From assembly GCA_947561715.1 (NCBI GenBank), contig OX387203.1:19282001-19346000 (forward strand): a stretch of 64,000 nt of DNA, written 5' to 3'. Positions 1-64,000 of the stretch are shown in pieces (position 1 is the first letter of the stretch; each line of letters opens with the position of its first letter). The translations under genes were made by a program, and so were the position numbers. This DNA is from Ascidia mentula. Lineage: Eukaryota > Chordata > Ascidiacea > Phlebobranchia > Ascidiidae. The notes beneath the pieces were generated by a model that was given only the letters and a program-made list of their open reading frames with translations, did not search any database and had not been told where the DNA came from.

Positions 1-3000
1 GAATCTTTGAACAACAAATGGGGGACTATGAACAACAAATGGGAAACTTTGAACAACAAATGGGGGACCATGAACAACAAATGGGGGACTATGAACAACA
101 AATAGGGGACCATGAACAACAAAGGGGGGACCATGAACAACAAAGGGGGGACCATAAACAACAAATGGGGGACCATGAACAACAAATGGGAATCTTTGAA
201 CAATAAATGGGGGCCATGAACAACAAATGGGAATCTTTGAACAACAAATGGGGGCTATGAACAACAAATGGGGGACCGTGAACAACAAATGGGAATATTT
301 GTACAAGAAATGGGGGCCCATGAACAACAAATGGTGGCTATGAACAACAAATGGGGGACCATGAACAACAAATGGGAATATTTGAACAACAAATGGGGGC
401 CCATGAACAACAAATGGGAGACCATGAACAACAAATGGGGGACTATGAACAACAAATGGGGGCCATGAACAACAAAGGGGGGACCATAAACAACAAATGG
501 GAATCTTTGAACAACAAATAGGGGACCATGAACAACAAATGGGGGACTATGAACAACAAATGGGGACCATGAACAACAAATGGGAATCTTTGGACAACAA
601 ATGGGGGCCCATGAACAACAAATGGGGGATTATGAACAACAAATGGGAATCTTTGAACAACAAATGGGGGACTATGAACAACAAATAGGGGACCATGAAC
701 AACAAATGGGGGACTATGAACAACAAATGGGGGACTATGAACAACAAATGGACGCCCATCAACAACAAATGGGATGGGGGACCATGAACAACAAATGGGG
801 GACCATGAACAACAAATGGGATGGACGCCAATCAACAACAAATGGGGGACCATGAACAACAAATGGGGGACTATGAACAACAAATGGGAATCTTTGAACA
901 ACAAATGGGGGACCATGAACAACAAATGGGGGACCATGAACAACAAATGGGAATCTTTGAACAACAAATGGGGACCATGAACAACAAATGGGAATCTTTG
1001 AACAACAAATGGGGACCATGAACAACAAATGGGAATCTTTGGACAACAAATGGGGGCCCATGAACAACAAATGGGGGACTATGAACAACAAATGGGAATC
1101 TTTGGACAACAAATGGGGGCCCATGAACAACAAATGGGGGACTATGAACAACAAATGGGAATCTTTGAACAACAAATGGGGGACTATGAACAACAAATAG
1201 GGGACCATGAACAACAAAGGGGGGACCATAAACAACAAATGGGGGACCATGAACAACAAATGGGAATCTTTGAACAACAAATGGGGGACTATGAAGAACA
1301 AATAGGGGACCATGAACAACAAATGGGGGACCATGAACAACAAATGGGAATCTTTGAACAACAAATGGGGGACTATGAACAACAAATGGGGGACCGTGAA
1401 CAACAAATGGGGGACCATAAACAACAAATGGGGTACCATGAACAACAAATAGGGGACCATGAACAACAAAGGGGGGGACCATAAACAACAAATGGGAATC
1501 TTTGAACAACAAATGGGGGACTATGAACAACAAATGGGGGACCATGAACAACAAATGGGAATCTTTGAACAACAAATGGGGGACTATGAAGAACAAATGG
1601 GGGACTATGAACAACAAATGGGGGACCATGAACAACAAAGGGGGGACCATAAACAACAAATGGGGGACCATGAACAACAAATGGGAATCTTTGAACAACA
1701 AATGGGGGATTATGAAGAACAAATAGGGGACCATGAACAACAAATGGGGGAACATGAACAACAAATGGGGGACCATGAACAACAAATGGGGGACTATGAA
1801 CAACAAATGGGGGACCATGAACAACAAATGGGGGACCATAAACAACAAATGGGGGACCATGAACAACAAAGGGGGGGACCATAAACAACAAATGGGGGAC
1901 CATGAACAACAAATGGGAATCTTTGAACAACAAATGGGGGCCATGAACAATAAATGGGAATCTTTGAACAACAAATGGGGGCTATGAACAACAAATGGGA
2001 ATATTTGTACAAGAAATGGGGGCCCATGAACAACAAATGGGGGCTATGAACAACAAATGGGGGACCATGAACAACAAATGGGAATATTTGAACAACAAAT
2101 GGGGGCCCATGAACAACAAATGGGAGACCATGAACAACAAATGGGGGACTATGAACAACAAATGGGGGCCATGAACAACAAAGGGGGGACCATAAACAAC
2201 AAATGGGAATCTTTGAACAACAAATAGGGGACCATGAACAACAAATGGGGGACTATGAACAACAAATGGGGACCATGAACAACAAATGGGAATCTTTGGA
2301 CAACAAATGGGGGCCCATGAACAACAAATGGGGGACCATGAACAACAAATGGGAATCTTTGAACAACAAATGGGGGACTATGAACAACAAATGGGAATAT
2401 TTGAACAACAAATGGGGGCCCATGAACAACAAATGGGAGACCATGAACAACAAATGGGGGACTATGAACAACAAATGGGGGCCATGAACAACAAAGGGGG
2501 GACCATAAACAACAAATGGGAATCTTTGAACAACAAATAGGGGCCCATGAACAACAAATGGGGGCTATGAACAACAAATGGGGGACCATGAACAACAAAT
2601 GGGAATATTTGAACAACAAATGGGGGCCCATGAACAACAAATGGGAGACCATGAACAACAAATGGGGGACTATGAACAACAAATGGGGGCCATGAACAAC
2701 AAAGGGGGGACCATAAACAACAAATGGGAATCTTTGAACAACAAATAGGGGACCATGAACAACAAATGGGGGACTATGAACAACAAATGGGGTCCATGAA
2801 CAACAAATGGGAATCTTTGGACAACAAATGGGGGCCCATGAACAACAAATGGGGGACTATGAACAACAAATGGGAATCTTTGAACAACAAATGGGGGACT
2901 ATGAACAACAAATGGGGGACTATGAACAACAAATAGGGGACCATGAACAACAAATGGGGGACCATAAACAACAAATGGGAATCTTTGAACAACAAATGGG

Positions 3001-6000
3001 GGACTATGAAGAACAAATAGGGGACCATGAACAACAAATGGGGGACCATGAACAACAAATGGGAATCTTTGAACAACAAATGGGGGACTATGAACAACAA
3101 ATGGGGGACTATGAACAACAAATGGGGGACCGTGAACAACAAATGGGGGACCATAAACAACAAATAGGGGACCATGAACAACAAAGGGGGGGACCATAAA
3201 CAACAAATGGGGGACCATGAACAACAAATGGGAATCTTTGAACAACAAATGGGGGACTCTGAACAACAAATGGGGGACCATGAACAACAAATGGGAATCT
3301 TTGAACAACAAATGGGGGACTATGAAGAACAAATGGGGGACTATGAACAACAAATGGGGGAACATGAACAACAAATGGGGGACCATGAACAACAAAGGGG
3401 GGACCATAAACAACAAATGTGGGACCATGAACAACAAATGGGAATCTTTGAACAACAAATGGGGGACCATGAACAACAAATAGGGGACCATGAACAACAA
3501 ATGGGGGACTATGAACAACAAATGGGGGACCATGAACAACAAAGGGGGGACCATAAACAACAAATGGGGGACCATGAACAACAAATGGGAATCTTTGAAC
3601 AACAAATGGGGGATTATGAAGAACAAATAGGGGACCATGAACAACAAATGGGGGAACATGAACAACAAATGGGGGACCATGAACAACAAATGGGAATCTT
3701 TGAACAACAAATGGGGGACTATGAACAACAAATAGGGGACCATGAACACACAAATGGGGGACCATGAACAACAAATGGGGGACTATGAACAACAAATGGG
3801 GGACCGTGAACAACATATGGGAATCTTTGAACAACAAATGGGGGCCCATGAACATCAAATGGGGGACCATGAACAACAAATGGGAATCTTTGAACAACAA
3901 ATGGGGGCCCATGAACAACAAATGGGGGACTATGAACAACAAATAGGGGACCATGAACAACAAAGGGGGGACCATAAACAACAAATGGGGGACCATGAAC
4001 AACAAATGGGGGACTATGAACAACAAATAGGGGACAATATACAACAAATGGGGGACCATAAACAACAAATGGGGGACTATGAACAACAAATGGGAATCTT
4101 TGAACAACAAATGGGGGACTATGAACAACAAATAGGGGACCATGAACAACAAATGGGGGACTAAGATCAACAAATGGGGGAACATGAACAACAAATGGGA
4201 ATCTTTGAACAACAAATGGGGACCATGAACAACAAATGGGAATCTTTGGACAACAAATGGGGGCCCATGAACAACAAATGCGGGACTATGAACAACAAAT
4301 GGGAATCTTTGAACAACAAATGGGGGACTATGAACAACAAATAGGGGACCATGAACAACAAAGGGGGGAACATAAACAACAAATGGGGGACCATGAACAA
4401 CAAATGGCAATCTTTGAACAACAATTGGGGGACTATGAACAACAAATAGGGGACCATGAACAACAAATGGGGGACCATAAACAACAAATGGGGGACCATG
4501 AACAACAAATGGGAATCTTTGGACAACAAATGGGGGACCATGAACAACAAATGGGAATCTTTGGACAACAAATGGGGGACCATGAACAACAAATGGGGGA
4601 CCATGAACATCAAATGCGGGACCATGAACAACGAATGGGGGACCATGAACAACGAATGGGGGACCATGAACAACAAATGGGGGACTATGAACAACAAATG
4701 GGGACCATGAACAACAAATGGGAATCTTTGAACAACAAATAGGGGACCATGAACAACAAATGGGGGACTATGAACAACAAATGGGGACCATGAACAACAA
4801 ATGGGAATCTTTGGACAACAAATGGGGGCCCATGAACAACAAATGGGGGACTATGAACAACAAATGGGAATCTTTGAACAACAAATGGGGGACTATGAAC
4901 AACAAATGGGGGACTATGAACAACAAATAGGGGACCATGAACAACAAAGGGGGGACCATAAACAACAAATGGGGGACCATGAACAACAAATGGGAATCTT
5001 TGAACAACAAATGGGGGACTATGAAGAACAAATAGGGGACCATGAACAACAAATGGGGGACGATGAACAACAAATGGGAATCTTTGAACAACAAATGGGG
5101 GACTATGAACAACAAATGGGGGCCATGAACAGCAAATGGGGGACCTTGAACAACAAATGGGATGGAGGACCATCAACAACAAATGGGGGACCATGAACAA
5201 CAAATGGGATGGGGGACCATCAACAACAAATGGGGGACCATGAACAACAAATGGGATGGACGCCCATCAACAACAAATGGGGGACCATGAACAACAAATG
5301 GGGGAACATGAACAACAAATGGGGGGCCATGAACAACAAATGGACGCCCATCAACAACAAATGGGGGACCATGAACAACAAATGGGATGGGGGACCATGA
5401 ACAACAAATGGGGGAACATGAACAACAAATGGGGGCCATGAACAGCAAATGGGGGACCATGAACAAGAAATGGGGGACCATGAACAACAAATGGGGGGCC
5501 ATGAACAACAAAGGGGGGACCATAAACAACAAATGGGGGACCATGAACAACAAATGGGAATCTTTGAACAACAAATGGGGGACCATGAACAACAAATGGG
5601 GGACTATGAACAACAAATGGGAATCTTTGAACAACAAATAGGGGACCATGAACAACAAAGGGGGACCATGAACAACAAATGGGAATCTTTGAACAACAAA
5701 TGGGGGACTATGAACAACAAATGGGAATCTTTGAACAACAAATGAGGGACCATGAACAACAAATGGGGGACTATGAACAAGAAATGGGAATAATTGAACA
5801 ACAAATGGGGGCCATGAACAACAAATGGGAATCTTTGAACAACAAATGGGGGCTATGAACAACAAATGGGGGACCGTGAACAACAAATGGGAATATTTGT
5901 ACAAGAAATGGGGGCCCATGAACAACAAATGGGGGCTATGAACAACAAATGGGGGACCATGAACAACAAATGGGAATATTTGAACAACAAATGGGGGCCC

Positions 6001-9000
6001 ATGAACAACAAATGGGAGACCATGAACAACAAATGGGGGACTATGAACAACAAATGGGGGCCATGAACAACAAAGGGGGGACCATAAACAACAAATGGGA
6101 ATCTTTGAACAACAAATAGGGGACCATGAACAACAAATGGGGGACTATGAACAACAAATGGGGACCATGAACAACAAATGGGAATCTTTGGACAACAAAT
6201 GGGGGCCCATGAACAACAAATGGGGGACTATGAACAACAAATGGGAATCTTTGAACAACAAATGGGGGACTATGAACAACAAATGGGGGACTATGAACAA
6301 CAAATAGGGGACCATGAACAACAAAGGGGGGACCATAAACAACAAATGGGGGACCATGAACAACAAATGGGATTCTTTGAACAACAAATGGGGGACTATG
6401 AAGAACAAATAGGGGACCATGAACAACAAATGGGGGACCATGAACAACAAATGGGAATCTTTGAACAACAAATGGGGGACTATGAACAACAAATGGGGGC
6501 CATGAACAGCAAATGGGGGACCTTGAACAACAAATGGGATGGAGGACCATCAACAACAAATGGGGAACCATGAACAACAAATGGGATGGGGGACCATCAA
6601 CAACAAATGGGGGACCATGAACAACAAATGGGATGTACGCCCATCAACAACAAATGGGGGACCATGAACAACAAATGGGGGAACATGAACAACAAATGGG
6701 GGGCCATGAACAACAAATGGACGCCCATCAACAACAAATGGGGGACCATGAACAACAAATGGGATGGTGGACCATGAACAACAAATGGGGGAACATGAAC
6801 AACAAATGGGGGCCATGAACAGCAAATGGGGGACCATGAACAAGAAATGGGGGACCATGAACAACAAATGGGGGGCCATGAACAACAAAGGGGGGACCAT
6901 AAACAACAAATGGGGGACCATGAACAACAAATGGGAATCTTTGAACAACAAATGGGGGACCATGAACAACAAATGGGGGACTATGAACAACAAATGGGAA
7001 TCTTTGAACAACAAATAGGGGACCATGAACAACAAAGGGGGACCATGAACAACAAATGGGAATCTTTGAACAACAAATGGGGGACTATGAACAACAAATG
7101 GGAATCTTTGAACAACAAATGGGGGACCATGAACAACAAATGGGGGACTATGAACAACAAATAGGGGACCATGAACAACAAAGGGGGGACCATGAACAAC
7201 AAAGGGGGGACCATAAACAACAAATAGGGGAACATGAACAACAAATGGGAATCTTTGAACAACAAATGGGGGCCATGAACAACAAATGGGAATCTTTGAA
7301 CAACAAATGGGGGCTATGAACAACAAATGGGGGACCGTGAACAACAAATGGGAATATTTGTACAAGAAATGGGGGCCCATGAACAACAAATGGGGGCTAT
7401 GAACAACAAATGGGGGACCATGAACAACAAATGGGAATATTTGAACAACAAATGGGGGCCCATGAACAACAAATGGGAGACCATGAACAACAAATGGGGG
7501 ACTATGAACAACACATGGGGGCCATGAACAACAAAGGGGGGACCATAAACAACAAATGGGAATCTTTGAACAACAAATAGGGGACCATGAACAACAAATG
7601 GGGGACTATGAACAACAAATGGGGTCCATGAACAACAAATGGGAATCTTTGGACAACAAATGGGGGCCCATGAACAACAAATGGGGGACTATGAACAACA
7701 AATGGGAATCTTTGAACAACAAATGGGGGACTATGAACAACAAATGGGGGACTATGAACAACAAATAGGGGACCATGAACAACAAATGGGGGACCATAAA
7801 CAACAAATGGGAATCTTTGAACAACAAATGGGGGACTATGAAGAACAAATAGGGGACCATGAACAACAAATGGGGGACCATGAACAACAAATGGGAATCT
7901 TTGAACAACAAATGGGGGACTATGAACAACAAATGGGGGACTATGAACAACAAATGGGGGACCGTGAACAACAAATGGGGGACCATAAACAACAAATAGG
8001 GGACCATGAACAACAAAGGGGGGGACCATAAACAACAAATGGGGGACCATGAACAACAAATGGGAATCTTTGAACAACAAATGGGGGACTCTGAACAACA
8101 AATGGGGGACCATGAACAACAAATGGGAATCTTTGAACAACAAATGGGGGACTATGAAGAACAAATGGGGGACTATGAACAACAAATGGGGGAACATGAA
8201 CAACAAATGGGGGACCATGAACAACAAAGGGGGGACCATGAACAACAAAGGGGGGACCATAAACAACAAATGTGGGACCATGAACAACAAATGGGAATCT
8301 TTGAACAACAAATGGGGGACCATGAACAACAAATAGGGGACCATGAACAACAAATGGGGGACTATGAACAACAAATGGGGGACCATGAACAACAAATGGG
8401 GGACCATGAACAACAAATGGGAATCTTTGAACAACAAATGGGGGATTATGAAGAACAAATAGGGGACCATGAACAACAAATGGGGGAATATGAACAACAA
8501 ATGGGGGACCATGAACAACAAATGGGAATCTTTGAACAACAAATGGGGGACTATGAACAACAAATAGGGGACCATGAACACACAAATGGGGGACCATGAA
8601 CAACAAATGGGGGACTATGAACAACAAATGGGGGACCGTGAACAACATATGGGAATCTTTGAACAACAAATGGGGGCCCATGAACATCAAATGGGGGACC
8701 ATGAACAACAAATGGGAATCTTTGAACAACAAATGGGGGCCCATGAACAACAAATGGGGGACTATGAACAACAAATAGGGGACCATGAACAACAAAGGGG
8801 GGACCATAAACAACAAATGGGGGACCATGAACAACAAATGGGGGACTATGAACAACAAATAGGGGACCATATACAACAAATGGGGGACCATAAACAACAA
8901 ATGGGGGACTATGAACAACAAATAGGGGACCATGAACAACAAATGGGAATCTTTGAACAACAAATGGGGGACTATGAACAACAAATGGGGGACTATGAAC

Positions 9001-11031
9001 AACAAATAGGGGACCATGAACAACAAATGGGGGACTAAGATCAACAAATGGGGGAACATGAACAACAAATGGGAATCTTTGAACAACAAATGGGGACCAT
9101 GAACAACAAATGGGAATCTTTGGACAACAAATGGGGGCCCATGAACAACAAATGCGGGACTATGAACAACAAATGGGAATCTTTGAACAACAAATGGGGG
9201 ACTATGAACAACAAATAGGGGACCATGAACAACAAAGGGGGGACCATAAACAACAAATGGGGGACCATGAACAACAAATGGCAATCTTTGAACAACAATT
9301 GGGGGACTATGAACAACAAATAGGGGACCATGAACAACAAATGGGGGACCATAAACAACAAATGGGGGACCATGAACAACAAATGGGAATCTTTGGACAA
9401 CAAATGGGGGACCATGAACAACAAATGGGAATCTTTGGACAACAAATGGGGGACCATGAACAACAAATGGGGGACCATGAACATCAAATGCGGGACCATG
9501 AACAACGAATGGGGGACCATGAACAACGAATGGGGGACCATGAACAACAAATGGGGGACCATGGACAACAAATGGGGGACCATGAACAACAAATGGGGGA
9601 ACATGAACAACAAATGGGAATCTTTGAACAACAAATGGGGGACCATGAACAACAAATGGGAATCTTTGAACAACAAATGGGGGACTATGAACAACCAATG
9701 GGGGACCATGAACATCAAATGCGGGACCATGAACAACAAATGGGGGACCATGAACAACAAATGGGAATCTTTGGACAACAAATGGGGGACCATGAACAAC
9801 AAATGGGAATCTTTGAACAACAATTGGGGGACTATGAACAACAAATAGGGGACTATGAACAACAAATGGGGGACCATGAACAACAAATGGGGGAACATGA
9901 ACAACAAATGGGAATCTTTGAACAACAAATGGGGGACCATGAACAACAAATGGGAATCTTTGGACAACAAATGGGGCACCATGAACAACAAATGGGAATC
10001 TTTGAACAACAAATGGGGGACTATGAACAACCAATGGGGGACCATGAACAACCAATGGGGGACCATGAACATCAAATGCGGGACCATGAACAACAAATGG
10101 GGGACTATGAACAACAAATAGGGGACCATGAACAACAAAGGGGGGACCATAAACAACAAATGGGGGACCATGAACAACAAATGGGGGACTATGAACAACA
10201 AATAGGAATCTTTGAACAACAAATGGGGGACTATGAACAACAATTGGGGGACTATGAACAACAAATAGGGGACCATGAACAACAAATGGGGGACTAAGAT
10301 CAACAAATGGGGGAACATGAACAACAAATGGGAATCTTTGAACAACAAATGGGGACCATGAACAACAAATGGGAATCTTTGGACAACAAATGGGGGCCCA
10401 TGAACAACAAATGCGGGACTATGAACAACAAATGGGAATCTTTGAACAACAAATGGGGGACTATGAACAACAAATAGGGGACCATGAACAACAAAGGGGG
10501 GACCATAAACAACAAATGGGGGACCATGAACAACAAATGGCAATCTTTGAACAACAATTGGGGGACTATGAACAACAAATAGGGGACCATGAACAACAAA
10601 TGGGGGACCATAAACAACAAATGGGGGACCATGAACAACAAATGGGAATCTTTGGACAACAAATGGGGGACCATGAACAACAAATGGGAATCTTTGGACA
10701 ACAAATGGGGGACCATGAACAACAAATGGGGGACCATGAACATCAAATGCGGGACCATGAACAACGAATGGGGGACCATGAACAACAAATGGGGGACCAT
10801 GAACAACAAATGGGGGACCATGAACAACAAATGGGGGACCATGAACAACAAATGGGGGACCATGGACAACAAATGGGGGAACATGAACAACAAATGGGAA
10901 TCTTTGAACAACAAATGGGGGACCATGAACAACAAATGGGAATCTTTGAACAACAAATGGGGGACTATGAACAACCAATGGGGGACCATGAACATCAAAT
11001 GCGGGACCATGAACAACAAATGGGGGACCTC
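1..11031. repeat. 11-kb minisatellite, 21-bp unit, about 525 copies
   Basis: The whole stretch is a tandem array of a 21-bp unit that starts ATGGGGGAC (or ATGGGAATC) and ends GAACAACAA. The array begins before the window and stops abruptly at about 11031. Main variants are GACTATGAA, GACCATGAA, ATCTTTGAA, GGGGCCCATGAA and AAAGGGGGGACC. Occasional 20- and 22-bp units shift the frame. The plus strand is purine-rich with a G5 run in most units. Because 21 is divisible by three and the common unit has no stop in several frames, long open frames occur on both strands (MGDHEQQ-type on plus, LLFMVPH- and FVVHGPP-type on minus). I do not regard these as genes: no single frame runs through, and no splice or start context is visible. 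Confidence 0.97.
4159..10301. repeat. Higher-order repeat blocks within the 21-bp minisatellite
   Basis: Rare variants recur as ordered blocks. The junction GACTAAGATC appears at about 4159, 9033 and 10292 (offsets about 4.87 and 1.26 kb). A block with the rare variants ATGGACGCCCATC and ATGGGATGG occurs at about 5163-5440 and again at about 6540-6820 (offset 1377). Blocks near 2670-3760 and 7502-8600 share the same order of variants, including single-unit oddities such as GAACACACAAATG. The array therefore grew by duplication of kilobase-scale segments as well as single-unit slippage. Confidence 0.85.
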
Positions 11032-12642
11032 TATTTCTTAAGCTTTCAATGAACCCATAAATTTTAAGTTTGATACATTCCTCTGAAAGAGAAGAGAAGT
11101 GTATGATTTCTTATTAAATTTAGTCGCTGTAGCTTCAGCTCGATGCTGCAATGTGATTGCAGTTCTGATTTATTCTAAAAAAAAAATGGTTTCAAGGCAG
11201 AGTGATTTCCTATTTTAGGCTACTTCACAATTAATAGGACTACCCAAATAACTTACCTGTACAGGTGCAGTATGCCCGCAAAATTTCTCCAGATGGTCTA
11301 ACACAAGGAGAATCTTTTGGGATGGTGTACACTTGGATGTGAAAAATCAGTACTTCTGCAGTAGGCAGCATTTCAAAGGTTTAATATAATGAGACTCCAG
11401 GTATTAAAATGCTCTGCTTATAGGTTGACATTTGGGAGCTTTTTGTCCATGTAAATCAACATCGTTCTCATTTAGACAAAGCAGATTGTCCTTTGCAATG
11501 CCATCACATGGGTCAAGCAGTTGCTCTTTTTCAGAAAAACGTCATATACTTATGTAGGCTACTTCTTTTTGTGATGTTAACAACTTAATTCTTTACTGCA
11601 CACCCATAACATCTGCGGAAAAGACCAAAGAAACGTGTTTCGACTTTGTTTTGTTATTGGTTTGCAAACCAAACAGCTTACAATGTTCCCGCAAACTCCC
11701 AACTGTCCACGTTTGCAACGCCTATGCCATACTAAGGGTCTTTGTTTTCCATTTTGCTACAAAAAAATTAAAAACATCCCAGAACTGTTGTTATTTTTGA
11801 CATTTACCAACCAAGACCAAACATTTTCTACACAGAAAAACGCGCGTAGCACAACTTAACCTATGACCCCGATTCTCGCGCATGCGCATTGGCGTTGGTG
11901 CAAATCATGTATTGTTGCTTGTTGCGCTGACAATCAATATTGCCATTTCTTGATTAATGGCTAAAGAAAAGTAATTACGTGACTTGGCCAGCTGTTCTGC
12001 TGATGAGCGAACACGTTTTTCATGGCAAGTATTGAATTTTGCATGTAATGTGTAAATTTAAATAGTACAAGCAAAATTAGTTTGGTGTTGCTACTTACCA
12101 TGTTTAACGTTGTACAAAAATAATAATAAATAAGTTTAAATCAAACACTTATGACAGATAACTGATCACTAACAAGAGAAATTACATTGTTTGCTTGTTT
12201 TAGTTTATTCATCGCAATGATTAACAGGTAAAAACAAAATTATCACAACTATTATTTTGGGAACTTGCACTTGGCCTTGAAATATTAGACTAGTTGCTCT
12301 GATGAAAGTGACCTTGAATGTAAGAATAGTTTCCAAACAACTTTGCAAATAAAAATTAGTTGGACCTGCAAAAAACAGAAGTTTGTCGAAGTCACAATAA
12401 AAATTTCGTATTTTCTTGCAAAGAACGTTTTTTTATTGCACTATTTAAATGTCGAAACATATGCCAGTTACATAAAACTCTAAGCAATTAAGCATTTATA
12501 ATGCAAAAGTAAATGGTTAACAAAGGACAGCAACATTTACCGACCAAAACACTCATACTTCGTACTTACTTGCTTCCCTTATGTTTCATCTTCCAGCAAA
12601 AACTCACACCACAACCCAGCCTACGTAAAAAAACTACCTCTG
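11032..12642. other. AT-rich intergenic DNA, no gene seen
   Basis: This is unique-looking sequence between the minisatellite and the first dispersed repeats. The open frames are short and lack coding character. A single promoter-type motif pair near 11880 is listed separately. Confidence 0.6.
11877..11892. promoter_or_regulatory. NRF1-type palindrome next to an inverted CCAAT box
   Basis: CGCGCATGCGCA at 11877-11888 matches the NRF1 consensus YGCGCAYGCGCR at every position and overlaps ATTGG (inverted CCAAT) at 11888-11892. This pairing is typical of CpG-type housekeeping promoters in animals. No transcript model starts here on either strand, so the site may belong to an unseen non-coding or distant first exon, or may be chance. 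Confidence 0.3.
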
Positions 12643-12754
12643 TCAAAACAAATCACTCCCGAGACCAGTAACCCTACTTCCCGTTGAACTTGCGCAGTTT
12701 GTTGTCTGCATAATCACTGAACCGTTAAAAATATGATAAAAATTTGTGATATTT

Positions 12755-12890
12755 TTCGCTACAGCGAATGTTGTATCACGAAACCCCCGATCAAAATTAT
12801 GGTTGATCGGGGTTTCTGAATACCAAATTGATCCAATCCTTGATCTCGGATCGGTTGATCCAGGATCGTGGATCAATCTTGATCAGGGAT
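12755..12890. repeat. Cluster of GATC-rich inverted repeats
   Basis: TTCGCTACAGCGAA at 12755-12768 is nearly self-complementary. The arms GAAACCCCCGATCAA (12780-12794) and TTGATCGGGGTTTC (12803-12816) form an inverted repeat with an 8-nt loop. The next 70 bp contain several further GATC-centred half-palindromes. The same palindrome core recurs at 45791-45802, and GATC palindromes recur near 52039-52100, which suggests remnants of a dispersed small element. Confidence 0.5.
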
Positions 12891-12904
12891 GGGGAATACC
12901 ATCC

Positions 12905-15006
12905 ATGGTGTTTGTAATGTGTTCTTCATTCATCATGGCAAGTTTGCAAAATCTCGAATTAATGGCCATTTAATCTTGTTTGGTCATAACCAATCAAATA
13001 AAATTATTTGTAAACTAATTACTGTATTTATTGCCACAGAAAGAAGTGGTCCATTGCCGGTGGGTGATACTTCATACGAAAAGATTCCAATAATCACACT
13101 GCTGAAACTGCCGCATCCAACAATGTATTTCCTGTATGTGCTGCACTTGTTTACCAGTACAGTAGTTCCTAATTGTGTTTGGCCATTAAATTTCAATACA
13201 AAACACTTTGCAAGGTCTTGTAGGCCACTTAACAGCACTTTTTCCATGTCATTTTCATGCTTTGGAGATAGCAATGATTTCTTACCATAATGCATGTGAC
13301 TAATTAGCCTTGAATATTGATTAATTGAAACTTTTGTTGTGTCATTGAGCATGTGTGCATACAAATGGGTGTTGCCATGACTGGTGCATGATGTTTCGGT
13401 GTAATTTATGTGAACCACTTGAGGTTGGTGGCATCATTTTCTGCCTATTAGCTGTACTGCTTGTAGCCCTGCTGATAAGGCCATTTTCTGTTGTTTAGGT
13501 GGTGTTGGTAAAACAGCCATAACTCTGTGATCGATGATCAACCAGGTGTGAAACTTCACATTGTGATAGGTGAATGTCACATGTACTGTGCGGCATAGGC
13601 CGATTGGGATTTTGGCCGGGTGCCCTACTATTGAAGGGGAAATTTCTTATTTACTAAACAGAAAATATATGTAAAATTTGCACTGAAATGTGTATATTTT
13701 AAATTTCTTAGGAGGGTTTAAAGCAGCTCCAATCACTTATTGCCCCCTACTGATGAAAATTTTTTTTTACATTTGAATTAAATGCTACTTAATCTTGCTA
13801 CCAATCACAAAGAAATTATTTTGTCAATTAATTACTGTATTTATTGCCACAGAAAGAAGTGGTCCATTGCCGGCGGGTGATACTTCATACAAAAGGATTC
13901 CAGTACTCACACTGCTGAAACTGCTGCAACCCACAATGTATTTCCTGTATGTGCTGCACTAGTTTACCAGTACAGTAGTTCCTAGTATGTTGCAGCATGG
14001 GGCAATTGAGATTCAGGTTGGTAAGCCAACTATTTATGACTGCATATTTGTATTTCTATTAAATTAGTTTCGCAGGAGGGAAATGTCCACCTAGTGGTCC
14101 TCTGTCACAATATAATGATGATGTAACAAAGCAATCGGTGTAGCATAGGAATCAATTTTACACTTGAGTAAGCACATATGCATGTACCATTGTCAGGGTG
14201 AATATGAGCTAGTTTAAAGTTTTGGTCGTCTAAATCCGGTAGCTACTTGGTGCTGGGTGTTGTAGAACATTAAACTAAAAAGTCTGAAACTTCAGGCTAT
14301 ATTTGCAGGAAACTGAATCATTTAAGGGCCCAGTTGTTTGTGAAAGAACAGGTGCTTTCTCATCCCCCAGTGTAGACATTATTGTGGTGAAAAGAACAAC
14401 AAAAAATCCAAATGGATTTTGCAGGAAAATTTATGGTTGAATTATTCTATCTATTGTGGTTTATTGCAAGGCCCATCTCTCCTCCAGAAAATAATGCAAA
14501 AGTTTGTTGCTGAATAATTGCATAAAGAGCCCTCCAGGGTCATCGCCATATATGTCGTAAAGCATTCTTGTGTAAATCCCAACCAATGAATTCACATAAC
14601 ACTGCAACCAATCACCACTTTTGCTTCAATAATATGTGTAGTATTTACCTAAGTGTGAATACTGTTATGTTGTCACAATTACAAGCCCACTTAATCATTA
14701 TAAAGTAGCATTTACTCGATGTGCTTTGTATGTTGTAACGCAAGTAGTTGTGTCTTGTTGCATGGAAACAAATGAAATATTTACTTTCCATAATTAATTG
14801 TGCATTTTACTTTATTGGAATTCTGCTTGTTATAAGTGTTGATAATCAGTTGAGTTTTTCTACAGTTGTTACTGACTGCACTTTCCTAAGTAATGTTTTA
14901 CATTTTACTTTTAATAATGTCGTATATCTTTCATCCACCAGGGTGCGCTGAAGGTTCAAACATCCTGTTACCATGACAACTTCGGGGCGTGGGCGGAGCT
15001 CAACAC
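12905..15006. repeat. Dispersed repeat family B, long copy
   Basis: The ends of this stretch match a shorter copy at 59560-60556. Shared segments are the block around 12966-13415 and the block 14683-15006, which contains TGTTATAAGTGTTGATAATC and GGTGCGCTGAAGGTTCAAAC. The middle, about 13420-14680, is absent from the short copy and contains a second partial copy of the first block (about 13790-13985) plus a diverged piece of repeat family A (about 14038-14300). On the minus strand, 12984-13418 carries an open frame whose core, about 70 residues, is also readable in the other copy and shares the segment FVLKFNGQT. I do not recognise it. Confidence 0.75.
12984..13418 (-). other. Unrecognised 144-codon open frame inside repeat family B
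   Basis: The frame contains SINQYSRLIS, LQDLAKCFVLKFNGQT and a Ser/Gly-rich stretch. A shorter version (59975-60247) lies in the second family B copy and keeps the same core with scattered substitutions. It may be an exon of a transposon protein or a captured host exon. There is no transposase signature, signal peptide or clear membrane segment. Intron boundaries were not resolved. Confidence 0.3.
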
Positions 15007-15949
15007 ATATAAGAAAATCTTGACTTATTCTGGCTTCCGTAAGATCACCGACAAATCCCTACATACTGTAGCGTCTCGTGTTGGTCGTTAATAATTCCTT
15101 GTAGTAACCGCATGTTGTGTAAAGTCACCGCCAATTTATTCAAACCTTCAGACTGTCGCCAAACCCCGTTGCATGCATTGTGTATCGTTTTCTCGTCCCT
15201 TTCACTCCCCTTTTGTTTTGCAATCACGGAACTCGTACCTGCACCGCCGATAACAACCATTGCTTGGAACGTCTAATAATTCTTTTTCTTTTACACCTTC
15301 GTCCTTTATAAGCCATCACATTCTCAATCATGATATGTTGAGATATATATGTTCATTTGTTGTTACGAAACACACAAAATAAAAAAAATAGTTAAACAAA
15401 AAAATGCAAAGTTTCCTTTTTCTAATTTCCGCTTAGTGTTTTTCTTTATGCAACGCCTGTACCTTGCATAGGGCCGGCCCTATAACCAAGAATGGTTCCA
15501 CCGGTTCCTCGTCACCATCTATGTTTAAATCGTCCACCGCAAATTGTGATTTTTCGCTGACGAAAATAAAATGAATTGAATTAATCGGTGAGACGTATTG
15601 TATTCTGTGAAAAAGGTTAACCGGCAAATATACTGTCAACAGATCTACATATATTTAAACTGGTGAGAAACAGAGAAAAATTTCGTACATATTTTGTTGC
15701 GCTTTATTTGGAGTCAGACTGTTAGTATATGAAGGTTCGGTTTTTGTCGCTTTACTAGCATTGGATTTCTTTTGTGTCAGATAACGCATTAATAATATTA
15801 AGGCAAGTAATCGAACGCTTCATTTTGTTGACCTGCGCTTGTGATTGAATCGAAAAATCCTTCTGATTTGAGCATTGTTTTTTTTGTGAACGTTTAGTTT
15901 TTCTTGTTGAAACGGAGTTTCGTTCTGTTTTGAGTTGCTACGGAAGACG
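15007..15949. other. Intergenic DNA, no gene seen
   Basis: Short chance open frames only, with AT-rich tracts. No convincing LTR boundary for the adjacent gypsy relic could be fixed here. Confidence 0.5.
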
Positions 15950-17815
15950 GCTTTTATGAGTAATATTCTTCCATTTGCAAAGCACAAAACTAAACTCACT
16001 TCCACGCCTAACGTTTTTGGAGGTGAAAGGTCGCAACAACAGAAAAGCAATTTAGATGATATTATCAGTGAGTTAAATAACGTCGGTTAGGACCCTTCGG
16101 CTATTCATTGGACAGAACCACGGCCAAGCGTGGTGCCACCTGTTTGTGAGACCAGGTCGAGTTCGTCCGCCACGCCTTTAAGTGACGTACAGCACTGTGA
16201 GTTGCCCAGTCGCGTTGGTTTTGTTGATTCGGCATCAAGAAAATCTTTCGAAGAGAGGAATGAATCGCAGAAAGGAAGGTGGTTGAGCAAGATAGGCATT
16301 CCCAAGTTTTGGCCCGATCGTTGCGCGATTTGGTTTGCTACTGTGGAAACGTTGTTTCAAGCGTATGGGATAGATAGCGAGTTTGAACGTTTTGTCATTC
16401 CGCATTTGGGTGACGAGCAGATTGCACGAGTCGGTCATTTGATTTGAAATAGAGATGATCGTTTCCGTTCACAGCATTGAAACAGAGCTTACTTAAATTT
16501 TATCTCAGGAACAGGTTCGGTTGACGAAATTGCTGAATTCCTCTTGTTCCGACAACAAGCGCCCCAATGAACTTTTAAGTGAGACGAATTATGGGGAATT
16601 AAGTGCGTCTTCCACCGCTTTGCTTAAAAAGTTACTGTTGGATCGACTACCGAAAAAAATACGGTTAATTCTTTCCGCCAGTATGCACTTGAGTTTAGAC
16701 GAATTAGCTGAGAAAACAGATAGCATGATGGTGATTAATTCGCCTGATTTGTTTATGCAAAATTCATCTGCGGCATCCGTGTCTGATGCCGTTCCATTGT
16801 CGTGGCCTTCTATTGTTAATTCGCAAACGATTGTTAACTACAGTTTTGACAAACGTTTGATGAAACTAACAAAGGATATTCAGACGATTAAAACTCTTCA
16901 AACGGCCAGTTTTCTGAATGCTTCACAAGCATCAGATAGGCAGGAAAACAACTCTCAACAACAGAGTTTTCCCAGACGCAGGAATTACGTTCAAAGCAAT
17001 TCGTACTCTAGACCACAGAATAACCAGCCATCAAGTAGTTTTCAGAGAAGAACCCGCTTTAATCAACCAAATGCTTCGGGGTTTCATGGAATGGCACCAG
17101 CAAAGTTGTGTTACTACCATCCGACCTACGGCAGTGCGTCTAGATCATGCCAGCCTGGTTGTGTCCTGTATTTAATGAACGAGGTAGAAGGTGATGAGTC
17201 GGCAGGGTCAAAATCGTTTTATTAGCAACAAAACTTTCACCGTACTGGACAGGATTAATCGATTGCAATTCCTTGTTAATTCTGGAAGTGACGTCAGTAT
17301 CATTCCATGTTGGTTTTCTCCACGTTTGTCTCAACCACAATCAGGTAGATTATTTGGTGCATCTGGAGTCACATTTAAGTCTTTTGGTGATGTGTCTTTA
17401 TCGGTTGACTTTGGTTTAAAGCGAAGCTTGCGGTGGACATTTTTGGTTTGCGATATTGAGAAGCCAATTCTTGGTGCAGATTTTCTTGATCACTTTGATA
17501 TACTTGTTGACACTCGACGAAAGAAATTAATTCCGACGGAAAGCCGAGAGCCGAGGGTTCGTAAAACGCCACAAGTGTTATTATCGTCACCGATCCCACG
17601 CTTGTGCGAAATTGCAGAAATCCGAACCGTCCCATGTTTGCGTTGTCCAAAGCAAACAAAAGCTTAATCCAATTTTCAATGCCGATGTTCCAGGTGATAA
17701 ATTATCTATGGACGAGACATGCGGTGATAACGCTAGCAATGATTGTAATCAACAAACACTTTACAAATTTGAAGCTGTTTTAAAGGAATCAAATGTAAAC
17801 TTATTTGTTATTTTG
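15950..17815 (+). mobile_element. Ty3/gypsy-type LTR retrotransposon fossil (gag and protease part)
   Basis: Gag-like sequence is recognisable: a Gag-domain stretch containing WFATVETLFQAYGI, then a helical segment with LLLDRLPKKIRLIL, then a Gln/Asn/Arg-rich tail. A retropepsin-like region follows, with the flanking ILGADFL motif. This order is the usual gag-to-pol start of Ty3/gypsy elements. No reverse transcriptase, RNase H or integrase is seen downstream, and no LTR pair was found, so only the 5' part survives. The element is broken, with several breaks, and looks old. Confidence 0.75.
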
Positions 17816-20800
17816 TAAAAGCCCACCTCTGCCATGTAGAATGTTATAAAATTGTGGTTATTGGTTTATAATAATTCAGCTGCCACCAAGTTTGTAACAA
17901 TTAATCTAAACCTGGTCATGTAGTGCTTGGGAATTGAATTTCTCTGTCATTTTGGGGAGAAACTACCACAGTAAATGTGTCGCCTAGCAACCACATGATA
18001 TTGGGACATTGCCTGGCAGTAAAACTTCAAACAACCAGTTTGCAAAAACACAGAAATGAACACAGCCTTTAATCTACATGAGATGATTGTATTGCAATTC
18101 CAGCTTTTTTTCCAGGGATGAGTTTTGAATCCACCCGACCATGGAAGTGAGCTGCAGAGTGGGGTTCATTTATAGCTAATGAGAATCAAGATCCTCTAAG
18201 CAGGAATGTTCTCTAAATCCTCTTCAAACTTATTGATGTTCCAGATCACTTGGCAAGGGAATAAGTGATTTTCGCATTAAAACTTTGTAAAGTTTGTTTT
18301 TGAAGATATAACTGACGCAAAACAGTTCCATGTTAATAAATTCAGCTCCATTACCAAAAACACAATAGTCTGATAATTTTTATTTGCAAGACAAGTCACG
18401 TGATGTAGAATACCGACATAGGTTAATGCGATAATGACGTAACGAAATTTCATCTCGCCCGAAAGATTTCGCCTCAAATTCACAATTAAACCCCGAAATT
18501 GGTTGAGTTTCGACTGTGTGTTGTCTTCATGCAGCTGTCATCATTTTTTTTGTATTGAGTCACAGTAGCCCTCCTTCATGAGTCACAAGTTCCATCAAGT
18601 TTGGTAACCTAGCAAAACTGCCACCAGGTGATAAATGTGGAACTCCTTAAACACTCTATTTAGGATTTAATTTGTGAGATGGGGAATTACAACGAAACAA
18701 AACATAACGCTGAGTCCTAGTGAAAATCTACACAACCCCAAACCAAGTGTAGAAACCTGTGAAAAAGTAGAAACAAACCGATGGGAAACGAATTAAATTG
18801 ATGTATTGTCGGGGTACGTCCCCGCTGAGCTACCGTGGGATACGACTGCGTTTCGGGCCTCGCATCCAAAGGATCCGACTGAGTCTCGATGGCAACTCGG
18901 CCTCGTGGACAACTTGCCTTGTCTATCTTAAGGTTTACTGTTGGAGTTAAAGAACTCCTTTACACAAGTCTGTGCGTCTTCTAAATAGTCTAACTCCCGA
19001 CAAAACACATACATCAACCAAGCTTCAAACCAGTCCAAAGTTGTTCATAAATCCATTTAATGTCGATATTCCAGTACTATTTACAGCACAGAAGTTTCTT
19101 CAAAACATGGACAGTACTAAAGCAGAACCAACAGCCAAGACCCTTACACAGCAACAGTTAAAACACACTGATTTGGCAGGCGCTAGTCGCTCTGCTTATA
19201 TAGCCTGCGGTTGGCCACACGTATTGATGCCTTATTTGGAGTTGTTGCGCAACTTGAATGCAACTTGAAGTTGGCCGATTTGGTCGATTACGTCAGTTAT
19301 TTATATAGCTTGATTAGGAAAATATGTTGTTTATGTTTAGGATGACTTTGTTTTCCGAATAACTAAAAGTAGTTATGTTTACTTTAGCTTTATTTATTAT
19401 TTGCGAAAGAAATACTTGTGTTTAAATTAAGCTTATTTGTTATTTGCCAAAGAAATGCCTATAATTATTTTAACTTGATTTAAGCAGTTAGTTTAGTTGC
19501 CTAACCTATATGACTTTATTGCCCAAATTTCATGGTTTATAGCACAACTATAAAGTGGCTGCTTCTATAGGCTACAATTTTTTTACCTGCCACCAGGTCG
19601 GCAGGTTTTTCTGTTGATTGTCCGATCGGGAATTGACCTAAACCGAAAATTAGTTTTTTTTTCCCCATGTCGTTTTACTGGAAATCACAACTTGATTACA
19701 ATAATTATTACGTTTCCATGGCCGCTTTTCAGGCGCAGTATTCTGCCCAAAGGCCATAAAAACGGAAGTGACGTATTAAAACGAGGCGCTTCACTGCGCC
19801 TCAACTGCCGATTGGTCGGGCGGTCCAGAAGGGGTTGCCTGACGAAGTTGAGGCGGAGTATACTCGGCCCGAAGGATTTCGGTTTTGTTGACATTGTAAC
19901 TGCGCAGGTGTGTAGGTCTACGAATGGTATTAGTGTTGTTAACCTGAGTAGTAACAATTTGATAAATATAATATCCATGCAGGGAGACAAAAATGTGATT
20001 AGCCACCTTGCAAAAATGCGATGAGCCTGATTGTGGTAACGCACTATACAGCAGGTTGCTGATGAAATTAGAAAGGACACAGCTTCATTATTTATGACTA
20101 ATTATTTGCAATTTAATTATTTTTGTCAATTTATGGATGTAGGGTTGTCATGCAGCTACAGGCCTGGAAGTTTAGAATTCAAGTTGTATTTAAAGGAGGG
20201 GTTAACTTCCCACTCTACAAGGATCGCCATATGCTTCCCTTGTTAGCACATACATTTTGATGACTTGTTATCACATACAAATGTGTTGTAAACAATGCAT
20301 TAGGTTGTTAATCCAGTGAACATTTAAAGCTCATGCAGACATATGAAGATGGTCAGTAATTGAAACTTTACTTGCGAGCTTGATCATGGTACACAGTATT
20401 ATGTACATGGACCTATTGAAAGCAGATGGATCTTGTGAATGCTCACCTATAAATGAATTTGTGTACTATGTTTTGTTTCAATTCAATAAATAAAATCATA
20501 AAGTTTTGTGTGGTTTATCAGGACTTCAATATATAGATATGCATAGTTATGATGTAGTCTGTATAATATGTACTGTTTTAAACTTCTTTTTTCTACAAAG
20601 AGCGGAAATAGGCCAGGTTGGTGGTGATTCAATGTATTGTGGCTCTATTTTATGTCTAATAACTAGGAAGACCGCATTCTTTGACTGTATTCTCCACAAC
20701 ATGCAAAGTCTTAACGGACATGGAAACGCAAGCGGTTTTGCGTCTGTTCGTTCGGGCCATGTTTTCAGGCTATGTGCGGAAGTGGGTCATAACATAATTA

Positions 20801-20938
20801 TACGCTTTGGGCCTTTTTTTGTATATACATGTGTTGTGCGGCCACAGTATGAAGTTAGTGAGGGTTGAGATTGTCCAAGTAACAAAACGTGGGTAGAATT
20901 GCTGGTAAGTTTCCGTTAGTTAGTGTTTGTGATGTAAA
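17816..20938. other. Gene-poor DNA, no supported gene
   Basis: Short open frames only. An A-box-like TAGCTCAGCGGG is present on the minus strand near 18830 without a tRNA fold. Around 19727-19875, two imperfect copies of a short GGCGSAGTAT...CCCRAAGG motif lie about 120 bp apart. I see no promoter, splice or coding pattern worth naming. Confidence 0.45.
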
Positions 20939-22182
20939 TTAAGACCGCATATCAGTATTTCTATTAAAAAAGTGTCATAAAGAAACTCAGTGACGTCACA
21001 AGGCAACCGGTGATGCATTGTGGTCAATTTTCGGGTTAAATGAGCAGGGAGTCACGTGCTGTAGCCAGAGCGATTTTCAGCGTGTTTGGTGCAGTTTTAG
21101 TGCATTTTTTCCCTTCTCATTCAGTCAGTCATTTGGTGCTGGGTGCTGTGAAAAAGTTTGTTGAAAAAGCATCAAAATGTTCTAGTGTTCATAGCCCAAA
21201 ATTGAATCACAGAAGTGTACCTTAATTTGTGATTGTATGTTAGGCCCGCCTCTTGGCTACGCATTCAGGTCAAAATTAGTTGCAGAACATTATTTTAGCT
21301 GAATAAGCTGTATGCAAAAAAATGTAAGTTGGGTTTGCGAAAAAATGAATCACACAAACCTGACCTAGTTTGCAATTTAATGTTGGCCCCAACCCTTTTC
21401 TACGCAATGGCAACAAAATTGGCACAGGGAAGGTTGCTTTGGTTGCCCCTGGGGCTGTTTTCGAGAGTGGTTTCCAAAGTGGGCACTAGGGGCGTTTGCA
21501 ATCGTACGGGGGGCGCTTGAGGGTATGGCCAATTTTCACTTATAGCATAAAGTCAGTGTTTCCCAACCGGTGGTACGTTGACCACCAGTGATATGCGACC
21601 GCATTCCAGGTGGCACGCGAGCACCTTTCCGTAATTATCTTAGCTCTTTCTTGGTGGGACGTGCGTTCAGCGCATTCGCCACTCTTTTAGATGAAAAAAT
21701 TAATCGTCTTGATATCGAAAATTGAGCAGACTTGATATCAACAATTGAGGAGACTTGATATCGACAATTGAGGAGACTTACGATTGTTTTTGTCCGACAT
21801 GAAACCTTATGTTGAGAAATTGTTGTCATTCCACCAACCTCACCCATCGTTGACAAGCAACAAATGAATTCGTTGTGTTTTTTGTCTGTTCTGTTAGGCG
21901 TCGTTAAATGACCAAGATATGTTTGGGGGCCGGTACAGAAAAAAAGTTTGAGAAACACTGCTATAGGACATAAGATCCTCCGGGAGGCTCCTTAGATCCT
22001 GTGTCTCGTCCGATGCAGCTGCAATCAATTTTTTTTCTCTATGAATAATACCAGTAGATCTTCATGGATCACCGACCACGGGAATTGTTGTGGGCAAACA
22101 GGCAAATCACTCAGTATGGGTATTAATGCTGATAGCCTTCAAAACTTGATTTTTGGGATTTAATACTGATATGGGGCCTTAA
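20939..22182 (+). mobile_element. TTAA-ended terminal-inverted-repeat element (family A), copy 1
   Basis: The left end is TTAAGACCGCATATCAGTA. The right end, on the other strand, reads TTAAGGCCCCATATCAGTA, so the element has imperfect terminal inverted repeats of about 19 bp that include TTAA. A second copy in opposite orientation lies at 60782-61428, and a diverged relic at about 58950-59478. No transposase is visible, so it is non-autonomous. The TTAA ends recall piggyBac target sites, but the inner bases do not fit the usual piggyBac terminus; superfamily is left open. A hAT-like insert is nested at 21554-21960. Confidence 0.75.
21554..21960. mobile_element. hAT-like MITE nested in the family A element
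   Basis: The ends are CAGTGTTTCCCAACC and its inverted partner (CAGTGTTTCTCAAAC read on the minus strand), typical of hAT termini. The 407-bp body has no transposase. Inside, at about 21710-21780, lie three direct copies of a 23-26-bp unit containing CTTGATATC and CAATTG. The corresponding part of the second family A copy lacks this insert. No clean 8-bp target duplication remains. A further hAT-like start, GTGGTTTCCAAAGTGGGC, lies just upstream at about 21467. Confidence 0.7.
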
Positions 22183-22644
22183 ACCAGTAAACACGTCTTG
22201 CATGAACAATTGTAATGAGGGTGGATTCCCTACTGCGCAACTCTGTTCACACGATTAACAACCTACGCATTTAAATATTCAACTACTCGGCCGAACAGGA
22301 TCAGGTTATTGTAGGTATATTGAATATATCTCTGATACCGAGTCGTATCTGCCATCCAAAAACCTCCAGACGTGCATGGGCCCTGGTGCTGATGTACCCC
22401 CCTCCTCTCATGGGACGTAGTTTGTCTGATTGTCAACCCGACACTGGTTATGTCCCCGTATAATTGGTTGATCCTGATCCTCACATCCAACCTCTCAAGG
22501 TCAAACGGATAAAGTAGGACATGAACACAAAGTCATGACCTTCTTAATCAATTGCAGAGGTTTGGTTGTAAATTAAGCCGAACAGTAATAAGTTATCTTC
22601 TATTAATTTGGGAAAATAAACCACACAGCGGGTATAAAAGTGTT
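22183..22644. other. Spacer without supported gene
   Basis: A minus-strand open frame at 22263-22490 is unrecognised and has no matching splice partners. The stretch otherwise forms the region downstream of the small minus-strand gene. Confidence 0.4.
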
Positions 22645-22650
22645 TTTATT
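22645..22650 (-). terminator. AATAAA poly(A) signal of the small minus-strand gene
   Basis: AATAAA on the minus strand, about 110 nt downstream of the stop of the predicted terminal exon at 22762. Spacing and orientation fit a short 3' UTR. Confidence 0.45.
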
Positions 22651-22761
22651 AAATACGAACAATGGCTGTGTTTTCTGGAGCTTCGGTAATAATACCTCTC
22701 ATATTACTGATTCGTGCGACCAGAACACAGCAGGGTTAGAAATATTTGGGAAGATTGAAAC

Positions 22762-23595
22762 TTATTTGTGTTTCAAAATTTGATGGAAATAAGTCCACAC
22801 CCCGATCGCTTGGAGGAAAGCATCGCAAGTTTCTGGGCTTATTCTTGTCTGTATATTCCCGTAATAAACCGATCCATCGTATACTTGTAACAATGTCTCA
22901 TCAACGATAACCGGAATGTCTTTCCATCTTTTGGTTTCAATGATTTCTCTCACCAGGTTATTACTACACGATCTGAAGTTGGCTTTCCCTGTCATGCACA
23001 AAAGCTTAACAACACTCAGATAATCAATAGATAAGTGGAGAAACTTATAATCACTTAAATCTTAGCATAGTTTTGTATTTGTTAGATTAATCCTTACGTT
23101 AATTAAACTTTTGCCAGTCCATAAGTGTAAAATGTTTGAGAAACACCGGTTTGAACAATGTTTCCTATTTATTGTTTTTGTCCTGAGAATTTTCTGACAC
23201 AACTAATGTCATCCAACATTGCTTTGATATCAACATAAGTTAATCCACAAAACTTGACACATAATAGGATTGCAATATTTTTTAACAGAATCTGCTTAGT
23301 GTGTATTTTTGTGACAAGGATATTGACTTCCCAGATTAAACTTGTTTTATGTTGATCACATGACTTACTTATGTCAAGTCCGAAGTGCCGACCTATTGCT
23401 CTACGTTGCATTTCAACAATGTTCGGTCGAATGCTATTCGTGTTCAGTAAAGACATTAATACCATCGTCAAACTCCTGTGGAAAATAAAAAATAAGTTTT
23501 TTCCACACAAAGACCTGAATATTTCAGCTGTTGTGTGACCAGGTTGAATGTGGAATGAAAACAGTAACCAGAGTAAGTTATGGTTTAAACCTACC
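22762..23595 (-). CDS. Predicted small spliced gene, function unknown
   Basis: Three exon pieces fit together on the minus strand. The terminal exon is 22988-22762, with acceptor GTGCATGACAG and stop at 22762. The middle exon is 23475-23369, with acceptor TTTTATTTTCCACAG and donor ATAA|GTAAGT. The upstream exon ends at 23595 with donor CTCAG|GTAGGT. The phases match: the middle exon ends with one base of a codon and the terminal exon supplies two. The first in-frame ATG lies in the middle exon and gives about 107 residues; the upstream exon is open back to an in-frame stop and may be 5' UTR. The product is soluble-looking, with no signal peptide or membrane helix, and ends in a segment containing WKDIPVIVDETLLQVYDGS. 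I do not recognise the family. A poly(A) signal follows. Confidence 0.45.
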
Positions 23596-23639
23596 TGAGG
23601 AAAGCAACTTTTAAACTAGCATCGACATTGAAGTGGAAT

Positions 23640-24943
23640 GCAGGAAGTTACAAGCAGAAAGCCTAAGATGTAACCGTGACAGAGCATGAACAAGGACTCC
23701 TATTGTACATATATTGTACATATTAATAAAGGTATAAGATGACGGAAGTTTAACTTGCTTCTTTACCTTTAACATCGTGCGATTTTCTGTATGATCGCCG
23801 ATATGTTTTAGCATGTAACATACGTCACAGAAATTAGCGCTTGTATTGCGTAATGTTTTGTATTTGTAACATACGTCACAGAAACCAGTGCTTATATTAC
23901 GTAATGCTATTTGTGCAGCATTGCACAAGTTTTGCAAATCCCATAATGTGACTTAAATGATAAACCCATAGAATGTTCTCGAGTAAAGCGATTCATTTAA
24001 TATCCTGTTTACCATATAAAATATTCTCACAGGATACATACTCTTGTATTACACTAAGTATTTTAATGCGTCCCAGATAATACAAGAAGGATCACCTTCC
24101 GTTAGTGTGCAACAGACCATGTGAACAAATCTGCCCAGCAGCACGTGAATCACCTATACCCGGTTCACACACACATAACTTCGATGTGCTCTGGCTGACA
24201 ATATCCTGTGTTTTGTGTTCTTGTATTATATTACTTCGAGCGGTTCGTGTTATCACGTGACATTATTGACCAATCAGCTCTCAGAATGGAGAGCTTTAAG
24301 AAGCCCAGTTTTTACCCGTAAATTCAGTCTCAGTCTATTCTATTCGCTTGGATTCTATCGACATTTTATTGAAACGTTGTAATGTACCGTCGTAATATAA
24401 CAGAAATAAATACAATTATTCGGGAAGATATCCTGGTTCTGGGTGCTTTATAGAAAGGGGCAGAAGCAGGTTTAACAATCGAAGAGACTCAATTTGCGCT
24501 CAAGCTATCGAGGCTCTGTTAAATATCTCTGAGTCAATTAGAGTTATTTACAAGCACAAGGTATGTTGAAAAAATATATGAAAATATGTGATGTTGGTGT
24601 AAAATATTGCTTTGAGGCGTAAAATATTGTACGTTATTCTTCAATCATAGTAAAAGTTCAATCAACGCAGTTTGTACAGAGCGTCATAAACTGACGTAAC
24701 AATAGTTTGTAACGTTTCCAAAAACTTAATTCTTTGTGTTAATTATGCAAAACATAAATTTTAATTCCACAATCTAATGTGTATTTAACTGCAGGAATTG
24801 AACACAATTACTTCCATTGTTACAATTGTGAATGAAATGTCTTGCGTTGTGATGACGAAAGACTATCAAGTGACGAACATTATCACTCGATCGTGTCCAT
24901 CTCCGAGACCAACAAAAGGCAAAGATTTATATTCCCACAAAGC
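23640..24943. other. Intergenic DNA before the tandem array
   Basis: About 23805-23905 holds two direct copies of a roughly 60-bp segment (GTAACATACGTCACAGAAA plus flank). Around 24240-24560 a promoter-like stretch with CCAAT and CACGTG, followed by AATAAA and a donor-like AAG|GTATGT, resembles a solo LTR or a promoter with a first exon. I could not decide, and no coding sequence follows convincingly. Confidence 0.35.
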
Positions 24944-26195
24944 GTCTCCGTTTAGTGAACAATGGTCGATAAAATTTATGAGTTAACGTTGAAGCTGTTT
25001 TCGTGCAACGGCGAGTGTTTGTCAGCCTCGTAAATCCTGAACGTTTTGAATCGCAAGGCAGTAAAAGGAAACCTGTTTGAACGCCGCTTCACAACCATCC
25101 GATATCACCAGGTAAATTGCGAGATTTCTGCGCGATCTTAGACGAGATCAAGTAGCGTTACGTGATTGGGTCGAACGAATAAATAAGTTTTGCCAGAGAA
25201 GGTTTGAATTTATTGATTCAATCAATATGACTTAAAGTTCGCCCTAATTTAAACAAAGCACCTAAAACAGAAGCAAACGTTATATAATGACAAACGTCGG
25301 CATGTTGGACCTCGTGGCGACTGGTCGTGTCACCAAACCTGCCATGAAACAACACGCTTACCTCACGTAACTCACAAAACTCTTGCTTCCAACTCACAAT
25401 CAGTCTGGTACACAGAAATACGAATACAATGTCATATATTCCATCTTAGCGTTGTCTCGATAAATTCATAGAGTTGCTCGATGGTTTGTAACAGTGTACG
25501 TCGAGGTCGTGATCGGTGACCTTGAACGAGCTGGTTGTTTGGTCACCAAAATTTCAATCGTGATTGCCGCTGGACCAATAATTATAATTTACAAGCATTT
25601 CGTTGCGTGCCATTCGGGAAAATGGATTCCCATTTTGACGTCATACGAGAAAAATTCCACCACTCCCCCGGAATCAATCCATCGATTTACCGCGAGCCTT
25701 TTTATTACTGCTGTGTGAGATTTGAAGGACGTTGCGATTGAATTGATTTTAATATAATTGTGCGTAGGTAACTATTTACCACTTTATTAATGCGATGATA
25801 TAAAAGCGAAGTAAATGCCGGAAAGGGTTTGATCGGTCGGATGATTTTGATATGTCTCCACTCGATAAACACGAGTCAGTTTAGAATAAGCTTTGCGAGG
25901 TCGAGTCGAGAGTCGCGCACGCGATCATAACAGCGACTCCGATTTGTTGAAGTTTATTTGCCAGTTTAACCACAACGTGTTAAAATAACATCGTTGACTT
26001 GACCGAGCGCGATCGACAGAAGTTGTTTCCTCATAAGAACGCAGAAGATGGATCTGGTCCACCCAATATTTTATAATGTGTATCACATTATGCTCGCATT
26101 GCACGCGAGTTTCTTGTGCGATGTGAGAAGATTTAGGTCATGGTCTGTTTACCTTCGACGAAACAACGCAACGCACTAGTGCACACGTTCTAGAA

Positions 26196-26385
26196 CATTG
26201 TTCCCCAACCGGTGGTACGCGACGGCATTCCAAGATATAGTTCGAATTTAAAAAAATCGTAAGTTATCTCAAAATGTTCGTTACTTCATTCCCTAGGTTA
26301 CTTTGTAACACTCAACTGGGTGGTACGCGTGAAAATTGTTGTACCTGCAAGTGGTATGCAACCACAAAAAGGTTGGGAATCACTG
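26196..26385. mobile_element. hAT-like MITE, 190 bp, array copy 1
   Basis: The termini are CATTGTTCCCCAACC and, on the opposite strand, CAGTGATTCCCAACC. The element is flanked by 8-bp near-duplicates TTCTAGAA and TTCTGGAA, which fits a hAT target-site duplication. It carries no coding capacity. Confidence 0.8.
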
Positions 26386-26756
26386 TTCTGGAAGGTTTAA
26401 CAGTGACTGTCTCACCGAAACTGACCCACTTGATGGGTTTCGAACGCGTCGTGCTGCTCCCGGGTCAACATACGAGCGCGCGCCGATGCGACGTTTCTTC
26501 CGATTACTCCGCAATATATGTTGATACGGACATCATTCAACCTCGCGTGGTTGGAAATACGATGGCACCATTACTAGAAATAGTTCCGGCGGGCGATGGA
26601 ATTGGCAAAATACACCGTGTGCGTTTCACGCGTTTGGCGTATCATCCGGTTCGCATTCGACATTTTGGCACCATCCTAACGGCTTCATATGACGGGTTAG
26701 GCAAACTTATATCATTTGAGGGTGGTAACGTGATTGTGTGTGAACTTCTTCGTTAG
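26386..26756 (+). mobile_element. Polinton-type structural-protein fossil, array copy 1
   Basis: The C-terminal part resembles a Polinton/Maverick-type structural (capsid-associated) protein: a segment with YVDTDIIQPRVVGNTMAPLL, then YHPVRIRHFGTI, then a closing stretch with ISFEGGNVIVCELLR. This pattern recurs in Polinton-encoded proteins of several invertebrates. Only a fragment is present, so the element is broken. Family assignment is by motif memory, not a search. Confidence 0.6.
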
Positions 26757-26832
26757 TAGACAATCGTTGGGAAGAATCGCTGGATGGCTCGTATCGTAAC
26801 TCAAATTCTTGTTGTCGGTCTTACCCTAACGC

Positions 26833-26844
26833 AGATGACGTCAT
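26833..26844. promoter_or_regulatory. CRE-like palindrome GATGACGTCATC in each array unit
   Basis: A perfect 12-bp palindrome centred on TGACGTCA occurs just downstream of each Polinton-type fragment (also near 30577, 36008, 39763 and 43336). A second TGACGTCA lies earlier in the long units, for example near 25637 and 29381. It matches the CREB/ATF core. Function is not shown. Confidence 0.35.
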
Positions 26845-28409
26845 CTTTTGATATAGGACCGAGTCTACATGACAAGTTCTGACTCAATGTTTCCTTGTTA
26901 ACTGACATTTTGCAATTGCACTTTTTAATATTAGCAAGATCCATCCTAGATACGTGATAAAATGAGATATTCCACAAACCGATGTCGTTTCATTCATTGT
27001 AACATAAAGCCGCATATTCCTGTGGTAAAACCTTGACTTACGCGCGAAGTCGCAATTCACGAATTCAGTTTTCGCTGCGTCTGTGGCTTTGGCGCTTTTT
27101 TGCGTTGTTGATTTGTCCGAGTTACGCAATAATTTACATTGCAGAGTTATATAGTTAAAGTAAACAAGTTATATAATATTTACATGGTTCAATCCATGTA
27201 TGATTTCTCGATACAAAAGAGCGTATTTGCTAATTAACGTTGCCAGGAAACAACAGAGGTGGCAAACAGAAAAAAGTTTCCAGTCGCCTTTTTCTCGACG
27301 TAGTCGAATTGTTTGATTAATTCGAAGGATATTTAAACCAATCGTTTCAAGTGATTGTTTTTTTCAAGTTGACGATTTGGTACAAGTTAAAGTTGGAGTC
27401 GTTAGTGACGTTTAATTAGGAATGTAGATTCTGTGGAGAGGGATATGACGTTGAATATCGATTTGTTGTGAAATTTACTGGTAATTACATGACTGTGGTT
27501 TAAACTGACCTTGTCTCTGAATATTACGTCACAATATCACATTTACGTGTAAACAATTTGGTTATTGTGGATGTTTATTGCTTCTATGAAGAGGACAAGG
27601 TGAGCGACTGTTTGTCCATTCTTCAACATAACGATTTACAAATACGAAACTTTAGTAAAATTCCAGCACTATAGCTTACACACTAAAATTTATCGACAAT
27701 TTCATTCACCAACCTTGAATAACCCTTAAAAAAAGTTTGGTTTCGTTTTCTGTTAACTTTGTGAGAACGATGAGTTACCTCACGGCAATTCATAAGGTTT
27801 GAAATACTCACAAAGTTCGTGTACGTAGCTTTGCTACTGATAGAACGACCATCGGACCGTTCAAATTTGTGTGGCATTTGCTGCACGGTAATTCTTGTAT
27901 AATGTGATGCATTTTATTCTGTTAATTCAAAATACATAAAAGATTTTAAAGGCAAAGTCTAAAGCTCATCTTCTATAATACAAAAAATTCTAATACAAAT
28001 GGTAAAAAGCTGTTGAAGAAATATGGTTTAATTGCGCAAGGTCATCACGTTTAATTTATCAACGAGTTGGTTACAGTTGTAGGAATTTTACAGCGAAAAA
28101 TTAAACAAAATCGTTGGTGAATTTATTCTCGGGAATTAAAACCGCGGAAATTTTTATCACCGCTGTTGTTTAATTTCACTGCGCGATCTCAGTGCATTTT
28201 GGTGCAATTGTGCGCATTTCTCAATTTGCCACATTATCAAGTCCCTGATCTTTTATTGGTTTTATGCGCTGATATTAAAGCGAAGCAAGTGTTTGAATGG
28301 TCGGGTTAACTTTACGTCATTCGTTTTGATATCGCAATTGGCACCTTCGTTTAAATGCCATATTATAGGCTAGTGCGGTTTCAGAATATATCATAATTCA
28401 TTCGATGAA

Positions 28410-28990
28410 TTAAAGTTGAACTGTTTTCGTGCAACGGCGAGTGGTTGTCAGTCTCGTAAATCCTGAACGTTTTCAATCACAAGGCCGTGAAAGTTAACCT
28501 GTTTGAACGCCGCCTCACAACCAATCGGTATCACCATGTTGTGTTTGAGTCCCGCGTATCCTCTCTCCGTGTAACGAACAATGGTCGATAAAATTTAGGA
28601 GTTAACGTTGAAGTTATTTTCGTGCAACGATGAGTGTTTGCCAGCCTCGTAAATCCTGAACGTTTTGAATCGCAAGGCCGTAAAAGGTAACCTGTTTGAA
28701 CGCCGTCTCACAACCAATCAGTATCACCATGTTGTGTTTGAGTCCCCCGTATCCTCTCTCCGTTTAACGAACAATGGTCGATAAAATTTAAGAGTTAACG
28801 TTAAAGCTGTTTTCGTGCAACGGCGAGTGTTTGTCAGTCTCGTAAATCCTGAACGTTTTGAATCGCAAGGCAGCAAAAGGTAGCATGTTTGAACGCAGCC
28901 TCACAACCAATCCGATATCACCAGGTAAATTGCGAGATTTCTGCGCGATCTTTAGAATACGAGATCAAGTAGCGTTACGTGTTTGGGACA
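28410..28990. repeat. Local tandem repeat of about 193 bp within the array unit
   Basis: CGTAAATCCTGAACGTTTT recurs at about 28455, 28648 and 28842, with flanks that also repeat (GCCTCACAACCAATC, GTGTTTGAGTCCC, GAACAATGGTCGATAAAATT). The equivalent place at about 37590-38170 also has three copies, 41340-41700 has two, and the first unit has one. Copy number therefore differs between units. Confidence 0.8.
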
Positions 28991-29941
28991 AACGAATAAA
29001 TAATTTTTCCAGAATCGCTTTGAATTTATGGAATCAATCAATATGACTTGAAGTTCGCCCTAATTCAAACAAAGCACCTAAAAAAAACAAGCAAACGTTA
29101 TTTAATGACAAACATCGGCATGTTGAACCTCGTGGCGACTGGTCGTGTCACCAGACCTGCCATGAAACAACATGTTTACCTTACGTAACTCACAAAACAC
29201 TTGCTTCAAAATCACAATCAGTTCCGATGGTTTGTAACAGTGTACGTCGAGGTCGTGATTGGTGTCCTTAGACGTGCTGGTTGTTTGGTCACCAAAATTT
29301 CAATCCTGATTGCCGCTGGACCAATAATTCTAATTTACAAACATTTCGTTGGGTGCCATTCCGGAAAATTGTTTTCCACATTGACGTCATACGAGAAAAA
29401 TTCCACCATTCCGCCGGAATCAATCCATCGATTTACCGCGGGCCTTTTTATTACTGCTGTGTGAGATTTGAAGGACGTTGCGATTGAATTGATTTTGATA
29501 TAATTGTGCGTAGGTAACAATTTACTACTTTATTAATGCGATGATATAAAAACGAAGCAAATGCTGGAAAGCGTTTGATCGGTCGGATGATTTTGATATG
29601 TCTCCACTCGATAAACACGAGTCAGTTTAGAATAAGCTTTGCGAGGTCGAGCCGAGATTCGTGCAAGCGATCATAACAGCGACCTGATTTGTTGAAGTTT
29701 ATTTGCCAGTTTAAACCACAACGTGTTAAAAGAACATCGTTGACTTGACCGAGGGCGATCGACAGAAGTTGTTTCCTCATAAGAACGCACAAGATGGATC
29801 TGGTCCACCCAATATTTTATAATGTGTATCACATTCTGCTCGCAATGCACGTGAGTCTCTGGTGCGATGTGAGAAGATTTAGGTCATGGTCTGTTTACCT
29901 TCGACGAAACAACGCAACGCACTAGTGCACACGTTCTAGAA

Positions 29942-30126
29942 CAGTGTTCCCCAACCGGTGGTACGCGACGGCATTCCAGGATATAGTTCGAATTTAAAAA
30001 ATCGTAAGTGATCTCAAAATGTTCGTTACTTCATTCCCTAGGTTACTTTGTAACACTCAGCTAGGTGGTACGCATGGAAATCGTTTTACCTCCAAGTGGT
30101 ACGCAACCACAGATTGGGAATCACTG
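29942..30126. mobile_element. hAT-like MITE, array copy 2
   Basis: Same element at the same place in the unit, left end CAGTGTTCCCCAACC, flanks TTCTAGAA and TTCAAGAA. Shared position shows it was inherited through unit duplication. Confidence 0.78.
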
Positions 30127-30497
30127 TTCAAGAAGGTTTAACAGTGACTGTCTCACCGAAACTGGCCCACTTGATGGGTTTCGATCGCTTCGTGCTGCCC
30201 CCGGGTCAGCATACGAGCGCGCGCCGATGCGACGTTTCTTCAGATTACTCCGCAATATATGTTTATACGGACATCATTCAACCTCGCTTGGTCGGAAACA
30301 CGATGGCGCCGCTACTAGAAATAGTTCCGGCACGCGATGGAATTGGCAAAATACACCGTGTGTGTTTCACGCGTTTGGCATATCATCCGGTTCGCATTCG
30401 ACATTTCGGCACCATCCTAACGACTTTATATGACGGGTTCGGCAAACTTATATCATTTGAGAGTGGTAACGTGATTGGGTGTGAACTTCTTCGTTAG
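30127..30497 (+). mobile_element. Polinton-type structural-protein fossil, array copy 2
   Basis: Paralogous fragment at the same position of the second unit, differing from copy 1 by scattered substitutions. Fragment only. Confidence 0.58.
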
Positions 30498-32103
30498 TCG
30501 ACAATCGTTGGGAAGAATCGCTGGATGCCTCGTATCGTAACTCAAATTCTTGTTGTCGGTCTTACCCTAACGCAGATGACGTCATCTTTTAATATAGGAC
30601 CGAGTCTACATGACAAGTTCTGACTGATTGTTTCGTTGTTAACTGACATTTTACGATTGCACTTTTTAACATTAGCAAGATCCATCCGAGATACGTGATA
30701 AAATGAGATATTCCACAAACCGATGTCGTTTCATTCATTGTAACATAAAGCCACATATACCTGTGGTAAAACCTTGACTTACGCGCGAAGTCGCAATTCA
30801 CGAATTCAATTTTCGCTGCGTCTGTGGCTTTGGCGCTTTTTTGCGTTGTTGATTTGTCCGAGTTAAGAAATAATTTACATTGCAGAGTTATATAGTTAAA
30901 GTAAACAAGTTATATAATATTTACATGGTTCAATCCATGTATGATTTCTTGATACAAAAGAGCGTATTTTCGAATTAACGTTGCCAGGAAACAACAGAGG
31001 TGGCAAACAGAAAAAAGTTTCCAGTCGCCTTTTTCTCGACGTAGTCGAATTGTTTGATTAATTCGAAGGATATTTAAACCAATCGTTTCAAGTGATTGTT
31101 TTATTCAAGTTGGCGATTTGGTACAAGTTAAAGTTGGAGTCGTTAGTGACGTTTAATTAGAAATGTAGATTCTGTGGAGAGGGATATGACGTTGACTATC
31201 GATTTTGTTGTGAAATTTACTGGTAATTACATGACTGTGGTTTAAACTGACCTTGTCTCTGAGTATTACGTCACAATATCACATTTACGTGTAAACAATG
31301 TGGTTATTGTGAATGTTTATTGCTTCTATGAAGAGGACAAGGTGAGCGACTGTTTATCCATTCTCCAACTTAACGATTTACGAATTCGAAACTTAAGTTA
31401 AATTCCACTAATTTGTTTTTAAGCGTAGAGGAATTTACCGACAATGTCATAAACCAACCTTGAATAATCCTCAAAACATTTTGGTTTCGTTTTCTGTTAA
31501 GTTTATGAGAACGATGAATTACCTCACGGCAATTCATAAGGTTTGAAATACTCACAAAGTTCGTGTACGTAGCTTTGCTACTGATAGAACTTCCATGGGA
31601 CAGTTCAAATTTGTGTGGCATTTGCTGCACGTTATTTCTTGTATAATGTGATGCATTTTATTCTGTTAATTCAAAATACATAAAAGATTTTAAAGGCAAG
31701 GTCTAAAGCGCATCTTCTACAATACAAAAAATTCTGATTAAAAGCGGTTGAGGAAATATGGTTTAATTGCGCAAGGTGAGCACGTTTTGCTCATCAACGT
31801 ATTGGTTACAGTTGTAAGAATTCTACTCAGAAACTAAACAGAAATCCTTGGTGCATTTATTCTCGGGAGATATAACCGTGGGAATTTTTATCACCGCTGT
31901 TGTTGAATTTCACTGCGGGATCTCAGTGCATTTTGGTGTAATTGTGCGCATTTCTCAATTTGCCACATTATCAAGTCCCTGATCTTATATTGGTTTCATG
32001 CGCTGATATTAAAGCGAAGCAAGTGTTTGATTGGTCGACTTAACATTACGTCAATCGTTTTGATATCGCAATGAAATTCGCACCTTCGTTTAAATGCCAT
32101 ATT

Positions 32104-32327
32104 ATAGGCTAGTGTACACGTTCTAGACGAATGACGTGATGTTAAATGCCATATTATAGGCTAGTGCACACGTTCTAGAACAGTGTTCCCCAACCGGTGG
32201 TACGCGACGGCATTCCAGGATATAGTTCGAATTCAAAAAATCGTAAGTGATCTCAAAATGTTCGTTACTTCGTTCCCTAGGTTACATTGTAACACTCAAC
32301 TAAGTGGTACACGTCAAAATTGTTTTA
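32104..32327. repeat. Shortened array copy
   Basis: After a second copy of the CATATTATAGGCTAGTG landmark, only the MITE left part (from 32181) is present. The sequence then jumps at about 32327 into the CGCCGCCTCACAACCAATC part of the next unit. This is a large internal deletion or an unequal-exchange junction. Confidence 0.7.
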
Positions 32328-32948
32328 TCTCGCCGCCTCACAACCAATCAGTATCACCATGTTGTGTTTGAGTCCCGCGTACCCTCTATCCGTGTAACGA
32401 ACAATGGTCGATAAAATTTAAGAGTTAACGTTGAAGCTGTTTTCGTGCAACGGCGAGTGCTTGTCAGCCTCGTAAATCCTGAACGTTTTGAACCGCAAGG
32501 CAGTAAAAGGTAACCTGGTTGAACGCCGCCTCACAACCAATCCGATATCACCAGGTAAATTGCGTGATTTCTGCGCGATCTTTAGAATACGAGATCAAGT
32601 AGCGTTACGTGATTGGGACCAACGAATAAATAAGTTTTGCCAGAGAAGCTTTGAATTTATTGATTCAATCAATATCACTTAAAGTTCGCCCTAATTTAAA
32701 CAAAGCACCTAAAACACAAGCAAACGTTATATAATGACAAACATCGGCATGTTGAACCTCGTGGCGACTGGTCGTATCGCCAGACCTGCCATGAAACAAC
32801 ATGCTTACCTCACGTAACTCACAAAACACTTTCTTCAAACTCACAATCAGTCTGGTACACAGAAATACGAATACAATGTCATATATTCCATATTCCATCT
32901 TAGCGTTGTCCCGATAAATTCATAGAGTTGCTCGATGGTTTGTAACAG

Positions 32949-34658
32949 CCCAGCAAACAATTTGACGTAATTTCTACGTAGATTTCGGGTTGCGTTTTGG
33001 TCTAATCTACGTAGTGTCGGAATGTTTTTTTACGTAAATCTGTCGACTCGAAACTACGTCTTCAAAGCGTTTTCAAAAACGTCAACCACATACGTAGAAA
33101 TGACGTTCTGTACAGTAACGTTCAAAACCAACGTTGGCTGGACATTCGTAACAACGTTATGTTTACGTAGAAATGTCGACTCGAAACGATGTTTTCCTGA
33201 CGTAGGCTAGCTGTTTACGTCGCGAAAGGACATTTGTTTTACGTTACATTTTACGTCACAGGATTCGTCTATAAAACGTTTACGCGAATGTTTCTTCAAC
33301 GTAAAAACATTGACTACTGTGACGTTGTTTAGCCATAGTTTCGGAACGTTGGGCTAACGTTGCAATTAACGTCTAATCTGACAACGATCTGACGATTTTG
33401 AAACGTTCCTTTCAACGCCAGATATACCTTTCAAAAAATTTAGATTTTGTTAATTAGTAATTTTTGATTTATCTTACCAACGCCTGCACAATAAGCACCA
33501 CCTGAAGTTTGTCAACATAAAATAATTTATTAAAATAATCCCAGCACAACAATACTATGCTAAATCCGTCAATATGAAGACAGTGGTGTCGTATAATCCG
33601 CTGCTGGAATAGGGGTACTGCAAAAACAAAGAAAGAATATCACCAATCAATATAATCAAAGTTTTATATGTCGCATTCGGGTTGTATCGAAACGTATCAA
33701 ATCAACGTCTTTCTTACGTTAACATTGACGTGCAATTTTGGTCGCATTCGGGTTGTATCGAAACGTATCAAATCAACGTCTTTTTTACGTTAACATTGAC
33801 GTGCAATTGTGGTCGCGTTCGGGTTGTATCGAAACGTATCAAATCAACGTCTTTCTTACGTTAACATTGACGTGCAATTGTAGTCGCGTTCGGGTTGCAT
33901 CGAAACGTATCAAATCAACGTCTTTCTTACGTTAACATTGACGTGCAATTGTAGTCGCGTTCGGGTTGCATCGAAACGTATCAAATCAACGTCTTTCTTA
34001 CGTTAACATTGACGTGCAATTGTAGTCGCGTTCGGGTTGTATCGAAACGTATCAAATCAACGTCTTTCTTACGTTAACATTGACGTGCAATTGTAGTCGC
34101 GTTCGGGTTGTATCGAAACGTATCAAATCAACGTCTTTCCTACGTTAACATTGACGTGCAATTGTAGTCGCGTTCGGGTTGCATCGAAACGTATCAAATC
34201 AACGTCTTTCTTACGTTAACATTGACGTGCAATTGTAGTCGCGTTCGGGTTGTATCGAAACGTATCAAATCAACGTCTTTCTTACGTTAACATTGACGTG
34301 CAATTGTAGTCGCGTTCGGGTTGTATCAAACGTTTCAAATCAACGTCTGGGTTACGTCAATAATTACGTGCAAATATGGTCGATTTGGGGCTTTCTAAAA
34401 CGTATCGAAGTTACGTCCCAGTTACGTTAAAATTTACGTACATAAATAGTTGCATTCAGGTTTTTATCTAACGTATATAGTGAACGTTTTACTTACGTTA
34501 TTTATGACGTACTTTTTTGGTGAAAACAACGTTCATTACTAACGTCAGTGTTACCAACTTTCATACGACGTTTAGTTTGAAAATTACCTGGTATGCTACC
34601 AATTTTCGACTTTCCAGCGACGTTGCGAACGTCGAAAATACGTTGTGTGTTTGCTGGG
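32949..34658. mobile_element. 1.7-kb element with CCCAGCAAACA inverted ends
   Basis: It starts CCCAGCAAACA and ends TGTTTGCTGGG. The other array units give the empty site: they read TGTAACAGTGTACGTCG where this copy reads TGTAACAG-element-AGTGTACGTCG, so the insertion is exact with a 2-bp AG duplication. The body is rich in ACGT and CpG and holds a 71-bp minisatellite. No transposase is seen, so it is non-autonomous. I do not assign a superfamily. It entered one unit after unit amplification. Confidence 0.85.
33669..34375. repeat. 71-bp minisatellite, about 10 copies, ACGT-rich
   Basis: The unit contains TCGCGTTCGGGTTG, ATCGAAACGTATCAAATC, AACGTCTTTCTTACGTTAAC and ATTGACGTGCAATT. Copies start at about 71-bp spacing (33669, 33740, 33811 and so on). 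The last copies are diverged and grade into the right part of the element. Each unit holds four ACGT tetramers. Confidence 0.9.
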
Positions 34659-35370
34659 AGTGTACGTCGAGGTCGTGATTGGTGTCCTTAGACGTGCTGG
34701 TTGTTTGGTCACCAAAATTTTAATCGTGATTGCCGCTGGAACCAATAATTATAATTTACAAGCATTTCGTTGGGTGTCATTCGGGAAAATGGATTCCCAC
34801 ATTGACGTCATACGAGTAAAATTCCTCCATTCCGCCGGAATCAATCCATCGATTTACCGCGGGCCTTTTTATTACTGCTGTGTGAGATTTTAGGGATGTT
34901 GCGATTGAATTGATTTTGATATAATTGTGCGTAGGTAACAATTTACCACTTTATTAATTAGCCCTGAGCATGTGAGGTTGCATGCGATGATATAAAAACG
35001 AAGTAAATGCTGGAAACCGTTTGATCGGTCGGATGATTTTGATATGTCTCCACTCGATAAACAGTTTAGAATACGCTTTGCGAGGTCGAGCCGAGATTCG
35101 TGCACGCGACTCCGATTTGTTGAAGTTTATTTGCCAGTTTAAACCACAACGTGTTAAAATAACATCGTTGACTTGACCGAGATCGATCGACAGAAGTTGT
35201 TTCCTCATAAGAACGCAGAAGATGGATCTGGTCCACCCAATATTTTATAATGTGTATCACATTGTGCTCGCATTGCACGTGAGTTTCTGGTGCGATGCTA
35301 GAAAATTTAAGGTCATGGTCTGCTTACCTTCGACGAAACAACGCAACGCACTAGTGCACACGTTCTAGAA

Positions 35371-35560
35371 CATTGTTCCCCAACCGGTGGTACGCGACGG
35401 CATTCCAAGATATAGTTCGAATTTAAAAAAATCGTAAGTTATCTCAAAATGTTCGTTACTTCATTCCCTAGGTTACTTTGTAACACTCAACTGGGTGGTA
35501 CGCGTGAAAATTGTTGTACCTGCAAGTGGTATGCAACCACAAAAAGGTTGGGAATCACTG
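35371..35560. mobile_element. hAT-like MITE, array copy 3
   Basis: Almost identical to the copy at 26196, including the CATTG left end, consistent with the 9.2-kb-offset duplication. Confidence 0.78.
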
Positions 35561-35931
35561 TTCTGGAAGGTTTAACAGTGACTGTCTCACCGAAACTGAC
35601 CCACTTGCTGGGTTTCGAACGCGTCGTGCTGCTCCCGGGTCAACATACGAGCGCGCGCCGATGCGACGTTTCTTCCGATTACTCCGTAATATATGTTGAT
35701 ACGGACATCATTCAACCTCGCGTGGTTGGAAATACGATGGCACCATTACTAGAAATAGTTCCGGCGGGCGATGGAATTGGCAAATTACACCGTGTGCGTT
35801 TCACGCGTTTGGCGTATCATCCGGTTCGCATTCGACATTTTGGCACCATCCTAACGGCTTCATATGACGGGTTCGGCAAACTTATATCATTTGAGGGTGG
35901 TAACGTGATTGTGTGTGAACTTCTTCGTTAG
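35561..35931 (+). mobile_element. Polinton-type structural-protein fossil, array copy 3
   Basis: Nearly identical to copy 1, as expected from the 9.2-kb-offset duplication. Fragment only. Confidence 0.6.
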
Positions 35932-38900
35932 TCGACAATCGTTGGGAAGAATCGCTGGATGGCTCGTATCGTAACTCAAATTCTTGTTGTCGGTCTTACC
36001 CTAACGCAGATGACGTCATCTTTTGATATAGGACCGAGTCTACATGACAAGTTCTGACTCAATGTTTCCTTGTTAACTGACATTTTGCAATTGCACTTTT
36101 TAATATTAGCAAGATCCATCCTAGATACGTGATAAAATGAGATATTCCACAAACCGATGTCGTTTCATTCATTGTAACATAAAGCCGCATATTCCTGTGG
36201 TAAAACCTTGACTTACGCGCGAAGTCGCAATTCACGAATTCAGTTTTCGCTGCGTCTGTGGCTTTGGCGCTTTTTTGCGTTGTTGATTTGTCCGAGTTAC
36301 GCAATAATTTACATTGCAGAGTTATATAGTTAAAGTAAACAAGTTATATAATATTTACATGGTTCAATCCATGTATGATTTCTCGATACAAAAGAGCGTA
36401 TTTGCTAATTAACGTTGCCAGGAAACAACAGAGGTGGCAAACAGAAAAAAGTTTCCAGTCGCCTTTTTCTCGACGTAGTCGAATTGTTTGATTAATTCGA
36501 AGGATATTTAAACCAATCGTTTCAAGTGATTGTTTTATTCAAGTTGACGATTTGGTACAAGTTAAAGTTGGAGTCGTTAGTGACGTTTAATTAGGAATGT
36601 AGATTCTGTGGAGAGGGATATGACGTTGAATATCGATTTGTTGTGAAATTTACTGGTAATTACATGACTGTGGTTTAAACTGACCTTGTCTCTGAATATT
36701 ACGTCACAATATCACATTTACGTGTAAACAATTTGGTTATTGTGGATGTTTATTGCTTCTATGAAGAGGACAAGGTGAGCGACTGTTTGTCCATTTTTCA
36801 ACATAACGATTTACAAATTCGAAACTTTAGTAAAATTCCAGCACTATAGCTTACACACTAAAATTTATCGACAATTTCATTCACCAACCTTGAATAACCC
36901 TTAAAAAAAGTTTGGTTTCGTTTTCTGTTAACTTTGTGAGAACGATGAGTTACCTCACGGCAATTCATAAGGTTTGAAATACTCACAAAGTTCGTGTACG
37001 TAGCTTTGCTACTGATAGAACGACCATCGGACCGTTCAAATTTGTGTGGCATTTGCTGCACGGTAATTCTTGTATAATGTGATGCATTTTATTCTGTTAA
37101 TTCAAAATACATAAAAGATTTTAAAGGCAAAGTCTAAAGCTCATCTTCTATAATACAAAAAATTCTAATACAAATGGTAAAAAGCTGTTGAAGAAATATG
37201 GTTTAATTGCGCAAGGTCATCACGTTTAATTTATCAACGAGTTGGTTACAGTTGTAGGAATTTTACAGCGAAAAATTAAACAGAAATCGTTGGTGAATTT
37301 ATTCTCGGGAATTAAAACCGCGGAAATTTTTATCACCGCTGTTGTTGAATTTCACTGCGCGATCTCAGTGCATTTTGGTGCAATTGTGCGCATTTCTCAA
37401 TTTGCCACATTATCAAGTCCCTGATCTTATATTGGTTTCATGCGCTGATATTAAAGCGAAGCAAGTGTTTGAATGGTCGGCTTAACATTATGTCATTCGT
37501 TTTGATATCGCAATGCAATTCGCACCTTCGTTTAAATGCCATATTATATGCTAGTGCGCATTCAGAACAAGTCATAATTCATTCGATGAATTAACGTTGA
37601 AGCTGTTTCCGTGCAACGGCGAGTGGTTGTCAGTCTCGTAAATCCTGAACGTTTTCAATCACAAGGCCGTGAAAGTTAACCTGTTTGAACGCCGCCTCAC
37701 AACCAATCGGTATCACCATGTTGTGTTTGAGTCACTCGTACCCTCTCTCCGTGTAACGAACAATGGTCGATAAAATTTAGGAGTTAACGTTGAAGTTATT
37801 TTCGTGCAACGATGAGTGTTTGCCAGTCTCGTAAATCCTGAACGTTTTGAATCGCAAGGCCGTAAAAGGTAACCTGTTTGAACGCCGCCTCACAACCAAT
37901 CAGTATCACCATGTTGTGTTTGAGTCCCCCGTATCCTCTCTCCGTTTAACGAACATTGGTCGATAAAATTTAAGAGTTAACGTTAAAGCTGTTTTCGTGC
38001 AACGGCGAGTGTTTGTCAGTCTCGTAAATCCTGAACGTTTTGAATCGCAAGGCAGCAAAAGGTAGCATGTTTGAACGCAGCCTCACAACCAATCCGATAT
38101 CACCAGGTAAATTGCGAGATTTCTGCGCGATCTTTAGAATACGAGATCAAGTAGCGTTACGTGTTTGGGACAAACGAATAAATAATTTTTCCAGAATCGC
38201 TTTGAATTTATGGAATCAATCAATATGACTTGAAGTTCGCCCTAATTCAAACAAAGCACCTAAAAAAACAAGCAAACGTTATTTAATGACAAACATCGGC
38301 ATGTTGAACCTCGTGGCGACTGGTCGTGTCACCAGACCTGCCATGAAACAACATGTTTACCTTACGTAACTCACAAAACACTTGCTTCAAAATCACAATC
38401 AGTTCCGATGGTTTGTAACAGTGTACGTCGAGGTCGTGATTGGTGTCCTTGAACGTGCTGGTTGTTTGGTCACCAAAATTTAAATCGTGATTGCCGCTGG
38501 ACCAATAATTCTAATTTACAAGCATTTCGTTGCGTGCCATTCCGGAAAATTGTTTTCCACATTGACGTCATACGAGAAAAATTCCACCATTCCGCCGGAA
38601 TCAATCCATCGATTTACCGCGGGCCTTTTTATTACTGCTGTGTGAGATTTGAAGGACGTTGCGATTGTATTGATTTTGATATAATTGTGCGTAGGTAACA
38701 ATTTACTACTTTATTAATGCGATGATATAAAAACGAAGCAAATGCTGGAAAGCGTTTGATCGGTCGGATGATTTTGATATGTCTCCACTCGATAAACACG
38801 AGTCAGTTTAGAATAAGCTTTGCGAGGTCGAGCCGAGATTCGTGCACGCGATCATCACAGCGACCTGATTTGTTGAAGTTTATTTGCCAGTTTAAACCAC

Positions 38901-39122
38901 AACGTGTTAAAAGAACATCGTTGACTTGACCGAGGGCGATCGACAGAAGTTGTTTCCTCATAAGAACGCAGAAGATGGCTCTGGTCCACCCAATATTTTA
39001 TAATGTGTATCACATTATGCTCGCATTGCACGCGAGTTTCTGGTGCGATGCAAGAAGATTTAGGTCATGGTCTGTTTACCTTCGACGAAACAACGCAACA
39101 CACTAGTGCACACGTTCTAGAA

Positions 39123-39313
39123 CAGTGTTCCCCAACCGGTGGTACGCGACGGCATTCCAAGATATAGTTCGAATTTAAAAAATCCTAAGTGATCTCAAAA
39201 TGTTCGTTACTTCATTCCCTAGGTTACTTTGTAACACTCAACTATAGGTGGTACGCATGGAAATTGTTTTACCTGCAAGTGGTACGCAACCACAAAAAGT
39301 TTGGGAATCACTG
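39123..39313. mobile_element. hAT-like MITE, array copy 4
   Basis: Left end CAGTGTTCCCCAACC, right end GGGAATCACTG followed by TTCTGGAA. Same position within the unit as in the other copies. Confidence 0.78.
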
Positions 39314-39684
39314 TTCTGGAAGGTTTAACAATGACCCTTTCATGGAAACTGACCCACTTGCTGGGTTTCGAACGCGTCGTGCTGCCCCCGGGTCAACATA
39401 CGAGCGCGCGCCGTTGCAACGTTTCTTCACATTACTCCGCGATATATGTTGATACGGACATCATTCAACCTCGCGTGGTCGGAAATACGATGGCACCGTT
39501 ACTAGAAATAGTTCCGGCGGGCGATATAATTGGCAAAATACACCGTGTGCGTTTCTCGTGTTTGGCGTATCATCCGGTTCGCATTCGACATTTTGGCACC
39601 ATCCTAACGGCTTCATATGACGGGTTCGGCAAACTTATATCATTTGAGGGTGGTAACGTGATTGTGTGTGAACTTCTTCGTTAG
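39314..39684 (+). mobile_element. Polinton-type structural-protein fossil, array copy 4
   Basis: Paralogous fragment in the fourth long unit. Fragment only. Confidence 0.58.
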
Positions 39685-40351
39685 TCGACAATCGTTGGGA
39701 AGAATCGCTGGATGCCGCGTATCGAAACTCAAATCCTTGTTGTCGGTCTTCCCCTAACGCAGATGACGTCATCTTTCAATATAGGACCGAGTCTTCTACA
39801 TGACAAGTTCTGACTCAATGTTTCCTTGTTAACTGACAACTTACGATTGCACTTTTTAATATTAGCGAGATCCATCCGAGATACGTGATAAAATGAGATA
39901 TTCCACAAACCGAAGTCGTTTCATTCATTGTAACATAAAGCCACATATACCTGTGGTAAAACCTTGACATACGCGCGAAGTCGCAATTCACGAATACGAT
40001 TTTCTCTGCGTCTGTGGCTTTGGCGCTTTTTTGCGTTGTTGATTTGTCCGAGTTACGCAATAATTTACATTGCAGAGTTATATAGTTAAAGTAAACAAGT
40101 TATATAATATGTACATGGTTCAATCCATGTATGATTTCTCGATACAAAGGAAACGTATTTGCTAATTAACGTTGCCAGGAAACAACAGAGGTGGCAGAGA
40201 GAGAAAAGTTTCCAGTCGCCTTTTTCTCGACGTAGTCGAATTGTTTGATTAATTCGAAGGATATTTAAACCAATCGTTTCAAGTGATTGTTTTATTCAAG
40301 TTGGCGATTTGGTACAAGTTAAAGTTGGAGTCGTTAGTGACGTTTAATTAG

Positions 40352-40531
40352 AAATGTAGATTCTGTGGAGAGGGATATAATGTTGACTATCGATTTGTTG
40401 TGAAATTTACTGGTAATTACATGTCTGTGGTTTTAACTGACCTTGTCTCTGAATATTACGTCACAATATCACATTTACGTGTAAACAATGTGGTTATTGT
40501 GGATGTTTATTGCTTCTATGAAGAGGACAAG
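40352..40531 (+). other. Exon-like 60-codon segment conserved across array units
   Basis: The segment lies between an acceptor-like TTTAATTAG and a strong donor-like GACAAG|GTGAGC and is exactly 180 nt. It begins with a CxxC motif (KCRFCGEGY) and ends VYCFYEEDK. Homologous segments lie near 27421, 31160 and 36596; it reads open across its full length only in this copy. I do not recognise the family. It may be a leftover host exon captured when the unit formed, or part of the mobile DNA there. Confidence 0.35.
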
Positions 40532-42703
40532 GTGAGCGACTGTTTATCCATTCTCCAACTTAACGATTTACAAATTCGAAACTTACGTTAAATTCCACTA
40601 CTTTGTTGGATTTTAACCGAATAGATTTACTGCTCCCTCCACCAACCTTAAATAATCCTCAAAACATTTGGTTTCGTTTTCTGTTAAGTTTATGAGAACG
40701 ATGAGTTACCTCACGGCAATTCATAACGTTTGAAATACTCACAAAGTTCGTGTATGTAGCTTTGCCACTGATAGAAATTTCATGGGACAGTTCAAATTTG
40801 TGTGGAATTTGCTGCATGTTATTTCTTATATGATGTGATGTATCTTATTGTGTTAATTCAAAATACATAAAAGATTTTAAAGGCAAAGTCTAAAGCGCAT
40901 CTTCTATAATACAAAAAATTCTGATAAAAATGATAAAAAGCTGTTGAAGAAATATGGTTTAATTGCGCAAGGTGAACACGTTTTGCTCATCAACGTATTG
41001 GTTATAGTTGTAAGAATTCTACTCAGAAACTAAAAAGAAATCCTTGGTGCATTTATTCTCGGGAATTATAACCGCGGGAATTTTTATCACGGCTGTTGTT
41101 GAATTTCAATGCGGGATCTCAGTGCATTTTGGGGTAATTGTGCGTATTTCTCGATTTGCCACATTATCAAGTCCTTGAGCTTATATTGGTTTCATGTGCA
41201 GATATTAAAGCGAAGCAAGTGTTTGAATGGTCGGCTTAACTTTACGTCATTCGTTTTGATATCGCAATTGGCACCTTCGTTTAAATGCCATATTATAGAC
41301 TAGTGCGTTTTCAGAATATATCATAATTCAATCTCTGAATTAACGTTGAACTGTTTTCGAGCAAAGACGAGTGTTTGCCAGTCTCGTAAATCCTGAAAGT
41401 TTTCAGTCACAAGGCAGTAAATAGTAACGTGTTTGAACGCCGCCTCACAACCAATCAGTATCACCATGTTGTGATTGAGTCCCCCGTATCCTCTCTCCGT
41501 GTAACCAACAATGGTCGATAAAATTTAAGAGTTAACGTTGAAGTTATTTTCGTGCAACGGCGAGTGTTTGTCAGTCTCGTAAATCCTGAACGTTTTTAAT
41601 CGCAAGGCTGAAAAAGGTAGCATGTTTGAACGCCGCCTCACAACCAATCCGATATCACCAGGTAAATTGCGTGATTTCTGCGCGATCTTCAGAATACGAG
41701 ATCAAGTAGCGTTACGTGATTGGGACAAACGAATAAGTAAGTTTTGCCAGAGAAGCTTTGAATTTATGGAATCAATCAATATGACTTAAAGTTCGCCCTA
41801 ATTTAAACAAAGCACCTAAAACACAAGCAAACATTATATAATGACAAACATCGGCATGATGAACCTCGTGGCGACTGGTCGTGTCACCAGACCTGCCATG
41901 AAACAACATGTTTACCTTACGTAACTCACAAAACACTTGCTTCAAAATCACAATCAGTTCCGTTGATTTGTAACAGTGTACGTCGAGGTCGTGATTGGTG
42001 TCCTTAGACGTGCTGGTTGTTTGGTCACCAAAATTTGCATCGCGATTGCCGCTGGACCAATAATTTTAAATTACAAGCATTTCGTTGGGTGCCATTCCGG
42101 AAAATTTTTTCCAACATTGACGTCATACGATTAAACTTCCTCCCTTCAGCCGGAATTAATCCATCGATTTACCGCAGGCCTTTTTATTACTGCTGTGTGA
42201 GATTTTAGGGATGTTGCGATTGAATTGATTTTGGTATAATTGTGCGTAGTTCTCAATTTGCCACTTCATAAATTTGCCCTGTGCGTGTGGGGTCGCATGC
42301 GATGATATAAAAGCGAAGCAAATGCTGGAAAGAGTTTGATCGGTCGGATGATTTTGATATGTCTTCACTCGATAAACACGAGTCAGTTTAGAATAAGCTT
42401 TGCGAGGTCGAGTCTAGAGTTGCACACGCGATCATAACAGCGACCCCGATTTGTTGAAGTTTATTTGCCAGTATAAACCACAACGTGTTAAAATAACATC
42501 GTTGACTTGACCGAGCGCGATCGACAGAAGTTGTTTCCTCATAAGAACGCAGAAGATGGATCTGGTCCACCCAATATTTTATAATGTGTATCACATTCTG
42601 CTCCCATTGCACGTGCGTCTCTGGTGTGATGTGAGAAGATTTAGGTCATGGTCTGTTTACCTTCGACGAAACAACGCAACGCACTAGTGCACACGTTCTA
42701 GAA

Positions 42704-42884
42704 CAGTGTTCCCCAACCGGTGGTACGCGACGGCATTCCAAGGTATAGTTAAAAAATCGTAAGTGATCTCAAAATATTTGCTACTTCATTCCCTAGGTTA
42801 CTTTGTAACACTCAACTTGGTGGTACGCATGGAAATTGTTTACCTGCAAATGGTACACATCCACAAAAAGGTTGGGAATCACTG
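42704..42884. mobile_element. hAT-like MITE, array copy 5
   Basis: Same ends; the flanking 8-bp TTCTAGAA is identical on both sides in this copy, the cleanest target duplication of the set. Confidence 0.8.
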
Positions 42885-43255
42885 TTCTAGAAGGTTTAAC
42901 AATGACCCTCTCATGGCAACTGGCCCACTTGCTGGGTTTCGAACGCGTCGCGCTGCCCCCGGGTCAACATACGAGCGCGCGCCGATTCGACGTTTCTTCA
43001 GATTACTCCGCGATATATGTTGATACGGACATCATTCAACCTCGCGTGGTTGGATATACGATGACACCGTTACTAGAAATAGTTCCGGCGGGCGATGGAA
43101 TTGGCAAAATACACCTTGTGCGTTTCACGCGTTTGGCGTATCATCCGGTTCGCATTCGACATTTCGGCACCATCCTAACGACTTTATATGACGGGTTCGG
43201 CAAACTCATATCATTTGAGAGTGGTAACGTGATTGTGTGTGAACTTCTTCGTTAG
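42885..43255 (+). mobile_element. Polinton-type structural-protein fossil, array copy 5
   Basis: Paralogous fragment in the fifth, truncated unit. Fragment only. Confidence 0.58.
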
Positions 43256-43745
43256 TCGACAATCGTTGGGAAGAATCGCTGGATGCCTCGTATCGAAACT
43301 CAAATTCTTGTTGTCGGGTCTTCCCCTAACGCAGATGACGTCATCTTTTGATATAGGACCGAGTCTACATGACAAGTTCTGACTAATTGTTTCCTTGTTA
43401 ACTGACATTTTACGATTGCACTTTTTAATATTAGCAAGATCCATCCGAGATACGTGATAAAATGAGGTATTCCACAAACCGATGTCGTTTCATTCATTGT
43501 AACATAAAGCCACATATACCTGTGGTAAAACCTTGACTTACGCGCGAAGTCGCAATTCACGAATTCAGTTTTCGCTGCGTCTGTGGCTTTGGCGCGTTTT
43601 TGCGTTGTTGATTTGTCCGAGTTACGCAATAATTTACATTGCAGAGTGAGTTAAACGAGTTATATAATATGTACATGGTTCAATCCATGTATGATTTCTC
43701 GATACAAAGGAGCGTATTTTCGAATTAACGTTGCCAGAAACATCA

Positions 43746-43765
43746 TTTTTTTTATGTTTACACAG
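43746..43765 (+). promoter_or_regulatory. Acceptor-like site upstream of the NLR-like start codon
   Basis: A T-rich tract followed by TGTTTACACAG lies about 60 bp before the ATG at 43828. It could be the 3' splice site for an upstream 5' UTR exon or, if this is a tunicate, a spliced-leader trans-splice acceptor. No TATA box is evident. Confidence 0.3.
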
Positions 43766-43827
43766 CTTTTATGTAGGTAATATATTTGCTATCCTTGTAA
43801 TACAAAGCTACACCTGTTCATACAAGA

Positions 43828-46800
43828 ATGGCCGAACGACAAACGGAACAAGCCGATGCACAAAATATCCATACCAAGGTGAGGTTGTTGTTCTTGGATA
43901 TCGAGATTTTTGCAAGTTGTCGCTAAATCTAATTTAGGAGATCCCGCGTTTTGTGCTAATTTACAATTTCGCATTCTAATACTGTTATGTCCCTGTTGGA
44001 ACTCTGCGACAAAAGTTTTAAAGCATTTTGTTTGACCCGAGATATTCTTCCCATTGCCCGTAATTATCGACAACGAATATGACTGATAATGTACCAATTT
44101 AACTTATCTTATTGAATCGGATCCGGGTAATTATGTATCGAATCCAATCAGGTAATTTGGATTCGGCAGCGTCCTGACTGCAGTTGAAGCGCTCCCAAAA
44201 ACTCTGTTTAAAAAACACAACGTATCGAATTGAAAATAAATATGTTTGAAGCAACTAGTTTCGTACTCACAAATACTTTTGACTGCTGGTAATACTTGTT
44301 TCATTCCAGAACCTTTACTTTGGTGACGTACATCAACACAATTACTCCCAACCAGCAGCATCACCAGCTAACACTGCTCCACTAACCAATGTTCAACAAG
44401 GTACTAAATCTTTACTTTTCTGAATGTAACAATTTTAAAAACATAAACATCCAGCTTTTTATAACTTGAAAGTAAAACATGAAAATTATTTTGTTGCAAA
44501 ATCAACCATCCCATGACCATCGACAACCATTATTTTCACCAATATTGTTTTTAAACAATATAACGGCCGTAGCTTATTGGTTTAAACGAATCAGATGCTT
44601 CAACAACTTCTAAAGCCGGTGTTCAAACCAGAGGGATGTTAGTTGACAAAAAAAAATCGCCAGTTAACAAAAGTTTGAACGCGCGTTACTCGGCCACCTT
44701 ACGAGGTAGCGACATGATATTTGTACACGATATAGTTCATAGGCTGAAGTTTCTAACGATATAAAAAAAAAACATATTCATATTCGGTAATGAATATGAT
44801 TTGCGTATTATGACATAAGTTGCGAAAACAAGATTCGCTGGAAAAATTTTGAAGCAGAGCATTCTTCGCGCTTAAACCTTTCAAACGATATAAAAATATT
44901 TGAAAAATTCGATAGGGGAAGTTAAGAAATATGAATTCATATTTTACAAACATAAAAAAACGGTGGTACGATGTACACTTTCGTCGATAAAACCTTGCAC
45001 ATACTTTGGCCCAAGCTGCCAAGGTTCTAAACACACTGAGGATATAGCTTAGCGTATAATACATAATTACATATATCAATACAGTCACTTGGTTTAAAAA
45101 ACTAACAAAACAAGTGTCAAATGACATACATTTAAATAACTGTTAAGCGTAAAAAATCATCCCCAAAACTATCGACCACGATTTGTGCGACAAACACACA
45201 CACAAAATATCAACATTTGTTAAACAGACTGTAACAGTTTACTAAATAGGAACACTAATTATTTGCAATCAGTCATAAATTCTCGGAACAAAGGGACTGA
45301 GCAACACTGCAGGAAACATAAACATGTTGTATTAATTGAAAACGTCTCAGCAACAAAAGAAACATTAGAACAGATGTAGTTTCCACTTTAAGTTGTCGGA
45401 TATGTAACGAATCCATCAGCAGGAGGCGATATTCGTCTCTATGCGTGTTGTTGAACTTCACTTTGCTGGAGGCCCAAACAAATTATTGACGTCACGTATA
45501 CGGGACATTGTGACGTATTAACAAAAACCTGTTCTCATTATATCTAAAAAATCGATCAAAAACTAAAAGATTTTCCTCGAGGTCCAATTCACATTTTACG
45601 ATGCGGGATTATTTCACGTTATTCAAAACTACTACGATTCCATACCGGGAATGTTCGGTAAACCACCTGATAACTTTACCAACGATGCTTGGTATCGCGC
45701 ATTGTCGTTGTGATTTAGGCACGAATACGGGATGGCACGAAACAAACCCTTGTTTATCTCATGAATAAGAAAATTATAGTGGGGATTATGTCGCTACAGC
45801 GAATACCTTGGTTCTTAATCAAATCCCCATTTGATCAGTGTTTTGTCATTCCCTGCTTGTGTTTTCCTAGCAAGCAACCTCTGTACCATTCTTCCCACAT
45901 AATTAACTCGCTACCAGAAATGTAGGAAATCTTTGATGATCTCCACAGACCAGTTGTTAGTAAGGGGAAGAACATGGGACGGCATGATGAGCAAACCTCG
46001 CTAAGTTAAGCGAGCTCGCACAAGTTGGGTTAAATTCATTATTGTTTGCCACACATGTGCAGGTTATGAGAAATCACGCAACTCATGTTCAGAAACATAT
46101 TACGTCAAAACGCAAGTGTCTTTTATTCCTGCAAAGTGACAAATTCTCTCGTTTACTTTGCTCCCTTGTACGAGGCACTAACGAGATGTTCTCAGCATTC
46201 CATTTTCCGTACAGAGTTCCTCGCTCATTCCTGATTCCTGACTCGTTAAAATCAGGTTCAGTGAGCTCGGTGGTTTAACGAACGAGGAACTTCTCATCAT
46301 GCCGCCCCTGAACTTATTTCGTCACTTCCGTTCACCAAACAACAAATTTCTTAAAATGCCTTTAACCGTTCTTCGTTGTTTTTTCAATTTGTAATTTCAT
46401 TGCTTTGGAACCACTCAACCACGGATAGAGATTCATAAATCTTTCACCACAATAATAACTCGACCACTCCCCTGCGAAATCAAACCAGGACATCTTACAG
46501 TAATTAGTTTGCCGCCCATACTTAGGTTGGTGTTGAAGTCGCTTCGTGATTTTTCAGATGAAAAACTCCAACAGGCAGTTGATGAATTTAAACAACATCA
46601 GTTGGGAAATCTCGATCCAGAAGTGATTCCATTTAGTCATAAGTTTAGCAAAGCAAAAATTCCTGAGGTAGATCCAATCCTAATGGAAAGAGACATTTAT
46701 GAAGGACTTGATGCTAAAAAGGCAGAAGAATACAAACCTTTATCTGTAGAAAGGAATGTAAACCTAATTGGTGGCAAAGAGGTCAAAATAAAAGATCTTA

Positions 46801-49800
46801 TTTCAAACTTCAAAACAAGCAAGGGTAAAGGAAATTTCATCTCATTCTATGGTCCTGCTGGTTGTGGAAAAACAACGTTGTCAAAAAGAATATCCAAACA
46901 TTTAAGAAACTCACACTTGGTGCTTAATCTTAGTTTCAAGGATATAAACTATGGTGATGACAAACTAACTCTTCAGCAGCTCTTGCTTGACAGACAGTTC
47001 CCTGATGTGGAACAATCTGTCCTTGATGCTACTTTTCAATGGATAAGAAAGAACCAGGCCAAATGCGCAATAGTATGTGATGGTTTGGATCAGGCCACAT
47101 GGTCAGTAGCAGACATGAAGTCAGTTAATGCAACATACGATACAGGATTAAAAGTTCAACAGCTAATTGCAAATCTCTGTGGCAAAAAGTTACTTGGAAA
47201 ATCTGCATTGATTTTTACATCCCGTCCCCATTCCCTGCTCTCAATTCCTCTAAAACTTCGACCGCAACAAACCATTTATGTCTACGATCTTTCTGCTGAC
47301 GACATGAGAAAGTTGTTTGATTTCTATGCTGCAGAAGGGGCCAAAAAACTGTGGAAATCGTTTGAAACTAAATCCCCACAAGTGCTTAACTTTTGCCATA
47401 ATCCATTGCTTTTGCAGTTTGTAGTTTATGCTGGTTTATTTGGGCCCACAAACCACATTCACACACTTACAGACATATTTGATGCTGTCCTAGAACAACT
47501 TGGTAACACTCAACATGCCAAGGGGGTAAAGATAGAAAAATTAAGAAATCCTCTTGGCAAAATGGCATACAACGGAATGAAACGTAAAACGGTCATGTTC
47601 ACACAAGCTGACCTCCTAGATGTTGGTTTGGAAGATATAAACGTGCAGGATGTAGTAATAAAAATGGCCAAATTCTCCTGGCTTTCAAGTCGCAAGGTTT
47701 TTGACGGGGAAAATGCGATCTTCTATTATATGCACCAAATGCTCCAGGAGTATTACGCTGCCTATTACATTTCTGTGCTCATGCCGGATGATGAATTCGA
47801 CCAATTCATCGATGAGTTGGTGAAAGAATCCCGCTGGGGCCCAACACGTCGTTTTGTTTGCGGTATTTTGCTCGGTAACAAATCTGGTATGTACAGCACG
47901 TTAAGCCCAATCTTTCTCATTTGCTAACCATTATGTCTTTTTGATTCCTGTGCCATCAAACAAAGGTTCTGGAAGTGACCGTGCTGAATACAATTTGGAA
48001 TCTGATACAACCAACAGCGAAACAAGCCATGCATCAACTTCAAGGATTCAGGAAATACGTCAGTTATTTGTATACTTGTTTATAATGTATTCCTTTTCCT
48101 ATGATATTGATGATGGCAAATAATGTGCACATATTTCTTGTTATCATCGGTACTAAAGGACCCATTCAATTTCGTAATATTTGGATCTAAGTATTTGTTG
48201 AATTTTTTTATGAGTAGTATGTAATGCTTCTGGTGCACACATTGTTTTGCAGCTTCTGAAAGGACTCCAATAACTGAGGGATCCACTTCACCAGGCACAT
48301 CTAGTGTGGCAACAACTTCTGAACATCATCATGCAAATGACTTGCATGAAAATGGTGATGAGTTCTACAATTTTGCCATATTAGGCAATTAGAAAATTTC
48401 TCACGAAACTTTTGTTGGTGTATATTATTCCTTATATTTTCTTTATTCTGCAACAAAGTGGAACTCAAAGGTCTTTAGGTTTAAAATACAACCAAATGCA
48501 GGAAAAGATTTGTTTCCTCATATACAAAGTTATCAAACCACTACATGGAAATAAAATGTATTAAATTTTAATTCACAGCTTCTGATGACTTGTCATCAAG
48601 AAACTCTGCTTCTGAAGACCTTGGTCATCAAGAAACATCAACGGCGAACATAGATGACAATCATCGAGAAGAAGGTAATGTACATCACAAGTCCACAAAT
48701 CCATTCGAGTTCAAGCATATGAACATTAATCACTTATCATTACACGTGGGCGGACGTATACAACCGGCAAAAGCGTTTTAACCGGATTTTCAAAACGGCC
48801 GATACAGTAGAAGCTATTTATCGGTATTCACAGGAACAAATACTCATTACATGAATCAATCAAACGCTCGAACCCGCGCGGCTACTACCTTTTCTGTGTG
48901 GATCTTTACGATCGAAGTTAAACGGCTGTGTGCGATACACTCGTGACCCGGTCAGTTTCTGTCAGGGTTGTCTTGGGCTTCGTGGACGGCGCCGCTTACA
49001 ACGGCGCTTGGGAACGAAATCCATTCGAGTTCAAGCATACGAACATTAATCACTTATCGTTACACGTGGGCGGACGTACACATCCGGTAAAAGCATTCCA
49101 ACCTGATTTTTAAAACGTTCGATACAGTAGAAGCTATTTATCGCTGTTTACTGGGACAAACACTCATTACACGAATTAATCAAACGGAATAACATAATGC
49201 TCGTACCCGCGCGGCTACTGCCTTTTCTGTGTGGACCTGACGCCTGACCACAGCGACTTGGCAACGTTTGACCTCAGGCGTTCCGGTTCGGTGCGCTTGG
49301 ATGAGCGATTTGAAATGGCTCTGGCAGCCCCGGTGGATGTAATTGCTTTTTGCGAATACGACAATATTGTGGAGGTAGACCGCTATCGAAACGTGATTAC
49401 AGATTTTGCCTCGAGAACGCATTTACGAATTACAAATTGGTGCTTTGCTTGCACGTGACCCCGTTACGTCGCGCGTCTTTCGTGGTGTTTACGCACGAGA
49501 CGAACTTGCGACAATACGTCACCAACCGCCGTCATTGTATATTGTTAACAGCGACCTGTCTTTTCGACCTGGCGCCCATTCGCTTGTATTTTTCGCGTTG
49601 CTACGCGCGCGCGGCTACAAACAGCTTGAAATCGTGGACATTTATTTGCATGACTTATATAGAAATGATTTAATTGTGGAGCGTTTTGTGGCTAACACAC
49701 GGAAACGAGCGTGAGGTTTGAATTCACGACCCTGGGCTAACCAGGCCCAACGCTCTACCAACTGAGCTACAGGAGCTCGGCAGTTTCACGGGGTATATTG

Positions 49801-52800
49801 TGGCCAAGGTACACTGGTGCGCAAGCCCACAACTTGTCAGGCAACCTTCACTTATACGCAGGGAGCCTATACCACTATAATCACCGTTTACAAAAATTCA
49901 TGGTAGTTGTCACAAAAATTCAAGGGTTAACAATATGCTATTCACAAACCCACATGTCTTTTCGCGACCACGACTGTTCCGTGTTCTTCTCCGCTGGGCC
50001 GTCTTGCACCCAATTGACCAACTTTCTTGAACGACATGTTTAGCGTAGAAGTAATTTAACCCCATACGTTCCGATTAACGACTTGAAATTTCACAATTCC
50101 CTTTACGTGGGCGCGCGCGCGCTCAGAGCAATAGAGGATTTGTAGAAACATCATCGGAGAGAACCTCATGTTTAACGTAGAAGTAATTTAACCCCATACG
50201 TTCCACATGGCGTGTGAACACGTTCCGATTAACGACTTGAAAATACGCAATTCCCTTTACGTGGGCGACCGGTTTTTTCCAGAAAGTGCCATTACAGATT
50301 GACCGCAAAATACAATTTTTAATTTCCCTACTTCGCGTTGGCAGTGACGATCGCGCGCACAGCAGCAGTCGCCTTGCAAGATATGCCCCAGTGACGTCAT
50401 ATCTTCGTCAAATAGCTTACGATGCGTTTCGCACGATTTCGCAGGATATGGTATTTTTCAAATAGAAAACAAAATTCGATTCGAAGCGGACCGAATTGTA
50501 CCCGATCACGGGATGTTTTGCAGGTGCGACAGAAAATCACTTTGCAGTGTTTTGTATGGATGTGTGACCAGTTCTGAGCGCCTGGTTTACTTTGGCTTCT
50601 ACTAGGGGGAAGCGATTAAAGCGATCACGCATCAGCCGCGCCGCTTTGTCCTGTATTGAACCTATAGGTAACCCATAAAGCGGTCTACCAGCTCTTGCGG
50701 TTGACCTGTTGTGACGAAACATTCCCCTTGCTTGAATCCAGGTAAATCGCTGCACACGGCAACGCTGAGAGGAATGCATTCCGTTTTATCAGCCTCGAAG
50801 TCATAGCAAATCATAAATGGATAAAAGCGCTGTAGTGGTGATACGTTAATGCCGCACAGTTGCAAGCGTTCGAAAATCAATGACGTCACAAGTCCAATTC
50901 GGGCTAAGTGCGAATTGCGGACCAGCGTAAGCTGTCTGCTGGCGGTTGTTCGCCGGAAACATATAATTGTCGGTTCGAACCGCCGCCTGTTTGCAAACAT
51001 CTGCCAATGAGAAACCATGTCATTCAATTGCACGTCAGAGCTGACTTTATAAACGCACCTACTTTCATCGTTGATCACTGGTAAATTTTGCTGGCTAGTG
51101 TGTTGGGTTCGCCTGCGCAAGAATCTGTTTTACAAACGAGATCTTTTATTGGTCGGGAAAATACACTTAATCCTCATTAACCGCTAATGTACGCGTTGTA
51201 ACTCCCCGTTCGCCCGGCGCCACTGGATCGGCGCACTCCGGTGCGTTGAGAATGCCGAAGTCACGCAAGATCTCATCAATGACATTCGACCCGGCGTACG
51301 TTGAATCGATTGTGTTAAGATCACTGCAAAATTCACGGTTCTCTATCGCGATATACACGAACGTATCGCGCGATTATCTTGTGTTTTTTGAAATGACTGA
51401 AGTAAATCAAAATAACCGAGATCTTCAAGGGGCTGTTGTATTTCACTCGAGTATGCGGGGTTGGACGACATTGCACGAAATTGCCTTACTGTAGTCTTGT
51501 TTGCCGGTCGCGAGCGTGTTTTGCAAAGCAGGCGGAGATTTTGGAGTTCTGCGATAAATGCAATGACAACATTTAAATGTAGTGAATAGGGAAAGTGTGT
51601 TGTCCGACGTCGAAGTCACGCTAAGTTAATGGAAAACATCTCTGTGCCGGGGTCATTAGACAACTCGAGAGCTTTACCTCGTTGGAATTTGACAATAAGT
51701 GTCGGTACCCGGTGTCGCACTGGCAGGCGCCAACGACAGCCACAGTTATCGCAAATCGCTCACCGGTTACATTCATTTTTATGTGATATGACCTGATCGG
51801 TTTTGGCAAAATGAAATCTGCAACGAAATTTTACACGCATGTTTTTTGCAAGACTGGAAAACAGAGAGTACCTGTGGGTGTCTCCGTAAGACAATTCAAC
51901 ATTCAACATACATACGTAGGAAACGGAAAGAGTACTCTTTCCTGTCTCCCAATCGGAAAGAGAATCTCAGAGACAGGAAGGAAGTCTCTGAGATTCTCCC
52001 CTCTGTCACCTATATACTACTTTCGTAAATCTCTATTAAGGATCAGATTAGTTAATCCTGATCCGTATTCATACACCCCGATTAAATCTGATCGTTGATC
52101 AGTAAGACGCGTGTTGACTAAAGAAGGTGAATCAAACGATTTGTCGGTAATTTTAGAAAAAATAAACTCCCAGTTTACTTCATTGCGCCTCATAGCGTTA
52201 GGTTCTCCGCGACGGTAACAACAAGGTCATAAAAAAGATCATAAACAAGGTCAAAGGTTTTGTTTACTTACTTGAGCGTTGATGGAATTATTTGTGGCTT
52301 GTTTTGAAAACAGTTGGCAGTATATTTTATTTTTTTTGTTATATGCAACTATATTTCTGACATTGCCGGAATATCACTTGGCAATATTGCATTATTTTTT
52401 TGCATTAACTATTACAGGGTCATTTTGCTTCGAAATGTAGCATTTTGTCTCTAATCAAACATAAAACGAAATCAACAGTTTTCCAAAACAAACTATTGGT
52501 TTTGCTAATCACAAAATATATTGACAACATAATAAATAAAAAACGATATTTATAATAAACAATAAAAAGGCATTGGAGACCAAATAATTTAATGGAGACT
52601 TGTTTGGAGAAGTAAGAACAAGCATGGCTCTTCACAGTGTTGCAATTCTACCTTGTCATACCATAGAGGGAAATAATTTTGCGTTGTCATTTTATGGTGG
52701 TAGAAATCTCGTTATAGCACAGAATACAACATGGTTAGTGTATTCAGTTCACACCTCACCAGTTGTTTTATGTCTTGCTTAGATTTCTATGAAAAAGTGG

Positions 52801-55800
52801 CTTTGGTGTCTAAGGTACAAGTAAATACAATGCATTAATTGCTTGGATCACAGAAAAAATTTTCCAAAAATTGTTCAATCTCTCTCAAAATTTAAAATAT
52901 ATCGATTGTTTGTTTGTTTTTTGTCATACAAATTACTTTGTGTCTAAATTGTAACACATGTTTTTTAACAGCTAGTGAAACCACCAGCACTGCTGCAGAT
53001 GAACTTAAGGCATCCAGAATATCTCAAATTGATGGTAAAGCTCAAGGACAAGGTAGAGTATTTAAATTCTACCCTAGCCTACACACACGTACATGTTATA
53101 CACTGTGTCAGTAATTTACAGCCAAAGTACATTATGTTCATGCCACAAACTTCAGTTAATATTAACCCCATATGTAGACATCATACAATATTTGTGCCAT
53201 TGTTGTTTTACATCAACACAAACTGTGGTTTAATTTGTGTTAAGTAAGTGGTAAATATGTGGCGACTCTGGATAAACTGTGGCTTGAATTAGAAATAATG
53301 TTTTTTTCACAGGTGGAGGAACCGCCAGTGCTGCTACAGATGAGCTTATGGCAACCCAAGGTAAAAGGTTTATTCTCCCCTAATATTGCTTTTCCTAGAC
53401 ATTAATTTGTTGACAGTTTCAAAAAATCAATTTAGCAGAAATTGAGTAAAAACAGATAAAAACACCTTAGTTTTATCGTCTGGTTTAGAACATATGTTAT
53501 ATTTAAATATGTTTTGCCCTTCCACCTTATTCCAGTTCTTATACAGAACAATCAAGAGGAACTAAAAGGCGTCTTCCAATGGATTCAAAAATTCAACCAA
53601 AACGTCGAAAAAAAGGTTTGTTTCCCACATAGTTAAGGTTACCACCCTTTCGCAAAGAATATATGATGCATTAAATTCTATTTCCCAGTTTCTGAAAATC
53701 TCAATTAGCTCCGCTACATCTATGTCTCAAAGTGATTTGTTTACTTCATTGCGCCTCATAGCGTTAGGTTCTCCGCGACGGTAACAACAAGGTCATAAAA
53801 AAGATCATAAACAAGGTCAAAGGCTTTGTTTACTTACTTGGGCGTTGATGGAATTATTTGTGGCTTGTTTTGAAAACAGTTGGCAGTATATTTTATTTTT
53901 TTTGTTATATGCAACTATATTTCTGACATTGCCGGAATATCACTTGGCAATATTGCATTATTTTTTTGCATTAACTATTACAGGGTCATTTTGCTTCGAA
54001 ATGTAGCATTTTGTCTCTAATCAAACATAAAACGAAATCAACAGTTTTCCAAAACAAACTATTGGTTTTGCTAATCACAAACTATATTGACAACATAATA
54101 AATAAAAAACGATATTTATAATAAACAATAAAAAGGCATTGGAGACCAAATAATTTAATGGAGACTTGTTTGGAGAAGTAAGAACAAGCATGGCTCTTCA
54201 CAGTGTTGCAATTCTACCTTGTCATACTATAGAGGGAAATACTTTTGCGTTGTCATTTTATGGTGGTAGAAATCTCGTTATAGCACAGAATACAACATGG
54301 TTAGTATATTCAGTTCACACCTCACCAGTGGTTTTATGTCTTGCTTAGATTTCTATGAAAAAGTGGCTTTGGTGTCTAAGGTACAAGTAAATACAATGCA
54401 TTAATTGCTTGGATCACAGATAAATTTTTCCAAAAATTGTTCAATCTCTCTCAAAATTTAAAATATATCGATTGTTTGTTTTCGTAATACAGATTACTTC
54501 GAATCTTAATTGTAACACATGTTTTTTAACAGCGAGTGAAACCACCAGCACTGCTGTAGATGAACTTGAGGCATCCAGAATATCTCAAATTGGTGGTAAA
54601 GCTCAAGGACAGGGTAGAGTATTTAAATTCTGCCCTAAACACACATGTTATACACTGTGAAAGTAATTTACAGCCAAAGTACATTATGTTCATGCCACAA
54701 ACTTCAGTTAATATTAACCCCATATGTAGACATCATACAATATTTGTGCCATTGTTGTTTTACATCAACACAAACTGTGGTTTAATTTGTGTTAAGTAAG
54801 TGGTAAATATGTGGCGACTCTGGATAAACTGTGGCTTGAATTAGAAATAATGTTTTTTTCACAGGTGGAGGAACCGCCAGTGCTGCTACAGATGAGTTTA
54901 TGGCAACCCAAGGTAAAAGGTTTATTCTCCCCTAATATTGCTTTTCCTAGACATTAATTTGTTGACAGTTTCAAAAAATCAATTTAGCAGAAATTGAGTA
55001 AAAACAGATAAAAACACCTTAGTTTTATCGTCTGGTTTAGAACATATGTTATATTTAAATATGTTTTGCCCTTCCACCTTATTCCAGTTCTTATACAGAA
55101 CAATCAAGAGGAACTAAAAGGCGTCTTGCAATGGATTTAAAAATTCAACCAAAACGTCGAAAAAAAGGTTTGTTTTCTATGTAGTTAAGGTTACCACCCT
55201 TTCGCAAAGAATATATGATGCATTAAATTCTATTTCCCAGTTTCTGAAAATCTCAATTAGCTCCGCTACATCTATGTCTCAAAGTGATTTCTTTACTTCA
55301 TTGCGCCTCATAGCGTTAGGTTCTCCGCGACGGTAACAACAAGGTCATAAAAAAGATCATAAACAAGGTCAAAGGTTTTGTTTACTTACTTGAGCGTTGA
55401 TGGAATTATTTGTGGCTTGTTTTGAAAACAGTTGGCAGTATATTTTATTTTTTTTGTTATATGCAACTATATTTCTGACATTGCCGGAATATCACTTGGC
55501 AATATTGCATTATTTTTTTGCATTAACTATTACAGGGTCATTTTGCTTCGAAATGTAGCATTTTGTCTCTAATCAAACATAAAACGAAATCAACAGTTTT
55601 CCAAAACAAACTATTGGTTTTGCTAATCACAAACTATATTGACAACATAATAAATAAAAAACGATATTTATAATAAACAATAAAAAGGCATTGGAGACCA
55701 AATAATTTAATGGAGACTTGTTTGGAGAAGTAAGAACAAGCATGGCTCTTCACAGTGTTGCAATTCTACCTTGTCATACTATAGAGGGAAATACTTTTGC

Positions 55801-58482
55801 GTTGTCATTTTATGGTGGTAGAAATCTCGTTATAGCACAGAATACAACATGGTTAGTGTATTCAGTTCACACCTCACCAGTGGTTTTATGTCTTGCTTAG
55901 ATTTCTATGAAAAAGTGGCTTTGGTGTCTAAGGTACAAGTAAATACAATGCATTAATTGCTTGGATCACAGATAAATTTTTCCAAAAATTGTTTAATCTC
56001 TCTCAAAATTTAAAATATATCGATTGTTTGTTTGTTTTCGTAATACAGATTACTTCGAATCTTAATTGTAACACATGTTTTTTTAAAAGCTAATGAAACC
56101 ACCAGCACTGCTGCAGATGAACTGAAGGCATCCAGAATATCTCAAATTGATGGTAAAGCTCAAGGACAAGGTAGAGTATTTAAATTCTACCCTAGCCTAC
56201 ACACACGTACATGTTATACACTGTGTCAGTAATTTACAGCCAAAGTACATTATGTTCATGCCACAAACTTCAGTTAATATTAACCCCATATGTAGACATC
56301 ATACAATATTTGTGCCATTGTTGTTTTACATCAACACAAACTGTGGTTTAATTTGTGTTAAGTAAGTGGTAAATATGTGGCGACTCTGGATAAACTATGG
56401 CTTGAATTAGAAATAATGTTTTTTTCACAGGTGGAGGAACCGCCAGTGCTGCTACAGATGAGCTTATGGCAACCCAAGGTAGAAGGTTTATTCTCCCCTA
56501 ATATTGCTTTTCCTAGACATTAATTTGTTGACAGTTTCAAAAAATCAATTTAGCAGAAATTGAGTAAAAACAGATAAAAACACCTTAGTTTTATCGTCTG
56601 GTTTAGAACATATGTTATATTTAAATATGTTTTGCCCTTCCACCTTATTCCAGTTCTTATACAGAACAATCAAGAGGAACTAAAAGACGTCTTGCAATGG
56701 ATTTAAAAATTCAACCAAAACTTTCAAGAAAAGGTTTGTTTCCCACATAGTTAAGGTTACCACCCTTTCGCAAAGAATATATGATGCATTAAATTCTACT
56801 TCCCAGTTTCTGAAAATCTCAATTAGCTCCGCTACATCTATGTCTAAAAGTGTTTGTAAACAAGAACAAGGTCATAATCAAAAAAGAAAATTAATTATTT
56901 ACTTTACTTCAATAACAACCTTCTCTTTTCTTTCACAAAATATTTTGCTCTGATTACTATGTCCAATGAAGTAACTAGAGAAAATAACAAAGTTATATGT
57001 GAACGTTGCTACCCTTAATCTACGGGATTGTTTTCCTGACTTGTTAAACTTGTCTGTCCTATGTCAGGCATTACCTTCCAGTCAGTTAGTTGGTCGTCGC
57101 CATGTACTGATGATGAGTACTGGTGTAATGGAAACATTTTATTTCTCCTAAATATCAGCACCATATTAAGCTTTCACATATAAACCATCTACGATCAAAA
57201 GTATCTGTTCGAAGGGGGTTAGAGGTTAAATTTAATGAACGCAGAACGGAAGACCAAATGTCTGTGCGCCAAATATTACTACTACTGCAAAGTTACTAGT
57301 GGTAAATAGTGGATAAATAATCACAAAGTGTTGTATTGTGACCTTCAACTGCTTACTGCAAGTTATATGAGTGGAAAATGCACAAGGGTAATTATTTCTT
57401 ACATTGAAATACCTCTATTTTTATCGCTACTATTTTTATCGCAAATGTTGGTCTTGTTTGTTTTTTAGTCGAACGTGGGGAAAAGTTGTTAAAAAAACTT
57501 TCCGAATTCTTCCAAAAAGAAGAAAAATATGACGCTGTAAGTGGATTTTTACCGGTTGTAGAAGGACCAAAGTTACAAGGTTAGTGTTCATTTCCAGTTT
57601 GATGCGTGATTGAAAATATAACTGTTACGTCACACTTGATTTTATGACGTAACACTATCACTGTCGCTATAGAATTAAAAGTGAACAAAATGTTTTTAGT
57701 TTGAGTTGAAAGTTTTGACGGAAGGATATTTTTGTCGGATCCTCCATGTTTGTTTTAATAAACTTGTTCCTGTTTCAGATTTCCTCGTGGATTTACAGGA
57801 AGTTGACGAAATATCCAGGGATAAAATCGCCCTCTCTTGTCCTTGGTTGTTGAGTTTAGGCGTAATCCCACTGACGATTTCGGATGTTTTCGCTCTCGCG
57901 GATTTCCTCCCTCGGATTCGAAAACCCGGTTTGGGGCTGTGTTTGGAGCAATGCGAACTTAATTCGGAAACCTTCAACATTATTTGTGAAGCGATTCTGA
58001 AGATGGAATACAAGGTTTGTTTGTGAATAAATGTTTTCCGAAATACTTTCATAAAACTTCACTTTTTGTTAAAAAATAAAACATGAAGTTAATTTTAATG
58101 CGGTTTTAAGTAAAAAATTTTTTAAGTTTGAAACCAAGATTTCCGACCAATCTTTATATTTTAAATAGTTGGAAGATCTCGAACTGGGTCACAACAATTT
58201 TGGAGAAATCGGTGTTGAAAATATTTGTCGGATTCTCCATAAAGTGGATAAGAGGTTGGGTCTGCTTTATTGCAGAATCGGTTTCGAATCTATTCGAGTC
58301 CTTTGGAAGAAAATCGGGACACTGGAAAATCCGGTAAGTATTCTGTTTAATTAAAGTAAAAACATTTTGTTGATTTAATGAAATTAAAAGTTTTGTTAAT
58401 TTTGCAGCCGAAAGTTGAGGGTTTGGATGATCGGAGGACATCAGTTCTCTCATCCGATGAAGACTCCAGTGGTCCGAATTAA
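43828..58482 (+). CDS. NACHT-LRR (NLR-like) protein, 19 exons, 962 residues
   Basis: Exons: 43828-43878, 44310-44400, 46558-47886, 47966-48058, 48253-48354, 48579-48674, 52972-53034, 53313-53360, 53547-53615, 54533-54595, 54865-54912, 55099-55167, 56090-56152, 56431-56478, 56665-56733, 57469-57579, 57779-58014, 58169-58333, 58408-58482. All introns are GT-AG and every junction keeps phase, giving 2889 nt with a single terminal stop. Residues 1-47 are a polar N-terminus. The NACHT domain spans about 130-460, with Walker A GPAGCGKTT near 146-154, Walker B CAIVCDGLDQ near 222-226, the arginine-bearing FTSRPHS, NPLLLQF and the helical FYYMHQMLQEYYAAYY. Then come a Ser/Thr-rich linker (491-587), three NLS-bearing cassettes (588-767), and RI-type LRRs (about 840-935). 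The family acts as cytosolic innate sensors; a nuclear role is inferred only from the basic motifs. The exon 4 donor (GTCAGT) is the weakest junction. An alternative start MPPI at 46509 would replace exons 1-2. Confidence 0.85.
44565..44640 (+). mobile_element. tRNA-derived SINE-like sequence in intron 2
   Basis: GGCCGTAGCTTATTGGTT carries an A-box-like core, and GGTGTTCAAACC about 40 nt downstream matches the B-box. The spacing fits a tRNA-derived Pol III promoter, but no cloverleaf closes. A short A-rich stretch follows. Confidence 0.4.
45973..46310. mobile_element. MITE with CGGCATGATGAG inverted ends in intron 2
   Basis: The left end GGGACGGCATGATGAG and the right end (GGGGCGGCATGATGAG on the minus strand) are inverted copies. 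The inner arms (CCTCG...GTTAA...CGAGCTC) also pair, so the terminal repeats extend about 45 bp with mismatches. The element is about 340 bp, with no coding content and no clear target duplication. Confidence 0.6.
46558..47886 (+). CDS. NACHT-domain exon of the NLR-like gene
   Basis: This one 1329-nt exon holds the whole NTPase module. The P-loop is encoded at about 46851-46877 and Walker B at about 47079. The region after Walker B has the usual STAND order: a short TSRP sensor segment, an NPLLL helix, a winged-helix-like part containing KMAYNGMKRKTVMFTQADL, and a conserved HQMLQEYYAA helix before the donor. The acceptor TGATTTTTCAG matches the phase of the preceding exon (CAACAAG|). The open frame extends 49 nt upstream to an ATG, and LKSLRDFSDEKLQQ there looks like a death-fold helix, so a second promoter or isoform is possible. 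Confidence 0.9.
48690..51600. mobile_element. Polinton/Maverick fossil within intron 6 of the NLR-like gene
   Basis: Three kinds of Polinton parts are recognisable. Plus strand: a structural protein of the F54H12.2-like kind, as two partial tandem copies (about 48695-48880 and 49015-49440, marked by NPFEFKH.NINHLSLHVGGR and later FDLRRSGSVRLDERFEMALA and YDNIVEVD). Plus strand: an adenain-like maturation protease piece (about 49400-49715, VFRGVYARDELA then LYIVNSDLSFRPGAHSLVFF). Minus strand: the start of a protein-primed family B DNA polymerase (about 51120-50660, PFMICYDFEADKTECIPLSV). No integrase or terminal repeats were found. The element is broken, with many breaks, rearranged, and looks old. 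Confidence 0.8.
49704..49776 (-). tRNA. tRNA-like pseudogene, anticodon loop reads GGT
   Basis: On the minus strand, TAGCTCAGTTGG matches the A-box, the D-arm GCTC...GAGC pairs, and the anticodon arm TGGGC-CTGGTTA-GCCCA is perfect, reading GGT (Thr codon ACC). The B-box region (GAATTCAAACC) has a mispaired T-stem base, and the acceptor arms do not pair. It is therefore a tRNA pseudogene or a tRNA-derived SINE head, lying inside the Polinton fossil. Confidence 0.5.
51925..52105. repeat. Cluster of strong palindromes and hairpins in intron 6
   Basis: GGAAAGAGTACTCTTTCC (51925-51942) is a perfect 18-bp palindrome. GAGAATCTCAGAGAC (51960-51974) and GTCTCTGAGATTCTC (51984-51998) are perfect 15-bp inverted arms with a 9-nt loop. 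About 40 bp further on, GGATCAGATTA and TAATCCTGATCC form another imperfect inverted repeat, followed by TGATCGTTGATCAG. Confidence 0.85.
52174..56844 (+). repeat. Tandem triplication of a 1.55-kb block with three exons
   Basis: The marker TTTACTTCATTGCGCCTCAT occurs at 52174, 53740 and 55292; units are 1566, 1552 and about 1552 bp and nearly identical, introns included. Each carries three exons of 63, 48 and 69 nt, all starting and ending in phase 1, so each unit adds 60 residues without disturbing the frame. In each unit the first two exons encode related peptides (STAADELKAS and SAATDELMAT). The third encodes a basic segment: KRRLPMDSKIQPKRRKK in unit 1, KRRLAMDLKIQPKRRKK in unit 2, KRRLAMDLKIQPKLSRK in unit 3. 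Confidence 0.92.
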
Positions 58483-58546
58483 ATCAAAACACGGTTTCCC
58501 TATATTCATTTTGTGTTTTTATGAAGAACTGAAAGATTTTATTGTA

Positions 58547-58552
58547 AATAAA
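58547..58552 (+). terminator. AATAAA poly(A) signal of the NLR-like gene
   Basis: AATAAA 65 nt after the TAA at 58480-58482, the usual place for a short 3' UTR. Confidence 0.7.
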
Positions 58553-58949
58553 ATTGTGATTAAATTTATAAAGTGAAATATGTCTGGAGCAGAAAGTGAG
58601 TTTTCCGACATATTTTGGTTTTCAGAAAAAAAATAGCAGGGATATTTTAGGACCTAGTTGGGTATTCAATTGGAGAAATCTTGTTTTCAAGGCCCTCAGC
58701 TGTAATGCATCTAGCGACTGTTCCGGTTGTTTCCCAATGACCGTTGATGGGTCTTGTGACTTACATAGGAACCTAAAATTCTTCAAAGTTTAAAAAAAAA
58801 TTTTGCTCCTGGATGAGACTGTACAGAGCAAGGATTTGTTGGGCTTCCTGGAAGATCATATGACCAACAGGAGGGTATACCCAGCCCTGGGCTTTGACAC
58901 TTTTTCAGCAAGTAAATTTGATGCTATTGCAAAGAGTTGGAATTTACAA
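58553..58949. other. Spacer after the NLR-like gene, no gene seen
   Basis: One unsupported plus-strand open frame (58596-58793) and a stretch of moderate complexity leading into a repeat relic. Nothing recognisable. Confidence 0.4.
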
Positions 58950-59478
58950 AAAATTCAAATGAGTGGGTAGTTGAACGATTCATTTTTCTGCAAAATCCAG
59001 TTCCATTTTTTGTTGCTTTTTTTGTCAAAATATTGACTGACCAGGAAAGGGGGGATGGGGCAAGTGCCCCCAGGAGGTGGCTAAACCTGTTACAGAGACT
59101 AATTTTAATCAAAATTTGTTGATATGAGATGGATCTTTCATAAAATCACAAATGATTGGACACTTCAACGATTCATTTTTCCACAAATACAGCCTGAATT
59201 TTGTGCTCCATATTCACCATAATTTTCAGCAGCACCCACCATCAAGTAACTACCTGATTGAAATATCCCAAAAACCCCACTAAAACTACCCCAAACACCC
59301 TAAAATTCGCCATGAGAGCGGCACATACATGTGCGTTGATTCAACCGTAAAATTGACATATATGCATCACTCGTTTGCTTTGTGATGTAAAATTTCTATT
59401 GTGACAGAGGTCTACACGGTGGGCATTTCCCAGAACCAAAACTTATTTTCATAGAAATACCAATATGCGTCCTAAAGA
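58950..59478 (-). mobile_element. Diverged relic of the family A element
   Basis: The right part, GGGCATTTCCCAGAACC...TTCATAGAAATACCAATATGCG, parallels the end of the copy at 60782-61428 (GGGCATTTCCCGCGGGC...ACTGATATGCGG). The body is more diverged. Orientation is as in that copy. Confidence 0.5.
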
Positions 59479-59559
59479 ATGGAATGTTATCATGTAGGAA
59501 GTCATCGACCTACTCAGGTTTGCTTGACACATTTTGAGTCCGTTATAACACATAATTTT

Positions 59560-60556
59560 TATGATGTGATCTTCATTCATTATGACATTTGTGAGTGCCA
59601 GATTGGGATGTTTGTTTTTTGGATTTTTTTAGGATTTTTTTTGCGTTGGTAGTTGCACGAACGATCGCAAGGCTTTTTTTCGCATTTTAATGCATTAGCT
59701 GATTATTATTGCGCGAATTATCTTTAAATTTTCGCAAAAGTGGTTATAACCTTCGTGCACGACATTTTCCAGTCTGGTGTGAGTGTGCTGTCTTTCACAG
59801 CATCTATTTTTTTGTTGATTCATGTTTCCAAATCTTTATTTAAGGCTATTTAATCTTGTTTGGTCATAACCAATCAAATATATTTATTTTGTGGCCTAAT
59901 TACTGTATTTATTGCCGCTGAAAGAATTGGTCCATTGCCGGTGGGTGATACCTCATACGAAAGGATTTAAGTACTCACACTGCTGAAAACTGCCGCAACC
60001 AACAATGTATTTCCGGTATGTACTGCACTAGTTTACCGGTACGAGTAGTTCCCAAATGTGTTTGACCATTAAATTTCAATACAAAACACTTTGCAAGGTC
60101 TTGTTGGCCACTTAAATGCTCTTTTTTTATTTCATTTTCACGCTTTTTAGATGACCATGATTTCTTACTATTATGCATGTAACTAATTAGCCTCGAATAT
60201 TGATTAATTGAAACTTTTGTTATGTCATTGAGCATGTGTACAAACAAATGTGTGTTGCCCTGACTGGTTCATGATGTTTCTGTGATATTTATGTAAATAT
60301 TGTAAAACTGTTTAAAATTACAAGCCCTCATAATCATTGTAAAGTAGCATTTACTCGATGCTTTTTTTGAAATTCTGCTTGTTATAAGTGTTGATAATCA
60401 GTTGTGTTTTCTACAGTTGTTACTGACTGCACTTTCCTAAGTAATGTTTTACATTTCACTTTTAATAAAGTCGTTTATCTGTCATCCACCAGGGTGCGCT
60501 GAAGGTTCAAACATCCTTTTACCATGACAACTTCGTGGCGTGTGAGGAGCTCAACC
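59560..60556. repeat. Dispersed repeat family B, short copy
   Basis: It matches both ends of the long copy at 12905-15006 and lacks most of its middle. Shared markers include TAATCTTGTTTGGTCATAAC, TGTTATAAGTGTTGATAATC and GGTGCGCTGAAGGTTCAAAC. The minus-strand open frame 59975-60247 corresponds to the frame at 12984-13418. Confidence 0.75.
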
Positions 60557-60781
60557 ATAGCGCCCTCTATAACAGGCCTGGACACCGGTCGCGCTCGTCA
60601 CTGGTTTCTGTGGTCGTGAGGGACTTGTAGTTGGTTTTTGGCGTGTTATTGCACGGATAATCACATTTAATAGTCTTTGCTGTGTTATTGGTAGGTTGAT
60701 GCGTGTGAAACGTAGGAATGTATTAAATTTACGCTTATTCTGAGTTAGCGAGCGATTTTTTTCACTGCTAAAACTGTTGTA

Positions 60782-61428
60782 TTAAGGCCGCATATCAGTA
60801 CTAAATCCCCAAAATCTAGTTTTGAAGGCTATCAGCATTAATACCCATACTGAGTGATTTGCTTTTTTGCCAACAACATTTCCTGTGTTCAGTGACCCAT
60901 GAAGATCTACTGGTACTATTCATAGAGAAAAAAATTGATTGCAGCTGCATCCGCCAAAACACAGCAAGGATCTGAGGAGCCTCCAGGAGGATCTTTTTTC
61001 CTATAGGATAGCAAAACAGTCCCAGGGGGCAACCAAAGCAACTTTCCTGTGACATTTTTTTTGCCATTGCGTAGAAAAGGGTTAGGGCCAACATTAAATT
61101 GCAAATTGGATGAGGTTTTTGTGATTAATTTTTTGCAAAACCATCTTACATTTTTTTGCAGCCTATTTAGCTAAAATAATGACTGATCGGGGGCCGAAAT
61201 GACCCATAGGGGATGATTAAAGCAACTATCTTGCAACGAATTTTGACCTTACTGCGTAGCCAAGAGGCGGGCCTAACATAAAATCACAAATTAAGGTATA
61301 CTTCTGTAATTCAATTTTGAGCTACATACCCAAACCAGAAAATTGATGTGACGAAACTGCAGGAGTACAAGACGGGCATTTCCCGCGGGCAAAACTATTT
61401 TAATAGAATTACTGATATGCGGTCTTAA
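60782..61428 (-). mobile_element. TTAA-ended element family A, copy 2
   Basis: The left end is TTAAGGCCGCATATCAGTA and the right end mirrors it (ACTGATATGCGGTCTTAA). The internal sequence matches copy 1 (20939-22182) in reverse orientation, without the hAT-like insert. There is no transposase. At 647 bp this is closer to the uninterrupted form. Confidence 0.8.
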
Positions 61429-61721
61429 GATACATATACAGATAAGACTCATTTGAGTTTATTTTTGCTGATAAAATTTTCAATGGTAAAACATTGTTCA
61501 ATACACAGAAATTTTGCAATTACAGTACAACACTACTTCAAAGGACACAAGTTATATACAGGACACGACAAAAAAAGGATTTAGAATATTTGAGATTTTC
61601 CAATCGCACCCATGAAGTAATCTTAATGATCATTAGGTTTTTTGACTAAGCAGGAGCTTTCGCCAGGAGCTCTATTATGCCTGCTCAATAGTAAATTGGT
61701 CAATTATACAGGCAGTAAAAG
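61429..61721. other. Spacer before the right-hand minisatellite
   Basis: AT-rich sequence with an imperfect AGCAGGAGCTTTCGCCAGGAGCTC repeat-like stretch. No gene seen. Confidence 0.4.
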
Positions 61722-64000
61722 TGTATTACATATTACAAATATTTCACTATTACATATCACAGTATTACATATCACAAGTATTTCAGTATTACAATTCACA
61801 GTATTACACATGACAATTATTTCAGTGTTACATATCACAGTATAACATATTACAAATATTTCAGTATTACATATCATAGTATTACATATTACAAATATTT
61901 CAGTATTACATATCACAGTATTACATATTACAAATATTTCAGTTTTACATATCACAGTATTACATATGGCAAATATTTCAGTATTACACATTACAAATGT
62001 TTCAGTATTACATATCACAGTATGACATATTACAAATATTTCAGTGTTATATATCACAGTATTACATGTTACAAATATTTCAGTATTACATATTACAGTA
62101 TTACATATGACAAATATTTCAGTATTACACATTACAAATATTTCAGTGTTACATATCACAGTATGACATATTACAAATATTTCAGTGTTATATATCACAG
62201 TATTACATGTTACAAATATTTCAGTATTACATATTACAGTATTACATATGACAAATATTTCAGTATTACACATTACAAATATTACAGTATTACATATCAC
62301 ATATTACAAATATTTCAGTGTTACATATCACAAATATTTCAGTATTACATTTCACAGTATTACACATTACAAATATTTCAGTATTACATATCGCAGTATT
62401 ACATATTACAAATATTTCAATATCACAGTATTACATATCACAGTATTACATATGACAAATATTTCAGTGTTGCATATCACAGTATTACATATGACAAATA
62501 TTTCAGTATTACACATTACAAATATTTCAGTGTTACATATCACATAATTACATATGACAAATATTTCAGTATTACATATCACAAATATTTCAGTGTTACA
62601 TATCACAAATATTTCAGTATTACATATTACAAATATTTCAGTATTACATATCACAGTATTACATATGACAAATATTTCAGTATTACACATTACAAATATT
62701 TCAGTGTTACATATCACAGTATGACATATTACAAATATTTCAGTATTATATATCACAGTATTACATATGACAAATATTTCAGTATTACATATCACAGTAT
62801 TACATATGACAAATATTTCAGTATTACACATTACAAATATTTCAGTGTTACATATCACATAATTACATATGACAAATATTTCAGTATTACATATCACAAA
62901 TATTTCAGTGTTACATATCACAAATATTTCAGTATGACATATTACAAATATTTCAGTATTATATATCACAGTATTACATATGACAAATATTTCAGTATTA
63001 CATATCACAGTATTACATATGACAAATATTTCAGTATTACACATTACAAATATTTCAGTGTTACATATCACATAATTACATATGACAAATATTTCAGTAT
63101 TACATATCACAAATATTTCAGTGTTACATATCACAAATATTTCAGTATTACATATTACAAATATTTCAGTATTACATATCACAGTATTACATATGACAAA
63201 TATTTCAGTATTACACATTACAAATATTTCAGTGTTACATATCACAGTATGACATATTACAAATATTTCAGTATTATATATCACAGTATTACATATGACA
63301 AATATTTCAGTATTACATATCACAGTATTACATATGACAAATATTTCAGTATTACACATTACAAATATTTCAGTGTTACATATCACATAATTACATATGA
63401 CAAATATTTCAGTACTACATATCACAAATATTTCAATATTACATATCACAGTATTACATATGGCAAATATTTCAGTATTACACATTACAAATGTTTCAGT
63501 ATTACATATCACAGTATTACATATTACAAATATTTCAGTGTTACATATCACAAATATTTAAGTATTACATTTCACAGTATTACACATTACAAATATTTCA
63601 GTATTACATATCACAGTATTACATATTACAAATATTTCAATATCACAGTATTACATATGACAAATATTTCAGTATTACACATTACAAATATTTCAGTGTT
63701 ACATATCACATAATTACATATGACAAATATTTCAGTATTACATATCACAAATATTTCAGTGTTACATATCACAAATATTTCAGTATTACATATTACAAAT
63801 ATTTCAGTATTACATATCACAGTATTACATATGACAAATATTTCAGTATTACACATTACAAATATTTCAGTGTTACATAACACAGTATGACATATTACAA
63901 ATATTTCAGTATTATATATCACAGTATTACATATGACAAATATTTCAGTATTACATATCACAGTATTACATATGACAAATATTTCAGTATTACACATTAC
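61722..64000. repeat. AT-rich minisatellite built from 15-bp and 24-bp units
   Basis: Units of about 15 bp (AGTATTACATATCAC) and 24 bp (AGTATTACATATGACAAA plus TATTTC) alternate and form higher-order blocks, for example near-copies about 360 bp apart. The array continues past the right edge. Both unit lengths are divisible by three and several frames lack stops, so open frames of up to 563 codons appear (YDKYFSITHYKYFSV-type on plus, VICNTEIFVICNT-type on minus). I do not regard them as genes. Confidence 0.95.

Follow-up and report, generated by a model that had tools for sequence, protein, structure and literature searches.

A triplicated block in the linker exon array of an NLR-like gene of Ascidia mentula, with a basic exon resembling a nuclear localisation signal

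The window, a stretch of 64,000 nucleotides from the genome of Ascidia mentula (C71:19282001-19346000), contains an NLR-like gene in which a block of about 1.55 kb is found three times between the NACHT exon and the LRR exons. The block is probably a recently amplified part of a frame-neutral linker exon array in a tunicate NLR gene, reshuffled between paralogues, in which a basic exon would serve as a localisation or docking segment. The acidic exons and the basic exon of the array are older building blocks of the family, as related exons are found in many genes.

Three copies of a block in the host gene

The block is present as three direct copies (starts at 52174, 53740, and 55292; spacing 1566 and 1552 bp). 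Their pairwise identities are 97.74, 98.26, and 97.98% over 1538-1552 aligned bases, introns included. The triplication is not due to chance, because identity of about 98% extends over 4.67 kb. An earlier note on this DNA had described near-identical blocks of recent origin, and the near-identity of the introns as well as the exons supports that view. Each unit contains three exons, e1 (81 nt), e2 (48 nt), and e3 (69 nt), all bounded by AG and GT and all in phase 1-1. Exons e1 and e2 are related (78% identity over 55 nt), e2 being the shorter. The cassette exons are frame-neutral, as the same note had stated, and all nine fit the open frame of the gene model. The number of residues added by each unit is 66 (27+16+23), not the 60 given there.

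The joined model consists of the NACHT exon, three linker exons, the nine cassette exons, and four downstream exons (Table 1), and is open for 951 residues up to a TAA stop. The exon before the LRRs is open only if entered in phase 1 (the other phases were read by hand), which fixes the frame. The NACHT exon matches Pfam PF05729 (E 1.9e-14, residues 151-309) and carries Walker A (GPAGCGKTT) and Walker B (CAIVCDGLD) motifs. The C-terminal LRRs, perhaps three as estimated from the two LRR exons, are related to ribonuclease inhibitor (phmmer E 3.6e-12) and NLRP1 (E 1.3e-4), and no Pfam match was obtained in this part at E up to 5. The gene is thus NLR-like, in agreement with its initial description. 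No B30.2 domain follows: the model stops after the LRR exons, and there is no Pfam match there. The first coding exon or exons upstream of the NACHT exon were looked for and not found. The AlphaFold model of the NACHT exon (mean pLDDT 32.7) was too poor for use.

Table 1. Exons and repeat units of the NLR-like gene, in positions of the window
Feature	Position	Strand	Remarks
NACHT exon	46501..47886	+	acceptor phase 1, donor phase 1; Pfam NACHT
Linker exon L1 (GSGSDRAEYNLESDTTNSETSHASTSRIQEI)	47966..48058	+	phase 1-1; relative in 7/7 genes with that stretch retrieved
Linker exon L2 (SERTPITEGSTSPGTSSVATTSEHHHANDLHEN)	48253..48354	+	phase 1-1
Decayed basic-exon relative, between L2 and L3	48451..48518	+	nhmmer E 6.6e-6; donor GT absent in the window gene
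Linker exon L3 (ASDDLSSRNSASEDLGHQETSTANIDDNHREE)	48579..48674	+	phase 1-1
Unit 1	52174..53739	+	1566 bp
Unit 1 exon e1 (ASETTSTAADELKASRISQIDGKAQGQ)	52972..53052	+	
Unit 1 exon e2 (GGGTASAATDELMATQ)	53313..53360	+	short relative of e1
Unit 1 exon e3, basic (EQSRGTKRRLPMDSKIQPKRRKK)	53547..53615	+	
Unit 2	53740..55291	+	1552 bp; e1 tract with variant pattern of the 19.65 and 19.70 Mb genes
Unit 2 exon e1 (ASETTSTAVDELEASRISQIGGKAQGQ)	54533..54613	+	
Unit 2 exon e2 (GGGTASAATDEFMATQ)	54865..54912	+	
Unit 2 exon e3 (EQSRGTKRRLAMDLKIQPKRRKK)	55099..55167	+	
Unit 3	55292..56843	+	1552 bp
Unit 3 exon e1 (ANETTSTAADELKASRISQIDGKAQGQ)	56090..56170	+	acceptor AAAAG, not AACAG
Unit 3 exon e2 (GGGTASAATDELMATQ)	56431..56478	+	
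Unit 3 exon e3 (EQSRGTKRRLAMDLKIQPKLSRK)	56665..56733	+	
Exon before LRRs (VERGEKLLKKLSEFFQKEEKYDAVSGFLPVVEGPKLQ)	57469..57579	+	open only if entered in phase 1
LRR exon 1	57779..58014	+	ribonuclease inhibitor-like LRR; 40 long genomic matches scored
LRR exon 2	58169..58333	+	ribonuclease inhibitor-like LRR
Last exon, TAA stop	58408..58482	+	

The modelled linker has 296 residues, with Ser 13.2%, Ala 11.8%, Thr 11.1%, and Glu 8.4%. The array would encode a low-complexity linker rich in Ser, Thr, Ala, and Glu between NACHT and LRR. There are six exon types in the linker of the window gene, with e1 and e2 related to each other, and all are in phase 1-1. Because the modelled linker exons share this phase, their gain, loss, or skipping would not break the frame in the gene models.

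Between the units, 46 ungapped and 29 gapped columns differ. Variable columns are denser in exons (15 of 198) than in introns (31 of 1340; Fisher p 3.5e-4), and 11 of the 15 variable exon columns change the residue (hand count). Unit 2 is a mosaic. At 18 of the 19 columns where it differs from units 1 and 3 (+25 to +138 of e1), it matches the gene at 19.65 Mb, and it matches the first e1 of the gene at 19.70 Mb at the same 18. Such a pattern of variation is explained by exchange between paralogues together with tandem duplication. Positive selection on the unit exons was considered and rejected: exchange accounts equally well for the exon-dense variation, given the linkage of the sites and the mosaic nature of unit 2. 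For the e1b exon (10 copies, 51 nt), a pN/pS of 5.5 was also set aside, because it depends on very few synonymous changes. For e1, none of the 13 copies compared has a stop in the coding frame, against totals of 4 and 70 stops in the two alternative frames; pN/pS is 0.64.

It is highly improbable that a single unit was falsely tripled in the assembly. The differing columns and the mosaic structure of unit 2 both speak against such an artefact, and so does a sister gene that has its own tandem units with a different period.

Each of the three units has a competing acceptor, ttccag, which lies just before 53536, 55088, and 56654, respectively, and precedes the start of e3 by 11 nt. Reading e3 from there (VLIQNNQEEL...) was rejected. 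The AG is missing from all four copies of the sister gene, and splicing at this site would shift the frame, so that e3 would contain a stop in units 2 and 3. Its use as a splice variant is possible.

Several other repeats are found in the window. A tandem array of a 21-bp repeat (TGAACAACAAATGGGGGACCA), with about 524 copies, occupies positions 8-11029; in the part covered, both strands carry long open frames. Five similar ORFs (SAIYVDTDIIQPRVVG-like) at 26241-26756, 30054-30497, 35416-35931, 39235-39684, and 42809-43255 look like a dispersed mobile element; the one ORF scanned with Pfam, at 30054-30494, showed no match. The same 193-bp tandem repeat is present at 28410-28923 and 37591-38105, 9.18 kb apart, which suggests a duplicated block of about 9 kb. 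An AT-rich tandem array of 39-, 24-, and 15-bp repeats extends from 61723 to 63994.

Related exons in the sister gene and across the NLR family

In the mitochondrial COX1 frame of the 195.8-Mb assembly, 18 codons are AGA or AGG, and translating them as glycine appears to give back the glycines usual in COX1; this use of AGR for glycine is the ascidian mitochondrial code and marks the host as a tunicate. Searches of the assembly revealed a very large NLR family. The NACHT exon gave at least 90 matches (90 of 300 candidates scored), 57 of them on C71, the contig of the window, and 30 on C69. At least 68 rows matched the LRR end (40 of 108 candidates scored). By NACHT identity (86-90%), seven other genes group closely with the window gene. 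Two NLR loci (L042 and L043, at C71:15.24 and 15.27 Mb) lie 29,022 bp apart and differ by 2 mismatches over 8978 bp (99.98% identity); either the duplication is very recent or the assembly contains one locus twice.

The sister gene is located at C71:19.21-19.24 Mb, about 100-110 kb from the window gene. It contains four e2-e3-e1 units with a spacing of 2129-2136 bp, and a comparison of three full units gave identities of 99.1-99.4%. The sister and window units have introns of different lengths, which points either to separate amplification of the two arrays or to homogenisation within each gene. The arrays would grow by tandem duplication and be reshuffled by exchange between paralogues, as the unit numbers in the two genes and the mosaic unit 2 suggest.

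When linker exons of known types were checked for an AG and a phase-1 GT, both were present in 12 of the 12 placed in the window gene and in 19 of the 20 placed in the sister gene. In three other close genes the same test gave 7/7, 5/5, and 4/4. The five close genes thus have 4 to 19 recognised linker exons, a count that covers known exon types, so that other types would escape it. In e3 of units 1 and 2 the scan ended at an internal GT, and the gene model uses the donor that gives 69 nt. Two distant genes gave 3 of 4 each; the fourth is in both cases the basic exon, whose start was misplaced in the scan and whose splice sites are present.

A DNA search with a 201-nt e3 stretch gave seven matches (7/7 candidates scored), three in the window gene and four in the sister gene, as if e3 were unique to these two genes. 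This was disproved by an older form of the basic exon (for example VYSNSATKKRTGFFARLFSRRSKKHPKHAGK), to which nucleotide matches at 13.82 and 15.18 Mb led. A genome search with the older form gave at least 41 matches (40 of 43 candidates scored). The exon set is therefore common to a large tunicate NLR family, and the cassette is not the peculiarity of one gene that it had first been taken for.

The 40 stretches retrieved cover all 41 match rows. Both splice sites are present in 34 of the 40, and 33 are also in frame, none of which (0/33) has a stop. Among the 7 stretches without an intact exon, four have no recognised acceptor, two have no donor, and one has a frameshift. An open coding frame alone is weak evidence here, because either of the other two frames is also open in all but 2 of 23 copies. 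An NACHT exon lies within 8 kb upstream for 33 of the 41 rows, counted against the 57 of 90 NACHT rows that are on C71. For 22 of the 41, that NACHT exon is accompanied by an LRR end within 12 kb downstream (57 of 90 NACHT rows and 40 of 68 LRR rows used). Compared with the older form, e3 of the window gene begins at an acceptor lying further downstream, and its reading frame is unchanged. Counterparts of the basic exon are also found between L2 and L3 in five close genes, one form having a net charge of +3. This counterpart has lost its donor GT in both the window gene and the sister gene.

Among 25 distinct copies of equal length, divergence per site is 0.061 in the exon, 0.082 in the upstream flank, and 0.057 in the downstream flank. 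Codon positions 1 to 3 diverge by 0.038, 0.075, and 0.070, and pN/pS in the coding frame is 0.75. Strong purifying selection on the basic exon was thus not found, since its divergence is similar to that of the flanks. To judge from these comparisons, constraint on its protein sequence appears to be weak or absent.

Such divergence is what a passive spacer would show, that is, near-neutral filler that drifts in length and charge through unequal exchange and resembles an NLS because of its composition. The range of linker exon numbers among close genes and the residue changes at most variable exon columns fit the same explanation. A spacer of this kind does not readily account for the 33 of 40 family copies that are intact and stop-free, or for the common phase of all six linker exon types in the window. 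A passive spacer is possible, though it falls short of being probable.

The basic segment and its possible roles

In units 1 and 2, e3 encodes KRRLxMDxKIQPKRRKK (KR-X10-KRRKK). The bipartite KR-10-KRRK pattern noticed in these two units is thus present in the sequence. In unit 3 the corresponding motif is KRRLAMDLKIQPKLSRK (KR-10-KLSRK). All three units, unit 3 included, match a loose bipartite rule that asks for two basic residues and, after a spacer of 10-12, five residues of which three are basic. The tail of unit 3 does differ from that of the others, as the earlier note had observed, but its reading as a lost second cluster does not hold under this rule, and the direction of change is probably the reverse. 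The KLSRK tail is found in 4 of 4 copies of the sister gene. Over the 12 differing bases of the tail, the older exon in its most frequent form differs from unit 3 at three and from unit 1 at five; the form at 15.18 Mb differs from each at four (hand counts). The KLSRK tail is probably ancestral. Because unit 3 shares it with all four sister copies, a gain of KRRKK in units 1 and 2 is the simpler and more likely reading than a loss in unit 3.

The three forms of the basic exon have net charges of +6 to +10, in contrast to -1 to -7 for five acidic linker exons. Two other copies for which charge was computed are less basic (+3 and +1). In the family, 30 of the 33 intact older exons match the bipartite rule (KK/KR plus RRSKK). 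The basic clusters sit at different places in the window e3 and in the family exon, yet both match. The rule is loose, however. It is matched by 32-34% of shuffled sequences for units 1 and 2, 10-11% for unit 3, and 17% for the family consensus, and also by one stretch of the NACHT exon.

These patterns bear on the idea that e3 is a working bipartite signal for importin-alpha and that the number of cassettes sets the nuclear share of the receptor, with an effect like that of CIITA or NLRC5. The presence of KR-10-KRRKK in units 1 and 2 and KR-10-KLSRK in unit 3 and the sister gene, the frequent match in the family, and the match of both exon forms despite shifted clusters are all in its favour. 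The lack of special conservation of the basic exon weighs on the other side, together with the ease with which shuffles pass. The position is also different, as the NLRC5 signal is described as preceding NACHT (PMC7922096). A nuclear role of this type is rather unlikely. The basic segment resembling a nuclear signal is real in the sequence, and nuclear import is a hypothesis, because the exon diverges like introns and 10-34% of shuffles match the rule. It is decidedly unlikely that the genes form a large tunicate NLR clade in which import signals are carried on frame-neutral linker exons, with copy number and splicing tuning the nuclear dose.

Alternatively, the basic linker may dock the receptor on acidic lipids or nucleic acid. 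The charge difference between the basic and acidic exons fits such docking. The model for it would be NLRP3, whose polybasic stretch sits before NACHT. This stretch (aa 127-146) is reported to be conserved in orthologues and to bind PI4P (PMC9402428). As in NLRP3, the basic stretch of the window gene lies outside the folded NLR core, but its position differs and the two are compared by analogy, not homology. Polybasic docking is somewhat unlikely.

In the preferred reading, the recently amplified linker array, the basic exon would act as a localisation or docking segment, either for nuclear import or for polybasic binding to membrane or nucleic acid. Copy number and splicing would then tune the length of the linker, its charge, and the number of signals.

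Comparison with known immune receptor families

The nearest known case, by analogy, appears to be the NLR-B30.2 genes of zebrafish and other teleosts. Zebrafish has nearly 400 NLR genes, many of them on chromosome 4, in which a motif of about 30 residues is encoded one per exon, in variable number, and shuffled among members (PMC4852459). Short repeats encoded by exons in variable number are common to both systems. In contrast to the zebrafish repeats, described as N-terminal to Fisna-NACHT, those of the window gene lie between NACHT and LRR, have other sequences, and include a basic exon. No Fisna domain was found beside NACHT among the best 25 of 26 Pfam families, the 26th ranking below E 0.13.

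The likeness to CIITA and NLRC5 drawn in the earlier note is weak. What holds is that a NACHT-LRR protein carries a bipartite basic pattern, a likeness of pattern that shuffles also reproduce at the frequencies given above. The comparison is weakened because the signals differ in position relative to NACHT. The bipartite NLS of NLRC5 is placed at residues 121-134, and NLRC5 is described with twenty LRRs (PMC7922096). In the window gene, as modelled from the NACHT exon onward, the basic exons are in the NACHT-LRR linker, and the LRRs are perhaps three.

The sea urchin SpTransformer (185/333) genes are similar, as far as described, in that immune genes are diversified through repeats and local duplication. 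They are not known to be NLRs. In a metazoan survey, the ascidian NLRs described are of the NACHT-LRR or NACHT-only type (PMC11508797). No paper on tunicate NLR expansion was found by title in the open-access literature, and the open-access literature on tandem or linker exons gave no earlier report of a modular signal array between NACHT and LRR. The exon array is real. Diversification of NLRs by exon repeats is already known, and this array, in the NACHT-LRR linker and with a basic exon, is a new form of it.

In this animal NLR family, the segment that joins switch and sensor is itself encoded by an array of exons that can expand, with tandem units in two sister genes and reshuffling between paralogues. 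Should the basic exons function as signals, the number of exon copies could determine where a receptor is located, which would be a simple way to diversify innate receptors. The genes described here provide a concrete set for asking whether invertebrate NLRs act in the nucleus.
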